Origin: Alphaproteobacteria bacterium
Lineage (GTDB): Bacteria > Pseudomonadota > Alphaproteobacteria > Rhizobiales > Amorphaceae
DNA length: 64,000 bases
Direction of reading: 5' to 3'
NCBI GenBank assembly: GCA_030431335.1
Contig: JAUIJH010000007.1
Location: 1 to 64,000, forward strand
The position numbers and the translations under genes were made by a program. Each line of letters starts with the position of its first letter. Within the stretch, counting starts at the first letter, position 1. The notes under the pieces were generated by a model. The model searched no databases and was not told where the DNA came from. It was given only the letters and a program-made list of their open reading frames with translations. Below, piece by piece: positions 1-64,000 of the stretch.

Positions 1-56
1 TCACGGTCTATGACCCCGAATGGCAGCTGATTTGTCAGCTCTGCACCACCCTGCCG

Positions 57-314
57 TCACGCGCGGCGGGCACGATCCGCGACTGGACCACCCCGGACGG
101 TGAACCCGGGCTGTTTGGGCGGCCCCACCACCAGGACGCAGGGGATCCCGTCGAACAGGACGGTCTGCCGGGCCCCGTGGCTGCCGTAGGTCATGTGCCG
201 GCGGAGGGTGTTCCACGGTCCCTGGCGGAGGAGGACCTCGGTCGGGATCCGACCTTGCTGACGTTGGAGCCGGACGGCGGCTCGGACCGCCTCGGCGAGC
301 TCGACGTCGTTCAC
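57..314 (-). CDS. Hypothetical protein, 85 aa
   Basis: An 85-residue protein that I do not recognise. It reads from a GTG preceded by a GGGAGG Shine-Dalgarno about 7 bases upstream, so the start is well supported despite the non-ATG codon. The protein is soluble-looking, has a basic middle and no obvious motif or membrane segment. It lies 19 bases downstream of the zinc-ribbon membrane protein on the same strand, so the two are probably co-transcribed. Both belong to the segment at the window edge that looks foreign to the rest of the sequence. The coding call rests on start context and spacing only. Confidence 0.5.
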   Translation of the reverse strand: MNDVELAEAVRAAVRLQRQQGRIPTEVLLRQGPWNTLRRHMTYGSHGARQTVLFDGIPCVLVVGPPKQPGFTVRGGPVADRARRA

Positions 315-333
315 CGACCGACCCTCCCGTTCC

Positions 334-1080
334 TCATTCCCCCACTCGGGGGGCGGGCTTCTCGCCCACCGGCTCGTCGTCCGACTCCCCGGGCTGGCGC
401 CAGCGCTCGCCGTCGAGGGTCAGGCGGCTGGCGCCGCAGTGAAAGCAGAACAGGTCGGGCTCGGGGACCCGCTCGATCCCGACCGCGCAGTCGGGGCACT
501 CGGCCGGAGGCTCCCCTGGCGGGCGCTCGAGCCGCTCGACCGCGCCATCCCGCATGGCGTCCTCGAGGCCGCTCAGGGGGTTGGGCGGCAAGCCGGGCAG
601 GAAGTCCTTGGTCATCGTCCCGAAGATGGGGTCGAAGGCGAGCGGCTCTTCGCCGGGGTGCGGGATCCGGAGGTCGGCCCCCTTCTGGCTGGCGCCGAAG
701 CTGAGCAGCACACCGAAGCAGCCCAGCGACGCGCTGGCGAGGAGGGCGATGCCGCTCCGGCTTTGGAACCCCCAGGTCAGCAGCAGCAGGCCGACCACGA
801 CCAGGAACCCGCCCACGAGGCCTTGAGCCGCGCCGCCCGCGGGGGCCGGCACCGCGTTCAGGGCCTCGAGCCGCTCGGGCTGCTGCAAGAGAGCGGTCAA
901 CCCCTCCGCGTCGACCTCGGTCGAGCCGACCCGCGCGCGCGTGTGCTGGCAGGCGGTCGCCGCGCACGTCAGCGCCTCCGCGAAGCACTCGGCGTGGTGG
1001 TGCGCGCCGCAGGCGGCGCACGCCACGCAGCGGGGCGAGCGCTCCTCGATCGTCTCGTGGCAGAAAGGGCAGCGGAGCAT
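334..1080 (-). CDS. RING-like / zinc-ribbon membrane protein
   Basis: A 248-residue protein with a cysteine/histidine cluster at residues 4-44 (C4, C7, C18, C21, C24, H27-H29, C32, C39, C44) that looks like a prokaryotic RING-like zinc finger. Two hydrophobic segments follow at about 86-104 and 110-130, and a C-terminal zinc ribbon has CPDC at 195-198 and CFHC at 212-215. I chose the ATG at 1078-1080 because GGGGAG lies just upstream and the cysteine motif begins three residues in; a longer reading frame exists but adds low-complexity sequence. By general knowledge, such zinc-finger plus two-TM proteins are typical of Planctomycetes or Myxococcota rather than Alphaproteobacteria. Function unknown; possibly a membrane-anchored adaptor. 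Confidence 0.7.
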   Translation of the reverse strand: MLRCPFCHETIEERSPRCVACAACGAHHHAECFAEALTCAATACQHTRARVGSTEVDAEGLTALLQQPERLEALNAVPAPAGGAAQGLVGGFLVVVGLLLLTWGFQSRSGIALLASASLGCFGVLLSFGASQKGADLRIPHPGEEPLAFDPIFGTMTKDFLPGLPPNPLSGLEDAMRDGAVERLERPPGEPPAECPDCAVGIERVPEPDLFCFHCGASRLTLDGERWRQPGESDDEPVGEKPAPRVGE

Positions 1081-1247
1081 GGGGCCAGTGTAGCTCCCCA
1101 CAAACAAAGAACTTGGAGCAGGGGCCCGCCGGCCCCTGTTGGTGTGGGAGGACCTGCCGATCACTGGGGGACGCGGGCTCCCGGCGGATGGGTGGTTCTT
1201 CGACACGCTGACACACGACCGTTCGTCAGCGCCCCGCGAGCCTGCGA

Positions 1248-1757
1248 GTGACAGGGGTTAGCCCCGGCCCGGCGCTTGCGCTTCCGTCTCCCGGCGACCA
1301 CGAGATCGCCGGAGGGAGACAGCGGGTGCTGGGCACGGTCGACGGGCTGAAGCGCTTCGTCCAGACGTGCGAGAACCCATGGCACGGGCTCAATTTCTGC
1401 CAGGGCACGGTGGCGGAGATGCTCGACGATCCCGCCACCGAGATCTTCGACGTGATCCGCTGGTTCGGCGAGCGCGGCAAGCTGTTCAACGTCCACTTCC
1501 GCAACATCCGCGGCGGGAAGCTGAGCTTCATGGAGACGTTCCCGGACGAGGGCGACATGGACATGGTGGCCTCGCTGCGCCTCTATCACGAGCTCGGCTA
1601 TCGCTACATGATCATGCCCGACCACGCGCCGAAGGTGAGCGGGCCCGACCCCGACGGTCCCGCCTTCGCCTTCTGCTACGGCTGGATCATCGGCGCCATG
1701 CAGGCGATGGGGATGGACCCCACCGGCCCCGAGACCGCCCCAGCCGGGCTTTCCTGA
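1248..1757 (+). pseudogene. uxuA: Mannonate dehydratase, 3' fragment (5' truncated)
   Basis: The C-terminal ~145 residues of a UxuA-family mannonate dehydratase (D-mannonate to 2-keto-3-deoxygluconate). From about position 1310 the reading frame follows the family closely: RVLGTVDGLKRF, HGLNFCQGT, the metal-site region FNVHFRNIRGG, then DEGDMDM and MIMPDHAPK near the C terminus. Family members are about 350-400 residues, so the N-terminal half of the TIM barrel is missing. The frame opens with a GTG at 1248, but the first ~20 residues do not look like UxuA, so the break lies somewhere in 1250-1320. The stop at 1755-1757 is intact. It converges on the acid-sugar operon, where an intact UxuA would fit. 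It is either truncated by insertion or cut by a false assembly join. Confidence 0.8.
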
Positions 1758-1767
1758 GGAGCACCGG

Positions 1768-1792
1768 CGTCCGGGCCGTCGCGGCCCGGACG
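1768..1792. terminator. Hairpin between convergent genes
   Basis: A perfect 10-bp stem (left arm 1768-1777, five-base loop, right arm 1783-1792) sits between the uxuA fragment and the end of the SMP-30 gene. It has no clear T-tract on either side, so it could serve as a bidirectional terminator or only as an mRNA 3'-end stabiliser. Confidence 0.55.
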
Positions 1793-1799
1793 GCGGGGG

Positions 1800-2672
1800 C
1801 TAAAGGCCCTTGACCCGGCCGACCGGAGCGCCGGCGACGGGGGCTTCGGCAATCATCAGCATGCCGCTGTCGGGGTTGCCTTCGTGCGGCTCGGGCGTCA
1901 GCGAGGTGACGACGAGCGTGGTGAGGTCCGGTCCGCAGAAGCACGGCATCGAGGGCGCCGGTGCCGGCGTCGGGTGTTCTTCCAGGTGCGTCCCCGTCAG
2001 CGACCAGCGATTGAGCCGGCCCGACGAAACGCCCGCGCTCCAATAGGTTCCCTCGACGTCGCAGGCGCCCCCGTCGGGCCGGCCGATGGCCTCGCTCGGC
2101 TCGGCGATCCGCACGCGGTCCGAAACGCTCCCGCTCGCGGGGTCGAAGTCCCAGCGGTCGATCCATTGGCCGCGGCTGTCGGTGTGGATCATCTGCCGCC
2201 CGTCCGCCGTCCACGCGAGGCCGTTGGAGGTGATGGCGGCGAATTCGGACCGCTCGGTCACGCCATCCGCCGTCACGCGGAACAGGCGCCCGATGGGGGT
2301 GCGCTCGGGCGAAAGGTCCATCGAGCCGACCCAGAACGCGCCGTCGGGGCCGGTCTTGCCGTCGTTCAGGCGGGCGTGCGTGGGGACGGCTTCTACGTCC
2401 GCGAACGGCGCGAAGGTGCCCGTGTCGGGGTCGAGCAGCACGATGCGGCGGGGCAGGGCGACGAGGAGCCGCCCGCTCTCGCACAGCCCCAGCGAATAGG
2501 GTGCCTCGGGCGGGGTGAAGGTGAGAAGCTTCTCCCCGTCGAGCGAGACGGCGTGGACCGCCGCCCCGGCCATGTCGACGAAGAAGACCAGGCCGCGGCG
2601 GTCGTCCCACGTCGGCCCCTCGCCGCCGTGGAAGCGCTGTTCGACCAGCGGGCGGAAGGCGAGCGCGCTCAC
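1800..2672 (-). CDS. SMP-30/gluconolactonase-family sugar lactonase
   Basis: A 290-residue six-bladed beta-propeller of the SMP-30/regucalcin/gluconolactonase family, expected to hydrolyse an aldonolactone to its acid using one divalent metal. The metal-site motifs are present in order: EGPTW at residues 18-22, LNDGK near 107, SNGLAW near 148 and RPDGGACDVEG near 198. Length is normal for the family. The GTG start overlaps the stop of the upstream dehydratase gene as GTGA, so translation is probably coupled. As the last gene of the acid-sugar operon it would open a lactone before the enolase-superfamily dehydratases act. The substrate cannot be named from sequence. Confidence 0.88.
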   Translation of the reverse strand: MSALAFRPLVEQRFHGGEGPTWDDRRGLVFFVDMAGAAVHAVSLDGEKLLTFTPPEAPYSLGLCESGRLLVALPRRIVLLDPDTGTFAPFADVEAVPTHARLNDGKTGPDGAFWVGSMDLSPERTPIGRLFRVTADGVTERSEFAAITSNGLAWTADGRQMIHTDSRGQWIDRWDFDPASGSVSDRVRIAEPSEAIGRPDGGACDVEGTYWSAGVSSGRLNRWSLTGTHLEEHPTPAPAPSMPCFCGPDLTTLVVTSLTPEPHEGNPDSGMLMIAEAPVAGAPVGRVKGL

Positions 2673-3811
2673 GGGTAACCCGTGGAGCCGTCGCGCTTGG
2701 TCGGCTGCTTGCGTTCCCAGTGCACGTAATCGTCCTTTTCCAGCGCCTTCTCGTCGATCTCGACGCCCCAGCCCGGCCGATCTGGCCGCAGTTCCAGGTG
2801 CCCGTCAACCGGCAGGTAGGGATCCACCACGTAGGGCGCGTCGAGCGGCATCTTGTATTCGAGGATCTTGAAGTTGGTGCAGGCGGCGGCGAAGTGCACG
2901 TTGACGGCGGTCGCGAGCGGCCCCATCGGGTTGTGCGGCGCCACGGTCGCATAGTGCGCCTCGGCGATCACCGCGATGCGGCGCATCTCCGACAGGCCGC
3001 CCACCACGCACACGTCCGGCTGCACGATGTCGGCCCCGCGCACGGTGAGGAGGGCGAGGAACTCGTAGCGGTTATAGAGCGACTCGCCCGTCGCGAGCGG
3101 GCAGTTGACGAGCCCGGCGCGCAACTGCGCCCACGCCGGCATGTGCTCCATGCGGATCGGCTCCTCGAAGAAGAGCGGGTCGAGCGGCGCCAGCGCGTTG
3201 CCGAGCTGGATCGCCTGCTGCGGCTCGAAAATTTGCGCGTGGCCGTCGAGCGCGAACTCGAAATCCTCGGGCGAGCCCTCGCGCATCGCCGTGAAGAAGT
3301 CGACGCAGTTGGCGACCGCGACGCCCCAGCGGCGCTTGTTGATGTGGGCGCGCAGCGGCAGCACCTTGAAGGCGGTGAAGCCATAGGTCTCGTTGGCCTG
3401 TTGCGACTGCTCCAGCGCGAGCTTGCTCTCGGTGCTGTCGTAGAGCCCGAGATAGACCTGCACGCGGTCGCGCACCGCGCCCCCGGCGATGGCGTAGACC
3501 GGCAGCCCGACGGCCTTGGCCGAAATGTCCCACAGGCACTGGTCGATGGCCGAGAAGGCAGCGAGGCCGATGGCGCCCGGCGGGAAGCGCGCCTGCTGCT
3601 GCAGGTTCAGCATCAGATACTCGATGCGGCGCGGGTCCTGCCCCTCGATCCAGCGGTAGTAGTATTCCAGCGTGGGCACCAGCGCGCGGTCGGGGCCGTG
3701 GTTGTAGCACTCGCCCCAGCCGGTGATGCCCTCGTCGGTATCGATGGCCACGATGAGCCGCGGGCGGTTGCCATCGCGGCTCATATAGCAGCGCAGCCTG
3801 GTGATCTTCAC
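2669..3811 (-). CDS. Enolase-superfamily acid-sugar dehydratase (galactonate dehydratase-like)
   Basis: A 380-residue mandelate racemase/muconate lactonising-type protein. Metal ligands can be seen at D189 (in ALDGHAQ, with H191 two residues on), the FFEEP glutamate at 216/217 and E243 in ATGES; the catalytic-base histidine is H293 in APHNPMGP. The DxH plus APHNP pattern is typical of D-galactonate/D-gluconate dehydratase relatives, which remove water from an acid sugar to give a 2-keto-3-deoxy acid. The start is GTG, preceded by AGGAG about 8 bases away, and overlaps the preceding stop as GTGA. It is paired with a second, diverged family member immediately upstream, so the operon probably handles two related acid sugars or epimers. 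Confidence 0.88.
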   Translation of the reverse strand: MKITRLRCYMSRDGNRPRLIVAIDTDEGITGWGECYNHGPDRALVPTLEYYYRWIEGQDPRRIEYLMLNLQQQARFPPGAIGLAAFSAIDQCLWDISAKAVGLPVYAIAGGAVRDRVQVYLGLYDSTESKLALEQSQQANETYGFTAFKVLPLRAHINKRRWGVAVANCVDFFTAMREGSPEDFEFALDGHAQIFEPQQAIQLGNALAPLDPLFFEEPIRMEHMPAWAQLRAGLVNCPLATGESLYNRYEFLALLTVRGADIVQPDVCVVGGLSEMRRIAVIAEAHYATVAPHNPMGPLATAVNVHFAAACTNFKILEYKMPLDAPYVVDPYLPVDGHLELRPDRPGWGVEIDEKALEKDDYVHWERKQPTKRDGSTGYP

Positions 3812-5031
3812 TTAGGAGCTCCTGTTGCCTTGAGGGACAGACGCGCTGCGCGGCGCATGCGCGTCTGGAAATAGACGGCCTCGGTGACGGTGCCGGGCTC
3901 GTAGGACCAGCCATCGTCGGCCGGCAGGTCCGAAACGTTGCGGCGGCCGGGATATTTCGCCACCTCCTCCTCGACGATCTCGACGCCCAGCCCCGGCACG
4001 TCCGGCACGGGAATGGCGCCGTCCACCACCTTGAGGACGGGGGAGACGACGTCGTAGCGGCCCGGCCAGTCGATCTCGAGGCGCTCCAGCATCAGCGCGT
4101 TGGGGATGGTCGCCATCACGTGGAGGGCGGCGAACTCCGCGAGCGGCCCGAGGGAGCCCGAATGCGGCGCCATGGTGATGAAGTGGCCCTCGGCCATCGC
4201 GGCCATCTTGCGCATCTGGGTGATGCCGCCGGCGCGGCCGGTGTCGGGCTGGATCACGTCGACCAGCTCGCGCTCGATGTAGGGGCGGATGCCCCAGATG
4301 GTGGACACGCGCTCGCCGGCCGCGAGCGGAATGGTGGTGGCGTCGCGCACGCGCTGGAACGCGTCGAGGTTTTCCGGCGCGATGGGGTCCTCCAGGAAGA
4401 GGAGGTCGAGCGGCTCCAGCTTGCGGGCGAGCACGATGGCGTCGCCCGGCGTCATCCAGGAGGGGCCGTGCGCGTCGACCATGATGTCGACGTCCGGGCC
4501 GACGGCGTCGCGCACCGCGGCCACCTTGTCGACGTTGACGGCGCCGGTGAAGGAGACCTTGAGGCCGCGATAGCCGAGGTCGGTGTGCTTCTTCGCCGTC
4601 TCGGGCGTCTTGGCGTGGCCGTAGACGGGGATGGTGTCGCGGAACTTGCCGCCCAGGAGGTTCCAGACGGGCTGGCCGAGGACTTTGCCCTTGATGTCCC
4701 AGAGCGCCATCTCGATCGCCGTCAGCGCGCCGCCCAGCACGGTGCCGAGCATGCCGTGCCCCATCGCGGCGGCGTACATCTTGTGCCACAGCCGGTCGAT
4801 GTTGGCGGGATCCTCGCCGACAAGGACGTGGCCGAAATCCTGCACGGCGGTTTCGATCACCCGCGGCCAGCCCGACCCCTCGCCGACGCCCTCGATCCCC
4901 TCGTCGGTGACGATCTTGACGAACAGCCAGCAGCGCGAGCCGCGAAAATCGCCCTCGCCTGGGGCGGCGCCGGGCGCGGGGGGACGCGCCCCCACTTGCA
5001 CGAGGTACGTTCGGATGTCGGTGATCTTCAT
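3808..5031 (-). CDS. Enolase-superfamily acid-sugar dehydratase (MR/MLE family)
   Basis: A 407-residue member of the mandelate racemase/muconate lactonising enzyme superfamily. N-terminal capping domain at about 1-130, then the TIM barrel. Ligands and catalytic residues by eye: D186 with H188 (MVDAHGPSW), E214 (FLEDPI), E240 (LAAGERVS), D263 in IQPDTGRAGG and H290 in MAPHSGSLGP. This fits an acid-sugar dehydratase more than a cycloisomerase, because the KxK base motif is replaced by GLKVSF around 155-161. The ATG start lies nine bases from the end of the ABC ATPase gene. Its product should be a 2-keto-3-deoxy sugar acid that the DHDPS-family lyase of the same operon could process. Confidence 0.87.
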   Translation of the reverse strand: MKITDIRTYLVQVGARPPAPGAAPGEGDFRGSRCWLFVKIVTDEGIEGVGEGSGWPRVIETAVQDFGHVLVGEDPANIDRLWHKMYAAAMGHGMLGTVLGGALTAIEMALWDIKGKVLGQPVWNLLGGKFRDTIPVYGHAKTPETAKKHTDLGYRGLKVSFTGAVNVDKVAAVRDAVGPDVDIMVDAHGPSWMTPGDAIVLARKLEPLDLLFLEDPIAPENLDAFQRVRDATTIPLAAGERVSTIWGIRPYIERELVDVIQPDTGRAGGITQMRKMAAMAEGHFITMAPHSGSLGPLAEFAALHVMATIPNALMLERLEIDWPGRYDVVSPVLKVVDGAIPVPDVPGLGVEIVEEEVAKYPGRRNVSDLPADDGWSYEPGTVTEAVYFQTRMRRAARLSLKATGAPK

Positions 5032-5040
5032 GATGTTCCT

Positions 5041-6792
5041 TCAGGCGGCGGTCGAGGACGCCTTGTCTTCCACGTAGCGATGCCGGACGGTCTTGCCCCG
5101 CCGCCGGGGATCGGGGACGGGCACCGCCGACAGGAGCGAGCGCGTGTAGTCGTGGCTGGGGTTGGTGCAGACGGCTTCGGTCTCGCCGGTCTCGACGATC
5201 CGGCCGCGGTGCATCACCGCGATCCGGTCGCAGAAGTAGCGGATGACGGCGATGTCGTGGCTGATGAACAGGAACGACAGCCCCATGCGCTCCTGCAGGT
5301 CGAGCAGCAGGTCGAGGATCTGGATGCGCAAGCTGACGTCGAGCGCGGAGGTGGCCTCGTCGGCGATGATGACGCGGGGCTCGGGCGCGATGGCGCGGGC
5401 GATGCCGACGCGCTGGCGCTGCCCGCCGGAAAAGGCGTGCGGGTAGCGCTCCGCGGCGTTGGCGGGAAGGCCCACCACCTCCAGGAGCTCGCCGACGCGC
5501 CGGCGCAGCGCGGCGCCCGAATGGGTGCCGGCCATCAACAGCGGCTCGCCGACGATCTGGCCCACCGTCATGCGCGGGTTGAGGGAGGAGAACGGATCCT
5601 GGAACACCATGCGGATGTCGCGCCAGGCGGTGCGCAGCTCGTGCTCGCGCAGGCGGGCGAGGTCGGTCGTGCGCCCGGCCTTGTCGGTGTAGAGCACCTT
5701 GCCCTCGGTCGGCCGCTGGACGCCCTGGATACAGCGCCCCAGCGTCGTCTTGCCCGAGCCGCTTTCGCCGACGATGCCCAGGTTCTCGCCGGTGCGCAGC
5801 GTCAGCGACGCGTCCCGCACCGCGACGAACGTTTCCTTCGACATGCCGAGAAGGCCGCCGGTGATGTAGAAGTGCTTCGCCATGTCGTCGACCGTGAGCA
5901 CGGGGCTCGACGGCGGGTTGGTGGCGCGCATGGCGAGGCGGCGCTCGGAGGGGGTGTCGAGGCGGCGCACCGCATCGAGCAGGCGCTGGGTGTAGGGCTC
6001 CTGCGGGCGCTCGAAGATGGCGAGCGGCTCGCCGCGCTCCACCACGCGGCCGTTGTGCATCACCGCCACCTCGTCGGCGATCTCGGCGACGACGCCCATG
6101 TCGTGGGTGATGAACATCAGCCCCATACCGGTGTCGGCCTGCAGCTTGCGCAGAAGGTCGATGATCTCGGCCTGGATGGTGACGTCGAGCGCCGTCGTCG
6201 GCTCGTCGGCGATGAGGACGGAGGGGTTGCAGGCGATCGCCATCGCGATCATCGCGCGTTGGCGCATGCCGCCCGAATACTCGAAGGTGTAGCGCTTGGC
6301 GGCCGCTTCCGGGTTGGGGATCTCCACCTGGCGCAGCAGGTCCACCGCCCGCGCCCAGGCCGCCTTCTTGGACATCGTCTCGTGCAGGCGGATCGCCTCC
6401 ACGATCTGGTTGCCGATGGTGTGCACCGGCGACAGCGCGCTCATCGGCTCCTGGAAGATCATCGCGACGTCGCGGCCGCGGATCGCGCGCATCTCGTTGC
6501 CGCGCGGGGGCAGCTTGGCGAGGTCGAGCGTGTCCTCCTCGCCGCCCTCCTGCGCGCGGGCGGTGCGGTGGCGATGGAGGAGGACGCGCCCGGAGGCGAT
6601 CCGCCCCGGATGGTCGACGATCTGCAGCACCGAGCGGGCGGTGACGCTCTTGCCGCTGCCGCTTTCGCCCACGACGCACAGCGTCTTGCCGTGCCGCACG
6701 GTGAGGGTCACGTCGTCCACCGCGCGGAACACGCCGCGGCGGGTCGGAAACTCGGTGACGAGGTTCTCGATCTCGAGGACGGCTTCGCTCAT
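5041..6792 (-). CDS. Oligopeptide/dipeptide-type ABC importer, fused double ATPase
   Basis: A 583-residue protein carrying two complete ABC ATPase domains, equivalent to DppD and DppF joined as in GsiA. Domain 1 has Walker A GESGSGKS, signature YSGGMRQR and Walker B ending ADEPTTALD. Domain 2 has [16 protein letters not shown] and ADEATSALD. Each domain ends with the oligopeptide-transporter C-terminal extension. ATP hydrolysis on the cytoplasmic face would power the two permeases encoded just upstream. The start codon overlaps the stop of the second permease as ATGA. The genes downstream are sugar-acid enzymes, so although the family is named for peptides the cargo here is more likely a sugar acid, lactone or small oligosaccharide acid. 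Confidence 0.93.
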
Positions 6793-7931
6793 GCTGACTG
6801 GCCCTGTGCGTAGGGGTCGGCCGCATCGCGGATGCCGTCGCCGAGGAAGTTGAGCGCGAGAACCGCCAGCACGACGCCCGCGCCCGGCGCGAACAGCCAA
6901 GGGGCCTGCGAGATGGTCTGGACGTTCTGCGCCTCGCGCAGGAGCACGCCCCACGAGATGAGCGGCGGCTGGAGCCCCAGCCCGAGGAAGGAGAGCGATG
7001 TCTCCGCGATGATCATCAGCGGGATGGCGAGGGTGACGGAAGCGATGATGTGGCTCGCCATCGAAGGGGCCATGTGGCGCAGGATGACGCGCCGCCGGCT
7101 GGCCCCGTCGAGCCGTGCGGCGATTACGAAATCCTCCGTACGCAGCGCCAGGAAGCGGCCGCGCACGACGCGGGCGAGCTCGGTCCAGCCCACCAGCGAC
7201 AAGATGGCGGTGATCGCGAAATAGCGCGTCAGCGGCGACCAGTCCTGCGGCAGCGACGCCGACAGGCCGAGCCAGATCGGGATGGTGGGCAGGGCGAGGA
7301 TCAGCTCGACGAAGCGCTGGATGATCGCGTCCACCTTGCCGCCGAGATAGCCGGAGATGCCGCCGAGCGAGACGCCCAGGATCAGCGACAGCGCGACGCC
7401 CACGAGCCCGATGGTCATCGAGATGCGCGTGCCGTAGAGGATCCGGCTCAGCATGTCGCGCCCCAGCCGGTCGGCCCCCAGCAGGAAGAAGCGCTCCTTG
7501 GGGTTGGCCGCCGTGAACAGCCGCCGCTCCAGCGGGATCAGGCCCCAGAGCTTGTAGGGCTCGCCCCGGCCCATGAACGCGATGAAGATGCGGCGGTCCG
7601 GATCGGGCACGAACGTCGTCTGCAGCGTGAACGGATCGCGCTTTTGCGTCATCGCCTGCACGTTGAGGCCGAAGGCGCGGTCGCCGTTCTCGTCCTTGTA
7701 GAACAGGCGCAGCATTTGGGGCGGGTGGAACACGTCGCGCGCGCTGGTCGAGTTCGGCGAGAACGGCGACAGGAACTCGCAGAACAGCGCGATGAGGTAG
7801 AAGATCAGCACCACCGTCCCGCCGATCATCGCCAGGCGGTGGCGGCGGAAGGCCCACCACATCAACCGCCATTGCGAGGCGTGCTCGGCGTCCGGGACAG
7901 ACGCGGTCGGGACAACGTCTTGGACGGTCAT
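6789..7931 (-). CDS. Dipeptide-type ABC importer permease (DppC class)
   Basis: A 380-residue inner-membrane permease. It has an N-terminal anchoring helix at about 36-55, a long periplasmic insertion (about 60-165) containing the LGADRLGRDMLSRILYG signature of DppC/OppC proteins, then five further membrane helices. The EAA loop that contacts the ATPase reads AARLDGASRRRVILRH near 270. Start and stop overlap both neighbours by ATGA, placing it in a tightly coupled transporter block. The periplasmic insert is longer than in E. coli DppC, which by general knowledge is common for sugar-acid or oligosaccharide members of this family. Confidence 0.92.
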   Translation of the reverse strand: MTVQDVVPTASVPDAEHASQWRLMWWAFRRHRLAMIGGTVVLIFYLIALFCEFLSPFSPNSTSARDVFHPPQMLRLFYKDENGDRAFGLNVQAMTQKRDPFTLQTTFVPDPDRRIFIAFMGRGEPYKLWGLIPLERRLFTAANPKERFFLLGADRLGRDMLSRILYGTRISMTIGLVGVALSLILGVSLGGISGYLGGKVDAIIQRFVELILALPTIPIWLGLSASLPQDWSPLTRYFAITAILSLVGWTELARVVRGRFLALRTEDFVIAARLDGASRRRVILRHMAPSMASHIIASVTLAIPLMIIAETSLSFLGLGLQPPLISWGVLLREAQNVQTISQAPWLFAPGAGVVLAVLALNFLGDGIRDAADPYAQGQSA

Positions 7932-8917
7932 CAGCGATACCGGATGCGCGGGTCGATCAAGGCGAGCAGCACGTCCGAGACGAGCATGCCGACGATCGAC
8001 AGGCAGCAAAGGAGGAGGATGAAGGCGCCGGCGAGGTACATGTCCTGCGCGAGCAGCGCCTGAAGGAGAAGCGGTCCCGCCGTCGGCAGCGACAGCACGA
8101 AGGCCGTGATCACCGCGCCCGAGACGAGCTGCGGGAAGGCCCAGCCGATGGTGGACACGAACGGGTTCAGCGCGATGCGCACGGGGTATTTCATCAGCAG
8201 GCGGAATTCCGACAGCCCCTTGGCGCGCGCGGTGGTCACGTACGGCTTGTTGAGCTCGTCGAGCAGGTTGGCGCGCATGATGCGCATCAGGCTCGCGGTG
8301 GAGGAGAGGCCCAGGATCGCGATGGGCAGCCAGATGTGCTTCAGGAGGTCGACGAATCGGCCCCAGGACCAGGGCGCCACCTGGTATTCCTGCGAGAACA
8401 GCCCCGAGACATCCGCCCCGAAATAGACCACGGCGATGTACATCATCACCAGCGCTATGAGGAAGTTGGGCGTCGCGAGCCCGACGAAGCCGATCGTGGT
8501 GAGGGCGTAGTCGGACAGCGTGTATTTGCGCACCGCCGAATAGATGCCGAGCGGCAGCGCCACGGCCCAGGTGAAGATCAAGGTGCCGAAGGCCAGCGCC
8601 AGCGACAGCCCCATGCGCTCCCAGATGAGCTGGGACACCGGCTGCTGCCACTCGAACGAGATGCCGAAATCACCCTGCAGCACGCCGCTGATCCAGCGCC
8701 AGTACTGGACGATGAACGGCGCATCGAGGCCGTAGCGGTCGCGCAGCGCTTCCAGGCGCCCCTGGTCGATCACGTCGCCGGAGGCGGCGAGCGTGGCGGC
8801 GAAGCTCGTGACGTAGTCGCCCGGCGGCGCCTGGATCAGCGCGAACGAGATCAGCGAGGCCGCGAAGAAGAACGGCACGGACCACAGGATGCGGCGCAGG
8901 ATGTAGCCGAGAAGCAT
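7931..8917 (-). CDS. Dipeptide-type ABC importer permease (DppB class)
   Basis: A 328-residue inner-membrane permease with the N-terminal LLGYILRRILWSVP helix typical of DppB/OppB, a periplasmic domain, then a five-helix core. The EAA loop reads TARAKGLSEFRLLMKY near 230. It forms the transmembrane channel as a heterodimer with the DppC-type protein, whose start codon overlaps its stop by one base. It begins 85 bases after the binding-protein gene, across a strong hairpin that probably lowers permease expression relative to the binding protein. Confidence 0.92.
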   Translation of the reverse strand: MLLGYILRRILWSVPFFFAASLISFALIQAPPGDYVTSFAATLAASGDVIDQGRLEALRDRYGLDAPFIVQYWRWISGVLQGDFGISFEWQQPVSQLIWERMGLSLALAFGTLIFTWAVALPLGIYSAVRKYTLSDYALTTIGFVGLATPNFLIALVMMYIAVVYFGADVSGLFSQEYQVAPWSWGRFVDLLKHIWLPIAILGLSSTASLMRIMRANLLDELNKPYVTTARAKGLSEFRLLMKYPVRIALNPFVSTIGWAFPQLVSGAVITAFVLSLPTAGPLLLQALLAQDMYLAGAFILLLCCLSIVGMLVSDVLLALIDPRIRYR

Positions 8918-8966
8918 GAATGGTGTCCCCGGAGGTGTTGGGTTCGCGCGGCAGGGCGCACGGCGA

Positions 8967-8994
8967 GCCCCGCCGCCTGATGCGGCGGCGGGGC
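8967..8994 (-). promoter_or_regulatory. Intercistronic hairpin after the ABC binding-protein gene
   Basis: A perfect 11-bp GC-only stem (arms 8967-8977 and 8984-8994) with a six-base loop lies between the binding-protein stop and the DppB start. It has no T-tract. In binding-protein operons such hairpins act as 3'-end stabilisers or partial attenuators that keep the periplasmic protein in excess over the permease. That role is inferred here from position. Confidence 0.6.
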
Positions 8995-9002
8995 AGGGAC
9001 GG

Positions 9003-10913
9003 TTATTTCGCCCAGAACCAGACCTGCGGCAGCGTCGGCGCCGGGGTCGGGTAGTACCAGGAGGAGGGCATCGATTCGGGAACGTTCTTGAGGTCGTTCT
9101 TGACGATGCCGTAGGTCGGCACGCTCTTGGAGACCGACATCACCTCGAACTCGTCCGCCGCGATGTCCGCGATCTGGCTGATCAGCTCGCGCCGCTTCGC
9201 CGGGTCGACGGTGGACTTCGCCTGATCGTAGAGCTCCATGCGCTTCTTGACAGATGCGGGCGGCTCCTCGCCCTGCGCGCCGCCGGTGTTGTACCACTGG
9301 CTCCAGGGAATGCCCCAGCGGCTGTCGTGGTGGACCGGGACGATCTGCTGCGGGATCTCGCCCGGCACCCACGAGGCCTGTCCGCCCCACACGGCCGCGT
9401 CATGGTCGTTGGAGTTGGAGGTGCGCTCGTAGAAGAAGGTGCGCTCGATCGGGTTGACGTCCATCTGCACGCCGATGTCGGCCCACTGCTGGGAAATCAT
9501 CTCCAGCATGTCCACCTGCTCGGGCTGGAGCGTGGGGATCACGTCGATGGTGAAGCGTACCGGGTCGCCGTTCGCCATGTGGCGGACACCGTTCGAATCG
9601 CGGTCCAGGCCGAGACCGTCCAGAAGCGCGTTGGCCTTGTCCGGGTCGTAGTCGAGGTACTGCGTCGCGATCCGCTCATGGTAGTTCGGATGGTCCTCGA
9701 ACGGGCCCTGCTGCCAGGGCTGGCCCTGACCGAACAGCACCGTCTCGATGATCTCCGGCCGGTTCATGCCGAGCGACAGCGCGACGCGGAAATCCTTCTT
9801 GTTGAAGAGCTCGCGCAGCGCCGGGTTCTTCGAGGTGAGGTTGAGGTTGATCACCATGTTGGAGCCGCCCACCGACGACGCCTCGAAGAAGTGATAGTCG
9901 CCCTTCTCGCGGTTCTCGGCGAGCACGGGACGGTTCGCCGGCGCATCGACGTGGCGCAGCGCGAAGTCGATGTTGCCGCCGATGATCTGCAGGATCAGGC
10001 TCTCCGCATCCTGGGCGATCGGCGCGACCAGCCGGTCGATATAGGGGAGCTGGTTGCCGTCCGGGTCCACCTGCCAGAAGTACGGGTTGCGGTCCATCAC
10101 CACGCGGGTGGCGGCGCCGACGTAGGGCTCGGTCACGACCCAGGGGTCGAGCGTCGGCCGGTCCGCGTTGCCCCAGCGCGAGGGGATCTCGATGTCGCCG
10201 CACTTCTGCTGGAAGAGGTTGCGCCAGTCGCCGGCGCCGTTTTCGGCGATCACCGCGTCGATGTCCTTGGCGTAGGACGGGTGGAACTGCTTGCAGTAGT
10301 GCTCGGCGTACATCACCGGGTGCTGGCCGAGCGGGGAGGCGAGTTCGGCCAGGAAATCGCCATAGGGCGCGGCGAATTTGAACTTCACCGTGGTGTCGTC
10401 GACCTTTTCGACCGAGAGCGGCTCGCCGCCGGCCATGTAGCGGGTGGGCGTCGGCGCGTAGTCGTCGTTGAGGAGGAGGTCGTTGACGTTGAAGAGGATG
10501 TCGTCGGCGTTGAAGGGCTCACCGTCGGACCACTTCATGCCCTCGCGCAGGTTGAAGGTGAACTCGGTCGCGTCCTCGTTCACCTCGAACGATGCGGCGA
10601 CGTTGGGCACGACCTCCGTGTAGGTGGGATTCCACCGCACCAGCCCCTGCGGGCCGACGATGCGCAGGATGTGGTTGTGGTCCGAGCTGCCGCGCAGGCC
10701 GAACCGCAGCTCACCGCCGTAGGTGCCGATGCCGTCCGGCCCCGTCACCGTTTCCGGCTCGGAGGGCAGGCGCTCGTCGACCGGGGGCAGCTCGCCGGCG
10801 CTCACACGCTGATTCAGCATGGGCGCCTCGTTGGCGGCGAACGCACTCCCGGCCATCACCACCGCGGCCGCGACGAGCGGCAGCGCGATATGACGCCGAT
10901 CCAGTCTCTTCAT
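9003..10913 (-). CDS. ABC importer periplasmic substrate-binding protein (SBP family 5)
   Basis: A 636-residue family-5 solute-binding protein. A signal peptide ends at about residue 27 (basic start, hydrophobic core, then SAFA-A). The mature protein shows family-5 features: GLVRWNP early, TFNLREGMKWSDGEPFNADDI near 115-135 and VALSLGMNRPEII near 385. I chose the ATG at 10911-10913 because GGGAGG lies seven bases upstream; an ATG five codons earlier has no such site. It is about 100 residues longer than E. coli DppA, as in family-5 proteins that bind sugars. Delivers the operon's substrate to the DppB/DppC pair. Confidence 0.93.
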   Translation of the reverse strand: MKRLDRRHIALPLVAAAVVMAGSAFAANEAPMLNQRVSAGELPPVDERLPSEPETVTGPDGIGTYGGELRFGLRGSSDHNHILRIVGPQGLVRWNPTYTEVVPNVAASFEVNEDATEFTFNLREGMKWSDGEPFNADDILFNVNDLLLNDDYAPTPTRYMAGGEPLSVEKVDDTTVKFKFAAPYGDFLAELASPLGQHPVMYAEHYCKQFHPSYAKDIDAVIAENGAGDWRNLFQQKCGDIEIPSRWGNADRPTLDPWVVTEPYVGAATRVVMDRNPYFWQVDPDGNQLPYIDRLVAPIAQDAESLILQIIGGNIDFALRHVDAPANRPVLAENREKGDYHFFEASSVGGSNMVINLNLTSKNPALRELFNKKDFRVALSLGMNRPEIIETVLFGQGQPWQQGPFEDHPNYHERIATQYLDYDPDKANALLDGLGLDRDSNGVRHMANGDPVRFTIDVIPTLQPEQVDMLEMISQQWADIGVQMDVNPIERTFFYERTSNSNDHDAAVWGGQASWVPGEIPQQIVPVHHDSRWGIPWSQWYNTGGAQGEEPPASVKKRMELYDQAKSTVDPAKRRELISQIADIAADEFEVMSVSKSVPTYGIVKNDLKNVPESMPSSWYYPTPAPTLPQVWFWAK

Positions 10914-11050
10914 AGTTAAACCTCCCATGGATGCGGTGCTTTGACCGCTTACTTTTCAGTCTGCTGCAAATTCCTGAATGCGCAAGCCATTCGGTGGAAG
11001 CCGTCGGGCGTGGGCATTCATCGGACGCCGCTGCAGCGGGCGGCCTGTCC

Positions 11051-11971
11051 TTATTGGGCCGCGAGCGCGGGTGTCAGTCGCTCCACGATCTCGCGCAGGG
11101 TCCGCTGGTGCTCGCCCGGCAGCTCCGGCACGCCCGGAAGCCGCACGGCGCCGGCCGGCGTGCCGGTCAGCGCGAGCGCCTCCTTCACGACGGTCACGTT
11201 GGCGCCGTTGTTGAACAGCGTGCGCAGCCCCTCGAACTCGGCGATCCGGTCGATCTGCGCGCGTGCCTCGCCATAGTCGCCCGCCTCGAGCGCGGCGTGG
11301 ATCGCGAGCGAGATTTCCGGGAACACGTTGACGAGGCCCGAGGTGAAGCCGCGCGCGCCCATCGCGTAGAACGGCGGCGCCCAGCCCTCGGCGAGGCCGC
11401 ACACCCAGATGGTGTCGCAGTGGCGCGTGGCGCGGATCACCTCGCCCAGGCGCATGAGGCCGGGCGTGGCGAACTTCACCGCCACCACGTTGTCGTGCTC
11501 GGCGAGGCGGACGAGGTCGGCGACCGCCGCCTCGTCGGAGCGCAGATAGGCCACCATCGGCACCTTGGCGTGATCGGCGAGGGCGATGAAATAGTCGATC
11601 TTGTGCGAGGGGCCGGCGAACGGATCGGCCGGGTAGTGCGACATGATCGCCGCCGCCCCGTCCTCGGCCGCCGCATCGGCGAGCGCCTTCGCCTCCTTCA
11701 GAGAGCGGCCGACCGCGGCCGTCACCAGCGCGGTGTCGCCCACCGCCTCGATGGTGCCTGCCGTCAGGCGGCGGATCTCGTCGAGCGACAGCGAAAAGAA
11801 CTCGCCGGTGTTGCCGGCGGCGATGACGTTGCGCACGCCCGCCTCGCCGATGCGCCGCGCGATCCGCCCGGACAGCGCGATGTCGACCTCGCCGTCCCCG
11901 TCATAGGCCGTGGCAGGCACGCCCGAGATCTGGCGGAGCGCATCGATCAAGTCAGACTTGGCAGAACTCAT
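11051..11971 (-). CDS. DHDPS/NAL-family lyase or dehydratase (keto-deoxy sugar acid)
   Basis: A 306-residue class I (Schiff-base) aldolase of the dihydrodipicolinate synthase/N-acetylneuraminate lyase family. Seen: GNTGEF at 53-58, SHYP at 111-114, Y142 in AYLRSD and the Schiff-base lysine K166 in VVAVKFA. The AAGNTGEFFSL block resembles 5-dehydro-4-deoxyglucarate dehydratase more than lysine-pathway DapA, and the setting beside two acid-sugar dehydratases agrees. It would cleave or dehydrate the 2-keto-3-deoxy acid they produce. It starts two bases after the GntR gene, so regulator and lyase lie on one transcript. Exact reaction (aldolase or dehydratase) is not decidable here. Confidence 0.86.
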   Translation of the reverse strand: MSSAKSDLIDALRQISGVPATAYDGDGEVDIALSGRIARRIGEAGVRNVIAAGNTGEFFSLSLDEIRRLTAGTIEAVGDTALVTAAVGRSLKEAKALADAAAEDGAAAIMSHYPADPFAGPSHKIDYFIALADHAKVPMVAYLRSDEAAVADLVRLAEHDNVVAVKFATPGLMRLGEVIRATRHCDTIWVCGLAEGWAPPFYAMGARGFTSGLVNVFPEISLAIHAALEAGDYGEARAQIDRIAEFEGLRTLFNNGANVTVVKEALALTGTPAGAVRLPGVPELPGEHQRTLREIVERLTPALAAQ

Positions 11972-11973
11972 TG

Positions 11974-12690
11974 TTAGCTCCGTTCCTTTCCGAAGACGGC
12001 CGAGAGGTAGAGGCGACCCGAGCGCTGGACGTGCGCGCCCATCAGCGCGGACGCCCGGTCGGCATCGCGCGCGACGATCGCCGCGCAGATGCCGCTGTGC
12101 TCTTCGAGCGCGGCGCGGCTGTCGTTGTGGTCGCGGTGGATCACGCGGCGCGCGGTGTCGTCGTAGAATTGCTGCTGCGCCACGAGGCGGGCGAGGTGGA
12201 CGCTCTGGGCGGCGCGGTGGATCTCGCCGTGAAAGCACTCGTTGAGGCGGATCAGGTGCGCGATGTCGGCCTTCTCGGTCGCCTCGGCCATGGTGGCGAC
12301 CGTCTCGCCGAGCCGCTCGATGGCGCCGTCGTCCGCCCGGCGGGCCGCCAGCGCCGCAATGGCACTTTCGAGCGCCGCGCGCGCCAGAATCATCTCCTCG
12401 GCGAAGCCCGCGTCGTAGCGCACCACCAGGCCGCGGCGGGGCAGCACCTCGATCAGCCCTTCGGCTTCCAGCTGGCGCAGCGCCTCCTTGAGCGGGGTGG
12501 TCGACACCTCGAGCTCTTCGGCCAGCGCGCGCTCGTTCAGCCGCTCGCCGGGGGCGAAGTTGCCGGACAGGATCGCCGTGCGCAGCTGGTGGCGGACATG
12601 GTCGCGCAGCGCCAGGCGAGCGCCCGGAACGAGCACCATCCGCGGCCGTGTCGCCTGCCTCGTGGGCTGGTTGCCCATCCTGCGCTGCAT
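11974..12690 (-). CDS. GntR-family transcriptional regulator (FCD/FadR subfamily)
   Basis: A 238-residue regulator. A winged helix-turn-helix occupies about residues 28-92 (RLNERALAEELEVSTTPLKEAL is the recognition region), followed by an all-helical FCD effector domain with conserved acid/His positions around RLNECFHGEIHR. I chose the ATG at 12688-12690 since GGGGAGG lies 11 bases upstream; an ATG four codons later is possible. It heads the minus-strand acid-sugar operon. FCD regulators usually repress catabolic operons and release DNA on binding a small organic acid, so the likely effector is a sugar acid or keto-deoxy acid. A perfect palindrome upstream is a candidate operator. Confidence 0.9.
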   Translation of the reverse strand: MQRRMGNQPTRQATRPRMVLVPGARLALRDHVRHQLRTAILSGNFAPGERLNERALAEELEVSTTPLKEALRQLEAEGLIEVLPRRGLVVRYDAGFAEEMILARAALESAIAALAARRADDGAIERLGETVATMAEATEKADIAHLIRLNECFHGEIHRAAQSVHLARLVAQQQFYDDTARRVIHRDHNDSRAALEEHSGICAAIVARDADRASALMGAHVQRSGRLYLSAVFGKERS

Positions 12691-12734
12691 TGTGCGGCGC
12701 GCCTCCCCAACGACGTTCGTTTCTTTTGAAGTTT

Positions 12735-12744
12735 GATATATCAG
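12735..12744. promoter_or_regulatory. Candidate GntR operator palindrome
   Basis: TGATATATCA is a perfect 10-bp palindrome in an AT-rich patch 45 bases upstream of the GntR start, in otherwise very GC-rich DNA. Its size and position suit an autoregulatory FCD-GntR site. Binding is inferred. Confidence 0.5.
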
Positions 12745-12863
12745 ACTCCGAAGGCTGTCGAGCCCAAGTCCGAGCATGAAATTTGGGCGAGGCCAGCCGG
12801 CAGGGTTGGAAGGACCCCGCCCGAAGCGCTATGCCGTCGCTCCACCCGCGACAGGAGCCCCCC

Positions 12864-15218
<2,355 letters not shown>

Positions 15219-15233
15219 GCAAATGGTTGCAGT

Positions 15234-15264
15234 CCTCGCCGCGCCCGCTGGCGGCAGGGCGAGG
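15234..15264 (+). terminator. Possible tex terminator hairpin
   Basis: A 7-bp perfect outer stem (15234-15240 with 15258-15264) encloses a GC-rich inner segment 16 bases after the tex stop. No T-tract follows, so this is a weak call. The remaining bases up to the tRNA show nothing else I can name. Confidence 0.35.
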
Positions 15265-15410
15265 CAAGGCGCAGGGAGGCGGCTGCTGGCCATGATCCCG
15301 GCCGAGGAAGACCAGGGCTGCCTGATCGGCGGAACCATCGCATAAATTGCGGTGCCGAATCCCGACACCCTCTCGCCGATCGTTCTGCAAGGCCAGTGAT
15401 CTGAAAAGGC

Positions 15411-15487
15411 TGGTCGGAGTGGGAGGATTCGAACCTCCGACCCCCTCGTCCCGAACGAGGTGCGCTACCAGGCTGCGCTACACTCCG
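15411..15487 (-). tRNA. tRNA-Pro (anticodon CGG)
   Basis: On the minus strand a 77-base cloverleaf starts at 15487 and ends in an encoded CCA (15413-15411). Acceptor stem CGGAGTG pairs with CACTCCG, the D-arm contains GCGCAGCCTGGTAGCGC, and the anticodon stem CCTCG/CGAGG closes the loop TTCGGGA, giving anticodon CGG for proline. The T-arm carries GGTTCGAATCC. Confidence 0.96.
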
Positions 15488-15533
15488 ACGCTGCGTGGCG
15501 TGACATAGCGGTGAATGAGCCCGACCACAAGAC

Positions 15534-15950
15534 TTAAACGGCCTCGATGCGAAGCGGTTGTGCGCCCTCCCACAGGGTCTTGGTGCCGAGGGCGTGCAAA
15601 TTCTCCAGACCGCCCGTCAGGGTGAGGAAATGGTTGCCGGCCAGCTGGCCCATCTTGGAGGCGAAATGGACGCCGCCATAGGCCAGCAGGATCTCCGTCT
15701 CGGAGATGCCGCCGGGGTAGAGGATCATCTGGCCCGGCGCGGGATAGCTGGTGTGATTTTCGTAGTCGATGCCGAAATCGCGATCGCCCAGCGGCACCCA
15801 CACGCCTTCGCCGCTCCAGCGCACGTGCACCACCTGGCTCTCGAACGGCATCGCCGCCTTGAAGGCGGCCACGGTTTCCGGCGCTGCCTCGTCCTCCAAC
15901 TGGGCGGAGAAGGTGAAGGGGCCGGCGATCACTTTGACGGGGGTCGGCAT
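15534..15950 (-). CDS. DUF3830-family protein (cyclophilin-like fold)
   Basis: A 138-residue protein matching the DUF3830 family by its pattern: an FTFSAQLEDEAAPETVAAFKAAMPF start, a VVHVRWSGE strand, then NHTSYPAPGQMILYPGG and AYGGVHFASKMGQLAGNHFLTL. The family is predicted to adopt a cyclophilin-like barrel. By general knowledge it tends to occur near amidohydrolase, hydantoin/aspartate racemase or transporter genes, and no activity is established. Here it stands alone between tRNA-Pro and the tail-to-head methylase gene, with only a weak ribosome-binding site. Confidence 0.72.
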   Translation of the reverse strand: MPTPVKVIAGPFTFSAQLEDEAAPETVAAFKAAMPFESQVVHVRWSGEGVWVPLGDRDFGIDYENHTSYPAPGQMILYPGGISETEILLAYGGVHFASKMGQLAGNHFLTLTGGLENLHALGTKTLWEGAQPLRIEAV

Positions 15951-16043
15951 GGGGGCGCTCCAAACGGGTTTGTCGTTCTCGTACGCGGCGCGGCCGGGCG
16001 CCGCAATATCGGGCGTGCGCCGGATCGTGCCGAATGACGTGCG

Positions 16044-16838
16044 TCAGAGGCCGTGCTGCGCGGCGTGGGCGTGGAGCACGATGCCGCTGGCCGTCGCCAC
16101 GTTGAGGCTGTCGAAACCCGGCGCGATGGAGATCGCGAGCGGCGTCGCCGCGGCGAGAAGCTCGTCCGGCAAGCCCGGCCCCTCCGTGCCGAGGAGAAAG
16201 GCCGCGCGCGGGGCGAGGGCGGTCGCTTCCAGCGGCTGCGGCGCGCCGGGGGACAGGGCATAGGGCGTGATCGACAGGTCGGCGAGCGCGGCCAGGAAGG
16301 CGGACGCGTCCGAAAAGCGCACCGTCGGCACGACGAGCGGCGCGCCGACGCCGACGCGGATCGCCTTGCGGTAGAAGGGGTCCGCCGTGGTGGCGTCGAT
16401 GGCGACGGCGGCGGCGGCGAAGGCGGCCGCGTTGCGGTAGATGCCGCCCACGTTGTCGTGGTTGGACAGGTTGACGAGGACGGGAAGGCGCAACGGCCCG
16501 TCCGGCAGATCCGCCAGCGGGGCGGAGGCGGGGATCTCGCCGGCGGCCAGAATGCCGCGATGCAGATGATAGCCGGCGATGCCGTCGAGCACCGCCTGGG
16601 GGGCGACATAAAGCGGGGTGTCGCCGCGCTCGTCGAGGACGGGCAGACGCGCGGCGCGGCCTTCCTCTACGAGGATCGCCCGCGTCACCAGCCGCGAGCG
16701 CAGCAGGACGTTGAGAACGCTCGCCCCCTCGGCGATGAACACGCCCTCGCGGCCGATGCGGTCGCGCTCCCTGACGGCGTGGAAGAGCGCGATGCGCGGG
16801 TCGTCGCGGTCGGCGATCGGGATCGGCGGGGCAGGCAC
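16044..16838 (-). CDS. TrmH/SpoU-family RNA methyltransferase
   Basis: A 264-residue SPOUT-class RNA 2'-O-methyltransferase. An N-terminal substrate-binding (L30e-like) region is followed by the three SpoU motifs: motif 1 NHDNVGGIYRNA near 128-139, motif 2 LLGTEGPGLP near 216-225 and motif 3 SLNVATASGIVLH near 242-254. The trefoil knot that binds SAM lies in the last third. The start is GTG, one base after the ABC-F stop, so the two are translated from one transcript. The pair may reflect shared roles at the ribosome. The modified nucleotide (rRNA or tRNA) cannot be read from sequence. Confidence 0.9.
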   Translation of the reverse strand: MPAPPIPIADRDDPRIALFHAVRERDRIGREGVFIAEGASVLNVLLRSRLVTRAILVEEGRAARLPVLDERGDTPLYVAPQAVLDGIAGYHLHRGILAAGEIPASAPLADLPDGPLRLPVLVNLSNHDNVGGIYRNAAAFAAAAVAIDATTADPFYRKAIRVGVGAPLVVPTVRFSDASAFLAALADLSITPYALSPGAPQPLEATALAPRAAFLLGTEGPGLPDELLAAATPLAISIAPGFDSLNVATASGIVLHAHAAQHGL

Positions 16839-16839
16839 G

Positions 16840-18660
16840 TCAGCCGGCTTCGAGCTCTTCGCGCTTCATTTCGAGCTCCAGCCAGCGCTCCTCGGACGCC
16901 TCCCGCTCGCTCTGGCGCTCCGAGAGGGTCTTCGTCAGCGTCTCAAAGCGGTCCGGGTCGCGCGCGTAGAGGTTGGGATCGGCGAGCGCCTGCGAAAGGC
17001 GCGCGATCTCCCGCTCCAGCGCCTCGAGCCGCGCCGGCAGGGTCTCCAGATCGTGCTTTTCGCGGAACGAGAGTTTTCCCTTTTTGGCGCTCCCCTTGGC
17101 GGGGGCGGCTTGCTTGCCGGACTTGCCCTTCTGCTTTTCCGCCGCCGCGGTGGTTCCCGTGGTGGGGGCTTCGCCGCGCTGCACCAGCATGTCGGAATAG
17201 CCGCCTGGATACTCGCGCCAGACGCCCTCGCCCTCGGCGACGAGGGTGGTGGTGACGGTGCGGTCCAGGAAGTCGCGATCGTGGCTGACGAGGAGCAGGG
17301 TGCCGCTATAGTCGGCGATCACCTCGGCGAGGAGGTCGAGCGTCTCGAGGTCGAGGTCGTTGGTGGGCTCGTCGAGGACGAGGAGGTTGGCGGGCATCGC
17401 GAAGGCCCGGCCCAGGAGGACGCGCGCGCGCTCGCCGCCCGACAGCGCCCCGACCGGGGTGTTGAACTGCTCGGGCGAGAACAGGAAGTCCTTCAGGTAG
17501 CCGGCGACATGCTTGGTGGTGTTGCCGATGGTGATCTGGTCGCCGCCGGACGGGCTGATCGCCTGGCGCAGCGGCATGGTGGGGTCGAGCGCGCCGCGCG
17601 TCTGGTCGATGTAGTTGGCCGTGAGGTCGGTGCCGAAGCGCACGGTGCCGGCGTCGGGCTCGAGGCGCTTCAGGAGGAGGTTGATCAGCGTCGTCTTGCC
17701 GGCGCCGTTGGGGCCGACGATGCCGAGCCGATCGCCACGCATCACGGTGAGGGTTAGGTCGGACACGATGGGCCGCTCGCCGAAGTCCTTCGACACCCCC
17801 TCGGCGATGATCAGGCGCTGGCCGGAGCGGGTGGCGCTGGTGAGCGACATGTCCGCGAGCCCGGTCTGGTGGCGCTGGTCGCGGCGTTCCTGGCGCAGCG
17901 CCTGCAATTTGCCCAGCCGCCCCATGTTGCGCTTGCGCCGCGCCGTAACGCCGTAGCGCAGCCACTCCTCCTCCTGCGCGATCTTCTTGTCGAGGCGGCG
18001 GCGCTCCTCGTCCTCGGCGTTGAGGATGCCGTCGCGCCAATCCTCGAACTGGGCGAAGCTCTGGTCCATGCGGTGGGTCTGGCCGCGATCGAGCCAGACG
18101 GTGGCCGTGGACAGCGCTTCCAGGAAGCGCCGGTCGTGGCTGATGAGGACGAGGGCCTTGCGCCGCTCGGCCAGCATCTCTTCCAGCCAGGTGATGGCGG
18201 CGATGTCGAGGTGGTTGGTGGGCTCGTCCAGGAGCAGGATATCGGGATCGGGCGCCAGCGCGTGGGCGAGGGCGGCGCGGCGCAACTCGCCGCCGGACAT
18301 GGGGCCGGGGGCCGCGTCCGGGTCGAGGTGGAGCGATTCCAGCGTCATGCGCGCCGCATAGGGATCGTCGCCCGGGCCGAGGCCGCTCTCCACGTAGGCG
18401 CCGACGGAGGGGAAGGCGGACAGGTCCGGCTCCTGGGCGAGATAGCGCACCGTGGCGCCCGGCTGCACGAAGCGCTCGCCGCCGTCGGCCGGCACGATCC
18501 CGGCCGCGATCTTGAGCAGCGTGGATTTGCCGGAGCCGTTGCGCCCGACGAGGGCGATGCGCTCGCCCGCCGACACCATGAGGTCGGCGGCCACAAGCAG
18601 CGGCGTGCCACCGAAGGTGAGCGAGATCGATTGAAGCGTCAGGAGAGGAGGTCGAGCCAT
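16840..18660 (-). CDS. uup: ABC-F family ATPase, Uup type
   Basis: A 606-residue soluble protein with two ABC domains and no membrane segments. Domain 1: GRNGSGKST, MSGGELRRAALAHAL, LLLDEPTNHLD. Domain 2: GPNGAGKTT, LSGGERARVLLGRAF, LVLDEPTNDLD. The interdomain linker is basic (RRKRNMGRLGKLQALRQERR), as in ribosome-binding ABC-F proteins. The C-terminal ~70 residues form a charged coiled coil (LEALEREIARLSQAL onward), which marks Uup rather than EttA. I chose the ATG at 18658-18660, with GGAGAGGAGG upstream; an in-frame ATG 20 codons earlier lacks a site. ABC-F proteins act on ribosomes; Uup also affects transposon excision in E. coli. Confidence 0.9.
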   Translation of the reverse strand: MARPPLLTLQSISLTFGGTPLLVAADLMVSAGERIALVGRNGSGKSTLLKIAAGIVPADGGERFVQPGATVRYLAQEPDLSAFPSVGAYVESGLGPGDDPYAARMTLESLHLDPDAAPGPMSGGELRRAALAHALAPDPDILLLDEPTNHLDIAAITWLEEMLAERRKALVLISHDRRFLEALSTATVWLDRGQTHRMDQSFAQFEDWRDGILNAEDEERRRLDKKIAQEEEWLRYGVTARRKRNMGRLGKLQALRQERRDQRHQTGLADMSLTSATRSGQRLIIAEGVSKDFGERPIVSDLTLTVMRGDRLGIVGPNGAGKTTLINLLLKRLEPDAGTVRFGTDLTANYIDQTRGALDPTMPLRQAISPSGGDQITIGNTTKHVAGYLKDFLFSPEQFNTPVGALSGGERARVLLGRAFAMPANLLVLDEPTNDLDLETLDLLAEVIADYSGTLLLVSHDRDFLDRTVTTTLVAEGEGVWREYPGGYSDMLVQRGEAPTTGTTAAAEKQKGKSGKQAAPAKGSAKKGKLSFREKHDLETLPARLEALEREIARLSQALADPNLYARDPDRFETLTKTLSERQSEREASEERWLELEMKREELEAG

Positions 18661-18757
18661 CAAGAATCCAAGTGGTGCAAAACGGGCGGCGCGCAACGGC
18701 GGTAGGGTATCGTTAACCAACCCTGTTCATCGTTTCAGCGGGCGAGAACGGAGAACG

Positions 18758-19096
18758 ATGATGTCGATTCACTGCGTTTATATCAGCTCTGCTTCGAAGG
18801 ACGGGAACGCGGTCGACGCCGAGTTGCGCCGCCGCTTTCATGACGTCTACCGGGTCGGAACCGATTTCTGGCTGGTCGACACGGGCCACGCGGCCGATCA
18901 CGTCGCCGACGCGATGCAGCACATCCTGACCGGGTCCGACAAGATGTTTGTTGCCGCAATGACGCGCGATTTCGTGCCGGTGCTGTCGGCCGCCGCCAAG
19001 GGATGGCTGGTGGCGCCGGAGCGTTCCTGGCGCGAGCACCGGTCCGGCAGCGGTACGGGAGAGGCGGCGGGATCGCTGTTCGCCATCGCTGCCTGA
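18758..19096 (+). CDS. Small protein, possible SinR/Cas2-like ferredoxin fold
   Basis: A 112-residue protein. The segment FWLVDTGHAADHVADAMQHI, followed by GSDKMFVAAMTRDF and then a KGWL element, has the strand-helix-strand rhythm of the SinR/Cas2-like small proteins (a W-LVDT strand, a helix, then a D-(K/L)-(F/L)-VA strand). I see this pattern but cannot prove homology. The first strand, IHCVYISSASK, fits the same fold. There is no CRISPR array or cas gene nearby, so a role as a Cas2 adaptor is unlikely. It stands between the divergent ABC-F gene and TRAP system 1. Start is the first of two adjacent ATGs; GGAGA lies seven bases upstream. Confidence 0.6.
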   Translation: MMSIHCVYISSASKDGNAVDAELRRRFHDVYRVGTDFWLVDTGHAADHVADAMQHILTGSDKMFVAAMTRDFVPVLSAAAKGWLVAPERSWREHRSGSGTGEAAGSLFAIAA

Positions 19097-19177
19097 GGAC
19101 GCGCTTGCGGCGCCTCGCGGTTGTCCCCTAATTTCGGCCCCAAGACGGTGCCGAGCGCCGCTGGGGAGGACATGGGG

Positions 19178-20182
19178 ATGGTGATCTGGTCGAAGGCGAG
19201 CCGCTGGACGGCCGCCATCGCGTGCGCTTTGACGGTCCTGGCGGGGCCGGCGCTCGCCAAGGAACTTACGCTGCGCATCACGGTGCAGCTGCCGCTGAAA
19301 TCGCACATCGGGCAGAACCTCGTCCTGTTCAAGGATAAGGTCGAGGCCCTGTCGGGCGGTGAGATCAGCGTGGAAATCTACGATTCGGCCCAGCTCTATC
19401 GCGACAAGGACGTGCCGGAGGCGGTCGGCTCGGGGCAGATCGAGATGGGCGTGGTGTCGCTCACCCAATATGTCGGCGAGATTCCGGCCGTCGACGTCTT
19501 CTATCTGCCGTTCCTGTTCAATACCGAGGCGAAGGTGGATGCGGCCGTGGCGCCGGGCAGCCCGGTGCGCAGCGCCATCGACGCGGCCATCGCCGAAACC
19601 GGCTCCCGGGTCCTGTGGTGGCAGGCCTACGGCACGGTGGTGTTGCTGTCGAACGGCGGGCCGGTGGCGACGCCCGCCGACATCAAGGGCAAGAAGGTGC
19701 GCGTGTTCGGCAAGACGCTGGGCAACTTCATCAAGACCGTGGGCGGCGTGCCGACGCTGATTTCCGGCTCCGAGCAGTTCCTCGCCTATCAGCGCGGCAC
19801 CGTCGATATCGGCATGACCGGCGTGTCCGGCGTCCAGAGCCGCTCGCTGTGGGACGTGATGGACACCCTCACCAAGCTCAACGTGGCCGACATCGAGTTC
19901 ATCGTCGTCATCAACGAGGCATTCTGGAACGGGCTGAGCGCCACGCAGCAGGGCTTCATCGAGGAGGCCGCGCGCGCTGCGGAGGTCGACGTGCGCGAGC
20001 GCATGGCCGAGATCGAGGCGGACGGCTACGCGGCGGCCGAGGAGCACGGGATGAGCGTCCATACGCTGTCGGCGGAGGAGGAGGCGGCCTGGAGGGCGTC
20101 GGCCCAGCCGGTCATCGACCAATGGCTCAAGGAGGCCGGCCCGCTCGGCGAGACCGTCTACAACGCCGCCCAAGGCCAATAG
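19178..20182 (+). CDS. TRAP transporter system 1, periplasmic binding protein (DctP)
   Basis: A 334-residue DctP-family binding protein. The signal peptide runs to about residue 24 (hydrophobic core, then PALA-K). Family features are the early FKDKVEALSGGEISVEIYDSAQL, then VLWWQAYGTVVLLSNG, ADIKGKKVRVFG near 165 and FLAYQRGTVDIGMTGVSG near 200, which hold the ligand-carboxylate region. The ATG at 19178 is preferred over the one at 19172 because the GGAGG site is eight bases from the former and only two from the latter. It captures an organic acid for the DctQ/DctM pair that follows within four bases. The ligand is unknown. Confidence 0.92.
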   Translation: MVIWSKASRWTAAIACALTVLAGPALAKELTLRITVQLPLKSHIGQNLVLFKDKVEALSGGEISVEIYDSAQLYRDKDVPEAVGSGQIEMGVVSLTQYVGEIPAVDVFYLPFLFNTEAKVDAAVAPGSPVRSAIDAAIAETGSRVLWWQAYGTVVLLSNGGPVATPADIKGKKVRVFGKTLGNFIKTVGGVPTLISGSEQFLAYQRGTVDIGMTGVSGVQSRSLWDVMDTLTKLNVADIEFIVVINEAFWNGLSATQQGFIEEAARAAEVDVRERMAEIEADGYAAAEEHGMSVHTLSAEEEAAWRASAQPVIDQWLKEAGPLGETVYNAAQGQ

Positions 20183-20186
20183 CGGC

Positions 20187-20693
20187 GTGCGGCCGATGCG
20201 GGCCGTCACGGCGGCGTTCGAGGCGCTCGCGGCGGTCCTGCTGTTCGCCATCGGCGCGATGCTGTCCATCGAGGTGGCGGCGCGCTACCTCCTCAACGCG
20301 CCGACGATCTGGGCCGAGGAGCTGTCGCGGCTGGCGCTGATCTGGGCGGTCTTCCTGGCGAGCGCGGGCCTTCTGGCGAAGGGCGAGCACATCCGCGTCA
20401 CGGTGCTGATCGACCGGGCGCCCCCGGCGCTGCGCCGGATCGCGGACGTGGGCGGGCTCCTGTTCGTGGCGGCGGTGGCGGCGAGCGTCGCCTATCACGG
20501 CCTGCCCATCGCGATGAACAGCTTCGATGTCGGCCGCACCACCGGCTCGATGCTGGACATTCCGTCCTGGTGGACGCAGGCGGCGGTGCCGGTGGGCTTC
20601 GCGCTGGTCGCGGTGCAGGCGGTGCTGTGCGCGCTGGCGCGGGCGTTCGGCGCGGAGGCCGGGCCGGCGTTGCCGGGCAGCGGGCCGCGATGA
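20187..20693 (+). CDS. TRAP transporter system 1, small permease (DctQ)
   Basis: A 168-residue four-helix membrane protein of the DctQ type. The first two helices lie at about 10-30 and 48-68. The WAEELSRLALIWAVFLASAG block is the usual (W-x-E-E-hydrophobic-R) DctQ signature. Start is GTG at 20187; an ATG at 20196 would shorten it by three residues and neither has a strong ribosome site, so coupling to the binding-protein gene four bases upstream is likely. It complexes with the DctM subunit in the inner membrane. Confidence 0.88.
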   Translation: MRPMRAVTAAFEALAAVLLFAIGAMLSIEVAARYLLNAPTIWAEELSRLALIWAVFLASAGLLAKGEHIRVTVLIDRAPPALRRIADVGGLLFVAAVAASVAYHGLPIAMNSFDVGRTTGSMLDIPSWWTQAAVPVGFALVAVQAVLCALARAFGAEAGPALPGSGPR

Positions 20694-20721
20694 GGACGGC
20701 TCTCCCGCCGCGGCCGCGGCC

Positions 20722-21996
20722 GTGACGACCCTCGCCATCCTGGCCGCGCTGTTCGCGCTGCTCCTGATCGGCGTGCCCGTCGCGTTCGCGCTCGGCGGGC
20801 TCGGCATGATCCTGCTGGCGCTCGCCGGCTTTTCGCCGCTGATGGCGCCGGCCGGCTTCCTGGCGGCGGTGGACAATTTCGTCCTGGTGGCGGTGCCGCT
20901 GTTCCTGCTGATGGCCAACGTCATGCTGAAGGGCGGGGCGGGGCGCGACCTGTTCGCGGCGGTGCAGGCCCTGGTCGGCCACCTGCCGGGCGGGCTCGCC
21001 GTTGCCACCATCGTGTCGTGCGGCGTGTTCGCGGCCATTTCCGGCTCCTCGGTCGCCACCGCGGCGACCATCGGCACCGTGGCCATCCCGGAGATGATTT
21101 CGCGGGGCTATGCGCGCGGGTTCACGTATGGGGTGCTCGCCGCGGGGGGCACGCTGGGGATTCTGATCCCGCCTTCGCTGGTGTTGATCATCTACGGCGT
21201 GATCACCGAGGAATCGGTGTTGTCGTTGTTTCTGGCCGGGATCGGGCCGGGGCTTCTGATGATGCTCCTGTTCATCGTCTTCTCGATCCTCCACGCCCGC
21301 ACCCAGCCGGGACTGCAGAAGGTGCCGCGCGCGAACTGGGCCGAGCGCTGGCGCACCGGCCGCCGGGCGCTGCCGACGGTCGCCCTCGCTCTTGTCGTGA
21401 TAACAGGGATTTACCGCGGCTGGACCACGCCGACCGAAGCGGCCGCGGTCGGCTTCGCTGGCGCGCTGTTCATCACCGCCGTCGTCCTGCGCACGTTGTC
21501 GTTGCGCGACTTCTGGGAGGCGGTGGTGCAGTCGATGCGCACGACCGTGGTCATCTTGCTCATCGTCGCCGGCGCCAAGGTCTTCGGCAAGGCGATCACG
21601 CTCTACCGAATTCCGCAGGACATTTCGGCCTTCATCACCGCCAATATAGACACCGCAGGTCTGTTTATCCTCGCGGTCTCCGGCGTCCTCCTCGTGATGG
21701 GCCTGTTCATGGAATCGCTGTCCTTGCTTCTCGTCATGCTGCCGGTACTCGTGGGGTCGCTGGCGGTCCTCGGGATCGCCCCGATCTGGTTCGGCATCTA
21801 CTTCGTCATCATGATCGAGTGTGCACTCGTCACGCCGCCCGTTGGTCTTAACCTTTACGTTATACAGGCGGTCGGTGGTGGTTCATTGGCCGAGATCGCA
21901 CGGGGTGTCCTGCCGTTTCTTGCGTTGATGCTCCTTACGGTGCTCGTCATCGTCCTTGTTCCGCAAGTCGTTCTTTGGATTCCGTTCCACCTGTGA
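20722..21996 (+). CDS. TRAP transporter system 1, large permease (DctM)
   Basis: A 424-residue, roughly 12-helix permease of the DctM family, using Na+ or H+ gradients. Typical segments seen: IGVPVAFALGGLGM, FAAISGSSVATAATIGTVAIPEM near 105-125, GGTLGILIPPSLVLIIYG near 145-162 and TPTEAAAVG near 235. The start is GTG, 28 bases after the DctQ stop, and gives the expected MTTLAIL-like start. Completes a standard P-Q-M operon. The stop is followed by an AT-richer gap before the next gene. Confidence 0.92.
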   Translation: MTTLAILAALFALLLIGVPVAFALGGLGMILLALAGFSPLMAPAGFLAAVDNFVLVAVPLFLLMANVMLKGGAGRDLFAAVQALVGHLPGGLAVATIVSCGVFAAISGSSVATAATIGTVAIPEMISRGYARGFTYGVLAAGGTLGILIPPSLVLIIYGVITEESVLSLFLAGIGPGLLMMLLFIVFSILHARTQPGLQKVPRANWAERWRTGRRALPTVALALVVITGIYRGWTTPTEAAAVGFAGALFITAVVLRTLSLRDFWEAVVQSMRTTVVILLIVAGAKVFGKAITLYRIPQDISAFITANIDTAGLFILAVSGVLLVMGLFMESLSLLLVMLPVLVGSLAVLGIAPIWFGIYFVIMIECALVTPPVGLNLYVIQAVGGGSLAEIARGVLPFLALMLLTVLVIVLVPQVVLWIPFHL

Positions 21997-22157
21997 AGCG
22001 GAATTATAGTGTCCAAAATTTAACGCCTACATTGCATCGGTTTAATGCGATGGCTGTTTCATATGCGGTGCGATTAAATTAGGCCTTCCTTAGATCGGAT
22101 ACTTTGATATGTACCCGATCCAATTCGCATCCGAGCCAGTTGCGCGTTGGAGAGGCA
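21997..22157 (+). promoter_or_regulatory. AT-richer promoter region of the polyprenyl-pentose cluster
   Basis: This 161-base gap is clearly richer in A and T than its surroundings (for example ccaaaatttaacgcc, gattaaattaggc). It separates TRAP system 1 from the UbiA-fusion gene, so it most likely holds that cluster's promoter. No -10/-35 pair stands out; a short inverted repeat CATCG-N8-CGATG occurs near 22036-22053. Confidence 0.4.
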
Positions 22158-23675
22158 ATGCCCGTTGCGACCGACATCTCCCGAGGGACCGAACGTCTGG
22201 TTGGCGAGCGCGATGTGCGTGACCGCACGGCGTCGGCCGTCGGGTGCCCGCTTTACGTCGATCTCAACGGCACGCTGATCGCCACCGATCTCCTGTGGGA
22301 GAGCGCGCTCGGCTCCATCAGGGACCGGCCGGGGGGATTGCTGCGGGCGCCGTCGGCGCTGCTGCGCGGCCGCCAGCACCTGAAGGCGCTGCTGGCCGAG
22401 GGGTGCGAGATCGATCCCGCCACGCTGCCCTATCGCCGCGAGGTGCTGGACGTGGTGCTCATGGCCCGGGCCGAGGGACGCTCGGTGATCCTCACCACCG
22501 GCGCGCCTATGGCGCTCGCCCGCAGCGTCGCCGACCACCTCGGCCTCTTCGATGACGTGATCGCGTCGGACGCGGAGACCAACGTTCGCGGCCCCGCCAA
22601 GCGCGATGCGATCCTGGAGGACGCCGCCCGCAGCGGCGGCGCGCGCCGGGGCGGACCCGGTTTCGCCTACCTCGGCGATGCCGCCGTCGACCGGCCCGTG
22701 TTCGAGGCGGCCGACGAGGCGCTGGTGGTGGCGCCGGGCGGCCGGGCGCCGCGGGCTCTGGCGGGGTTCGGCGGGCAGCTTTCGGTCTCCGGCGGCGGCT
22801 TCTGGCCCGCGCTGCAGGTGCTGCGGCCGCACCAGTGGTCCAAGAACGTGTTCGTCTTCATGCCCATCGGGCTTGCCCTTACGCTGCCCTCGATATCGAT
22901 GGTCCTCGCCACGGTGGTGGCCTTCTTCGCCTTCTGCTTCATCGCCTCGGCAACCTACGTCTTCAACGACCTGCTCGACCTCAAGCTCGACCGGGCGCAC
23001 CGGACGAAGCGGATGCGCCCGCTTGCGGCGGGCACGCTGACCGTGCCGCGCGCGATGGCGCTCGGGGTCGTCATGTTCGCGCTCGGCATCGGGTGCGCGC
23101 TGCTGCTGCCGCTCGCCTTCCAGGCGCTGCTGGCGCTCTACGTGGTGTCCAACCTCGCCTATTCGCTGGTGCTCAAGCGGATGCTCCTGATCGACGTGGT
23201 GACGCTGGCGGGCCTCCACACCCTGCGCGTCCTCGCCGGAGGGGCGGCGGCGGGCCTGGCGCCCTCGTTCTGGCTCATTGCCTTCACGCTGTTCCTGTTC
23301 CTGTCGCTGGCCCTGGTGAAACGCTACACCGAGCTCGAGCAGCTCGGCCGGCGGGCGGAGCGGCGGCACACCGGCCGCGGCTACCGGGCCGAGGACCTGG
23401 AGACGATCGCCAGCGCGGGGATGTGCTCGACGTTCTCGACGGTGCTGGTGCTCGCCCTCTTCATCAACTCGAACCGGACGCTGGCCGAGCTCGAGCATCC
23501 CTGGGTGCTGTGGCCGATCTGCCCGCTGGTGCTCTACGTGCTGATGCGGATCTGGATCCTGGCGAAGCGGCGCGAGATGGACGACGATCCCGTCGCCTTC
23601 GCGCTCACCGACTGGCGCAGCCAGCTCATGCTCGGCCTCGCCTGCGCGATCTATCTGGTGGCTCCCCATGTCTGA
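22158..23675 (+). CDS. HAD-UbiA fusion: polyprenyl-phosphate phosphoribosyl transferase-like
   Basis: A 505-residue two-domain protein. Residues 1-200 form a HAD-type domain with DLNGTL at 35-40, ILTTGAP near 111 and YLGDAAVDRP near 171. Residues 215-505 form a polytopic UbiA-family transferase with RPHQWSKN at 223-230 and the Mg-diphosphate motif NDLLDLKLD at 270-278. The RPxQWxKN start is characteristic of the decaprenyl-phosphate 5-phosphoribosyltransferase branch (mycobacterial Rv3806c). By analogy the UbiA half moves phosphoribose from PRPP onto polyprenyl phosphate and the HAD half removes the 5-phosphate. The second HAD aspartate is Asn37, which may weaken phosphatase activity. Start has GGAGAGG just upstream. 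The stop overlaps the next gene by eight bases. Confidence 0.85.
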   Translation: MPVATDISRGTERLVGERDVRDRTASAVGCPLYVDLNGTLIATDLLWESALGSIRDRPGGLLRAPSALLRGRQHLKALLAEGCEIDPATLPYRREVLDVVLMARAEGRSVILTTGAPMALARSVADHLGLFDDVIASDAETNVRGPAKRDAILEDAARSGGARRGGPGFAYLGDAAVDRPVFEAADEALVVAPGGRAPRALAGFGGQLSVSGGGFWPALQVLRPHQWSKNVFVFMPIGLALTLPSISMVLATVVAFFAFCFIASATYVFNDLLDLKLDRAHRTKRMRPLAAGTLTVPRAMALGVVMFALGIGCALLLPLAFQALLALYVVSNLAYSLVLKRMLLIDVVTLAGLHTLRVLAGGAAAGLAPSFWLIAFTLFLFLSLALVKRYTELEQLGRRAERRHTGRGYRAEDLETIASAGMCSTFSTVLVLALFINSNRTLAELEHPWVLWPICPLVLYVLMRIWILAKRREMDDDPVAFALTDWRSQLMLGLACAIYLVAPHV

Positions 23676-24996
23676 GCGCACCCGCTACGCCCCCTGGGGC
23701 ACGCCCGGGCTGGGGGCGGCGCGCCGCGCCGTGCCGGCCGCGCAGCTGCGCACCGGAGGCGGCCCGATGCTGCCCTTCGGCGCCGGCCGCAGCTACGGCG
23801 ACAGCTGCTCGCTCGCCGACGGCGTGCTGCTCGACGGGCGGCCCGGCGCCGCGATCCACGATTTCGACCGGTCCGCCGGCATCCTCACCGCCGACGCGGG
23901 GGTCTCGCTGGGGGCGCTGCTGGCGCGGGTGGCGCCGACTCATATCCTGCCGGTGCTGCCTGGCACGCAGTTCGCCACGCTCGGCGGCGCCATCGCCAAC
24001 GACATCCACGGCAAGAACCACCACCGGCGCGGCAGCTTCGGCGCCTTCGTCGAGGAGATCACGCTGCGCCGCTCGGATGTGGCGGGGGCGATCCGGCTGC
24101 GGCCGGGCTCGGCGCTGTTCGCGGCGACGGTGGGGGGCATGGGGATGACGGGGCGCATCGAGCGGGCGCGCCTGCGTGTCCTCAAGGTGCCGTCCACCGA
24201 TGTGCGCGAGCGGACGGTGCGCCTCACCTGCCTTGCGGACTATTTCGCCCGCGCCGAGGAGGCGGACCAAACCCACGAATATGCCGTCGCCTGGATCGAC
24301 AGCCTCGCCCGCGGCAAGGCGTTCGGGCGCGGGCACCTCATCGTCGGCGATCACACCGGGGAGGGCGACGCACGGCCCCCGCGCGGCGCGCTGGCACGGG
24401 TGCCGGCAACGCCGCCGGTGAGCCTCCTCAACACGGTGACGCTGCGCGCCTTCAACGCGGCCTATTTCCGCCGCGTGCCGGCTTCGGGACGGACGCGGAT
24501 CGTGCCGGCCGACGCCTTCTTCTTCCCGCTCGACCGCATCCTGGAGTGGAACCGCCTCTATGGGCGCCGCGGGCTGCACCAGCACCAGAGCGTCATTCCG
24601 GCCGACGCCGCGCCGCGGACGATCCCCCGCCTCCTCGCGATGGCGCAGGAACACGGCCACGCGTCCTTCCTCACGGTGCTCAAGCGGTTCGGCGCCAACC
24701 GCTCGCCGGCGCTGATGAGCTACGCCCGGCCCGGCTACACGCTGACGCTCGACTTCGCCGACAAGGGCGCCGCCACGCTGCGCCTGCTGGATGCGCTCGA
24801 CGCCGCCACCCTCGACGCCGGCGGCGCGGTCAATCCCTACAAGGACCGGCGCATGTCCGCCGCCACCTTCGCCCGCTCGTTCCCGGACTGGCAGCGGGTG
24901 GAGGCGGCGCGCGACCCCGCCATCATGTCCGATTTCTGGCGCCGCACGGCGCTCGCCCTGACTGAGGAGGCCACCGCTTTGGAGATCGCCGCGTGA
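23668..24996 (+). CDS. DprE1-like FAD-dependent polyprenyl-phosphoryl-pentose 2-oxidase
   Basis: A 442-residue oxidoreductase of the PCMH/VAO type. The FAD site shows LPFGAGRSYGDSCS at 35-48 and LPGTQFATLGGAIANDIHGKNHH at about 97-119; the IHGKNHHxxGSFG stretch is a hallmark of decaprenyl-phosphoryl-ribose 2'-epimerase subunit 1 (DprE1). Near the C terminus NPYKDRR matches the conserved catalytic-lysine region of DprE1. By my alignment the mycobacterial drug-target cysteine position is not Cys here (GYTLTLDF). Expected reaction: oxidation of C2 of a polyprenyl-phosphoryl pentose to the keto sugar. The usual partner reductase DprE2 is not encoded next door. Overlaps both neighbours, so it is translationally coupled. 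Confidence 0.85.
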   Translation: MSERTRYAPWGTPGLGAARRAVPAAQLRTGGGPMLPFGAGRSYGDSCSLADGVLLDGRPGAAIHDFDRSAGILTADAGVSLGALLARVAPTHILPVLPGTQFATLGGAIANDIHGKNHHRRGSFGAFVEEITLRRSDVAGAIRLRPGSALFAATVGGMGMTGRIERARLRVLKVPSTDVRERTVRLTCLADYFARAEEADQTHEYAVAWIDSLARGKAFGRGHLIVGDHTGEGDARPPRGALARVPATPPVSLLNTVTLRAFNAAYFRRVPASGRTRIVPADAFFFPLDRILEWNRLYGRRGLHQHQSVIPADAAPRTIPRLLAMAQEHGHASFLTVLKRFGANRSPALMSYARPGYTLTLDFADKGAATLRLLDALDAATLDAGGAVNPYKDRRMSAATFARSFPDWQRVEAARDPAIMSDFWRRTALALTEEATALEIAA

Positions 24997-25418
24997 AGAT
25001 GATCCCTTTCATCCTTTTTACCGTGCTTTCCAACGCGGCGGCACAGGTGATGCTGAAGAAAGGCGTGATGACGCTCGGCACGATCTCGCTCGCCGGCGGC
25101 AACCCCATCGTCAAGATGCTGGAGATCGTCTTCCAGCCGTTCGTGTTCATGGGGATCGTGCTGTTCGTCGTCTCCATGGCCTCGCACCTTTACGTGCTGT
25201 CCAAGGTGGACCTGCTGTTCGCCTATCCGTTCCTGTCGCTCGCCTATGTCGCTGTGGCGATTGCGGCGTGGCTCGTGTTCGGCGAGAGCCTCAGCACGCT
25301 GCGCATCTTCGGCATCGCCTTCATCTGCCTCGGCATCGTGCTGATCGCCAAGGCCGGGCCAACCGGCGACAGCGCCCGCGCCGTGACGGTGGAGACGGCC
25401 GCCAAGGTACGGCCATGA
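24993..25418 (+). CDS. Small EmrE/ArnE-like membrane carrier (SMR/DMT superfamily)
   Basis: A 141-residue protein with four predicted membrane helices (about 5-22, 48-68, 72-95 and 100-118) and a short hydrophilic tail. Features are the N-terminal LSNAAAQVMLKKG helix end, YVLSKVDLLFAYPFLSLAYV and a final helix FGIAFICLGIVLIAK, all as in EmrE and the ArnE/ArnF undecaprenyl-phosphate-aminoarabinose flippase subunits. The GTG start overlaps the DprE1-like stop as GTGA; an ATG two codons on is possible. In this setting a flippase for a lipid-linked sugar is more likely than a drug pump. That is an inference from context. Confidence 0.8.
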   Translation: MKMIPFILFTVLSNAAAQVMLKKGVMTLGTISLAGGNPIVKMLEIVFQPFVFMGIVLFVVSMASHLYVLSKVDLLFAYPFLSLAYVAVAIAAWLVFGESLSTLRIFGIAFICLGIVLIAKAGPTGDSARAVTVETAAKVRP

Positions 25419-25479
25419 GGCATCCCGCCTCGCACGCGGCGCTTTTCGCCCGCCGCCCCCGCTACAAGGAAGCCTCACC

Positions 25480-26916
25480 ATGCTGACCCGCCCGCAAACG
25501 GCCCCCTCGTTCGAGCGCGCCCAGCCCAAGCCCGACCTGCTCACCGTGGCCGACGCCAAGGCGCTGTCGCTGGCGGACATGAGCGCGCTGTTCAGCGCCC
25601 ACCTCAATCCGGGGCAGCTCCACTTCATGAAGCTGCTCGGCTTCGACAAGGTGAAGATCGAGAGCGCGGAGGGGATGCACTATATCGCCGCCGACGGGCG
25701 CCGGATCCTCGACTTCTTCGGCGGCTTCGGCAGCCTCGCCTTCGGCCACAACCATCCGCGCATCCTGGCCGCCCGCAAGGCGTTCCAGGACGAGAAGCGG
25801 CACGAGATCGCGATGGCGTTCCTGTCGCAATACGCCGCCGCGCTGGCGAAGAACCTGGCGGCGTGCTCGCCGGGCGATCTCGACATGGTGTTCCTCGGCT
25901 CCTCCGGCTCGGAGGCGATGGAGGCGGCGGTGAAGCTGGCCGAGCGCGCCTCGGGCCGCAAGAATTGCAAGATCGTCTACGCCGAAAACGCCTTCCACGG
26001 CAAAACCAAGGGCGTCCTGTCGCTGACCGACTCGCCGCTCTACCGGGGCGAATTCGCGCTGGTGCCCAACGGCGTGCGGGTGCCCTTCGGCGACCTGGCG
26101 GCCATCGAGCGGGCCGTTGCCGCCGATCCCGACATCGGCGTGGTGGTGCTGGAGACGATCCAGGGCGGCGGCGGCATCGTCGGCGCGCCGACCGAGTTCT
26201 GGCAGGGGCTGCGGGCGCTGTGTGACCGTACCGGCATCGTCTGGGTCGCCGACGAGGTGCAGTGCGGGCTCGGCCGCACCGGACGCTTCTATGCCTTCGA
26301 GCATCACGGCGTGGTGCCCGACATCACCGCGCTCGCCAAATCGCTGGGCGGAGGCAAGGCGGCGATGGGCGCGATGATCGCCCGGCGCGACCTCTATATG
26401 AAGGCGTACGGCAAGCCGAAGGATGCGTTGATCCACGGCCCGGCCACCTTCGGCGGCATCGGCGAGGGCTGCGTCACCGCCATCGAGGCGCTCAACGTCC
26501 TGTTCGACGAGGGGCTGATCGACAACGCCGCCGCCACGGGCGACTACCTGCTGGCGCAGCTTACCATGTTGCAGGAGAAATACCCCAAGCTGATCAAGGA
26601 TGTGCGCGGCCAGGGGCTGATGGTCGGGCTGGAGTTGCAGGACATGTCGCGCGCGATGCCGCTCGCGGTGCGCCCCATGGTGGCGGTGCTCGACGACAAG
26701 CTGAAGGGCTCGCTGGCCGGCTTCCTCGGCGCGGCGCTGCTGCGCGAGCACGGCGTGCTCGTCGCGTTCACCGAATACAACCGCAACGTCATCCGCCTGG
26801 AGCCGCCGCTGATCGCGACGCGCGCCGACGTCGACGCGCTCGTCGCCGCGCTCGACGCGGAGCTGTCAGGGGGCGTCATCGGCCTCGTCAAGGGTTTCAT
26901 CGCTTCGCGGCGATAA
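25480..26916 (+). CDS. Class III PLP-dependent aminotransferase
   Basis: A 478-residue fold-type I, class III aminotransferase. PLP-binding features: GSSGSEAMEAAVKLAE at 140-155, DEVQCGLGRTG at 259-269 (D259 contacts the pyridine nitrogen) and the Schiff-base lysine K287 in ALAKSLGGG. The N-terminal ~60 residues are longer than in ornithine aminotransferase and resemble the putrescine/diaminobutyrate branch. It sits between the lipid-pentose oxidase/carrier and the GT-C-like gene, separated by 61 and 13 bases. A sugar-ketone substrate would be unusual for class III, which normally acts on omega-amines, but the gene order makes it worth testing. AAGGA precedes the ATG. Confidence 0.87.
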   Translation: MLTRPQTAPSFERAQPKPDLLTVADAKALSLADMSALFSAHLNPGQLHFMKLLGFDKVKIESAEGMHYIAADGRRILDFFGGFGSLAFGHNHPRILAARKAFQDEKRHEIAMAFLSQYAAALAKNLAACSPGDLDMVFLGSSGSEAMEAAVKLAERASGRKNCKIVYAENAFHGKTKGVLSLTDSPLYRGEFALVPNGVRVPFGDLAAIERAVAADPDIGVVVLETIQGGGGIVGAPTEFWQGLRALCDRTGIVWVADEVQCGLGRTGRFYAFEHHGVVPDITALAKSLGGGKAAMGAMIARRDLYMKAYGKPKDALIHGPATFGGIGEGCVTAIEALNVLFDEGLIDNAAATGDYLLAQLTMLQEKYPKLIKDVRGQGLMVGLELQDMSRAMPLAVRPMVAVLDDKLKGSLAGFLGAALLREHGVLVAFTEYNRNVIRLEPPLIATRADVDALVAALDAELSGGVIGLVKGFIASRR

Positions 26917-26929
26917 ACGGGGCGGGCTG

Positions 26930-28480
26930 ATGAATTTCGCTTTTCGCGCGCCGGTCGATCGGATCGGCGCGCCGCAGATGGCGCGGGGCCGTCCGCCGCT
27001 CGTCGCCTTCGCGCTGCTCATGGCGCTGGCGCTGGTGCCGCTCGGCCTCGCCGACCCGCTGCCGCTGGTGGACCTTCCCGCCCACCTCGCCCGCGCCTAC
27101 ATCCACGCCAACATCGACACCTCCGCGGTGCTCGACAAGTATTACGCCGTCGACTGGCAGTTCCTGTCCAATCTCGGTGTCGACATCTTCCTGCCGCCGC
27201 TCCTCAAGGTGATGTCGCCGCACGCCGCGACGGTATTGCTCGCCGCGCTCCTGCTGGTGGCGACCGCAACGGCGGTGATCGCGATCCACCGGACCTTGTT
27301 CGGGCGGTGGTCGGCCTTTCCGCTGCTCGCTTTCCTGTTGTTGTACAACAAGCCGTTCCTGTGGGGCTTCATCAACTACGTGATGGCGATCGCCTTGGCG
27401 CTGTGGCTGTTCTTCGCCTGGCTCAAGCTGCGCCATCTGGCGTGGTGGGTGCGCGTGCCGCTGTTCGCGGCGTTGACCACGCTGCTCGCGCCGATCCACC
27501 TCTACGGCTTCGCGTTCTATGCCGTGCTGATCGGCACCAGCGAGTTCAGCCGCGTCGCGTTCGGACCGCGCGCGCAGTGGGGGCGCGGCGCGGTCACGCT
27601 GGCGCTCAACGCCTTGCCGTTCGCGCCGGGGATCGCGCTGGTATTCTCGAGCCCCACCACGGCCGCGGCCGAACCCGATTGGGGCTCGGTGCTCGGCAAG
27701 CTGCATGGGCTGCTGGAGGCGGTCCAGGCCTATGGTGAGGTCTCGGCGGCGGTGCTTCTCGTCTTCCTCGGCCTCGTCGTCGGGGCGGGGCTCCTCACCG
27801 GGCGCGTGGTCATCCACCGGACGATGGTGCTCGCCATCGCGGTGCTCGTCCTCGTCTATTTCGCGATGCCGCTCAGGATCTTCGGGTCCGGCTATGCCGA
27901 TGTGCGGCTGCTGCCGGTGATCGGCCTCGTCTTCGCCGCGACGGCGGATTGGCGGGTGCCCTCGCTGGCGTGGCGGCGCGGCTGGATCGCCCTATTCGCC
28001 GCGATCCTCGTGCTGCGCATGGCCAGCGTGATGGTGCATTTCGTGATCGCGGACCGCTATTTCGCCGAGGTGCGGCAAAGCCTTGCGCCGCTGCAGCCGG
28101 GCGACCGGCTGGCCGTCGCTGTCCTGTATCGGCCAGGGGATTTCCCGTCCTTTCCGCCGAATTTGCACCTGGCCGAGATGGCGGTGGTGGAGCACGAGGC
28201 GTTCGTGAACTCCATGTTCCACGATCCCGGCGCGCAGCCGTTGACCATCGTCTACGATGTCGACCCCGCCTTCCGCGGCTGCTGCTCGCACGAAATCGAG
28301 GTTCCGCCGGACGGTCCGGCGCCCAACCCCTTCGCCACGATCCCGCTGGCCAAGTTCGACTATCTGATCGTCTTCGGCACGGCCCTTCTGGAGGCGCCGC
28401 CGCCGGCATCGGTCGAACTCGCCTTCGAGGGCGACGGGTTCGCCCTCTACCGGGTGCGCGATCCGCTGCCGAAGCCGTGA
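26930..28480 (+). CDS. Polytopic membrane protein, GT-C glycosyltransferase-like
   Basis: A 516-residue integral membrane protein with roughly ten helices up to about residue 375, then a soluble C-terminal domain of about 140 residues. The first extracytoplasmic loop has LVDLPAHLARAYI at about 44-56; an acidic residue followed by P-x-H at this place resembles the loop-1 motif of GT-C enzymes that take sugars from polyprenyl phosphate. I cannot assign a named family. As the last gene of the cluster it is the natural candidate for transferring the flipped lipid-linked pentose to a cell-surface acceptor. Starts 13 bases after the aminotransferase stop. No symbol assigned. Confidence 0.65.
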   Translation: MNFAFRAPVDRIGAPQMARGRPPLVAFALLMALALVPLGLADPLPLVDLPAHLARAYIHANIDTSAVLDKYYAVDWQFLSNLGVDIFLPPLLKVMSPHAATVLLAALLLVATATAVIAIHRTLFGRWSAFPLLAFLLLYNKPFLWGFINYVMAIALALWLFFAWLKLRHLAWWVRVPLFAALTTLLAPIHLYGFAFYAVLIGTSEFSRVAFGPRAQWGRGAVTLALNALPFAPGIALVFSSPTTAAAEPDWGSVLGKLHGLLEAVQAYGEVSAAVLLVFLGLVVGAGLLTGRVVIHRTMVLAIAVLVLVYFAMPLRIFGSGYADVRLLPVIGLVFAATADWRVPSLAWRRGWIALFAAILVLRMASVMVHFVIADRYFAEVRQSLAPLQPGDRLAVAVLYRPGDFPSFPPNLHLAEMAVVEHEAFVNSMFHDPGAQPLTIVYDVDPAFRGCCSHEIEVPPDGPAPNPFATIPLAKFDYLIVFGTALLEAPPPASVELAFEGDGFALYRVRDPLPKP

Positions 28481-28484
28481 GCGC

Positions 28485-29306
28485 TCAGGGCCGGTCCGCC
28501 GCCCGCGCGGCCATCTCTTCGATCAGCACGCGCAGCTCCTGGCCCGGCCGGGCGCCGAGGCGGGCGGCGGCGGCGTTGGCGTGGCTGATGCGGCCGTCCT
28601 CGTAGGTGGACCGGCCGTCGCCGATGCGGGCGCTCAGATAGTCGACGCAGACGGCCGGAATGCCCCGCGCCTCGAGCGCCGGCAGCCGCGAGATGCCGGC
28701 ATCGTCGATGCCCACCCCGGCATCGTTGAAGGCGAACAGGCGCGCCTGCGCGCGGCCGGCGCTCGCCGGATCGTCGCCGACGAGGCCGCCGTGCGAGCCG
28801 GTGACGATGATCGCGCCATCGTCCTCGCCGGGGCGCACCAGGCCGTTGCTGTCGAGGATGAGGAGGCGCACCGCGCCGAGCACCGCCTCGCTGCGGTGCT
28901 CGGTGCCGGCGTGGGCGGTCGGCGCGGCGAGGGGGGCGGCGGCGAGCCGTTGCGCCGCTTGCGCCACGGGCATCGCCAGCGTCACGCCGCACGCCGCCGC
29001 GGCGGCGTTGACCGCCGACACGACCCCGCGTGCCATCGTGTCCTGCGCGTTGCCGATGCGGCAGCTCGTATGGTGCGCGGTGGCGGCGGCGATGCCGTAG
29101 CGCTCGCACACGGCGAGCCCGCCGGTGCCCGCCCCCTCGCGCCCGCCGCCCGCGTCGTTGAGGAGGATCGCCCGCACGCCCGCCTCCGCCGCGAGCAACC
29201 CCACGTAGGCGCCCCCGTGCGAGCCGCACACCACCACGCGTCCCCTCGCGTCGGCGAGCTTGGTGGCGGTGTGGGCGAGGACGATATCGTGCATGACGCT
29301 TCCCAT
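28485..29306 (-). CDS. Unknown protein built from two internal repeats
   Basis: A 273-residue protein I do not recognise. It consists of two homologous halves at about residues 24-107 and 166-252. GSHGG occurs at 28 and 170, NDAG at 50 and 194, RIG at 83 and 227, and an S-x-x-N-A-A-A-A segment at 97 and 241, all offset by 142-144 residues. Each half reads strand, GSHGG loop, strand ending in NDAG, which suggests a Rossmann-like or ligand-binding fold. No signal peptide or membrane segment. The ATG at 29306 is used; a second at 29294 has a closer GGGAAG site. It is transcribed away from the TPP-dehydrogenase operon across an 81-base shared promoter region, which suggests a functional link. Confidence 0.78.
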   Translation of the reverse strand: MGSVMHDIVLAHTATKLADARGRVVVCGSHGGAYVGLLAAEAGVRAILLNDAGGGREGAGTGGLAVCERYGIAAATAHHTSCRIGNAQDTMARGVVSAVNAAAAACGVTLAMPVAQAAQRLAAAPLAAPTAHAGTEHRSEAVLGAVRLLILDSNGLVRPGEDDGAIIVTGSHGGLVGDDPASAGRAQARLFAFNDAGVGIDDAGISRLPALEARGIPAVCVDYLSARIGDGRSTYEDGRISHANAAAARLGARPGQELRVLIEEMAARAADRP

Positions 29307-29314
29307 CGGCTTGC

Positions 29315-29342
29315 TTGACGGCGGTTTTTAGTAGGCTAGCCT
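29315..29342 (+). promoter_or_regulatory. Candidate promoter for the E1 dehydrogenase operon
   Basis: TTGACG (29315-29320) followed after 16 bases by TAGCCT (29337-29342) resembles a sigma-70 -35/-10 pair pointing at the E1-alpha gene. A perfect palindrome overlaps the proposed -10 element. Inferred from pattern only. Confidence 0.4.
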
Positions 29343-29343
29343 A
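29332..29343. promoter_or_regulatory. Perfect 12-bp palindrome, candidate operator
   Basis: TAGGCTAGCCTA reads the same on both strands and lies 44 bases before the E1-alpha start and 25 bases from the divergent unknown gene. Its place over the proposed -10 suits a repressor site controlling one or both genes. No regulator gene is adjacent. Confidence 0.45.
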
Positions 29344-29387
29344 GCGCCAACTCCTGGCTGAACCAGGGGACCGACACAAGGCGAACC

Positions 29388-30383
29388 ATGAGCCGACCCA
29401 ATATCGACCGCGCGCGTCTGCGCGAGCTTCACCAACTCATGCACCGGATCCGGGCGTTCGAGCGCGAGGCGATCGCGGCGGCGCTGGACGGGCGCGTCCT
29501 GGGCGCGATTCACCCCTCCATCGGCCAGGAAGGGGTGGCGGCGGGCGTCGTCACCAACCTCAGGCGCGACGACCGGCTCCTGTCGACCCACCGCGGCCAC
29601 GGCCACACCCTCGCCAAGGGCGCCGATCCGCGGGCGATGATGTGCGAACTGTTCGGCCGCGTCGGCGGCTCGTGCGGGGGGAAGGGCGGCTCGATGCATA
29701 TCGCCGATTTCGGCGTCGGCATGCTGGGGGCCAACGGGGTGGTCTCGGCCAACATCACCATCGCCGCCGGCGCCGCCCACGCGATCAAGCTGAAGGGGGA
29801 CGACCGCATCGTGTGCTGCCTGTTCGGCGACGGGGCGATCAATCGCGGGCCGTTCCTGGAGGGGCTCAACTGGGCGAAGGTGTTCGGGTTGCCGGTGCTG
29901 TTCGTGTGCGAGGACAACGACTGGGCGGCCACCACGCGCACCTCCGACATGACGGCGGGCGAGGGCGCGGCCGCGCGTGCCGCCGCCCTCGGCCTTGCCA
30001 CCGTGACGGTCGACGGCAACGACGTCGCGGCGGTGGACGAGGCGGCGCGCCAGGCCATCGCGGCGGTGCGCGGCGGCGGCGGGCCGATGCTGATCCACGC
30101 CGTCACCTTCCGCCACACCGGCCACACCTCCGTCGATCCGGGCGCCTACCGGCCCGCCGATGAGGTGGCGCGGCGCATCGCCGAGGAGGATCCCATCAAT
30201 TTGTGCGCGCAGCTTTTGAGCCTTGCCGGGGTGTCGGAGGAGGAGCTCGCGTCCGATGTCGCGGAGGCGGCGACGGAGATGGCCCAGCACGCCGCCTTCG
30301 CCACCGAGCAGCCCTATCCCGACCCGGCCGGCGCCTATGCCGACGTGCAGGATGTCGGCTCGCCGCTGGAACGGGCGTACTGA
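29388..30383 (+). CDS. TPP-dependent dehydrogenase E1 component, alpha subunit
   Basis: A 331-residue E1-alpha subunit of the pyruvate/branched-chain 2-oxoacid/acetoin dehydrogenase group. The thiamine-diphosphate motif starts at GDGAINRG (147-154) and ends in the CEDND stretch near 174-178. Substrate-loop residues THRGHGH (67-73), GGKGGSMHI (98-105) and FRHTGHTSVD are conserved. The length and GGKGGSMH pattern fit acetoin dehydrogenase AcoA as well as PdhA. It would decarboxylate a 2-keto acid or cleave acetoin with the beta subunit encoded one base downstream. No E2 or E3 gene follows, so it must use partners encoded elsewhere or act non-canonically. Confidence 0.92.
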   Translation: MSRPNIDRARLRELHQLMHRIRAFEREAIAAALDGRVLGAIHPSIGQEGVAAGVVTNLRRDDRLLSTHRGHGHTLAKGADPRAMMCELFGRVGGSCGGKGGSMHIADFGVGMLGANGVVSANITIAAGAAHAIKLKGDDRIVCCLFGDGAINRGPFLEGLNWAKVFGLPVLFVCEDNDWAATTRTSDMTAGEGAAARAAALGLATVTVDGNDVAAVDEAARQAIAAVRGGGGPMLIHAVTFRHTGHTSVDPGAYRPADEVARRIAEEDPINLCAQLLSLAGVSEEELASDVAEAATEMAQHAAFATEQPYPDPAGAYADVQDVGSPLERAY

Positions 30384-30384
30384 A

Positions 30385-31353
30385 ATGGCGCTGATCAGCT
30401 ACATCGAAGCCGGCCGCCGCGCGGTGGCGCGCGAAATGGAGCTCGACCCCAGCGTCTGGTGCCTGGGCGAGGATCTCGGCCGGGGCGGCGTGTTCGGCCA
30501 GTACAAGGGCCTCGCCGAGCGCTTCGGGGCCGCGCGCGTGTCCGACGCGCCCATCTCGGAGGCCGCCATCATGGGCGTGGCCGTGGGCGCGGCGATGACC
30601 GGCACGCGCCCGGTGGTGGAAATGCGCTTTTCCGACTTCGCGCTGTGCGCGGTGGACGAGCTGGTCAACCAGGCGGCCAAGGCGCGCTTCATGTTCGGCG
30701 GCCAGTCGAAGGTGCCGATCACCGTGCGCGAGCCCATCGGCATGTGGCGCTCCTCGGCGGCCCAGCACTCCCAGTCGCTCGAGGCCTGGTACACGCACAT
30801 TCCGGGTCTGGTCGTGGTGTGCCCGTCGACGCCGGCGGACAATTACGCGCTGCTGCGCGCCGCCATCCGGTGCGACGATCCGGTCGTCTACATGGAGCAC
30901 AAGAACCTGTGGCCCCTGGAGGGGGAGGTGGACGAGGACGCCGCGACCATCGGGCTCGGCAAGGCCGCCGTTCGGCGCGCGGGGGGCGACATCACCATCG
31001 TCTCATGGTCCGCGTGCGCGCGTGAGGCGGAGCGGGCGGGGGAGATCCTGGCCGAGCAGGGCGTGGCGGCGGAGGTGATCGACCTGCGCACGCTGTGGCC
31101 CTGGGACCAGGAACTGGTGCTGGCCTCCGCCTCGAAAACCGGGGGCGTGCTCGTGGCCCACGAAGCGGTGGGGGTGAGCGGCTTCGGCGCCGAGGTGGCC
31201 GCCACCGTCGCCGAGCATGCCGACGTGCCGGTGGCGCGGGTCGCCGCCCCGCGCGCGCCGATCGCCTATGCCCCGACCATGGAGGCCGTGGTGAAGGTGA
31301 CGGCGGAGGCGATCGCCAAGCGGGTGCTGCGGATGATCGAGGCGCGCGGGTGA
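30385..31353 (+). CDS. TPP-dependent dehydrogenase E1 component, beta subunit
   Basis: A 322-residue E1-beta subunit. The pyrimidine-domain catalytic glutamate region reads LGEDLGRGGVFGQYKGL near 27-43, followed by DAPISEAAIMGVAVGAAMTGTRPVVEMRFSDF. The transketolase C-terminal domain begins near residue 200 with DITIVSWSA and VIDLRTLWPWD. Together with the alpha subunit it forms an alpha2-beta2 tetramer with TPP at the interface. The ATG is one base after the alpha stop, and its own stop overlaps the next gene as GTGA. Confidence 0.92.
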   Translation: MALISYIEAGRRAVAREMELDPSVWCLGEDLGRGGVFGQYKGLAERFGAARVSDAPISEAAIMGVAVGAAMTGTRPVVEMRFSDFALCAVDELVNQAAKARFMFGGQSKVPITVREPIGMWRSSAAQHSQSLEAWYTHIPGLVVVCPSTPADNYALLRAAIRCDDPVVYMEHKNLWPLEGEVDEDAATIGLGKAAVRRAGGDITIVSWSACAREAERAGEILAEQGVAAEVIDLRTLWPWDQELVLASASKTGGVLVAHEAVGVSGFGAEVAATVAEHADVPVARVAAPRAPIAYAPTMEAVVKVTAEAIAKRVLRMIEARG

Positions 31354-32054
31354 GCGCCGCCCGGGCCCCCAAGCATATCGGCATCATCGCCTGCTCGGCC
31401 GAGGGGGCCTCGCTGTGCTACCGCACCATCTGCACCGAGGCGCCGGCCATGATGGGGCGGCCCTACGCGCACCCCGAGATCACCATGCACACCCCTTCGC
31501 TCGCCCGCTACGTGGCCGCGCTGGAGGCGGGCGAATGGAGCAAGGTCGGCGCGTTGATGGCCCATTCGGCCGACATCTTGTGCGCGGCGGGCGCGGAGAT
31601 CCTCATCTGCCCCGACAACACCATCCACCAGGCGCTCGGCACGGTGGAGGCGTTCCCCGCGCCCTTCATCAGCATCGCCGATGCGGTCGCCGCCGAGGCG
31701 GAGGCGCGGGGCTTCACCCGCCTCGGGCTGATGGGAACGCGTTGGCTGGTGGAGAGCGCGGTCTATCCGGACGCGATGGAGCGGGCCGGCATTTCCATCC
31801 GCATTCCCGAGCTGCCGTCGCGCCGCGCCGTCGACCGGGCGATCATGGACGAACTGGTCGAGGGGCGGCTCGACGGGTCGGCGCGGAAGGTTTGTCTGGG
31901 CGTCATCGCCGCGCTGGCCGAGACGGGTTGCGAGGCGGTCGTCCTGGGGTGCACGGAGCTGCCGTTGATCCTAAGCGACGTGGAGGCGGGGCTGCCGACA
32001 CTCAATTCGACCCAACTCCTCGCCCGCGCCGCCTTGCGCGCCGCGATCGGCTAG
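31350..32054 (+). CDS. Aspartate/glutamate racemase-family protein
   Basis: A 234-residue member of the Asp/Glu/hydantoin racemase superfamily. The two catalytic cysteines are visible, the first in ICPDNTIH near 91-98 and the second in VLGCTELPL near 200-208. The spacing of these and the CxNTxH form match aspartate racemase. It could racemise an amino acid or act as a maleate-isomerase or decarboxylase relative. The GTG start overlaps the E1-beta stop as GTGA. A racemase within a 2-keto-acid operon would fit conversion of a D-amino acid before deamination, but the substrate is not known. Confidence 0.85.
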   Translation: MSAARAPKHIGIIACSAEGASLCYRTICTEAPAMMGRPYAHPEITMHTPSLARYVAALEAGEWSKVGALMAHSADILCAAGAEILICPDNTIHQALGTVEAFPAPFISIADAVAAEAEARGFTRLGLMGTRWLVESAVYPDAMERAGISIRIPELPSRRAVDRAIMDELVEGRLDGSARKVCLGVIAALAETGCEAVVLGCTELPLILSDVEAGLPTLNSTQLLARAALRAAIG

Positions 32055-32177
32055 CGAAATCGTCGGCCGAAGAAGGGGCGGGGGAGTGGCGCCCGGTGCA
32101 AGACGTGACAGGGTAGGGGCGCAGCAACGCCTGGCGGCGGCGATATCGTCGTGCCGGCGGCGAGGGGGCGAGGGCGC

Positions 32178-32978
32178 ATGAGCGGACAGCTGGCGGGCAA
32201 GATCGCGATGGTGTACGGCGCCGGCTCCGTCGGGCCGGGCTGGGGCAACGGCAAGGCCGCCGCGGTGCTGTTCGCGCGCGAGGGCGCGCAGGTTCTGTGC
32301 ATCGACCGCGACGGCGCGGCGGCGCAGGAGACCGTGCGCCTGATCGAGGCCGAAGGCGGCACGGCCCACCCCTTCATCGCCGACGTGACCGAGGAGGGTG
32401 CGGCGCATGCGGCGACGCATGCGTGCGCGGAACACTTGGGCAACCCGCAAATTGTTCATTATAACGTCGGCGTGAGCCAGCCCGGCGGCATCGAGGATGC
32501 CGACCTGGCGCAATGGCGTGCAGTGTTTGCCGTGAATGTCGAGGGTGCCATGTTGGCGGCCTCCGCGGCGTTGCCGATCATGAAGTCGGCGAAGAAGGGA
32601 GCGTTCGTGTTCATTTCCTCGGTGGCTGCGGTCGCCTCAGGCGGCTACCAATACGCTTCCTACGAAGCCTCCAAAGCGGCGCTCAACCGGCTGTCGCAGA
32701 CGATCGCCGTGGCCCATGCCGCCGACGGCATCCGGTCCAACGTGATCATGCCGGGTCTCATCGATACGCCGCACGTCACCCACCACATCGCGGGGCGGGC
32801 GACGGCGGCCGCGGATCTGGCCGCAAGGCGCGCCGCGGCGCCGCCGATGCGCCGGCAGGGGACCGCGTTCGAGGTGGCGCAGGCGGCCGTCTTCCTCGCC
32901 TCCGACGCGGCGAGCTACATCACCGGCGCCGTGATCCCGGTCGATGGCGGCCTCTCGTTGACGGTCCCCTCGGCATGA
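32178..32978 (+). CDS. Short-chain dehydrogenase/reductase (SDR)
   Basis: A 266-residue classical-type SDR. The nucleotide loop reads GAGSVGPGWGNG near 15-26, which departs from the standard TGxxxGIG. The usual NNAG is NVGV near 92. Catalytic residues are S in FISSVAA, Y and K in YASYEASK near 150-157. The C-terminal GAVIPVDGGLS is standard. NAD is likely because an acidic residue (CIDRD) ends the second strand. A 123-base gap separates it from the racemase gene, and an ATGA overlap couples it to the next SDR. Start chosen at 32178. Confidence 0.88.
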   Translation: MSGQLAGKIAMVYGAGSVGPGWGNGKAAAVLFAREGAQVLCIDRDGAAAQETVRLIEAEGGTAHPFIADVTEEGAAHAATHACAEHLGNPQIVHYNVGVSQPGGIEDADLAQWRAVFAVNVEGAMLAASAALPIMKSAKKGAFVFISSVAAVASGGYQYASYEASKAALNRLSQTIAVAHAADGIRSNVIMPGLIDTPHVTHHIAGRATAAADLAARRAAAPPMRRQGTAFEVAQAAVFLASDAASYITGAVIPVDGGLSLTVPSA

Positions 32979-33808
32979 TGGGCAACAACACGCCGGTGGC
33001 GAAGCCGGGACCCTTGCCGCCGACGGCGCTGATCACCGGCGGGGCGGGCGCGATGGGGCTGGAAATCGCGCGCGTCATCGGGCCGGGCAAGCGGGTCGCG
33101 CTCGTCGACATCGACCCCGCGGTGCACGAAGCGGCCGCGAGCCTGCCGGACGCGATCGCCTTTTCGGGCGACCTGTCCGACGCGGAGGTGGTGCGCGAGG
33201 TCTACCGCGGCGCGTTCGATGCGCTGGGGCCCATCGGCATCGTGGTGCATTGCGCCGGCATCGCGCCGGTGGCGCCGTTCCTGGAAACGGACCGCGCGAT
33301 GTTCCAGGAGACGCTGGCGGTCAACCTGCTCGCCGGGTTCGAGATCTTCCGCCTCGCCGCCCTCGACCTCGTGACCTACGGTCGTGCCGGGCGTTTCGTG
33401 GCGATCTCGTCCATCTCCGGCGCGCGGGCGGGCTATGCGCGCACCGCCTACGGCACCGCCAAGGCGGCGCAGATCCATCTCGCCGGCCAGATGGCGCTGG
33501 AACTCGGCCCCTACGGCATCACCGCCAACACGGTCGCGCCGGGGCCGATCGACACCGCCCTCTCGCGCGAGCGCCACACCGCGGAGGCGCGCGCCGACTA
33601 CCAGCGCACCATCCCGATGGCGCGCTACGGCGAGGCCTCGGAGGTGGCGCGTGCGGTCGCCTTCCTGACGGCAGAGGAGAGCAGCTACATTTCCGGCCAC
33701 ACCCTGTTCGTGGACGGGGGCTACATGGCGGCCGGGATGGGCGTTTCGACGGCGCAGAGCGCGGCTGCCATCCGCCGCGTCCAGGTGGTGACGAAGGAAG
33801 AGCTTTGA
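32975..33808 (+). CDS. Short-chain dehydrogenase/reductase (SDR)
   Basis: A 277-residue classical SDR. TGGAGAMG near 21-28 is the cofactor loop, VDIDP marks probable NAD use and CAGIAP replaces NNAG. The catalytic motif reads SSISG and YGTAK, with APGPIDTA following and ISGHTLFVDGGYMA at the end. This resembles 3-oxoacyl-ACP reductase-like (FabG-type) catabolic dehydrogenases. The ATG overlaps the previous SDR's stop as ATGA. Two SDRs in a row suggest successive alcohol oxidations or a pair specific for two stereoisomers. A TTGA overlap links it to the TPP enzyme. Confidence 0.88.
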   Translation: MMGNNTPVAKPGPLPPTALITGGAGAMGLEIARVIGPGKRVALVDIDPAVHEAAASLPDAIAFSGDLSDAEVVREVYRGAFDALGPIGIVVHCAGIAPVAPFLETDRAMFQETLAVNLLAGFEIFRLAALDLVTYGRAGRFVAISSISGARAGYARTAYGTAKAAQIHLAGQMALELGPYGITANTVAPGPIDTALSRERHTAEARADYQRTIPMARYGEASEVARAVAFLTAEESSYISGHTLFVDGGYMAAGMGVSTAQSAAAIRRVQVVTKEEL

Positions 33809-35532
33809 CCAACGAGATGACCGGCGGCGAGGCGATCGCCCGCATGATCCTTGCCGCGGGCGGCGGGCCGATGTTCGGCATGGGCGGCTTCCAGCTCCTG
33901 CCCTTCTACGACGCGGCGCGCCGGCTGGGGCTCGACCACCACCTCATCAACGACGAGCGCTGCGCCGTGTTCCTGGCCGATGCCTACGCCAAGGTGTCGG
34001 GCCGGGTGGGGCTTGCGGACGCCACCTTGGGGCCGGGGGCGACCAACCTCGTCACCGGACTGGTGGAGGCGCTCAATTCCGGCTCGCCCCTGGTGGTGAT
34101 CGTGGGCGCCGCCAACCGCGACCACGCCGGCAAGAACATGACGCAGGAGACCGACCAGGCCGCGATCCTTGCCCCCGCCACCAAGGCCTATCTCAAGGTC
34201 GAGACGGTGGCGCGCATTCCCGAGATGATGCGCCGCGCCTACGAGATCGCCACCACCGGCCGGCCCGGCCCGGTGGTGGTGGACGTGCCGGAGGACGTGG
34301 CGCACGGCACCTTCGGCTTCGAGGACGGGGCGTTCGGGCTCGACCCGGCCTTCGCGCAGGCCCCGGCGTTGCGGTGCCGGCCGGAGGCGGATTCGCTAGC
34401 CGAAGCGGCGTTGCTGCTGGAGAACGCCGCGCGGCCGATCATCCTCGCCGGCGGCGGGGTGCACATCTCCGGCGCGGCGGACGTTCTCACCCACGTGGCG
34501 CAGGAAAACGGCATCCCCGTCGCGCACACCTTGACCGGCAAGGGCGCGATCCCCTGCACCGACGCGATGTCCGTCGGCCTGTTCGGCCGCTACGACCGGA
34601 TCGCCAACGGGCTGATCGCCGAGTCCGACGCGATTTTGGTGATCGGCTGCAAGCTCGGCGAGATCGCCACCAAGCGCTACACGGTGCCCGCGGCCGACCG
34701 CACGCTGATCCACCTCGACATCGTGGCCGAGGAAATGGGCCGCACCTTCCAGCCCAGCCTGCGGCTGTGGGGGGACGCGCGCGCCGGCCTGCTCGACCTC
34801 CACGCCGCGATGGCCCCCAACGCGGCCAACGCCAAGGCGGCGCGGGCCGACTATCACGCCGAGATCGCGGCGCGGAAGGCGGCCTGGCAGGTCGAGGCGG
34901 CGCCCCGCTATGCCTCCGACGAGGTGCCCATCGCGATGGGCCGCTTGATCGGCGAACTGCGCGCCGCGCTGCCGGACGACGGCATCTTCGTCGCCGATGG
35001 CGGCTTTGCCGCGCACTGGGGCGGGCTTTTGTTCGACACGCGCCTGCCGGGCCGCACCTTCGTGCCCGACCGCGGCTTCGCCTCAATCGGCTACGGCTTG
35101 CCGGGGGCGATGGGCGCCAAGCTCGCCGCGCCGGACCGCATGGTGGCGGCGCTCACCGGCGACGGCGGCTTCAACATGACGCTGGGCGAACTGGAAACTG
35201 CCATCCGCATGAAGCTCGCCGTCACCATCATCGTGGTGAACAACGCCGCCTCCGGCTACGTGAAGGCGCTGCAGCACCTGATGTACGGCGCGGGCAACTA
35301 CCAGTCCTCCGACCTCGCCGACACCAACTATGCCGCCGTCGCCGAGGCGATGGGCGCCAAGGGCATCCGCGTGGAGGATCCGGCCGACCTTTCGGCCGCC
35401 TTCGCCGCGGCCTTCGCCCACCCCACCGGCCCGACCGTGCTCGACGTGGTGGTCACCCGCGACGCCGCCAAGATGCTCCCCGCCGCCGACAGCCGCGCCG
35501 TCACGGTCAAGAAGGGCGACCGCGTAGCCTAG
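33805..35532 (+). CDS. Acetolactate-synthase-like TPP-dependent enzyme
   Basis: A 575-residue enzyme with the three-domain layout of the pyruvate oxidase/acetolactate synthase family. The cofactor-activating glutamate is E51 in INDERCAVFLADAYAK. The central domain starts near 200. The TPP/Mg site reads TGDGGFNMTLGELETAIRM through NNAA near 451-477. No separate regulatory subunit follows, and it lacks the leader typical of IlvB, so a catabolic carboligase or decarboxylase is likelier than valine synthesis. The TTG start overlaps the SDR stop as TTGA, with AAGGAAG just upstream; an ATG four codons on is the alternative. Last gene of the operon. Confidence 0.85.
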   Translation: MTNEMTGGEAIARMILAAGGGPMFGMGGFQLLPFYDAARRLGLDHHLINDERCAVFLADAYAKVSGRVGLADATLGPGATNLVTGLVEALNSGSPLVVIVGAANRDHAGKNMTQETDQAAILAPATKAYLKVETVARIPEMMRRAYEIATTGRPGPVVVDVPEDVAHGTFGFEDGAFGLDPAFAQAPALRCRPEADSLAEAALLLENAARPIILAGGGVHISGAADVLTHVAQENGIPVAHTLTGKGAIPCTDAMSVGLFGRYDRIANGLIAESDAILVIGCKLGEIATKRYTVPAADRTLIHLDIVAEEMGRTFQPSLRLWGDARAGLLDLHAAMAPNAANAKAARADYHAEIAARKAAWQVEAAPRYASDEVPIAMGRLIGELRAALPDDGIFVADGGFAAHWGGLLFDTRLPGRTFVPDRGFASIGYGLPGAMGAKLAAPDRMVAALTGDGGFNMTLGELETAIRMKLAVTIIVVNNAASGYVKALQHLMYGAGNYQSSDLADTNYAAVAEAMGAKGIRVEDPADLSAAFAAAFAHPTGPTVLDVVVTRDAAKMLPAADSRAVTVKKGDRVA

Positions 35533-35550
35533 TCTGCCTGGCACCGGCAG

Positions 35551-35815
35551 CCGGCCTTGCTTGAACCGCGCGGCCGGTAGCGCAACAACCGCGCTCAAGC
35601 AGGCCGGAGGCCGGTAGCGCAACAACCGCGCTCAAGTAGGCCGGAGGCCGGTAGCGCAACAAAACCCGCTCAAGCAGCCCGGAGGGCGGTAGCGCAACAA
35701 AACCCGCTCAAGCAGCCCGGAGGGCGGTAGCGCAACAAAACCCGCTCAAGCAGCCCGGAGGGCGGTAGCGCAACAAAACCCGCTCAAGTAGCCCGGAGGG
35801 CGGTAGCGCAACAAA
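35551..35815. repeat. Tandem array of 37/38-bp hairpin units (seven copies)
   Basis: The core GGTAGCGCAACAA occurs seven times, starting at 35576, 35613, 35650, 35688, 35726, 35764 and 35802, so the period is 37 bp twice and then 38 bp four times. Each unit contains a four-pair hairpin with loop GGA. In the first units it is GGCC-GGA-GGCC and in the later units GCCC-GGA-GGGC, so both arms changed together. The left edge (35551-35570) is a degenerate inverted copy of the CCGCGCTCAAGCAGGCCGG part. The array fills the gap between the TPP-enzyme gene and the 3' end of tRNA-Leu. Confidence 0.9.
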
Positions 35816-35817
35816 GA

Positions 35818-35901
35818 TGGTACGGGCGGGGGGACTCGAACCCCCACGGCTTGCGCCTCCGGATTTTAAGTCCGGTATGTCTACCATTCCATCACGCCCG
35901 C
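35818..35901 (-). tRNA. tRNA-Leu (anticodon TAA)
   Basis: On the minus strand an 84-base tRNA starts at 35901 and ends with an encoded CCA. Acceptor GCGGGCG pairs with CGCCCGT (one G-U). The anticodon stem CCGGA/TCCGG holds loop CTTAAAA, giving TAA for leucine. A variable arm (GGCGCAAGCC) marks a class II tRNA and the T-arm has GGTTCGAGTCC. Its 3' end is two bases from the tandem repeat array. Confidence 0.95.
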
Positions 35902-36248
35902 GCCGGCGCGCGACCCCGGGAAAGCGAGCCCGGACATGGCTTTGACGAGGCCCCGTCGCGCATCGCGCTCATGCCATACACCCCGCAAAGGCGCAAACGA
36001 GGCGCGCGACCCACCCCAACGGAAGACGCCTGCGAAGGCCCCCCCGCAATTCGGCTGCCCTTTAATTAAGCGCCTGTTGGCCTACCATTTCTGAGCGGGC
36101 GCAATATTTGGACGGGCGCGCCTTCCCACGGCCGATCGTGCGGCGGCGAGGCGACGTGGAAGGGGCGCAGATCGGCTCGCGCGCCGGACGGACCTTTCAT
36201 TGGTATCCACTGTCGCTTATCACGAGGGCGCGAAAAAAGAGGTTCAGC
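35902..36248 (+). promoter_or_regulatory. Non-coding leader region of the NAGGN operon
   Basis: A 347-base gap between tRNA-Leu and the asparagine-synthase-like gene. It includes an AT-only run TTTAATTAA at 36061-36069, unusual in this sequence, and a purine-rich stretch before the start codon that supplies the AGAGG ribosome site. NAGGN genes are osmotically induced in other bacteria, so a salt-responsive promoter is expected here. I cannot pick out its -10/-35. Confidence 0.4.
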
Positions 36249-38024
36249 ATGTGTGGGATTTGCGGCGAGATCACGTTCGATGGCTCGCCGGCTTCGGCCA
36301 GACGGGTGGCCGCGATGGCGGATGCGATGGCACCGCGCGGCCCGGACGGGGCCGGCGTGGTGGCGCGCGACCGGGTGGCATTCGGCCATCGCCGGCTCAA
36401 GATCATCGACCTGTCGGTGCGCTCGGCGCAGCCGATGGTGGATCCCGTGCTCGGCCTCACCATCGTGTTCAACGGCTGCATCTATAACTACCCCGAGCTG
36501 CGCAAGGAGTTGGAGGCGAAGGGCTATACGTTCTTCTCCTCCGGCGACACCGAAGTGATCCTGAAGGCGTATCACGCCTGGGGGCCGCACTGCGTGGAGA
36601 AGTTCCACGGCATGTTCGCGTTCGCCATCCACGAGCGCGAGACGGGCCGCGTGGTGCTCGCGCGCGACCGGTTCGGCATCAAGCCGTTCTACTATGCCCA
36701 GAGCGGTCAGAGCCTGCGGTTCGCCTCCTCGCTGCAGGCCATCCTGGCGGGCGGCGACGTCGATACCTCGATCGATCCGGTCGGCCTCAACCACTACATG
36801 AGCTTCCACGCGGTGGTGCCGCCGCCGCGCACCATCCTCAACGGCGTGAAAAAGCTGCCGCCGGCGACGCTGCGCACCATCGAGCCGGACGGCCGCTTCA
36901 GCGACGAGGTGTACTGGCGCATCAGCTACGAGCGCACCAGCGAGGACGTGGAGACGCCGGCCGAGGTGTGGCGCGACCGGGTGCTGGAGGCGCTGCGCAC
37001 GGCGGTCGACCGGCGCATGGTGGCGGACGTGCCGGTGGGGGTGCTGCTGTCGGGCGGTGTCGATTCGTCCGTGATCGTCGCGCTCCTCGCCGAGGCTGGG
37101 CAGCAGGGGCTCAAGACCTTCTCCATCGGCTTCGAGGACGCGCACGGCGAAGTGGGCAACGAGTACCAGTACTCGGACCTGATCGCGGAGCGCTTCGGCA
37201 CCGACCACCACAAGATCTTCATCCCGTCCTCGGAGATGATCGAGGCAATGCCCGCGACCGTCGGCGCCATGCACGAGCCGATGGTCTCCTACGACAACGT
37301 GGGCTTCTTCCTGCTGTCGCGGGAGGTGGCCAAGCATATCAAGGTGGTGCAGTCCGGCCAGGGGGCGGACGAGGTGTTCGGCGGCTATCACTGGTATCCG
37401 CCGATGGCGTCGGCCAACGACCCGTTCGAGAGCTACCGCAACGCCTTCTTCGACCGCTCCTTCCAGCGCATGACCGAGGAAGTGTCGCCGCGCTACCTGC
37501 CCGACCATGACGCGGCGGGCGAATTCGTGCGCTCGCACTTCAACCTGCCGGGGGCGGACGATCCGGTCGACAAGGCGCTGCGCATCGATTCCACCGTGAT
37601 GCTGGTGGACGACCCGGTGAAGCGCGTCGACGCGATGACCATGGCCTGGGGCCTGGAGGCGCGCGTGCCGTTCCTCGACCATGAGCTGTGCGAGCTGGCC
37701 GCGCGCGTGCCGCCGCAGCACAAGCTCGCCCAGGGCGGCAAGGGCGTCCTCAAGGACGTCGCGCGCCTGCTGGTGCCGCACGAGGTGATCGACCGCAAGA
37801 AGGGCTACTTCCCGGTGCCGGCGCTGAAATACATTTCCGGCCCGGTGCTCGACATGGTGCGCGGCGTGATGGACGCGCCGGCGGCACGCGATCGAGGGTT
37901 GTTCCAGCCGGCCTATCTGGAGCGGCTGTTTGCAGATCCGCCTGCCCATATTACACCGCTACGCGGATCGGAACTGTGGCAAGTGGCGCTGTTGGAGATG
38001 TGGCTTCAGGCGCACGACATATGA
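36249..38024 (+). CDS. asnO: N-acetylglutaminylglutamine amidotransferase (AsnB-like)
   Basis: A 591-residue glutamine amidotransferase of the asparagine synthase type. Cys2 (MCGICGE) is the nucleophile of the glutaminase domain, which shows RGPDGAG, FNGCIYNY and SSGDTEVI. The synthetase domain has the ATP-pyrophosphatase loop LLSGGVDSS near 268-276 and GQGADEVFGGYHWYP near 375-389. The GGYHWYP signature and the next two genes identify the NAGGN branch rather than asparagine synthesis. It should amidate N-acetylglutaminylglutamine to the osmolyte NAGGN amide, as described for Sinorhizobium and Pseudomonas. The ATG is fixed by Cys2. Confidence 0.93.
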   Translation: MCGICGEITFDGSPASARRVAAMADAMAPRGPDGAGVVARDRVAFGHRRLKIIDLSVRSAQPMVDPVLGLTIVFNGCIYNYPELRKELEAKGYTFFSSGDTEVILKAYHAWGPHCVEKFHGMFAFAIHERETGRVVLARDRFGIKPFYYAQSGQSLRFASSLQAILAGGDVDTSIDPVGLNHYMSFHAVVPPPRTILNGVKKLPPATLRTIEPDGRFSDEVYWRISYERTSEDVETPAEVWRDRVLEALRTAVDRRMVADVPVGVLLSGGVDSSVIVALLAEAGQQGLKTFSIGFEDAHGEVGNEYQYSDLIAERFGTDHHKIFIPSSEMIEAMPATVGAMHEPMVSYDNVGFFLLSREVAKHIKVVQSGQGADEVFGGYHWYPPMASANDPFESYRNAFFDRSFQRMTEEVSPRYLPDHDAAGEFVRSHFNLPGADDPVDKALRIDSTVMLVDDPVKRVDAMTMAWGLEARVPFLDHELCELAARVPPQHKLAQGGKGVLKDVARLLVPHEVIDRKKGYFPVPALKYISGPVLDMVRGVMDAPAARDRGLFQPAYLERLFADPPAHITPLRGSELWQVALLEMWLQAHDI

Positions 38025-38034
38025 GCGGGGCTCG

Positions 38035-39822
38035 ATGATGAGCAAGACGTCCCACGCACTGGCCGATCGTTTGCGCCGCAACCATGAGCGAACGCACGGT
38101 ACGGATCAGCCCACCGGTCCCGACCTCACCAATGTCGGGCTGGATTGCGGGTGGGGTACGCTGCATTTCGCGCACACCTACAACTCGCCCGACGATCTCG
38201 CCGAGGCGATGCGCCGGGAGGGGCCCGGCCGTCGCGACATCGCCTTCTACGTGCGTGAGCCGCACGTGATGCTGTCGGCCGCGCCGCTGGAATTGTTCCT
38301 GGATCCGAGCCACGCCTATCGGCTGGACCTGTCGACCTACCGTCCCGCCCGCCAGCAGCGGACCGGCTTCACCGTCCGCCGCCTGACGAGCCTGGAGGAC
38401 GCCGAAGCCGTCAACACCATCTACCGCGCGCGCGGCATGGTGCCGGTTCGGCCGGATTTCTTCTGGAAGAAGCGCGACAGCCGCGCCTTTTCCTATCTCG
38501 TCGCCGAGGACGACATCACCGGCGAGATCGTCGGCACGGTCACCGGGATCGACCATTTCCGGGCGTTCGGCGAGCCCCATCACGGCTCCTCGCTGTGGTG
38601 CCTGGCCGTCGACCCGCAATGCCGCCATTCGGGCGTCGGCGAGCAGCTCGTGCGCCGCCTCGCGGAGATCTTCCAGGCGCGCGGCGTCGCCACGCTCGAC
38701 CTTTCGGTGCTGCACGACAACGATCTGGCCATCCAGCTCTACGAAAAGCTCGGCTTCCGCCGCGAGCCGGTGTTCACCATCAAGCGCAAGAACCCCATCA
38801 ACGAGCGCCTGTTCGCCGGCCCCGCGCCGACGGACGACCTCAACCCCTACGCCCTCATCATCGTCAAGGAGGCCTGGCGGCGCGGCATCGACGTGGAGCT
38901 GACCGACGCGGCCAACGGGTTCTTCCGCCTGACCTATGGCGGGCGCTCGATCCGTTGCCGGGAATCGCTCTCGGAACTGACCTCGGCCGTCGCCATGTCG
39001 ATCTGCGACGACAAGGCCGTCTCGCGCCGCGTGGTGGAGCGCGCCGGCATCGCCGTGCCGGACGAGGTGGAGGTGGCGAATGCGCAGGAGATCGCCGCCG
39101 TCCTGGAGCGTCACGAGCGCGTGGTGGTCAAGCCCGCGCGCGGCGAGCAGGGGCGCGGAATTTCCGTCGGCCTCAAGGCGGGGGACGACCTGGAAGTCGC
39201 CTACAAGCTGGCGCGCGACGTGTGCGACCGGGTGCTGGTGGAGGAATTCGTCGCCGGCGACGATCTGCGCCTTGTGGTCATCGACCATCGCCTGGTGGCG
39301 GCGGCGGTGCGCAAGCCGGCCCGCGTGTTCGGCGACGGCAAGAGCACGGCGCGGGTGCTGATCGAAAAGCACAGCCGCCGGCGCTCGGCCGCCACCGGCG
39401 GCGAGGCGACGCTCGTCATCGACGGCGAAGTCGAGCGCTGCCTGCGCGACAGCGGGGTGACGCTCGACACCGTCATCGAGGAGGGGCGCGAGCTGGAGGT
39501 GCGCCGCACCGCCAACCTGCACACCGGCGGCACCATCCACGACGTGACCGATCACGTGCATCCGGCGCTGGTGGATGCCGCCGTGCGGGTGTCGCGCGCC
39601 ATTGACATTCCTGTGGTCGGCGTGGATTTCATCGTGCGTTCGCACCGCGAGCCGGAGTATCGCTTCATCGAGGCGAACGAGCGGCCGGGCCTTGCCAATC
39701 ACGAGCCGCAGCCGACCGCCGAACGCTTCGTCGACCTGTTGTTTCCGCAGTCGATGCCCTATGACGCGCGGCGAGCGGCCAACCGCAGAGCAGAGGAAAC
39801 GCAACCGCCTTGTCCCGTCTGA
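38035..39822 (+). CDS. ngg: N-acetylglutaminylglutamine synthetase (GNAT plus ATP-grasp)
   Basis: A 595-residue two-domain enzyme. An N-terminal GNAT acetyltransferase domain (about 110-260) shows the acetyl-CoA loop region LAVDPQCRHSGVGEQLVRRL and a YEKLGFRREP end. A C-terminal ATP-grasp domain (about 290-580) shows VVVKPARGEQGRGISVG, VEEFVAGDDLRLVVID and EANERPGL. It acetylates glutamine and ligates a second glutamine to make the dipeptide amidated by the preceding enzyme. Start is the first of two adjacent ATGs, 11 bases after the amidotransferase stop. The pairing and order are those of the known NAGGN operons. Confidence 0.93.
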   Translation: MMSKTSHALADRLRRNHERTHGTDQPTGPDLTNVGLDCGWGTLHFAHTYNSPDDLAEAMRREGPGRRDIAFYVREPHVMLSAAPLELFLDPSHAYRLDLSTYRPARQQRTGFTVRRLTSLEDAEAVNTIYRARGMVPVRPDFFWKKRDSRAFSYLVAEDDITGEIVGTVTGIDHFRAFGEPHHGSSLWCLAVDPQCRHSGVGEQLVRRLAEIFQARGVATLDLSVLHDNDLAIQLYEKLGFRREPVFTIKRKNPINERLFAGPAPTDDLNPYALIIVKEAWRRGIDVELTDAANGFFRLTYGGRSIRCRESLSELTSAVAMSICDDKAVSRRVVERAGIAVPDEVEVANAQEIAAVLERHERVVVKPARGEQGRGISVGLKAGDDLEVAYKLARDVCDRVLVEEFVAGDDLRLVVIDHRLVAAAVRKPARVFGDGKSTARVLIEKHSRRRSAATGGEATLVIDGEVERCLRDSGVTLDTVIEEGRELEVRRTANLHTGGTIHDVTDHVHPALVDAAVRVSRAIDIPVVGVDFIVRSHREPEYRFIEANERPGLANHEPQPTAERFVDLLFPQSMPYDARRAANRRAEETQPPCPV

Positions 39823-40961
39823 CCATCGACACGGTTTACCTGAAGGACACGCTGGCGGAGCTTTTGTCGATCGCCTCGCCCACCGGCTATACCGACACCA
39901 TCGTGCGGGCGGCGGTGGCGGAGTTGCGCCGTCTCGGCGTCGAGATGGAAGTCACCCGCCGCGGGGCGATCCGGGCGCGGCTGCGTGGCAAGAGCGCCCG
40001 CGGCGCCCGCGCGATGATCGCCCATCTCGACACCCTCGGCGCCCAGGTGAAGATGCTGAAGGACAACGGGCGGCTGGAGCTGGTGCCGGTCGGCACCTGG
40101 TCGGCCCGCTTCGCCGAGGGGGCCCGCGTCACCGTCTTCACCGACCAGGGCGCCTATCGCGGCACCATCTTGCCGCTCAAGGCCAGCGGCCACGTCTTCA
40201 ACGACGAGATCGACACCCAGCCCGTCGCCTGGACCAACCTCGAGCTGCGCGTCGACCTGCCGGTGCGCGGAGCGGCTGATCTGGTCAAGTTCGGCTTTTC
40301 GATCGGCGATCTCGTCGCCATCGACCCGCAGCCGGAGTTCATGGACAACGACTTCATCGTCTCGCGCCATCTGGACGACAAGGCGGGCGTGGCGATCCTG
40401 TTCGCGACGCTGGAGGCGCTGATCCGCGAGAAGGCGGAGCTGCCGGTCGATCTCTTCATCCTGTTTTCCATCGCCGAGGAGGTGGGCATCGGCGGGGCCT
40501 CGGTGCTGACCGACGACATCGCCTCGCTGATCACGGTGGACAACGGCACCTCCGCGCCCGGTCAGGCGAGCGCGGAATTCGGCGTCACCATCGCGATGGC
40601 CGACCAGGCCGGACCGTTCGACTTCCACCTCACCAACAAGCTGGTGAAGCTGTGCCAGGACAACGAGATCCGCTACCAGAAGGACATCTTCCGCTACTAC
40701 CGCTCCGATAGCGCCGCCGCGCTGGAGGCGGGCTGGGATGTGCGCACCTCGCTGGTGGCGTTCGGCATCGACGCCTCGCACGGCTACGAGCGGATACACC
40801 TGCACGCCCTGCGCTCCATCGCCGAACTGTTGACCGCATTCGCGCAAAGCCCTGTCGAAATCGCGCGCGACAAGGCACATTTCAGTTCCATCGCCGGCTT
40901 CCCATCGCAGCCGATGGAGGATGCCGACGTTTACCCCGCGCCCGAAAAGCCTCCCATTTAG
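39810..40961 (+). CDS. NAGGN-operon M42-family metallopeptidase
   Basis: A 383-residue M42-type aminopeptidase homologue. Metal and catalytic residues are visible: H72 and D74 in AHLDTLG, D189/D190 in RHLDDKAG, E223/E224 in AEEVGIGG, D244 in TVDNG and H324 in ASHGYERIH. The binuclear zinc site therefore appears intact. This subfamily always travels with the two NAGGN genes and may tune or recycle the dipeptide; its exact role is unsettled. The start is TTG, inside the end of the synthetase gene (13-base overlap), with GAGGAA upstream; no nearby ATG fits. Confidence 0.9.
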   Translation: MSRLTIDTVYLKDTLAELLSIASPTGYTDTIVRAAVAELRRLGVEMEVTRRGAIRARLRGKSARGARAMIAHLDTLGAQVKMLKDNGRLELVPVGTWSARFAEGARVTVFTDQGAYRGTILPLKASGHVFNDEIDTQPVAWTNLELRVDLPVRGAADLVKFGFSIGDLVAIDPQPEFMDNDFIVSRHLDDKAGVAILFATLEALIREKAELPVDLFILFSIAEEVGIGGASVLTDDIASLITVDNGTSAPGQASAEFGVTIAMADQAGPFDFHLTNKLVKLCQDNEIRYQKDIFRYYRSDSAAALEAGWDVRTSLVAFGIDASHGYERIHLHALRSIAELLTAFAQSPVEIARDKAHFSSIAGFPSQPMEDADVYPAPEKPPI

Positions 40962-42356
40962 ATGACGATCGAAACCATCGGCCAAACCGACGAACTTGCA
41001 GCGCTGTGCGAACGCCTGGCGCACGCGCCGTTCGTCACCGTCGACACCGAATTCATGCGCGAGACGACGTTCTGGCCCAAGCTGTGCCTGATCCAGATCG
41101 CCTCGGCGGACGAAGCGGCCATCATCGATCCGCTGGTCGAGGGGCTGTCGCTGGAGCCGCTGTTCGGGCTCCTCGACAATGAGGCGGTAGTCAAGGTGTT
41201 CCACGCCGCGCGGCAGGACATCGAGATCTTCCACCACCTGTCGGGCCGGGTGCCGCAGCCGATCTTCGACACCCAGGTCGCCGCCATGGTGTGCGGCTTC
41301 GGCGACAGCGTCGCCTACGACCAGATCGTGATGCGGGTGACGGGGCACACGGTGGACAAGTCGTCCCGCTTCACCAACTGGGCCGAGCGGCCGTTGACGG
41401 AGGCGCAGCTCACCTACGCGCTGGCCGACGTGACGCATCTGCGCGACGTCTATCTCCACCTGCGCGACGCGTTGCAGCGCGCCGACCGGGAGGAATGGGT
41501 TGCCGAGGAGATGGCCGTGCTGGCCTCGCCGGCGACCTACGACCTCAAGCCGGAGGACGCGTGGCGCCGCTTGAAGTCGCGCGCCCGCCAGCCGATGGAA
41601 CTGGCGGTGTTGCAGGAGATCGCGGCGTTGCGCGAGCGCGAGGCGCGCCAGCGCGACGTGCCGCGCAACCGCGTGATGAAGGACGATCTGATCTACGAGA
41701 TCGCGCTGCAGCGGCCGGCGAGCCAGGCCGCGATGGGGCGCCTGCGCGCCGCGCCGAAGGGGTTCGAGCGCTCGCGGCTCGGCCAGCTCATCGCGGAGAC
41801 GGTGGCCGAGGTGGCCGAGCGTCCGCCCGAAAGCATGCCGAGCCTCCCCAAGCGCAAGCCGAGCATCGAGGGCGCCAACTCCGCCGTCGAGCTGATGAAG
41901 GTGCTGCTGAAGCTGTCGGCCGAGGCGCACGGCGTGGCGCCCAAGGTGCTCGCGACGGTGGACGATCTGGAAACCATCGTCTCCGGCGGTGAAGCGCCGG
42001 CCCTCAGCGGCTGGCGCCGCGTCGTCTTCGGCGAGGCGGCCTTGCGGCTTCGGGCGGGCGAGATCGCCATCGCCTTCGACGGCCGCAATCTGCGCACCAT
42101 CGAATGCGAGCGCCCGGTCAATCCGCCGCCTCCCTCCGGCAAGTCACGCCGGCGCAAGCGCAAGTCGAAGCCCACCGACGCGCCCGAGACGGCCGATGCC
42201 CTCGCGACGGGCGATGCGCCCGAGACTGGCAATGCCCCCGAAATGGGCGATGCCCCCGAGAGTGGCGCCGCCGCCGAGGCAGGCAGCGCTCCCGAGACGG
42301 GCGAGGGCGCCGCGGCGCCCGACACTCCGGCGCCGGACGCTCCCGAGCGCCAGTAG
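40962..42356 (+). CDS. rnd: Ribonuclease D with an acidic repeat tail
   Basis: A 464-residue DEDD-family 3'-5' exoribonuclease that trims tRNA precursors. DEDD residues: D28 and E30 in VDTEFMRE, D86 in AARQDIEIF, and Y152/D156 in YALADVTHL. One HRDC domain follows at about 212-285. The last ~70 residues are not standard: a basic KSRRRKRKSK patch leads into an acidic, Ala/Pro/Gly-rich tail of imperfect GDAPETGNAPE-type repeats. The ATG follows the M42 stop with no gap, so it may ride on the NAGGN transcript. Confidence 0.93.
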   Translation: MTIETIGQTDELAALCERLAHAPFVTVDTEFMRETTFWPKLCLIQIASADEAAIIDPLVEGLSLEPLFGLLDNEAVVKVFHAARQDIEIFHHLSGRVPQPIFDTQVAAMVCGFGDSVAYDQIVMRVTGHTVDKSSRFTNWAERPLTEAQLTYALADVTHLRDVYLHLRDALQRADREEWVAEEMAVLASPATYDLKPEDAWRRLKSRARQPMELAVLQEIAALREREARQRDVPRNRVMKDDLIYEIALQRPASQAAMGRLRAAPKGFERSRLGQLIAETVAEVAERPPESMPSLPKRKPSIEGANSAVELMKVLLKLSAEAHGVAPKVLATVDDLETIVSGGEAPALSGWRRVVFGEAALRLRAGEIAIAFDGRNLRTIECERPVNPPPPSGKSRRRKRKSKPTDAPETADALATGDAPETGNAPEMGDAPESGAAAEAGSAPETGEGAAAPDTPAPDAPERQ

Positions 42357-42388
42357 CGCCGATGGGCGGCCATGTCCCCCGATAGAGC

Positions 42389-42412
42389 GGGACGGCGCAC
42401 GGGCGCCGTCCG
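42389..42412. terminator. Hairpin between convergent rnd and SDR genes
   Basis: GGACGGCGC (42390-42398) pairs perfectly with GCGCCGTCC (42403-42411) around the loop ACGG. It lies in the 63-base gap between two converging genes and probably ends both transcripts, although no T-tract is present. Confidence 0.55.
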
Positions 42413-42419
42413 CCTTGCG

Positions 42420-43268
42420 CTACTTGTCGAGCTTGGCAAACTGCGCGAAGGCGTCCGCATAGTCCGGATCCCAGCGCGACAGGGGCGTGCGGTTCTCCAC
42501 GATGTCCCCCGCCGCCCACAGGATGCGCCGCTCGTCGAGGGCGCGCGAGACGTCGTTGTCGGGACACAGGATGTAGAAGTCGCCGTCGGCCATGCGGGCC
42601 ATCATGAAATCGGCGGTCTGGTCGGCCGTCCACGCGCCGGCGGGCTTTTCGGTGCGTCCGCCCGCCGCGAGCGGGGTGAAGACGAAGCCGGGGATCAACA
42701 GATGCACCGAGATCGGCTTGCCGGTGCTGCGCATCTCGTGGGCGAGCGCCTCGGTGAACACCTTCACCCCCGCCTTCGACACGTTGTAGGCCGGATCGCC
42801 CGGCGGGGTGGTGATCCCCTGCTTGGAGCCGGTGTTGATGACGATCCCCGGACGGCCGCGCTCGACCATCTGCGGCACGAACACCTGGGCGCCGTTGATC
42901 ACGCCCCACAGGTTCACCGCCAGCACCTTCTGCCAGTTCTCGGCCGGGCCGAAGATGGCGCTGCCCGGCTGCACGCCGGCGTTGTTCATCAACACATCGG
43001 TGCCGCCGAAGCGGGTGGCGACGGCATCGCGCAGCCCTTCCAGCTCGGCGCGCACGCTCACGTCGGTGGCGCGTGTCATCACCTCGGCGCCCTGGGTGGC
43101 CGCCTGCCGCACCGCGTCGGCGGCGGCTGCCAGACGGTCCTCGCCGAGGTCGGCAAGGCACACGTTGAGGCCGAGGGCGGCGAAGCGCTTGGCCGCCGCC
43201 AGGCCGATGCCGCTGGCGCCGCCCGTCACAACGGCGGTGCCGCCGGCTTTGAGAGCCTCTTGGGTCAT
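42420..43268 (-). CDS. Short-chain dehydrogenase/reductase (SDR)
   Basis: A 282-residue classical SDR: TGGASGIG near 16-23, LADLG marking NAD preference, NNAGVQPG near 95-102, catalytic S in NTGSKQG and YNVSK. The C-terminal half is longer than in FabG proteins, with WTADQTADFMMARMADGDFYILCPD, a pattern found in SDRs acting on bulkier or aromatic substrates. Start has GGGAGG seven bases upstream. It lies 32 bases after the M20 peptidase gene on the same strand, so they likely share a transcript. Substrate unknown. Confidence 0.88.
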   Translation of the reverse strand: MTQEALKAGGTAVVTGGASGIGLAAAKRFAALGLNVCLADLGEDRLAAAADAVRQAATQGAEVMTRATDVSVRAELEGLRDAVATRFGGTDVLMNNAGVQPGSAIFGPAENWQKVLAVNLWGVINGAQVFVPQMVERGRPGIVINTGSKQGITTPPGDPAYNVSKAGVKVFTEALAHEMRSTGKPISVHLLIPGFVFTPLAAGGRTEKPAGAWTADQTADFMMARMADGDFYILCPDNDVSRALDERRILWAAGDIVENRTPLSRWDPDYADAFAQFAKLDK

Positions 43269-43300
43269 GGTGTTTCCTCCCGGTTCGATCCGGCGTCGTG

Positions 43301-44449
43301 TCAACGGCAGCTCTGGGCGAGCTTGCCGAGGAAGGAGACGCAGCGCTCGAGCTGCATCAGCGGGATGGCCTCGTCCGGCTGATGCGCCTGGCCGTTGGTG
43401 CCGGGGCCGACGATGATCGCCGGCATGCCCGCGTTCTGGAAAATGCCCGCCTCGGTGCCGTAGGGCACGATGCGCACGTGGTTGGCGCCGGTCAGCGACA
43501 GCATCTCGGACTCGATGTTCGGGTCGTCGTTGCGCCTCAGCGCCGGGATGCGCGCCTGCACGTCGACGGAAATGCCGGTGGCGGGGTCGATCGCCTTCAT
43601 CGCCGGCTCCAGCGTGCGCGCGTGCGCCTGCATCCGCTCCAGCACGGCCAGGTCGCTCTCGCCCGGAATGATGCGCATCTCCCAGAAGAAGCGGCACTCC
43701 TCGGCGACGATGTTGCCGTGCAGGCCGCCCATGATCTGGTTGACCTGGATGGTGGAGTAGGGCGGCTCGATCCCCTCGATCTGCGGCCCGGCGCGCATTT
43801 CGGCGCGGATGCGGTTGATCTCGCCGATGAGCTCGGCGGCGATCATCACCGCGTTGACGTATTTGTCGGGCTGGGAGGAGTGGCCGGGCTTGCCGCGCAC
43901 GGTGGTCCAGCCGATGAGGCCGCCCTTGTGCGCGCCGACGACGCCCATCTCGCTCGATTCGCCGATCACCGCCAGGCGCGGCTTCATGTCGGAGGCGCCG
44001 AGCCATTCGGCCATCTCGCGTACGCCCGTGCAGCCCACCTCCTCGTCGTAGGAGAAGGCGAGGTGGATGGGTCGCGAGAGCGGTGCCTTGGCCATCTCCG
44101 GCAGGGCGGCGAGGCAGGAGGCGAGGAAGCCCTTCATGTCGGAGGCGCCGCGGCCGACCAGCCAGCCGTCGCGCTCGCGCAGCGTCCACGGGTCGCCCGT
44201 CCACGCCTGGCCCTCGGTGGGGACGACGTCGGTGTGGCCCGAAAGCGCGATGCCTCCGGCCACTTCCGGCCCGATGGTGACGAGCAGGCTCGCCTTGTCG
44301 CCGGCCTCGTTGGAGAAGCGGCGGAACGTCGCGCCATAGGGTTTTGCCGTCTCTTCCACGTAGTCGAGCAGGTCGAGGTTGGAGGAGACGCTGATGGTGG
44401 GGAAGGAGACGAGCTTGGCGAGATGTTCGGCGACGTTCGCGGTCGACAT
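43301..44449 (-). CDS. M20 peptidase, acetylornithine deacetylase-like
   Basis: A 382-residue M20A metallohydrolase. Zinc-site motifs: SGHTDVVP near 70-77, GRGASDMKGF near 97-106 (bridging Asp) and YDEEVGCTG near 131-139 (catalytic Glu-Glu), with a dimerisation lid domain around 178-290 and a distal GTEAGIFQNAG with TNGQAHQPDE at the end. This pattern is that of ArgE (N-acetylornithine to ornithine). A deacylase with a different amide substrate remains possible since no arginine genes are near. Divergent from a second M20 peptidase across a 146-base gap. Confidence 0.85.
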   Translation of the reverse strand: MSTANVAEHLAKLVSFPTISVSSNLDLLDYVEETAKPYGATFRRFSNEAGDKASLLVTIGPEVAGGIALSGHTDVVPTEGQAWTGDPWTLRERDGWLVGRGASDMKGFLASCLAALPEMAKAPLSRPIHLAFSYDEEVGCTGVREMAEWLGASDMKPRLAVIGESSEMGVVGAHKGGLIGWTTVRGKPGHSSQPDKYVNAVMIAAELIGEINRIRAEMRAGPQIEGIEPPYSTIQVNQIMGGLHGNIVAEECRFFWEMRIIPGESDLAVLERMQAHARTLEPAMKAIDPATGISVDVQARIPALRRNDDPNIESEMLSLTGANHVRIVPYGTEAGIFQNAGMPAIIVGPGTNGQAHQPDEAIPLMQLERCVSFLGKLAQSCR

Positions 44450-44595
44450 GGAAACTCCGGAATTGCGGGGTTCCGCCGGCGGGGGAGCTGCGAAAGAGCC
44501 CTGCGACCGGTCGGGGAGCTTGAGCTAAGCAGCTCCATCGCCGACTGTCGAGCGCATGGCCCGGCACCGGCCGGCATCGATACGAAAGGACGACC

Positions 44596-45981
44596 ATGAG
44601 CCGAGAGGCAGCCATCGCCAACGCCGAGGAGGCTTTCAGGACGGGTGCGTTCCGGGAGGTTCTGGAGCGCCGCGTCGCCATCCACACCGAAAGCCGGCGG
44701 CCCGACCGCGGCGACGTGCTCGCCGCCTATCTCACCGACGAGATGGCGCCCTCGCTGCAGGCGATGGGCTTCGCCACCGAGCTTTTGCACGAAGATGCCT
44801 CACCCGCCCCCTACCTCTTCGCCGAGCGCGACGAGGGCGCGCCCATCACCGTCTTCGTCTACGGCCACGGCGATGTGGTGAACGGGCAGGAGGCGGAGTG
44901 GCACGCCGGCCTCTCGCCGTGGACCATCACCGACCGCGACGGGGTCTGGTACGGGCGCGGGGTGGCCGACAACAAGGGCCAGCACACCGTCAATTTCGAG
45001 GCGCTGAAGGCGGTGCTCGCGGCGCGGGGCAAGCTCGGTTTCAACGCCAAGATCCTGGTGGACATGGGCGAGGAGACCGGCAGCCCCGGCCTGCGCGAAC
45101 TCGCCGAGCGGCACAAGGAGCGCTTCGCGGCCGACGTTCTCGTCGCCTCCGACGGGCCGCGCTTCGCCGCCAGCCGGCCGACGCTGTTCATGGGCTCGCG
45201 CGCGGGCATCGACATCATCATGACGGTGGCGCCGCGCGAGGGTGCGCACCATTCGGGCAACTGGGGCGGGCTCCTGTCCAACCCGGCGATCCGCCTGTCC
45301 CATGCCATTGCCGCGATCGTCGGGCCCACCGGCCAGATCAAGGTGAAGGGGTGGACGCCGCCCGAGATCATGCCCTCGATCCGCCGCGCGCTCGCGGGGC
45401 TCGAACTTGCGCCGGGGCCGGACGAGCCGGCCATCGATCCCGCCTGGGGCGAGCCGGGGCTCACCAAGGTCGAGCAGGTGTATGCCTGGTGCTCCTTCGA
45501 GGTGCTCACCTTCCTCACCGGCGATCCGGACGCGCCCCAGAGCGCTATTCCCGACAAGGCGTGGGCGCGCTGCCAGCTCCGCTTCACCGCCGACGTGGAG
45601 CCGCAGGACGTGATCCCGGCCCTGCGCGCCCATCTCGACGCGGCCGGCTTCGACGATGTGGCCCTGGAGCGCGGCCGCCAGTCGATGGTGCGCGCGACGC
45701 GGCTCGACCCGGAGGACCCCTGGGTGGTGCGCGCGGCGCGCTCGATCGAGGAGACGCTGGGCGAGCCGCCGATGGTGCTGCCCAATTTCGGCGGCACACT
45801 GCCCAACGACATCTTCGCCGAGGTGGTCGGCATGAAGACGCTGTGGGTGCCGCATTCCTATCCGGGCTGCTCCCAGCACGCGCCCAACGAGCACGTGCCC
45901 GCCCACATCTTCGAGGAGGGCCTCAAGATAATGGCGGGCCTCTACTACGACCTCGGCGAAGCGGGGGAGTGGCCCGACTAG
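44596..45981 (+). CDS. M20-family dipeptidase
   Basis: A 461-residue M20 metallopeptidase of the longer dipeptidase/carnosinase-like branch. YGHGDVV near 94-100, GRGVADNKGQ near 120-129 and MGEETGSPG near 157-165 give the zinc and catalytic residues. A bigger lid domain (about 205-360) separates it from the ArgE-like neighbour, and HVPAHIFEEGLKIMAGL closes the protein. Expected to hydrolyse dipeptides or N-acyl amino acids in the cytoplasm. Start ATG has AAAGGACG just upstream. Converges on tpiA. Confidence 0.87.
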   Translation: MSREAAIANAEEAFRTGAFREVLERRVAIHTESRRPDRGDVLAAYLTDEMAPSLQAMGFATELLHEDASPAPYLFAERDEGAPITVFVYGHGDVVNGQEAEWHAGLSPWTITDRDGVWYGRGVADNKGQHTVNFEALKAVLAARGKLGFNAKILVDMGEETGSPGLRELAERHKERFAADVLVASDGPRFAASRPTLFMGSRAGIDIIMTVAPREGAHHSGNWGGLLSNPAIRLSHAIAAIVGPTGQIKVKGWTPPEIMPSIRRALAGLELAPGPDEPAIDPAWGEPGLTKVEQVYAWCSFEVLTFLTGDPDAPQSAIPDKAWARCQLRFTADVEPQDVIPALRAHLDAAGFDDVALERGRQSMVRATRLDPEDPWVVRAARSIEETLGEPPMVLPNFGGTLPNDIFAEVVGMKTLWVPHSYPGCSQHAPNEHVPAHIFEEGLKIMAGLYYDLGEAGEWPD

Positions 45982-46034
45982 GGCGCGTTGCGCGGCGGGG
46001 GGCGTTCGCGGGGCGGCGAAAGCCGGTCGCCCGG

Positions 46035-46775
46035 TCAGCGCCGCCCGTCGGGGGCGGCGAGGGCGATGGCGAGGAAATCGTCCGCCTTGAGGCTCGCGCC
46101 CCCCACCAGCGCGCCGCCCACGTTGTCGACCGACAGAATCTGCGACGCGTTGGCCGGCTTGACGGAGCCGCCATAGAGGATCGGGACCGCGCGGCTGGAG
46201 AGGCGCCTGGCGAGGCCGGAGCGGATCAGGCCGTGCATCGAGCCGATATCGTCGGTGGAGGCCGTGCGGCCGGTGCCGATGGCCCAGACGGGCTCGTAGG
46301 CGACGATGAGGCCGGCGGGATCGAGCGTATCGGGCAGGCTGCCGATGAGCTGGCGCGTCACCACGGCCTCCGCCTCGCCCGCGTCGCGCTCCTCCTCGCT
46401 TTCGCCGACGCACACGATGGTCCTGAGGCCGGCGCGCTGGGCGGCGAGCGCCTTCTTGGCCACCAGCTCGTCCGATTCGCGGTGGTCGGAACGGCGCTCC
46501 GAGTGGCCCAGGATGACGGCCGTCGCGCCGCTATCGGCAAGCATCCTGGGCGAAACGTTGCCGGTGAAGGCGCCTTCGTCCTCATAGTGGCTGTCCTGCG
46601 CGCCGATTTCGAGCACCGAGCCCTGGGCCTGCTCGGCCAGCCGATGCAGCAGCACAAAAGGTGGGCACACGAGGAGATCGACGCCTTTTGCGGCAGCCTC
46701 GGGCGCACGAGCCAGCATCTTGCCGAATTCCTCCATGGAGGCGGCGTTCATTTTCCAGTTTCCGGCAATCAGCAT
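46035..46775 (-). CDS. tpiA: Triosephosphate isomerase
   Basis: A 246-residue TIM that interconverts glyceraldehyde-3-phosphate and dihydroxyacetone phosphate. Catalytic residues are all present: N6 and K8 in GNWKMN, H91 in GHSERR, E161 in AYEPVWAIGTG. The phosphate-gripping loop 6 is WAIGTG and the C-terminal YGGSVKPAN is standard. The protein starts five or so residues later than many homologues but lacks nothing catalytic. Divergent from ppiD across 153 bases, the typical alphaproteobacterial arrangement. Confidence 0.96.
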   Translation of the reverse strand: MLIAGNWKMNAASMEEFGKMLARAPEAAAKGVDLLVCPPFVLLHRLAEQAQGSVLEIGAQDSHYEDEGAFTGNVSPRMLADSGATAVILGHSERRSDHRESDELVAKKALAAQRAGLRTIVCVGESEEERDAGEAEAVVTRQLIGSLPDTLDPAGLIVAYEPVWAIGTGRTASTDDIGSMHGLIRSGLARRLSSRAVPILYGGSVKPANASQILSVDNVGGALVGGASLKADDFLAIALAAPDGRR

Positions 46776-46928
46776 TCAAAGGGCCTTTGCAAATTCGATC
46801 TCGGTGGGGCAGGTGTGGTGCGGTCGCCGGGGTGCGGGACGCGCTTGCGGCTCGTCTGCCCTCAATTTATCATTCGGACCGCCGCGGGAAAGCGGCTGTC
46901 CCCAGTCAATTGAAATGTTCCTGTTCTC
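46776..46928. promoter_or_regulatory. Divergent tpiA / ppiD promoter region
   Basis: 153 bases between two diverging genes, with AT-richer patches such as ctcaatttatcattcgg near 46860 and caattgaaatgttcc near 46909. It must contain both promoters. I could not fix the elements. Confidence 0.4.
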
Positions 46929-48812
46929 ATGCTGAACGCAATGCGGCGCGGCGCCAAAACCATCTACGCGAAAATCCTCATCGCCGTTCTGGTTGCGGCT
47001 TTTTCGCTGTGGGGCATCTCCGGGTTCGTCAACCAGATCGACCCCACCGAGGTTGCGCGCGCCGGCGATACGCCCGTGCCGGCGGCCGAGTTCGCGCGTG
47101 TCTACGAGCGTGCCATCGCCAACACGGCCCGCCAGTTCGGCCGCCAGCTGACGCCGCAGGAGGCGCTGGCCGTGGGCTTGCCCTCCCAGGTGCTGAGCCA
47201 GCTCGTGACCGAAGCGTTGCAGGTGGACGCCGCCCACGCCATCGGCATCGACATCGGCGACGAGCGGCTGGCCGAGCGCATCCGCCAGGATCCCGCCTTC
47301 GTCGGCTCCACCGGCAAGTTCGACCGCTTCCGGTTCGACCAGATCCTCGCCAGCAACCGCTACAGCGAGGCCGAGTTCATCGAGCTGCAGCGCAAGGCGG
47401 CGGCGCAGGAGATGCTGGTCAACGGCCTGTTCGGCGGCTTCGAGGTCCCCACGCCGTACCTGCAAGCCTATAACCGTTTCCGCAACCAGACCCGCCGCGT
47501 CGCCTTCTTCGTGCTCACCGACGATGCCATCGGCCCCATCGAGACGCCCGACGAGGCCACGCTGCGCGCCTACTACGACGCGCACAAGGACGAGTTCCGC
47601 GCGCCCGAATTCCGCGCCCTGTCGACGGTGACGCTGTCGGCCGAGGCGCTGGCCGATCCGGACGCCGTCAGTGCCGACGCCGTGCAGCGCGCCTACGAGG
47701 TGGAGGGCGCCTTCGCGGCGCCGGAGCGCCGCCGCGTGCAGCAGATCGTGCTCGACGACGAGGAGATCGCCCAGAAGGCGGCCCAGGCCATCAACGACGG
47801 CACGGCCTTCTCCGCCATCCTCACCGAGCTCGACCGCTCCATGGCCGACGCAGACCTCGGCATGGTGGAGCGCGGCGCGCTGGTGGATCCGGCGGTCGCC
47901 GACGCGGCGTTCGGCCTGGAAGAGGGCAAGGCCGCCGCCGTCGACGGGCGCTTCGGGCCGGTCCTGGTGCGCGTCAGCGAGATCGAGCCGGCCGGCAAGC
48001 TGCCGCTGGAGACCGTGGAAGCGCAGATCCGCGCCGAACTCGCGGTCGAGGACGCGCGCGAGCAGATGCGCACGCTCTACGACAGCATCGAGGACGCGGT
48101 GGCGGGCGGCGCGCGCGTGGCGGAGGTCGCCGAGCGCTTCTCGCTGCCCACGCGCACGGTCGAGGGCGTCGACGAGAACGGCGTGACGCCGGACGATTCG
48201 CAGCTCGATCCGCCGCTCGACCCCCAGGTGCTCGCGGCCGCCTTCGGCGCCGATGAGGGCGATGACCCCGAACCGGTCGAGGTGGGCGACAGCTTCAAGT
48301 GGGTGCAGGTCGATGGCATCACCCCCGCCGCGGAGCGTCCGTTCGAGGCGGTCAGCGGCGCTGTCCTCCTCGCCTGGACCGCGGACGAGAAGGAAACCCG
48401 CCTCGCCAAGGTGGCCGAGGAGGCGACCGCCGCCGTCGAAGACGGCACGCCGCCGGAAGAGGTCGCCGCACGATATGGTGTCGACGTCACGGTGAGCGAG
48501 CCGTTCAGCCAGGGTGCGCCGGCGACGGAGCTGCCCCAGGCCGCCAACGCGGCCGCCTTCGAGGGGCCGCTCGGCCACACCGCCTCCGTGCAGGACGCCA
48601 ACGGGGACCAGGTGGTCCTCAAGGTGACGGAAGTGTCCGAGCCCGCCTTCTTCGAGGAGGACGCGGAGCTGCAGGGCGCCCGCAAGGTGCTGGACGAGGG
48701 AATGGTCGACACGATGCTCTACGAGTTCGTGAGCGCCCGCCAGGTCGCAGTCGGCGCCACGGTCAATCAGCCGGTGCTCGATCAGATCATCGGCGTCGGC
48801 GAAACCCGGTAG
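46929..48812 (+). CDS. ppiD: PpiD/SurA-type periplasmic peptidyl-prolyl isomerase
   Basis: A 627-residue envelope foldase. One N-terminal transmembrane anchor (about 14-34, [18 protein letters not shown]) holds a large periplasmic region made of a SurA-N-like chaperone domain (about 40-240), a parvulin-type domain (about 245-370) and a second degenerate isomerase-like domain towards the C terminus. This is the single-anchor PpiD layout rather than SurA. It helps outer-membrane and secreted proteins fold at the Sec exit. Stop lies seven bases before trpD, so it may read into the tryptophan genes, as in other alphaproteobacteria. Confidence 0.9.
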
Positions 48813-48819
48813 GCGCACG

Positions 48820-49845
48820 ATGGCGAACCTCAAAGCCCTGATGGCCAAAGCGGCGAGCGGCGCGACGCTGTCCCGCCAGGAGGCTTCCGACGCCTTCAAC
48901 ATCCTGATGTCCGGCGAGGCGACGCCGGCCCAGATCGGCGGCCTGCTGATGGCCATGCGCGTGCGCGGCGAGACGGTGGAGGAAATCACCGGCGCCGTGG
49001 AGGTGATGCGCGCCAAGATGATCCCGGTGACGGCGCCGGTCGGCGCCATCGACATCGTCGGCACCGGGGGCGACGCCTCGGGCAGCTACAACGTGTCCAC
49101 CTGCGCGGCCTTCATCGTGGCGGCAGCGGGGGTGCCCGTCGCCAAGCACGGCAACCGGGCGCTGTCGTCCAAATCCGGCGCGGCGGACGTTCTGTCCGCG
49201 CTCGGCGTGCGGATCGACCTGTCACCCATCGGCATTGCCGCCTGCATCGAGAAGGCGGGCATCGGCTTCATGTTCGCGCCCGCCCACCATGCGGCGATGA
49301 AGCATGTGGGCCCGGCGCGGGTGGAACTGGGCACGCGCACGGTGTTCAACCTGCTCGGCCCCTTGTCCAACCCGGCCGGCGTGCGGCGCCAGCTCGTGGG
49401 CGTGTTCTCGCGCGAATGGGTGCGGCCGCTCGCGGACGTGCTGCAGGCGCTCGGCTGCGAGCGCGCCATGGTGGTGCACGGCTCCGACGGGCTCGACGAG
49501 ATGACCACCACCGGCATCAGCTACATCGCCGAGGTCGTGGAGGGCGAAGTCACCGAATCGACGGTGGATCCGGCCGCCCTCGGCCTGCCGCTGGCGGAGC
49601 TGAAGGATCTCATCGGCGGCGACGCGGCCCACAACGCCGCCGCGCTGAGCGCGGTGCTCGCCGGCGAGCCGGGCCCCTACCGCGATATCGCCTGCCTCAA
49701 CGCGGCCGGCGCGCTGGTGGTGGCTGGCGTCGTGGAGACCATCGCCGAGGGGCTCGCGGTGTCGCAGAAGGTGCTGGACGAGGGCCTCGCCAAGAACCGG
49801 CTCGATGCGCTCGTGTCCGTCGCCAACGCGGTGGCGCCTGAATGA
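48820..49845 (+). CDS. trpD: Anthranilate phosphoribosyltransferase
   Basis: A 341-residue TrpD that joins anthranilate to PRPP in tryptophan synthesis. The PRPP/Mg loops [14 protein letters not shown] (about 77-90) and [17 protein letters not shown] (about 107-123) are intact, followed by [22 protein letters not shown] lining the anthranilate tunnel. Length is normal. The stop overlaps the trpC-moaC start as ATGA. No trpG or trpE is next to it, so anthranilate synthase is encoded elsewhere. Confidence 0.96.
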
Positions 49846-51107
49846 CGGGCGGGGACATTCTCGCCCACATCGAAGCCTATAAGCGGGAGGAGATCGCCGC
49901 CGCCCGCCTCGAAGAAGACGCGGCGGACTGGCGCGCCCGTGCCGAGGCCGCCCCCCCGCCGCGCGATTTTGCTGGCGCGTTGCGCGCCCGCGTCGCCGCC
50001 GGCCAGCCCGCCCTCATTGCCGAGATCAAGAAGGCGAGCCCGTCCAAGGGGTTGATCCGGGCCGATTTCGACCCGCCGCAGCTCGCCCGCGCCTACGCCG
50101 AGGGCGGCGCCACGTGCCTGTCGGTGCTGACCGATGCGCCCTCGTTCCAGGGCGACCCGGCCTTTCTCGGCGCCGCGCGTGCCGCGACCACGCTGCCGGC
50201 CCTGCGCAAGGACTTCATGTATGTCCCCGAGCAGGTGTTTCAGGCGCGCGTATGGGGCGCGGACGCGATCCTCGTCATCCTGACCGCCGTCGACGACGAC
50301 ACCGCGCGGGCGCTGGTGGACGAAGCCGCCGCGCTCGGCATGGCGGCGCTCCTGGAAGTGCACGACGAGCGCGACCTGGAGCGGGCGCTGCGCCTCGATT
50401 CGCCCCTCATCGGCATCAACAATCGCGACCTGCGCACCTTCCACACCGACCTTGCCGTCACCGAGCGGCTGGCGCCGCAGGTCCCGGCCAACCGCATCGT
50501 GATCGGCGAATCGGGCATCGCCGGCAACGACGACGTGCAGCGTCTCGAGCGCGCCGGCGTCCACGCCTTCCTCGTAGGCGAGAGCCTGATGCGCCACGCG
50601 GACGTGACCGAGGCGACGCGCGCGCTGCTCGGCCGCGCGCTGACCCATGTCGGCGCCGACGGGGCGGTGCGCATGGTCGATGTCGGCCGCAAGGCCGAGA
50701 CGGAGCGCGTCGCGGTGGCCGAGGGCAGCATCGCGATGGCGCCGGCCACGCTCGCCGCCATCGAGGCGGGCGATATGAAGAAAGGCGACGTGCTGGGCGT
50801 GGCGCGTGTCGCCGCGATCATGGCCGCCAAGCGCACGTCCGAGCTCATTCCGCTGTGCCACCCGATCCCCATCGACGGCATCACCGTGTCGCTGACGCCC
50901 GATGCGGCGTTGCCGGGCGTGCGCGTGGAGGTTTCCGTCGCCACCACCGGGCGCACCGGCGTGGAGATGGAGGCGCTGACGGCGGTGAGCGTCGCCTGCC
51001 TCACCGTCTACGACATGGCCAAGGCGCTCGACCGGGGCATGACCATCGGGCCGATCCGCCTCCTCGAAAAGGCGGGAGGGCGCTCCGGCCACTGGCGCGC
51101 GGCATGA
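49842..51107 (+). CDS. trpC-moaC: TrpC-MoaC fusion: indole-3-glycerol-phosphate synthase + cyclic pyranopterin monophosphate synthase
   Basis: One 421-residue frame carries two complete enzymes. Residues 1 to about 265 are Trp[40 protein letters not shown]. Residues about 267 to 421 are Moa[60 protein letters not shown], with catalytic Lys in DMAKAL retained. The join reads [13 protein letters not shown], with no linker: it runs from the last TrpC helix straight into the LTH start of MoaC. Normally trpC and moaC are adjacent separate genes in this group, and no in-frame internal ATG lies near the join. The two halves serve unrelated pathways (tryptophan and molybdenum cofactor). Overlaps moeA as ATGA. 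Confidence 0.93.
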
Positions 51108-52273
51108 TCGGCGTCGACGAGGCCCGCGCGCGCCTGTTCGCCGCCGCGCCGCGGATGCCGGCCGAAGCGGTGCCGTTGGCGGCCGCGAGCGGGCGCGTCC
51201 TCGCCGAGCCCATCGTGGCGCGCCGCTCGCAGCCCCCGTTCGACGCCTCCGCCATGGACGGCTACGCCGCCCGTGCCGCCGAGCTGGCCGTGGGCGGTCT
51301 CGCGCTGGTGGGCGAATCGGCGGCCGGCCGGCGCTACGGTGCCCCCATGGCGCCCGGCGAGGCGGTGCGCATCTTCACCGGCGCGCCGGTGCCGGAGGGC
51401 GCCGATACCGTGCTCATCCAGGAAGACGCCGAAATCCGCGACGGCCGCCTCTTCGCCACCGAGGCGATGGGGCCGGGGCGCCACATCCGCCCGGCCGGGC
51501 TCGATTTCCGCCAAGGCGAAACGCTGCTTGGCGCCGGCACGCGCCTGGCGCCGCGCCACGTCGCGCTGGCCGGTGCGGCTGGCTACGGCACGCTCCAGGT
51601 GGCACGGCGCCCGCGCGTCGCGCTGCTGGCCACGGGCGACGAGCTGGTGCCGCCGGGCACCGAGCCGGGGCCGGACGGCATCATCGCCTCCACCACGCCG
51701 GCCATCGCGGCGCTGATCGAGCGCGCCGGCGGCACCGCCGTCGACCTCGGCATCGCGCCCGACCGGCGCGAGGCCATCGCCGAGCGGGCGCGTGCCGGCC
51801 TGGAGGCAGCCGATGTGCTCGTGACCTTGGGCGGCGCCTCGGTGGGCGACCACGACCTGGTGCAGCCGGCGCTGGGCGACCTCGGCATCGCGCTCGATTT
51901 CTGGAAGGTCGCCGTGCGGCCGGGCAAGCCGTTGATGTTCGCGGCGCGGCCGCTCATCCTTGGGTTGCCGGGCAATCCGGTATCGGGCCTGGTGTGTACG
52001 CTGGTTTTCCTGCTGCCGATGGTCGAGGCGATGCAAGGCGTGGCGCGCCCCGGCCCGGAGCTGGAAGAAGGCATCCTGGGCGGATCGCTGGATGCCAACG
52101 GCCCGCGGCGCGACCATGTGAGGGCGCGGATCGAGGCGGGGCGGCTGGTCCCGTTCAAAATTCAGGACTCTTCGATGCTCGCCGTGCTGGCGCAGGCGGA
52201 CGCGCTCATTGTAAGGATGCCTGAGGCGCCGCCAAGCCGCGAGGGAGACGCTTGCCAATACATTGCGCTATAA
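51104..52273 (+). CDS. moeA: Molybdopterin molybdenumtransferase
   Basis: A 389-residue MoeA that inserts molybdate into adenylylated molybdopterin. N-terminal domain with [12 protein letters not shown] near 43-54 and [19 protein letters not shown] near 88-106. Central MPT-binding domain with TGDEL near 178-182 and [13 protein letters not shown] near 241-253. RPGKPLMFA and [10 protein letters not shown] follow, and a small C-terminal beta domain ends the protein. The ATG overlaps the fusion gene's stop. Final gene of the block before the lexA promoter. Confidence 0.95.
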
Positions 52274-52309
52274 CGTTTAAGCCGCGATGTGCATCCGTGT
52301 CGAGTTGTA

Positions 52310-52324
52310 GAACACACGATGAAC
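52310..52324 (+). promoter_or_regulatory. LexA box (SOS operator) upstream of lexA
   Basis: GAAC-ACACGAT-GAAC fits exactly the GAAC-N7-GAAC direct repeat recognised by LexA in Hyphomicrobiales. It lies about 90 bases before the lexA start, as expected for autoregulation of the SOS response. Confidence 0.85.
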
Positions 52325-52412
52325 GTGTATAGAGTGTGGACCGAATCGAGTGAAACGATTCGCCAACATGAAGTGAGCCGGCCCTAGGCTGGTGAGCACA
52401 CCAGGTGGACAA

Positions 52413-53135
52413 ATGCTGACGAAGAAGCAGTACGATCTCTTGATGTTCATCCACGAACGGATGACCGAAACGGGCGTGCCACCGTCGTTCGAAGAGATGA
52501 AGGACGCGCTGGAGCTCAAATCCAAGTCGGGTATCCACAGGTTGATCACAGCCTTGGAGGAACGCGGTTTCATCCGGCGCCTGCCCAACCGGGCCCGTGC
52601 GCTGGAAGTCCTGCGCCTGCCCGATTCGATGACACCGGGCGTCCGCCAGAAGGGCTTCTCTCCCGCGGTAATCGAAGGTTCGCTTCAGAAGCCGGCGCCT
52701 GAGCGCACCCCTTTCATTCGCCCGCCGCTGCGTCCCGTACAGCCGAGCGTGGAGGTGGTCGACGTGCCGATGATGGGCCGCATCGCCGCCGGCGTTCCCA
52801 TCGAGGCGATCCAGCAGAAGAGCCACGCGGTGCACCTGCCGGCCGACATGCTGGGCGCGGGCGAGCATTTCGCCCTCGAGGTGCGCGGCGATTCGATGGT
52901 CGACGCCGGCATCCACGACGGCGACACCGTGATCGTGAAACGCACCTCCCACGCCGAGACGGGCGACATCGTCGTCGCGCTGGTGGACGAGGAGGAGGCG
53001 ACGCTGAAGCGCCTGCGCAAGCGCGGCAACACCATCGCCCTGGAAGCGGCCAACCCGCAGTACGAGACGCGCATCTTCGGCGCCGACCGGGTGAGCATTC
53101 AGGGCAAGCTCGCCGCGCTGCTGCGCCACTACTGA
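52413..53135 (+). CDS. lexA: SOS-response repressor LexA
   Basis: A 240-residue LexA. An N-terminal winged helix (about 1-70, [16 protein letters not shown] through [20 protein letters not shown]) binds the SOS box. The self-cleavage bond is A126-G127 in GRIAAGVPI, and the Ser-Lys dyad is S161 in [10 protein letters not shown] and K199 in ATLKRLRK. The 40-residue linker (about 70-115) is longer than in E. coli, as in alphaproteobacteria. Start ATG has AGGTGG four bases upstream. DNA damage with RecA triggers autoproteolysis. An autoregulatory operator lies upstream. Confidence 0.97.
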
Positions 53136-53148
53136 GGCGCGCGCCTTC

Positions 53149-53658
53149 TCAGCGCAGCGCGAACGGCACCGCCGCCAGCGGCGCCCACGGCCCGCCGCGA
53201 TAGTGCCAGAGCTGCAACCCCTCGGCGGTGGCGGCGAAGGGTTCGAAGTCGCGGGCGAGCACCTCCAGCGTCGCGCGCGCCGTCTCCGGGGTCACCTTGT
53301 TCTGGATCGTCACGTGCGGGCGGAATTTCTCCCGATCCTGCCGCGTGAGATCGTCCCGCCATGCGTCGGCCAGCGCCTTGCGCAGCGCGAGCAGCGGCTC
53401 GGAGGCGATGCGGTAGGCGACGCCGCGTCCCAGTTTCATCAGCCCGTCCACGGCGAGCGGAAAGGGTGCGCGACGCGTGTGCGGCGCGATTGCCGCGAGC
53501 AGACGGTTCGGATCCTCGCCCGGCAACGCGTGAAACAGGGTGAGATGGGCCGGTGTGCGGTTGAGGGCGGGCGGAAAATACGCCTGCCGCTGGCGCTCGA
53601 AAAACGCCGCGGTGGCGCTGTCGAATTGCAGGGTGAGGATGACCGGATCGGCTGTCAT
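53149..53658 (-). CDS. 2'-5' RNA ligase / 2H phosphoesterase family protein
   Basis: A 169-residue 2H-superfamily protein. The two H-x-T signatures are HLTLF near 38-42 and HVTIQ near 114-118. Members (LigT/ThpR) hydrolyse or seal 2'-5' RNA or cyclic phosphate bonds; the biological substrate is usually unknown. It converges on lexA with 13 bases between stops and is divergent from aspS across 192 bases. Confidence 0.85.
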   Translation of the reverse strand: MTADPVILTLQFDSATAAFFERQRQAYFPPALNRTPAHLTLFHALPGEDPNRLLAAIAPHTRRAPFPLAVDGLMKLGRGVAYRIASEPLLALRKALADAWRDDLTRQDREKFRPHVTIQNKVTPETARATLEVLARDFEPFAATAEGLQLWHYRGGPWAPLAAVPFALR

Positions 53659-53850
53659 CGCGCGCTTTCGTGCGCGCGCGCCGGCCCGGTGCCTTGACTT
53701 TGGCCGGGCAAGATGGCCCTTGCGGCGCGTCCCCTGGCGTCTGGCGCACGCATCCGCGTACGCCCGCCAGCCGCTCGATACTTGATTTGCGCGCCGCCCC
53801 GACGTGATGCCATGTCGCCCCGACGCGCTCTAAGAAGGAAGGCCCGTTCC

Positions 53851-55626
53851 ATGCACCGCTACCGAAGCCACACCTGTGCCGCGCTGCGCGCCGAGGATGC
53901 GGGCCAGTCCGTCCGCCTGTCCGGGTGGGTCCATCGGGTGCGCGATCATGGCGGCCTCCTGTTCATCGATCTGCGCGACCATTACGGCCTGACCCAGTGC
54001 GTCGCCGACCCCGACTCGCCCGCCTTCAAGCTGGCCGAGACGGTGCGCTCCGAATGGGTGATCCGCATCGACGGCGAGGTCAAGCTGCGCGACGGCGCGA
54101 CCGCCAACGACAAGCTGCCCACCGGCCACGTGGAGGTCTTCATCCGCGAGCTGGAGGTGCTGTCGACGGCGCGCGAGCTGCCGGTGCCGGTGTTCGGCGA
54201 GCCGGAATATCCCGAAGAGACCCGCCTCAAATACCGCTTCCTGGATCTGCGCCGCGAGACGATGCACAACGACATCGTCAAGCGCTCGGCGATTATCTCC
54301 TCGATCCGCCGGCGCATGGTGGAGGAGGGCTTTACCGAGTTCCAGACGCCGATCCTGACGGCCTCCTCGCCCGAGGGCGCGCGCGACTTCCTGGTGCCCT
54401 CGCGGCTGCATCCGGGCAAGTTCTACGCGCTGCCGCAGGCGCCGCAGCAGTTCAAGCAGCTGTGCATGATCGCCGGGTTCGACCGCTACTTCCAGATCGC
54501 TCCCTGCTTCCGCGACGAGGATGCGCGGGCCGACCGTTCGCCGGGCGAGTTCTACCAGCTCGACATCGAGATGAGCTTCGTGGAGCAGGAGGACGTGTTC
54601 GCGGCCGTCGAGCCGGTGCTGCGCGACCTCTTCATCGAGTTTGCCGACGGCAAGCAGGTGACGGCCGGCTTCCCGAAGATCCCCTACGCCGAGGCGCTGG
54701 CGAAGTACGGCACCGACAAGCCGGACCTGCGCAACCCGATCGAGATGGCGGACGTGACGGCGCACTTCGCCGGCTCCGGCTTCAAGGTGTTCGCGGGCAT
54801 GATCGAGGCGGACCCGCGCGTCAAAGTGTGGGCGATCCCGGCCAAGACCGGTGGCAGCCGCGCGTTCTGCGACCGCATGAACAACTGGGCGCAACAGCAG
54901 GGCCAGAAGGGCCTCGGCTACATTTTCTGGCGCGAGGGCGAGGCCGAGGGCGCCGGCCCCGTCGCCAAGAACATCGGTCCGGAGCGCACCGAGGCGCTGC
55001 GCCAGCAGCTCGGCCTCGGCGCGGGCGACGCGGTGTTCTTTCTCGCCGGGCGGCCAGACCAGTTCATGCGCTTCTCCGGCGAGGCGCGGCAGAAGATCGG
55101 CGACGAGCTCAAGCTCTCCGACAAGGACCAGTTCGCCTTCTGCTGGATCGTCGACTTCCCGATGTTTGAGCTCAACGAGGAGACCGGCCGGGTCGATTTC
55201 TCGCACAACCCGTTCTCGATGCCGCAGGGCGGCCTGGAAGCTTTGGAGACGCAGGACCCCCTCACGATCAACGCCTTCCAGTACGACATCGTGTGCAACG
55301 GCATCGAGCTGTCCTCGGGCGCGATCCGGAACCACAAGCCGGAGATCATGAGGAAGGCGTTCGCCATCGCCGGCTACGACGAGAGCGTGCTCGAGGAAAA
55401 GTTCGGCGGCATGCTGACGGCGCTGCAATACGGCGCCCCGCCGCACGGCGGCATCGCGCCGGGCATCGACCGCATCGTCATGCTGTTGTGCGGGCGCGAG
55501 AACCTGCGCGACGTGACGCTGTTCCCCATGAACCAGCGGGCCGAAGACCTGATGATGGGCGCGCCCTCGGAGGTCTCCATGCAGCAGCTGCGCGAGCTGC
55601 ACATCCGCCTCAACCTGCCGAGCTGA
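53851..55626 (+). CDS. aspS: Aspartyl-tRNA synthetase
   Basis: A 591-residue class II synthetase of the bacterial (long) type. Anticodon-binding OB domain at about 1-110 ([23 protein letters not shown]). Motif 2 is [25 protein letters not shown] near 215-239, the bacterial GAD insertion lies at about 290-415 and motif 3 is [13 protein letters not shown] near 536-548. Whether it also charges tRNA-Asn, as in bacteria with Asp-tRNA amidation, cannot be judged from motifs. The ATG at 53851 aligns with the family start; AAGAAGGAAGG lies upstream at a long spacing. Confidence 0.97.
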
Positions 55627-55663
55627 TCCCGGCCCGGCCGCGGCCCGCGCCTCCTGTTCGGCG

Positions 55664-57220
55664 CTATCGCGCCAGGTGGTCGGCGAGGCGCAGCGCGAGC
55701 GCGAGCAGCGTCAGCGTCGGGTTGGAGGCGCTGCCGGTGGGGAAGGCGGCGGCGCCGGCGACATAGAGGTTGGCGAGGTCGTGCACCTTGAGATCGGTAT
55801 CGATCACGCTGGTCGCGGGGTCGGTGCCCATCCGCGCGGTGCCCATGTGGTGGTAGAAATCCGCCACCTCCGCGCGCCAGTCCGCCGTGGCGAGCCAGTC
55901 CGGCAGCTGCGCCTCGCCGAGCCCGGTGCGGGCGAGCTCGTCCGCCACCGTGCGTGCGAACACCGCGAAGGTCTTGCGTTCCAGTTCGGTGAGGCGCCAG
56001 GCGATCGCGGCACGGGGCTGGCCCAGCGCGTCTCGCGTCGCGGCGAGCATCACGCGGCTCTCTGGGTTGGGCGCCTGCTCGATGTGCGCCCATAGCGTCA
56101 CGGTGGAGCCCGACGCGGTGGGCGAACGGCCCGTGATCAACGCGCGGGCGAGGCTGGGCAGCTCGCCGAATACCTTGGCGATGGCGCTTGCCGTGCCTGC
56201 GCGGGCCTCGAGGCGGCCGGCCCCGACGGCGCGGTAGAAATCGCGCACCGCGTGATAGGGCGAATCCTGCGGCAGGTGGAACACGATCTCCGCCGTCGCG
56301 TTGAGCACCTGTTCGGATTGCTGCACCGCGGGTGCCAGCGGCACCTTGGGAAACAGGCGATAGTGACGGCGGTTGTGGGGGCGATAGTAGCGGGCGAACG
56401 CGCCGAGATCGCGCGGGACGATGGCGAGCGCGTGGGCACTCGGATGATCCTGGAAATAGCGCCCCACCACGTCGCGGCGATTGCCGATGCCGTTGCCGTC
56501 CGGCGCGGGCGAGGCGAGCATCAGCCGCGCCGTCTCGATGGCCCCGGTGGCGACGACGAAAATCCCCGCCTCGATGCGTCCCTCGCGCCCCTCGCGCGTG
56601 CGCACGCTGGCGTGGGTGACGCGCGCGCCGCCCTCGTCCGCATGGAGCGCCGTGGTGTTGGCGTTGAGGAGCAGGGTGATGTCGTCCGCCGCCTCGAGCT
56701 CGGCGCCGTAGAGGCGCGCGAAATCCTTGCGCCGCGACAGCCACGAGATCTGGCAGCCGATGCGCGCGGGGTCGAAGGGCGGCGGCTCCACGCCGGCAAT
56801 GCGCCAACCGTCGGCGCCGTAGGCCATCCGGTCGAGGTGGAGGAGGCGCTCGGCGGGCGGATAGTAAGGGGCGAGGGTCTCACGGGCGATCGGCCAGCCG
56901 CTGTGGGGCACCCACGCCCGCGCCTCGAAATCGATGGGATCGAACGGCAGGCTCTGGCCGCCCCACAAGGTGGTGGCGCCGCCCAGGACGCGGGCGCGCC
57001 CTTCCGTCGCGCCGGGAAAGGGGTGGCCGTGGATCTCCACCTCGTTCTGGGCGTCGTCGGCCGGGTCGGGCCGCAGCCCGCCCGCCTCGACCAGCAGGAT
57101 CCGCCGGCCCGAGCCTTTGAGCGCGCGCGCCAGAGCGATGCCGGCCGCGCCGGCGCCGATGATGGCGATATCGGCGACCTGGTGGGCGGCGGTGCTGTGA
57201 TCGCAAAAGTCCTGGCGCAT
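55664..57220 (-). CDS. GMC-family FAD-dependent oxidoreductase
   Basis: A 518-residue glucose-methanol-choline oxidoreductase. The ADP-binding loop IIGAGAAGIALARALKGSG lies near 20-38, with VEAGG shortly after. LGGATTLWGGQSL near 83-95 and VVATGAIETARLML near 225 place the FAD and active-site pocket. The C-terminal YHHMGTARMGTDP and NPTLTLLALALRLADHL hold the catalytic histidine region. The start is at 57218-57220 with GAGGA upstream; an upstream in-frame ATG has no site. The LGGxxxxWGG pattern groups it with sugar or choline-type dehydrogenases. Substrate unknown. Confidence 0.88.
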   Translation of the reverse strand: MRQDFCDHSTAAHQVADIAIIGAGAAGIALARALKGSGRRILLVEAGGLRPDPADDAQNEVEIHGHPFPGATEGRARVLGGATTLWGGQSLPFDPIDFEARAWVPHSGWPIARETLAPYYPPAERLLHLDRMAYGADGWRIAGVEPPPFDPARIGCQISWLSRRKDFARLYGAELEAADDITLLLNANTTALHADEGGARVTHASVRTREGREGRIEAGIFVVATGAIETARLMLASPAPDGNGIGNRRDVVGRYFQDHPSAHALAIVPRDLGAFARYYRPHNRRHYRLFPKVPLAPAVQQSEQVLNATAEIVFHLPQDSPYHAVRDFYRAVGAGRLEARAGTASAIAKVFGELPSLARALITGRSPTASGSTVTLWAHIEQAPNPESRVMLAATRDALGQPRAAIAWRLTELERKTFAVFARTVADELARTGLGEAQLPDWLATADWRAEVADFYHHMGTARMGTDPATSVIDTDLKVHDLANLYVAGAAAFPTGSASNPTLTLLALALRLADHLAR

Positions 57221-57366
57221 CACGTCCTCGTCGGTGGCGGCTCTGTGCCCAGAGCGGTGCACGGCCGCCCGCCAAGGCACAATCCCAAATGAACAGCAAT
57301 TTAAAGCGGGGTTCATCCGCTTGTTGCTACGTCGTAGCCACGCAACCCAACGAAAGGTTTAAGAAA

Positions 57367-57864
57367 ATGATCTGGAAGAGCGCCGCCGTCGCCGTGATCT
57401 TGGCCACGCTGCCCGCCGCTGCCGACACGCTGGGTTCCTCGGCACGCTTCGCGCCCACGGGATCCCCCGCGCGGTCCGAGGTGATCGAGGTGCAGAACGT
57501 GCTGCCGCGCGAAGAACTGCGCGAACGCCTGGGAGAGCAGCGCGAGCGGGCCAAGGATCTGGAGGCACAGCTTCTCCTCACCCGCCAGGAGCGCGACCGG
57601 CTCGCCAGCCAGGTCGAGCGGCTGCGCGAGGGGCGGCCGGAAAAGAACGCCGAAATTCGCGAGATGCGGCAGGAGATCCGCGCGCTGCGCCAGGCCATGA
57701 TCGATCTGGAGGCGGCCAACGACCGCAAGGATCTGCGCATCGCGGAGTTGCGCGAGCGGCTCGACAATCGCAACGTGCAGGTCGAGGAGCTGCGGGCCGC
57801 CAATGAAGTGTTGCGGGCCCAGCTCGCGGCCGTGCGAGAGGCGATCGCCCCCGCCAAACGATGA
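57367..57864 (+). CDS. Secreted or periplasmic coiled-coil protein, unknown function
   Basis: A 165-residue protein. Residues 1-19 are a signal peptide (MIWKSAAVAVILATLPAAA). From about residue 48 to 160 it is one long charged helix of Leu/Glu/Arg heptads (LREELRERL-like spacing: ELRERLGEQRERAKDLEAQL and RDRLASQVERLREG). No enzymatic motif. It could be a periplasmic coiled-coil scaffold or envelope stress protein. The ATG at 57367 was chosen over an upstream frame because it begins the signal peptide and AAAGG lies nearby. Divergent from the GMC gene; followed after 18 bases by the VIT1 gene. Confidence 0.72.
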   Translation: MIWKSAAVAVILATLPAAADTLGSSARFAPTGSPARSEVIEVQNVLPREELRERLGEQRERAKDLEAQLLLTRQERDRLASQVERLREGRPEKNAEIREMRQEIRALRQAMIDLEAANDRKDLRIAELRERLDNRNVQVEELRAANEVLRAQLAAVREAIAPAKR

Positions 57865-57882
57865 ACCAGGGAGGGCGCGCGC

Positions 57883-58575
57883 GTGCATATCAGCCGTGAG
57901 GTGCACAAGGTCGACCGGATCAGCTGGCTGCGCGCCGCGGTCCTGGGGGCCAACGACGGTCTGGTGTCCACCGCGAGCCTTGTCGTGGGGGTCGCTTCGG
58001 CCGGCTCCGGCGCGCGCGAAATCCTTGTCGCGGGCGTCGCGGGGCTGAGCGCCGGCGCGATGTCGATGGCGGCGGGGGAGTACGTCTCGGTGTCCTCGCA
58101 GGCGGACGCTGAGCTCGCGGAGGCGGATCTGGAGCGCCGCGAGCTCGCCGCCGAGCCGGAAGGCGAACTGGAGGAACTGGCCGAGATCTATGTCGGGCGC
58201 GGCCTCGACCCGGGCCTCGCGACGCGTGTCGCCGAGCAGCTGACCGAACGCGATGCGTTGGGCGCCCATCTGCGCGACGAGCTCGGCATCACCGATGCGG
58301 GTCGTGCGAGGCCGCTGCAGGCGGCGATCGTCTCGGCGCTGTGCTTTTCGGTGGGGGCGTTGCCGCCGATCGTGGTGGCGATGGTCGCGCCGCACGAGGC
58401 GGCGCGCCTCGTGGTGATGGTCGTTTCGCTGGTGGCGCTGGCGGTCCTGGGGGCGCTGGGCGCCTGGGCGGGGGGCGCGCCGCTCGGCAAGGGTGCCTTG
58501 CGGGTGTGCCTGTGGGGCGCGCTGGCGATGGCGGCCACCGCGGCTGTCGGCTCGCTGTTCGGGCTGGCGCTCTAG
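57883..58575 (+). CDS. VIT1/CCC1-family Fe2+/Mn2+ transporter
   Basis: A 230-residue membrane protein of the vacuolar iron transporter family. The first helices carry LRAAVLGANDGLVSTASLVVG near 16-36 and AGLSAGAMSMAAGEYVSVSSQADAE near 53-77, the metal-pathway helices. A charged cytoplasmic insert (about 78-140), rich in Glu, gives the metal-sensing domain, followed by three more helices. Likely exports Fe(II) or Mn(II) into the periplasm to limit toxicity. GTG start with GGAGGG ten bases before. Expression may depend on the coiled-coil gene just upstream. Confidence 0.88.
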   Translation: MHISREVHKVDRISWLRAAVLGANDGLVSTASLVVGVASAGSGAREILVAGVAGLSAGAMSMAAGEYVSVSSQADAELAEADLERRELAAEPEGELEELAEIYVGRGLDPGLATRVAEQLTERDALGAHLRDELGITDAGRARPLQAAIVSALCFSVGALPPIVVAMVAPHEAARLVVMVVSLVALAVLGALGAWAGGAPLGKGALRVCLWGALAMAATAAVGSLFGLAL

Positions 58576-58770
58576 TCCCGAGCGCCCGACTGCCTCGACC
58601 GAGCCCTGCGCGCGCGGCCTTCGGGGCGTTTGAGCCTTCTCCGCGGCGGCCACACGGCAGTCTCGCACCGCATAAACCCTTGCTCGGTCGACCGAATCGG
58701 TTACCCCGGCCGTGTCTGAGGTTGGCATGAAGCCGCCGTTTGCGGTCTGCGCGGCGGGATCGGAGGGGCA

Positions 58771-59464
58771 ATGGCGGTGACGGCCGCGGAACCGGCGCGA
58801 AAGAATCCCGTCCTGGCAGGGTCCGTCGGCGGCGTCGTCGAGTGGTACGATTTTGCCATCTACGGCGTGCTGGCGCCGATTCTCGGAAAGCTGTTTTTCC
58901 CGTCTGACGATCCCTTCACTTCGCTGCTTGCGGCATTCGGAGTCTTTGCCGTCGGCTACGCGGCCCGTCCGGTGGGGGCGCTGCTGTTCGGCTATCTCGG
59001 CGACCGGGTGGGGCGGCGCAACGCGCTGCTCGCCTCCATCGTCATGATGGGGGTCTGCACCACGCTGATGGCGATGCTGCCGACCTGCGGCCAGATCGGC
59101 GTCGCCGCGCCCGTGCTGTTGACGCTACTGAGGGTGCTGCAGGGGCTGTCGGTGGGCGGCGAGTTCTCCGGCTCCAGCGTCTATCTCGCCGAACATGCGC
59201 CGCCGGCGCGGCGCGGCCTCATCACCTCCTTCACCGAGTGCGCGACCGTGGGAGATCTTTCCAGCGCGCGTTCGCTGCACGGGCGCGGCGGTCGGCTACA
59301 ACGTCTGCCTGGGTCTCCTCGGCGGCACGGCGCCGATCCTCGCGACATGGCTGGTGGCGGCCACCGGCGATCCGCTGTCGCCGGCCTGGTATCTGACCGC
59401 GAGCGCCGCGATCCTCCTCGTCTCGACCGTGTTTTTGCGCGAGCGGGCCGGCGAGCCCATCTGA
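58771..59464 (+). pseudogene. MHS-family (KgtP/ProP-like) transporter, internally deleted
   Basis: Remnant of a metabolite:H+ symporter of the major facilitator superfamily. The first frame (58771 to about 59250) encodes helices 1-4/5: VEWYDFAIYGVLAPILG, FGYLGDRVGRRNALL and LQGLSVGGEFSGSSVYLAEHAP, ending in TSFTECATVG. At about 59250 homology jumps by a +1 frame shift to EIFPARVRCTGAAVGYNVCLG and TAPILATWL, the part before helices 11-12, and stops at 59464. About 200 of the expected 430 residues are missing, so no working carrier can be made. Such carriers import organic acids such as 2-oxoglutarate. TRAP system 2 may have replaced it. Confidence 0.82.
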
Positions 59465-59495
59465 GCCGCCGGCCGCGACCTGCCCGACCTGCGCC

Positions 59496-60800
59496 TCAGC
59501 CGATGAAGCGCGGCATCAGCCAGCGGGGCAAGGCGAGGATCGCGTCCGGAAAGACAATGATGAAGAGCAGCACGGCCAGCATCGCCCCGAGAATGACGGC
59601 GACGTCGCGCAGCGCCTCCACCATCTTGATCTCGCCGATGGCGCTCGCGATCAGCAGGCACAGCCCGTAGGGCGGGGTGACGAGGCCGAAGGCGAGCGAC
59701 ACGACGCCGATGATGGCGAAGTGGATCGGGTGCATTCCCACCTCCTGCGCCACCGGAAACAGCACGGTGCCGAGGATGATGATCGCCGGGATGGCGTCGA
59801 TGAACATGCCGACGAAGAGGAAGGCGAGGGCGATGAGGATGCCGGTCTCGGTGAGCCCGGCGCCCCAGCTGGCCATTTCGTCCACCAGCGCCTGCGGGAT
59901 CTTGAAGTAGGCGAGGATCCAGCCGAACGCGGAGGCGGTGCCGATGCAAAACAGCGAGATGGCGGCGAAACGTGCCGATTCGTGCAGCACCTTCGGCAGG
60001 CTGCGCGGGGTGATGGTACGGTAGACCACCATGCCCAGGACCAGCGAATAGATCACCGCGACGACCGAGGCTTCCGTCGGCGTGAACATTCCGCCCACGA
60101 TGCCGCCGATGATGATGGCCGGCGTGGCGAGCGGCAGCAGCGCGGCCCCGAGTGCCCGCACGAACTGGCCCGCCGTTGCGCGCGGATAGACCGGATAGCC
60201 GCGCCGCACGGCGTAGATGTAGACGACGGCCATCATGGAGGCGGCGATGAGGATGCCCGGCAGCACGCCGGCGAGGAAGAGCCCGCCGATGGAGACCGAC
60301 ATCAGCCCGCCCCACACCACCATCAGGATCGAGGGCGGGATGATCACCCCCATCACCGAGGAGCACGCGGTGACGGCAACGGCGAAGCGCGTGTCGTAGC
60401 CCTCCTTCTTCATCTGCGGGATGAGGAGGGAGCCGATGCCCGCCGCGTCCGCCGTGGAGGAGCCCGAAATGCCGGCGAACAGCATCGACACCACGACGTT
60501 GACGTGGCCGAGCCCGCCCGGCAGATGCCCGACGGCCGTGCGCGACAGGTCGATGAGGCGCTGGGTGATGCCGGCCGAGTTCATGAGGTTGGCCGCCAGC
60601 AGGAAGAACGGCACGGCCAGGAGCACGAACGAGTTGTAGGACTTGAACATCTGGTCGAACAGCAGGCTGGGCGTCAGCCGGTCGGATATGAAGAAGACCG
60701 GCACGCACGCCAGCCCCAGCGCGAACGCCACCGGGACGCGCACGATGACCAGCACCGCGAAGACGCCGAACAGAAGCAATGCGACTTCAGCGGGGGACAT
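59496..60800 (-). CDS. TRAP transporter system 2, large permease (DctM)
   Basis: A 434-residue polytopic permease of the DctM type. Signature parts: VPVAFALGLACV, FAGISGSSTADAAGIGSLLIPQM near 92-114, VMGVIIPPSILMVVWGG near 135-151 and TPTEASVVAV near 235. The ATG at 60798-60800 has AAGGAG eight bases upstream; a longer in-frame start is not needed. Unusually, it is separated from its DctQ partner by over 300 bases, while these genes are normally adjacent. Converges on the broken MHS gene. Confidence 0.93.
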   Translation of the reverse strand: MSPAEVALLLFGVFAVLVIVRVPVAFALGLACVPVFFISDRLTPSLLFDQMFKSYNSFVLLAVPFFLLAANLMNSAGITQRLIDLSRTAVGHLPGGLGHVNVVVSMLFAGISGSSTADAAGIGSLLIPQMKKEGYDTRFAVAVTACSSVMGVIIPPSILMVVWGGLMSVSIGGLFLAGVLPGILIAASMMAVVYIYAVRRGYPVYPRATAGQFVRALGAALLPLATPAIIIGGIVGGMFTPTEASVVAVIYSLVLGMVVYRTITPRSLPKVLHESARFAAISLFCIGTASAFGWILAYFKIPQALVDEMASWGAGLTETGILIALAFLFVGMFIDAIPAIIILGTVLFPVAQEVGMHPIHFAIIGVVSLAFGLVTPPYGLCLLIASAIGEIKMVEALRDVAVILGAMLAVLLFIIVFPDAILALPRWLMPRFIG

Positions 60801-61112
60801 CGGTGTACTCCTTGGGACGGATCGAAGGGCCGAGGACGTTCGGACGGCGCGCCGCGCCGACATCGTTGTTCAGATGGGCGAGGGGCGTTCCCCCCTCGCG
60901 CTCCCCCCGCCTCGCCGGCGGGCAGGGGTCCAATCCCTGTTTGCCCTGCGGGCGGGATTGGATCCCCGCCTCGATGCTGGGCCGGATCGCGGCCGCGTCA
61001 ACGGGGCCGGGCTGCGCCCCCGTCCTCGCCATGCTCGCTGCGCTGCGCGTGGCTGCGGGCGGCCCATTGACCCGGCCGCGATCCTCGTCTGCGCGCGTGC
61101 CGGGGGCGCGCG
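60801..61112 (-). other. Structured 312-base intergenic region inside the TRAP 2 operon
   Basis: No gene is supported here. The region is very GC-rich and holds a long hairpin: GGGGTCCAATCCC (60925-60937) faces GGGATTGGATCCCC (60954-60967) with a single bulge, and its loop holds an inner GCCC-TGC-GGGC stem. It looks like an inserted REP-like or degenerate mobile element between dctQ and dctM genes. It may lower DctM expression. Confidence 0.55.
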
Positions 61113-61643
61113 TCACAGCGCGCCTTCCGCGTGCGGGTGGTCTTGCTCGGCCTCGGCGAGGGGGATGTTGCCCATGGCGATGAAGCGCATGTCGCGGGCC
61201 AGCTTTTCGATCAGGAACAGCGTCCACACCAGGCCGGCCAGCGGCCAGGCGATGTAGATCGTCACCATCGGCAGCTCGGCGATCTCCGAGGTCTGCATCA
61301 GGCCCTGGTTCACGAATGGACGACCGTACCACATGAAGGCGAGGGCGAGCGCCAGCATCGCAACGTGGCGCACCAGCTTGGCGAGCCCCGCGCCGCGGGC
61401 GGTGGTGGGCGGCGGCAGGAGGTCCACATCGAAGTGGGTGTCGTCGCGCACGGCGATCATCGAACCCACCATGATGACCCAGATGAAGCAGAAGCGCGCC
61501 ACCTCCTCGGTCCAGATGTAGCGCGGCACGATGCCGGTGTAGCGCGACAGCACCTGCATGGTCACCGGCACCACCAGCGCGGCCAGCAGCAGCGTGATCG
61601 CGACCTTGAGGACGGCTTGGAGAAGGTCCAGGGCTTTGGTCAT
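61113..61643 (-). CDS. TRAP transporter system 2, small permease (DctQ)
   Basis: A 176-residue four-helix DctQ protein. Helix 1 is at about 12-32 (VAITLLLAALVVPVTMQVLS). YIWTEEVARFCFIWVIMVGSMIAV near 42-65 is the usual W-x-E-E-x-x-R-F signature. Two more helices follow, and the C terminus is acidic and hydrophilic. It sits 54 bases after the binding-protein gene across a hairpin and before the structured spacer that separates it from DctM. Confidence 0.9.
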   Translation of the reverse strand: MTKALDLLQAVLKVAITLLLAALVVPVTMQVLSRYTGIVPRYIWTEEVARFCFIWVIMVGSMIAVRDDTHFDVDLLPPPTTARGAGLAKLVRHVAMLALALAFMWYGRPFVNQGLMQTSEIAELPMVTIYIAWPLAGLVWTLFLIEKLARDMRFIAMGNIPLAEAEQDHPHAEGAL

Positions 61644-61662
61644 GGGACTGGAGCCGGGGAAG

Positions 61663-61686
61663 GGCGGACGGCCGGAGCCGCCCGCC
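61663..61686 (-). promoter_or_regulatory. Intercistronic hairpin after the TRAP 2 binding-protein gene
   Basis: A 10-bp stem with one A-C mismatch (61663-61672 with 61677-61686) and loop CGGA lies between the DctP stop and the DctQ start. Its position parallels the hairpin after the ABC binding protein at 8967, which suggests the same differential-expression role. Confidence 0.5.
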
Positions 61687-61697
61687 GCTCGCCGTGG

Positions 61698-62690
61698 CTA
61701 CTGGATCGCGTTGATCTTATCCAGCGTCTCGGTGGCGCCCAGTTCTTCCGCGTAGGCGCGCTTCACCGGCTCGGCCAGCTCCAGGAGCTTGGCGCGGTCG
61801 GCGAACTCGTGCGTCGTCAGGAGGCCTTGCGCCTCCATCGCGGCGAGCTTCTCGGAGTCCTGCGAGGACTCCAGTTCCCGGCCGAACTTGCCCGCCTCGC
61901 TGCCCGCCTGGCGGATGCACGCCTGCAGGTCTTCAGGAAGGTTGCGCATCGTCTTGCCGGCGAAGCCGATGGGACGCACCGTGATGGCGTGCTGGGTCTT
62001 GGAGATGTGCGGACCCACTTCGTAGAACTTCATCTGCTCGATGCCGGCGGCCTCGTTCTCGGCCGCGTCGATCACGCCGGTCTGGATCGCGTTGTAGACC
62101 TCGTCATAGGCGATGACGGACGGTGCCGCCTTGATCGCCTCGACGATCCGCGTCTGGATCGGAGCGCCCATGACCCGCATCGGCAGGCCTTCCAGGTCGG
62201 CCATCTTCTCAACCGGCTTGTTGACGATGAGATTGCGCGTGCCGCCGCCGGCATAGCCGATCAGCTCCACGTCGGCCCGCTTGGACACGTCCTCCGCGAT
62301 GGGGTCGAGGCCGCCCTGGTCGAGCACCTTGTTCCAGTGGTCGACGTCGCGGAACAGGAACGGCATGTCCATCAAGGGTGCCATCTTGGAGTAGGTCGAC
62401 ATGTGCGAGGGCGACACGATGGCATAGTCGACCGACACGCCCTGGGACATGAAGTTGAAGTAGTCCTTCTCCAGGCCCAGCTCGGAGTTCTTGTGCAGGA
62501 CGAAGGTGACGTCGCCGTCGTAGCAGTCGCCGACCAACTCCTCGAATTTCACCAGCGCCTTGGTGAAGGCGTGATCGTCGCCGAATTGCGACGCGCCGTG
62601 CAGTTCGACGGCCGCGGCCGCTCCCGTCATAGCGAAGGCAATGGCAGTTGCGGCGGCAGCTGACGCTGCCGTCTTGTTTAGCTTCCTCAC
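61698..62690 (-). CDS. TRAP transporter system 2, periplasmic binding protein (DctP)
   Basis: A 330-residue DctP-family binding protein with a signal peptide to about residue 27 (ending TGAAAA-V). Features include FGDDHAFTKALVKFEELV at the start, MDMPFLFRDVDHWNKVL near 120, LPMRVMGAPIQTRIVEAI near 175 with the ligand-carboxylate arginine, and DEVYNAIQTGVIDAAENE near 205. No ATG fits, but a GTG at 62688-62690 has GGGAGG five bases upstream, so I use it. Preceded by a 451-base gap shared with a divergent secreted protein. Confidence 0.9.
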   Translation of the reverse strand: MRKLNKTAASAAAATAIAFAMTGAAAAVELHGASQFGDDHAFTKALVKFEELVGDCYDGDVTFVLHKNSELGLEKDYFNFMSQGVSVDYAIVSPSHMSTYSKMAPLMDMPFLFRDVDHWNKVLDQGGLDPIAEDVSKRADVELIGYAGGGTRNLIVNKPVEKMADLEGLPMRVMGAPIQTRIVEAIKAAPSVIAYDEVYNAIQTGVIDAAENEAAGIEQMKFYEVGPHISKTQHAITVRPIGFAGKTMRNLPEDLQACIRQAGSEAGKFGRELESSQDSEKLAAMEAQGLLTTHEFADRAKLLELAEPVKRAYAEELGATETLDKINAIQ

Positions 62691-63141
62691 TCGGACCTCC
62701 CAGTGGTCTCCCTCCATTTTCGGAGGGCTTCGTTCGTTGGGCGAACATTCGCCGGCCGGGAGTATGCCGCCTCGACGCGGATCTTGGAAGCTGCCAGCGA
62801 AAGTTCGTGGTGGGCAAAACCGCAATGCATCGAAACCGGCACAACGCCTGGCTGTTACAGCCTTCGGTGGCCGCGCAGGGGCGCAAGGACCCTGAGGCGC
62901 AGCGTCGCGGTGCGGTTCGACTTACGTATGGTTGCGCCCCGCGCGGGGTGGGCGTTAAATCCGGTCATGCACTATATCGCCGGATCGGGTCGCGGCGCGT
63001 CCGGTGGTTTCGTGCGCCTGTGCGCAGGGTGGCGCGGCGGGAGAGCGAAGCGATGGCACGCCGGCGCAGCCCCTCTCGAGGCCCGTGAGCTCAAGGATTT
63101 CCTGATTTCACTCCGTCCCGTGACGAACCGGAGGACGCGCG
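62691..63141. other. 451-base divergent intergenic region
   Basis: No convincing gene. It lies between the TRAP 2 binding-protein gene (minus) and a secreted protein gene (plus), so both promoters should be here. The only structure noted is a short inverted repeat, TTCG-TTGGG-CGAA, at about 62733-62745. I see no clear -10/-35. Confidence 0.4.
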
Positions 63142-63909
63142 ATGAGGCAGAGTTGGCTGGGCGCGATCGCGGCGTGGTTCGTCGTCTGTTCGCTGGGAAC
63201 GGCCGTGGCGCAGGAACGCCCGTCTGCCGCGCAAGCCGAACTCCTCGAGCGCGTGGCGTTCCAGCAGCTGCGGGAGACGTGGTCGCGGTGCGGGTCCGGC
63301 TGGGCGATCGGCTACACCTTTCGCGACGGCTCGGGCGGGCTGCGTGAGATCGAGCCGAGCGGCGCGGACCTGGTGCCGGAGGTCGTGGCCCGGCCGCTGA
63401 CGTCGATCGACCGCGCCAATGGCTTCGACGTCAGGGCGCGGGTCGTGCTCCGCGGGGCCATGATGCGCGACTATGACGAGAGCGGCCGCATCGCGCCGAC
63501 CCATCGCGGCCGGTGGACGGACTGGCTGTCGACGCAGGTGCCGGTGCTGGTGCTGGAAGTCTCGCGGCGCGACGGCCAGTGGCTGCTGGACGAGCGGTTC
63601 TTCGCCATCTTGCAGGACGTCGAGGGGTTCGGCGGCCGGCTCTATCGGCCGCGCTGCGAGATCTTGCCGGCCGATGCCCCGGCGGGGGGCGGCGCCTCCG
63701 GCGGCCCGGTCCAGTGCCAGTCCAACGCGACGCTCTACGACTTCGTCGGAGGCCAATGCCTCAACGGCCGCCCGTGCCTGGGCCGCGATCCGCAGACGAT
63801 GCGCCTCGTCGACCATTGCGTCTCGCGCGGGCTCGACCCCATCAGCGGGCGCGTCGAGGAGCGCGTGGTGCCGCGCTGCGATTGCCGGCGCGGCGTGCTG
63901 ATCGATTGA
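63142..63909 (+). CDS. Secreted protein of unknown function
   Basis: A 255-residue protein not recognised. A signal peptide ends near residue 23 (LGAIAAWFVVCSLGTAVA-Q). The mature part shows IGYTFRDGSGGLREIEPSG and WLSTQVPVLVLEV, and a C-terminal third rich in cysteines (CEILPAD, CQSNATLYDF, CLNGRPCLG, DHCVSRG, CDCRRG), probably disulfide-bonded in the periplasm. Starts with GGAGGA upstream. No neighbour gives a clue to its role. Confidence 0.7.
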   Translation: MRQSWLGAIAAWFVVCSLGTAVAQERPSAAQAELLERVAFQQLRETWSRCGSGWAIGYTFRDGSGGLREIEPSGADLVPEVVARPLTSIDRANGFDVRARVVLRGAMMRDYDESGRIAPTHRGRWTDWLSTQVPVLVLEVSRRDGQWLLDERFFAILQDVEGFGGRLYRPRCEILPADAPAGGGASGGPVQCQSNATLYDFVGGQCLNGRPCLGRDPQTMRLVDHCVSRGLDPISGRVEERVVPRCDCRRGVLID

Positions 63910-63925
63910 AGGGACCCCGTTCGGC

Positions 63926-64000
63926 TCAGGCGAAAAAGTCCCTGTCCTCCTCGGCGAGGTGGGGGCGGGTGCGCTCCGCGTTCAGGCTCACGCCCATGCC
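63926..64000 (-). CDS. 3' end of a gene cut by the window edge
   Basis: On the minus strand an open frame runs in from the window edge and ends at a TGA (63926-63928), encoding 24 visible residues that end in HLAEEDRDFFA. It is too short to identify. It is convergent with the preceding secreted-protein gene at a distance of 16 bases, which fits a real gene end. Confidence 0.4.
   Translation of the reverse strand, partial: GMGVSLNAERTRPHLAEEDRDFFA

Follow-up and report, generated by a model that had tools for sequence, protein, structure and literature searches.

The UbiA/DprE1 route to a lipid-linked pentose is already known, and its mycobacterial form, the decaprenyl-phosphoryl-arabinose (DPA) pathway, comprises Rv3806c, Rv3807c, DprE1, DprE2, and Emb/Aft. 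In the Arn route of lipid A modification (Ara4N), the ketone is formed on a UDP-sugar, and the aminotransferase is ArnB. Three-component pentofuranose systems have been described for Citrobacter youngae O1/O2, and Citrobacter ORF13, an extended short-chain dehydrogenase/reductase (SDR), epimerizes a pentofuranose; the word "aminotransferase" has 0 occurrences in the main text of that description (PMC11127046). Class III aminotransferases are described as aminating oxidized aminoglycosides, one ketone among them (PMC4039129).

The locus described here occupies positions 22158-28480 of the window, the whole stretch of 64,000 nucleotides that was analyzed, and consists of five packed, co-directional open reading frames (ORFs) with gaps of -8, -4, +61, and +13 bp.

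22158..23675, + strand: HAD-UbiA fusion, predicted polyprenyl-phosphate phosphoribosyltransferase with a 5'-phosphatase domain (NF006088, aligned residues)
23668..24996, + strand: DprE1-type FAD oxidase, predicted lipid-linked ribose 2-oxidase (PDB matches, kept active-site positions)
24993..25418, + strand: small EamA/SMR carrier, ArnF/ArnE-like, predicted flippase of a lipid-linked sugar (EamA, ArnF matches)
25480..26916, + strand: class III PLP aminotransferase (AMT), DprE1-linked subfamily (PF00202)
26930..28480, + strand: polytopic membrane protein, standing where a glycosyltransferase would be expected (8 predicted helices)

The five-gene cluster reported in the first-pass annotation of this DNA proved real, with five adjacent ORFs in one direction and domain matches for the first four, and the motifs it had cited (RPHQWSKN, NDLLDLKLD, and IHGKNHH) are present in the translations. 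The fusion was started at the ATG at 22158, a longer alternative being the TTG at 22104. Our comparisons covered an order sample of 199 genomes, a class sample of 289 genomes, and a survey of named loci that took the best 80 of 435 relatives and is biased toward close kin. Genes were called by script from ORFs and a codon score rather than by an annotation pipeline. Up to 7 top candidates per genome were scored in the order-sample DprE1 and AMT searches, up to 10 in the extended-SDR search, and up to 5 or 9 in the class-sample searches. Set A1 took 15 of 19 DprE2 loci, leaving aside L054, L063, and L071 (overlong ORFs, trimming unclean) and L070 (a near-copy of L069); A4 took 15 of 17 family rows, omitting L009 (internal stop) and L015; A5 took 24 of 43 rows and A6 21 of 24.

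With the mycobacterial DPA pathway, the cluster shares a predicted PRPP-dependent UbiA-type transferase with its PRPP residues kept, a DprE1 with a kept active site, and predicted membrane transferases using the lipid-linked pentose, whereas DprE2 is undetected and AMT stands in its place, a fused HAD is found instead of Rv3807c, and an ArnF-like carrier is present. The HAD-UbiA fusion, the predicted small-carrier flippase, and the putative membrane transferase have counterparts in the Citrobacter systems, which differ from the locus in its DprE1 and aminotransferase and whose GalE-like auxiliary epimerase resembles an SDR of the relatives, not of the window (PMC11127046). The logic of Arn would be shared as well (keto sugar, amination, ArnE/F-type flipping, GT-C transfer), but here the ketone would arise on the lipid, from PRPP, and a class III enzyme would act on a pentofuranose, probably at C2; ArnA, ArnB, and ArnC were unmatched by the five cluster proteins among the families listed, which for AMT were the top 25 of 69. 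GenQ/GenB1 of gentamicin offer an enzymatic likeness, in that a dehydrogenase acts first and a class III PLP aminotransferase then works on the oxidized sugar, ketone included, although on a soluble antibiotic and at C6' (PMC4039129).

The HAD-UbiA protein matched PF12710 (30.8 bits) and PF01040 (87.7 bits) in Pfam and NF006088 in NCBIfam (543 bits, cut-off 351). When it was aligned to Rv3806c (8j8j) and counted by hand, R22, K28, Y70, N73, D77, Y138, and K143, described as binding PRPP, Mg, or pyrophosphate (PMC10994848), were kept, Y157 was a His, and K208 lay outside the aligned part. HAD motif I reads DLNGT instead of DLDGT in the window and is altered also in the nearest relative. The DprE1-like protein scored 298 bits against NF053785, under a cut-off of 500 that was likewise unmet in 199/199 order and 289/289 class genomes, and ten solved structures were matched, nine of them DprE1 (best E 2e-55) and one a marginal, unrelated chain. 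Its Y43, H114, K116, Q307, K339, and K392, kept in 87/87 rows of the AMT-linked clade, correspond to the active-site positions Y60, H132, K134, Q334, K367, and K418 of the M. tuberculosis enzyme.

AMT matched PF00202 over the whole domain (276.6 bits, cut-off 30.5). Among NCBIfam and PDB entries, it came closest to PigE, at 343.8 bits and under the cut-off, to chain 4ppm, and to putrescine aminotransferase. The PLP lysine, placed by alignment, is probably K287, which is invariant in 9 rows. All 9 AMT genomes of the order sample fell within the 30 carrying DprE1 (hypergeometric 1.3e-8, without correction for relatedness), and in 9/9 of them AMT lay in the DprE1 cluster. The class sample held DprE1 in 36/289 genomes, DprE2 in 29 (28 with DprE1), and AMT in 2, neither with DprE2. 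Among the named loci (best 80 of 435 relatives), the order UbiA-DprE1-carrier-SDR-AMT was nearly fixed, with UbiA in 80/80, DprE1 in 78, the carrier in 80 (tblastn), the SDR in 79, and DprE2 in none. Two operons without their own DprE1, L131 and L137, retain the SDR and AMT, and both genomes have a DprE1 elsewhere. In genome G401, the order is carrier-SDR-UbiA-DprE1-AMT, and the UbiA, at just 301 aa, leaves no room for a fused HAD. In a DprE1 tree built from 82 of 139 DprE1 rows, with the same gene twice in some cases, AMT-linked DprE1 fell in two deeply separate lineages. The linkage to DprE1 that the first-pass annotation had predicted is tight across families and extends to this second lineage, and the contrary pattern it had named, in which every genome with the cluster would hold a dprE2 at another site and linkage would not be conserved, was sought and not found.

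The observation that DprE2 is not beside the cluster held in the named loci (0/80, best 80 of 435 relatives), and the proposed genome-wide search for a DprE2-like SDR detected none in the window genome (91.7% complete), where the best classical SDR scored 89.5 bits versus 278-376 in 7 control genomes. No DprE2 was detected in the 9 AMT genomes of the order sample or in G183, with best scores of 70-95 bits against the same 278-376 in 7 controls. DprE1 genomes without AMT in that sample (n = 21) carried DprE2 in 20 cases, adjoining DprE1 in 19 and elsewhere in G043; the exclusion of AMT and DprE2 gave a Fisher value of 7e-7 without correction for relatedness. For the named relatives, 49 of the 80 genomes were searched with up to 56 candidates each, and DprE2 was found in 1 of the 49. 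These genome-wide searches rejected a DprE2 hidden elsewhere, with the exception of G487, where AMT and DprE2 are both present. G043 sits inside the AMT clade, yet it has DprE2 and no AMT, as if the two had been exchanged at one step, and it retains the ArnF-like carrier and the extended SDR. Six genomes of the class sample (G268, G270, G339, G386, G424, and G480) carry a DprE1-like protein, but neither DprE2 nor AMT was detected in them; G268 has a partial DprE2-like match at a contig end. The classical SDRs of the window (32151-33808, and one at 42420-44687) grouped loosely with DprE2, but its genome (G000) held no match of DprE2 strength. Generic SDRs were abundant in the genomes searched.

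Because AMT accompanies DprE1, nearly excludes DprE2, and is linked to two DprE1 lineages, it most likely substitutes for DprE2, with the lipid-linked 2-keto pentose as the substrate that it aminates, a chemistry that we infer from replacement and linkage. We give a probability of roughly 0.6 to the reading that the operon makes a polyprenyl-phosphate-linked amino-pentofuranose. By homology to characterized enzymes, UbiA would load polyprenyl phosphate with phosphoribose taken from PRPP, and the 5'-phosphate would then be removed by the fused HAD or, in this genus, by a different phosphatase. Homology and the kept active-site residues suggest that DprE1 would oxidize C2 to a ketone, which AMT, where DprE2 would reduce it, may convert to a 2-amino-2-deoxy pentose. 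In most relatives, not in the window, the extended SDR might alter another carbon, plausibly C3 as with ORF13, before the ArnF-like carrier would flip the lipid and a membrane transferase would add the basic sugar to a surface acceptor. The earlier caveat that class III enzymes usually act on omega-amines is weakened by the precedent of the oxidized aminoglycosides (PMC4039129).

The carrier reached 28.3 bits for EamA (Pfam cut-off 28.2), and ArnF was its best NCBIfam match (51.6 bits, below the cut-off of 99), in line with its initial description as ArnE/EmrE-like; among 19 DprE2 loci, a GtrA carrier occurred in 7 and an ArnF-like carrier in 0. The extended SDR, which the first-pass annotation did not mention, just as it did not note that the polytopic gene is not conserved, occurs in nearly all relatives, usually between the carrier and AMT, and is missing from the window cluster. 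Among solved structures, it is closest to GalE-type epimerases, and by likeness to the description of ORF13 it is plausibly a C3 epimerase. The family was not detected genome-wide in the window genome or G161 (locus L068), and none was present in locus L207. These three SDR-less loci keep AMT, and no DprE2 was seen in their genomes, which thus show no dedicated reductase.

This last point bears on an unlikely alternative, in which the SDR or another reductase stands in for DprE2, a plain pentofuranose is made, and AMT either modifies the glycan or lipid that serves as acceptor or provides some other amine. Generic SDRs are plentiful in these genomes, the acceptor leaves room for it, and ORF13 epimerizes a pentofuranose in a related system (PMC11127046), but the SDR-less loci, the recurrence of AMT beside DprE1 in the second lineage, and a carrier nearest to an amino-sugar flippase all argue against it. 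It is quite unlikely that another carbon is aminated, with the SDR oxidizing C3, AMT acting there, and DprE1 epimerizing C2 or serving a side branch: the SDR does lie beside AMT in 79/80 named loci (best 80 of 435), mostly between carrier and AMT, and L131 and L137 keep both after losing the local DprE1, yet the window genome and G161 keep DprE1 and AMT with this SDR undetected, L207 lacks the SDR in its locus, and G043 has the SDR and DprE2 but no AMT. That AMT is an ordinary putrescine or omega-amine enzyme is very improbable, since, despite its class III family and closest matches, a chance neighborhood is ruled out by a DprE1 linkage conserved, rearranged, and re-acquired across genomes, with DprE2 nearly excluded.

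Several points count against the amino-pentofuranose reading itself. Six DprE1 genomes of the class sample have neither enzyme detected, and G487 has both. Since the SDR occurs almost as regularly as DprE1, it may be the partner responsible for the ketone. The PigE-type best matches of AMT and the altered HAD motif I also weigh against it, as do the carrier retained without AMT in G043 and the two named operons without their own DprE1.

The polytopic protein of the window has 8 predicted helices, had no match in Pfam or NCBIfam at E values up to 1, and gave an unusable single-sequence model (pLDDT 49.6); D48, H52, and R55 are invariant in 15 members of its family. In the proposed survey of five-gene co-occurrence, UbiA, DprE1, the carrier, and AMT were found together, but the polytopic gene was not conserved at this place, where relatives have another family (fam5). 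The fam5 model has a GT-C fold close to ArnT (Z 16.8, VIA-align rows), Foldseek by itself returning nothing at or below E 0.001, with ALG9 as its top hit at 1.7e-3; the modeled structure supports a GT-C fold for this neighboring family of the relatives alone. Profile comparison of the three neighboring polytopic families (that of the window, fam5, and fam12) revealed no similarity, PDB profile searches with the window family and fam12 gave no convincing match, and fam5 was not found in the window genome in a search run without a positive control.

More tentatively, and at somewhat less than even odds, a 2-amino-2-deoxy-pentofuranosyl polyprenyl phosphate may be a widespread donor, in most relatives also altered at C3 by the extended SDR (xylo-/lyxo-aminofuranoses), that puts a basic sugar on the envelopes of numerous Hyphomicrobiales, convergently with Ara4N, AMT having replaced DprE2, apparently in two DprE1 lineages. 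No description of this predicted donor and surface modification was found in the open-licence literature, and the cluster would be an aminating variant among lipid-linked pentofuranose systems. If true, the step after DprE1 would be a branch point at which a reductase and an aminotransferase can be swapped, and class III aminotransferases would gain a lipid-linked sugar substrate, both claims being directly testable with this gene set. Many bacteria of soil and sea that are related to rhizobia share the cluster, with Mesorhizobium, Phyllobacterium, Aurantimonas, and Roseibium among the genera.

The five genes proposed in the first-pass annotation proved to form a single co-directional run in the window, with successive gaps of -8, -4, 61 and 13 bp:

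22158-23675, + strand: HAD-UbiA fusion, first gene of the run
23668-24996, + strand: DprE1-like protein, second gene
24993-25418, + strand: small carrier, third gene
25480-26916, + strand: class III aminotransferase (AMT), fourth gene
26930-28480, + strand: polytopic protein, fifth gene

Our survey of 199 genomes of the order revealed a DprE1-like protein (>200 bits) in 30. In neighbourhoods extending up to ~8 kb either side of DprE1 in the 29 genomes besides the window's, a DprE2-like classical SDR followed DprE1 in 19, and eight, like the window, carried AMT in the cluster with DprE2 absent; the AMTs of those eight loci share 65-79% identity with the window AMT. The two remaining DprE1 genomes, G043 and G183, belonged to neither group. 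A genome-wide DprE2 search, a check named in advance, found no match of control strength in the window's genome or the eight other AMT genomes of the order, the profile scoring 70-95 bits in these nine and 89 in G183; seven control genomes reached 278-376 bits, and G043 reached 341. The AMT profile, at E 1e-110 or better, retrieved just those nine of the 199 genomes. In the class sample of 289 genomes, DprE1 was present in 36 and DprE2 in 29, of which 28 also had DprE1 (the other being G264), and AMT was present in two, the window's genome and G401, neither of which had DprE2. Neither DprE2 nor AMT was detected in six class genomes with DprE1; five of these (G270, G339, G386, G424 and G480) gave weaker DprE1 scores of 174-227 bits, and the sixth, G268 (401 bits), had a partial DprE2-like match at a contig end. 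Because these counts are drawn from related genomes, p-values derived from them overstate independence.

A scan of GTDB genomes retrieved 435 relatives of AMT, and the best 80 of these came, as far as titles tell, from Hyphomicrobiales, among them Mesorhizobium, Aurantimonas, Phyllobacterium, Rhizobium, Roseibium, Hoeflea, Shinella and Brucella endophytica. The expected co-occurrence of AMT with its neighbours held for all but the fifth gene: across these best 80 loci, tblastn detected UbiA and the carrier in all 80, an extended SDR in 79 and DprE1 in 78, with DprE2 and the window's polytopic family in none. The order UbiA-DprE1-carrier-SDR-AMT was nearly invariant. Genome-wide, DprE2 occurred in one of 49 named genomes, G487, which possesses a distinct UbiA-DprE1-DprE2 locus and an AMT operon without DprE1; the other DprE1-less AMT operon (L137) has DprE1 elsewhere in its genome, which was outside the 49.

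The tree of 82 DprE1 rows indicated at least two changes in AMT linkage on well-supported branches. The DprE1 of G401 falls in the other deep clade, remote from the remaining AMT-linked rows and surrounded mostly by DprE2 genomes; its cluster is ordered carrier-SDR-UbiA-DprE1-AMT, and its UbiA, at 301 aa, leaves no room for a HAD domain. In our reading, AMT and DprE1 came together here a second time and independently, although the tree alone cannot separate gains from losses. G043 lies within the AMT clade without AMT, has DprE2 elsewhere in its genome and retains the ArnF-like carrier. Loci L065, L068, L072 and L073 likewise depart from the usual gene order. The case for AMT acting at the DprE2 step rests mainly on its linkage to DprE1, which outlasts rearrangement, seemingly arose twice and swaps with DprE2. 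Adjoining the G401 cluster (L243, 36-2823), ORFs resembling polyprenyl-diphosphate synthase and 1-deoxyxylulose-5-phosphate synthase were noted by eye.

By homology, the proposed pathway would begin with the conversion of PRPP to a lipid-linked ribose and its oxidation at C2 by DprE1, after which AMT would aminate the sugar, the lipid-linked product would be flipped, and the sugar would be transferred to an acceptor. Gentamicin biosynthesis offers a precedent for AMT, in that a sugar is first oxidised and then handled by a class III aminotransferase (PMC4039129). Among described systems, mycobacterial arabinose synthesis and the three-component pentofuranose pathways come closest; neither is known to include an aminotransferase at this step. 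No description of this gene combination was found in the open-licence papers searched.

For the early step, the window's UbiA domain aligned best with the solved phosphoribosyltransferase Rv3806c. Residues R22, K28, Y70, N73, D77, Y138 and K143, which bind PRPP, Mg or pyrophosphate according to PMC10994848, are all conserved (positions counted by hand in the alignment); Y157 is replaced by His, and K208 lies outside the aligned part. The fused phosphatase carries DLDGT as its HAD motif I in 73 of 80 named rows (six were unmatched by the pattern), DLNGT in the window (22260-22274) and DGHGA in Acuticoccus yangtzensis JL1095 (G064), a member of the window's genus; the UbiA ORFs of L128 and L077 also have the motif altered. 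This genus may use a different phosphatase or have a weakened pathway.

The window's DprE1-like protein aligns with mycobacterial DprE1, and six active-site positions were invariant in all 87 AMT-clade rows. Two nearby positions set 86 of these 87 apart from other DprE1s: the residue directly preceding the lysine counterpart of Mtb K418 is Tyr rather than Ala, and Thr replaces Ala where Mtb has C387. Among 19 DprE2-linked rows of the order, Tyr occurred in none and Thr in one; neither occurred in 29 class-sample rows, mostly, not wholly, from DprE2 genomes. Ala is retained at both positions in L068 and G401, and L074, within the AMT clade, has both Tyr and Thr though lacking AMT. The pair perhaps marks an altered substrate. 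A solitary DprE1-like gene in G183, of the window's genus (L079), carries the active-site changes H132 to Y, K134 to R and K367 to G (Mtb numbers) in a genome where neither AMT nor DprE2 was detected; the copy is probably decaying or has been put to another use.

With a threshold of E 1e-70, the extended SDR was found in eight of the 199 order genomes, each time inside the cluster described here; the same search found none in the window's genome or G161 (which carries L068), and locus L207 also lacks it. Since DprE1 and AMT persist where the SDR is missing, we place the amine at C2. The best solved matches of the SDR were GalE-type epimerases, and in Citrobacter youngae O2 a GalE-like SDR (ORF13) determines ribofuranose versus xylofuranose side chains, according to PMC11127046. 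We hypothesise that the extended SDR acts as a C3 epimerase in AMT loci.

As candidates for flipping, the carriers of five AMT loci (window, L065, L073, L076 and L243) matched Pfam EamA barely above the cut-off, and those of four (window, L073, L189 and L243) had NCBIfam ArnF as best match, under the cut-off. The carrier profile matched seven of eight AMT loci of the order, all 78 named loci with DprE1 and none of 19 DprE2 loci; in the exception, L068, an LPG-synthase-type membrane protein lies close by instead. A GtrA carrier occurred in seven of the 19 DprE2 loci, six of these proteins having built the GtrA profile, and in no AMT locus.

Two polytopic families distinct from the window's lie downstream of AMT, usually adjoining it: of the 80 named loci, 43 have fam5 (7-helix), co-directional in 39 of them, and 24 have fam12 (8-helix, convergent), one locus having both. 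Foldseek alone gave weak matches for fam5; structural alignment of its model (pLDDT 87) gave Z 17.7 for ALG12, 16.8 for ArnT, 14.5 for EmbB and 14.4 for AftB, the matches listed being GT-C enzymes except for a few GPI-transamidase entries. The window's own family occurs in 16 of 199 genomes, eight among the 30 with DprE1 (p 6e-4, uncorrected for relatedness), and L247 in G487 (780-5617) encodes two relatives (28-32% identity) within 7 kb of UbiA-DprE1-DprE2, which hints at a predicted transferase of lipid-linked pentoses. The window copy differs from its relatives in the missing SDR, the polytopic neighbour and the altered HAD motif I. The window's genome assembly spans 5.6 Mb in 285 contigs and is 91.7% complete. 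Directly upstream on the same strand (19121-21996) lies a TRAP transporter, with DctM assigned by Pfam and two smaller subunits by eye, and downstream (29388-35532) an apparent catabolic cluster, with an E1 dehydrogenase alpha subunit by Pfam and, by eye, an E1 beta subunit, a racemase-like protein, two classical SDRs and an acetolactate-synthase-like enzyme.
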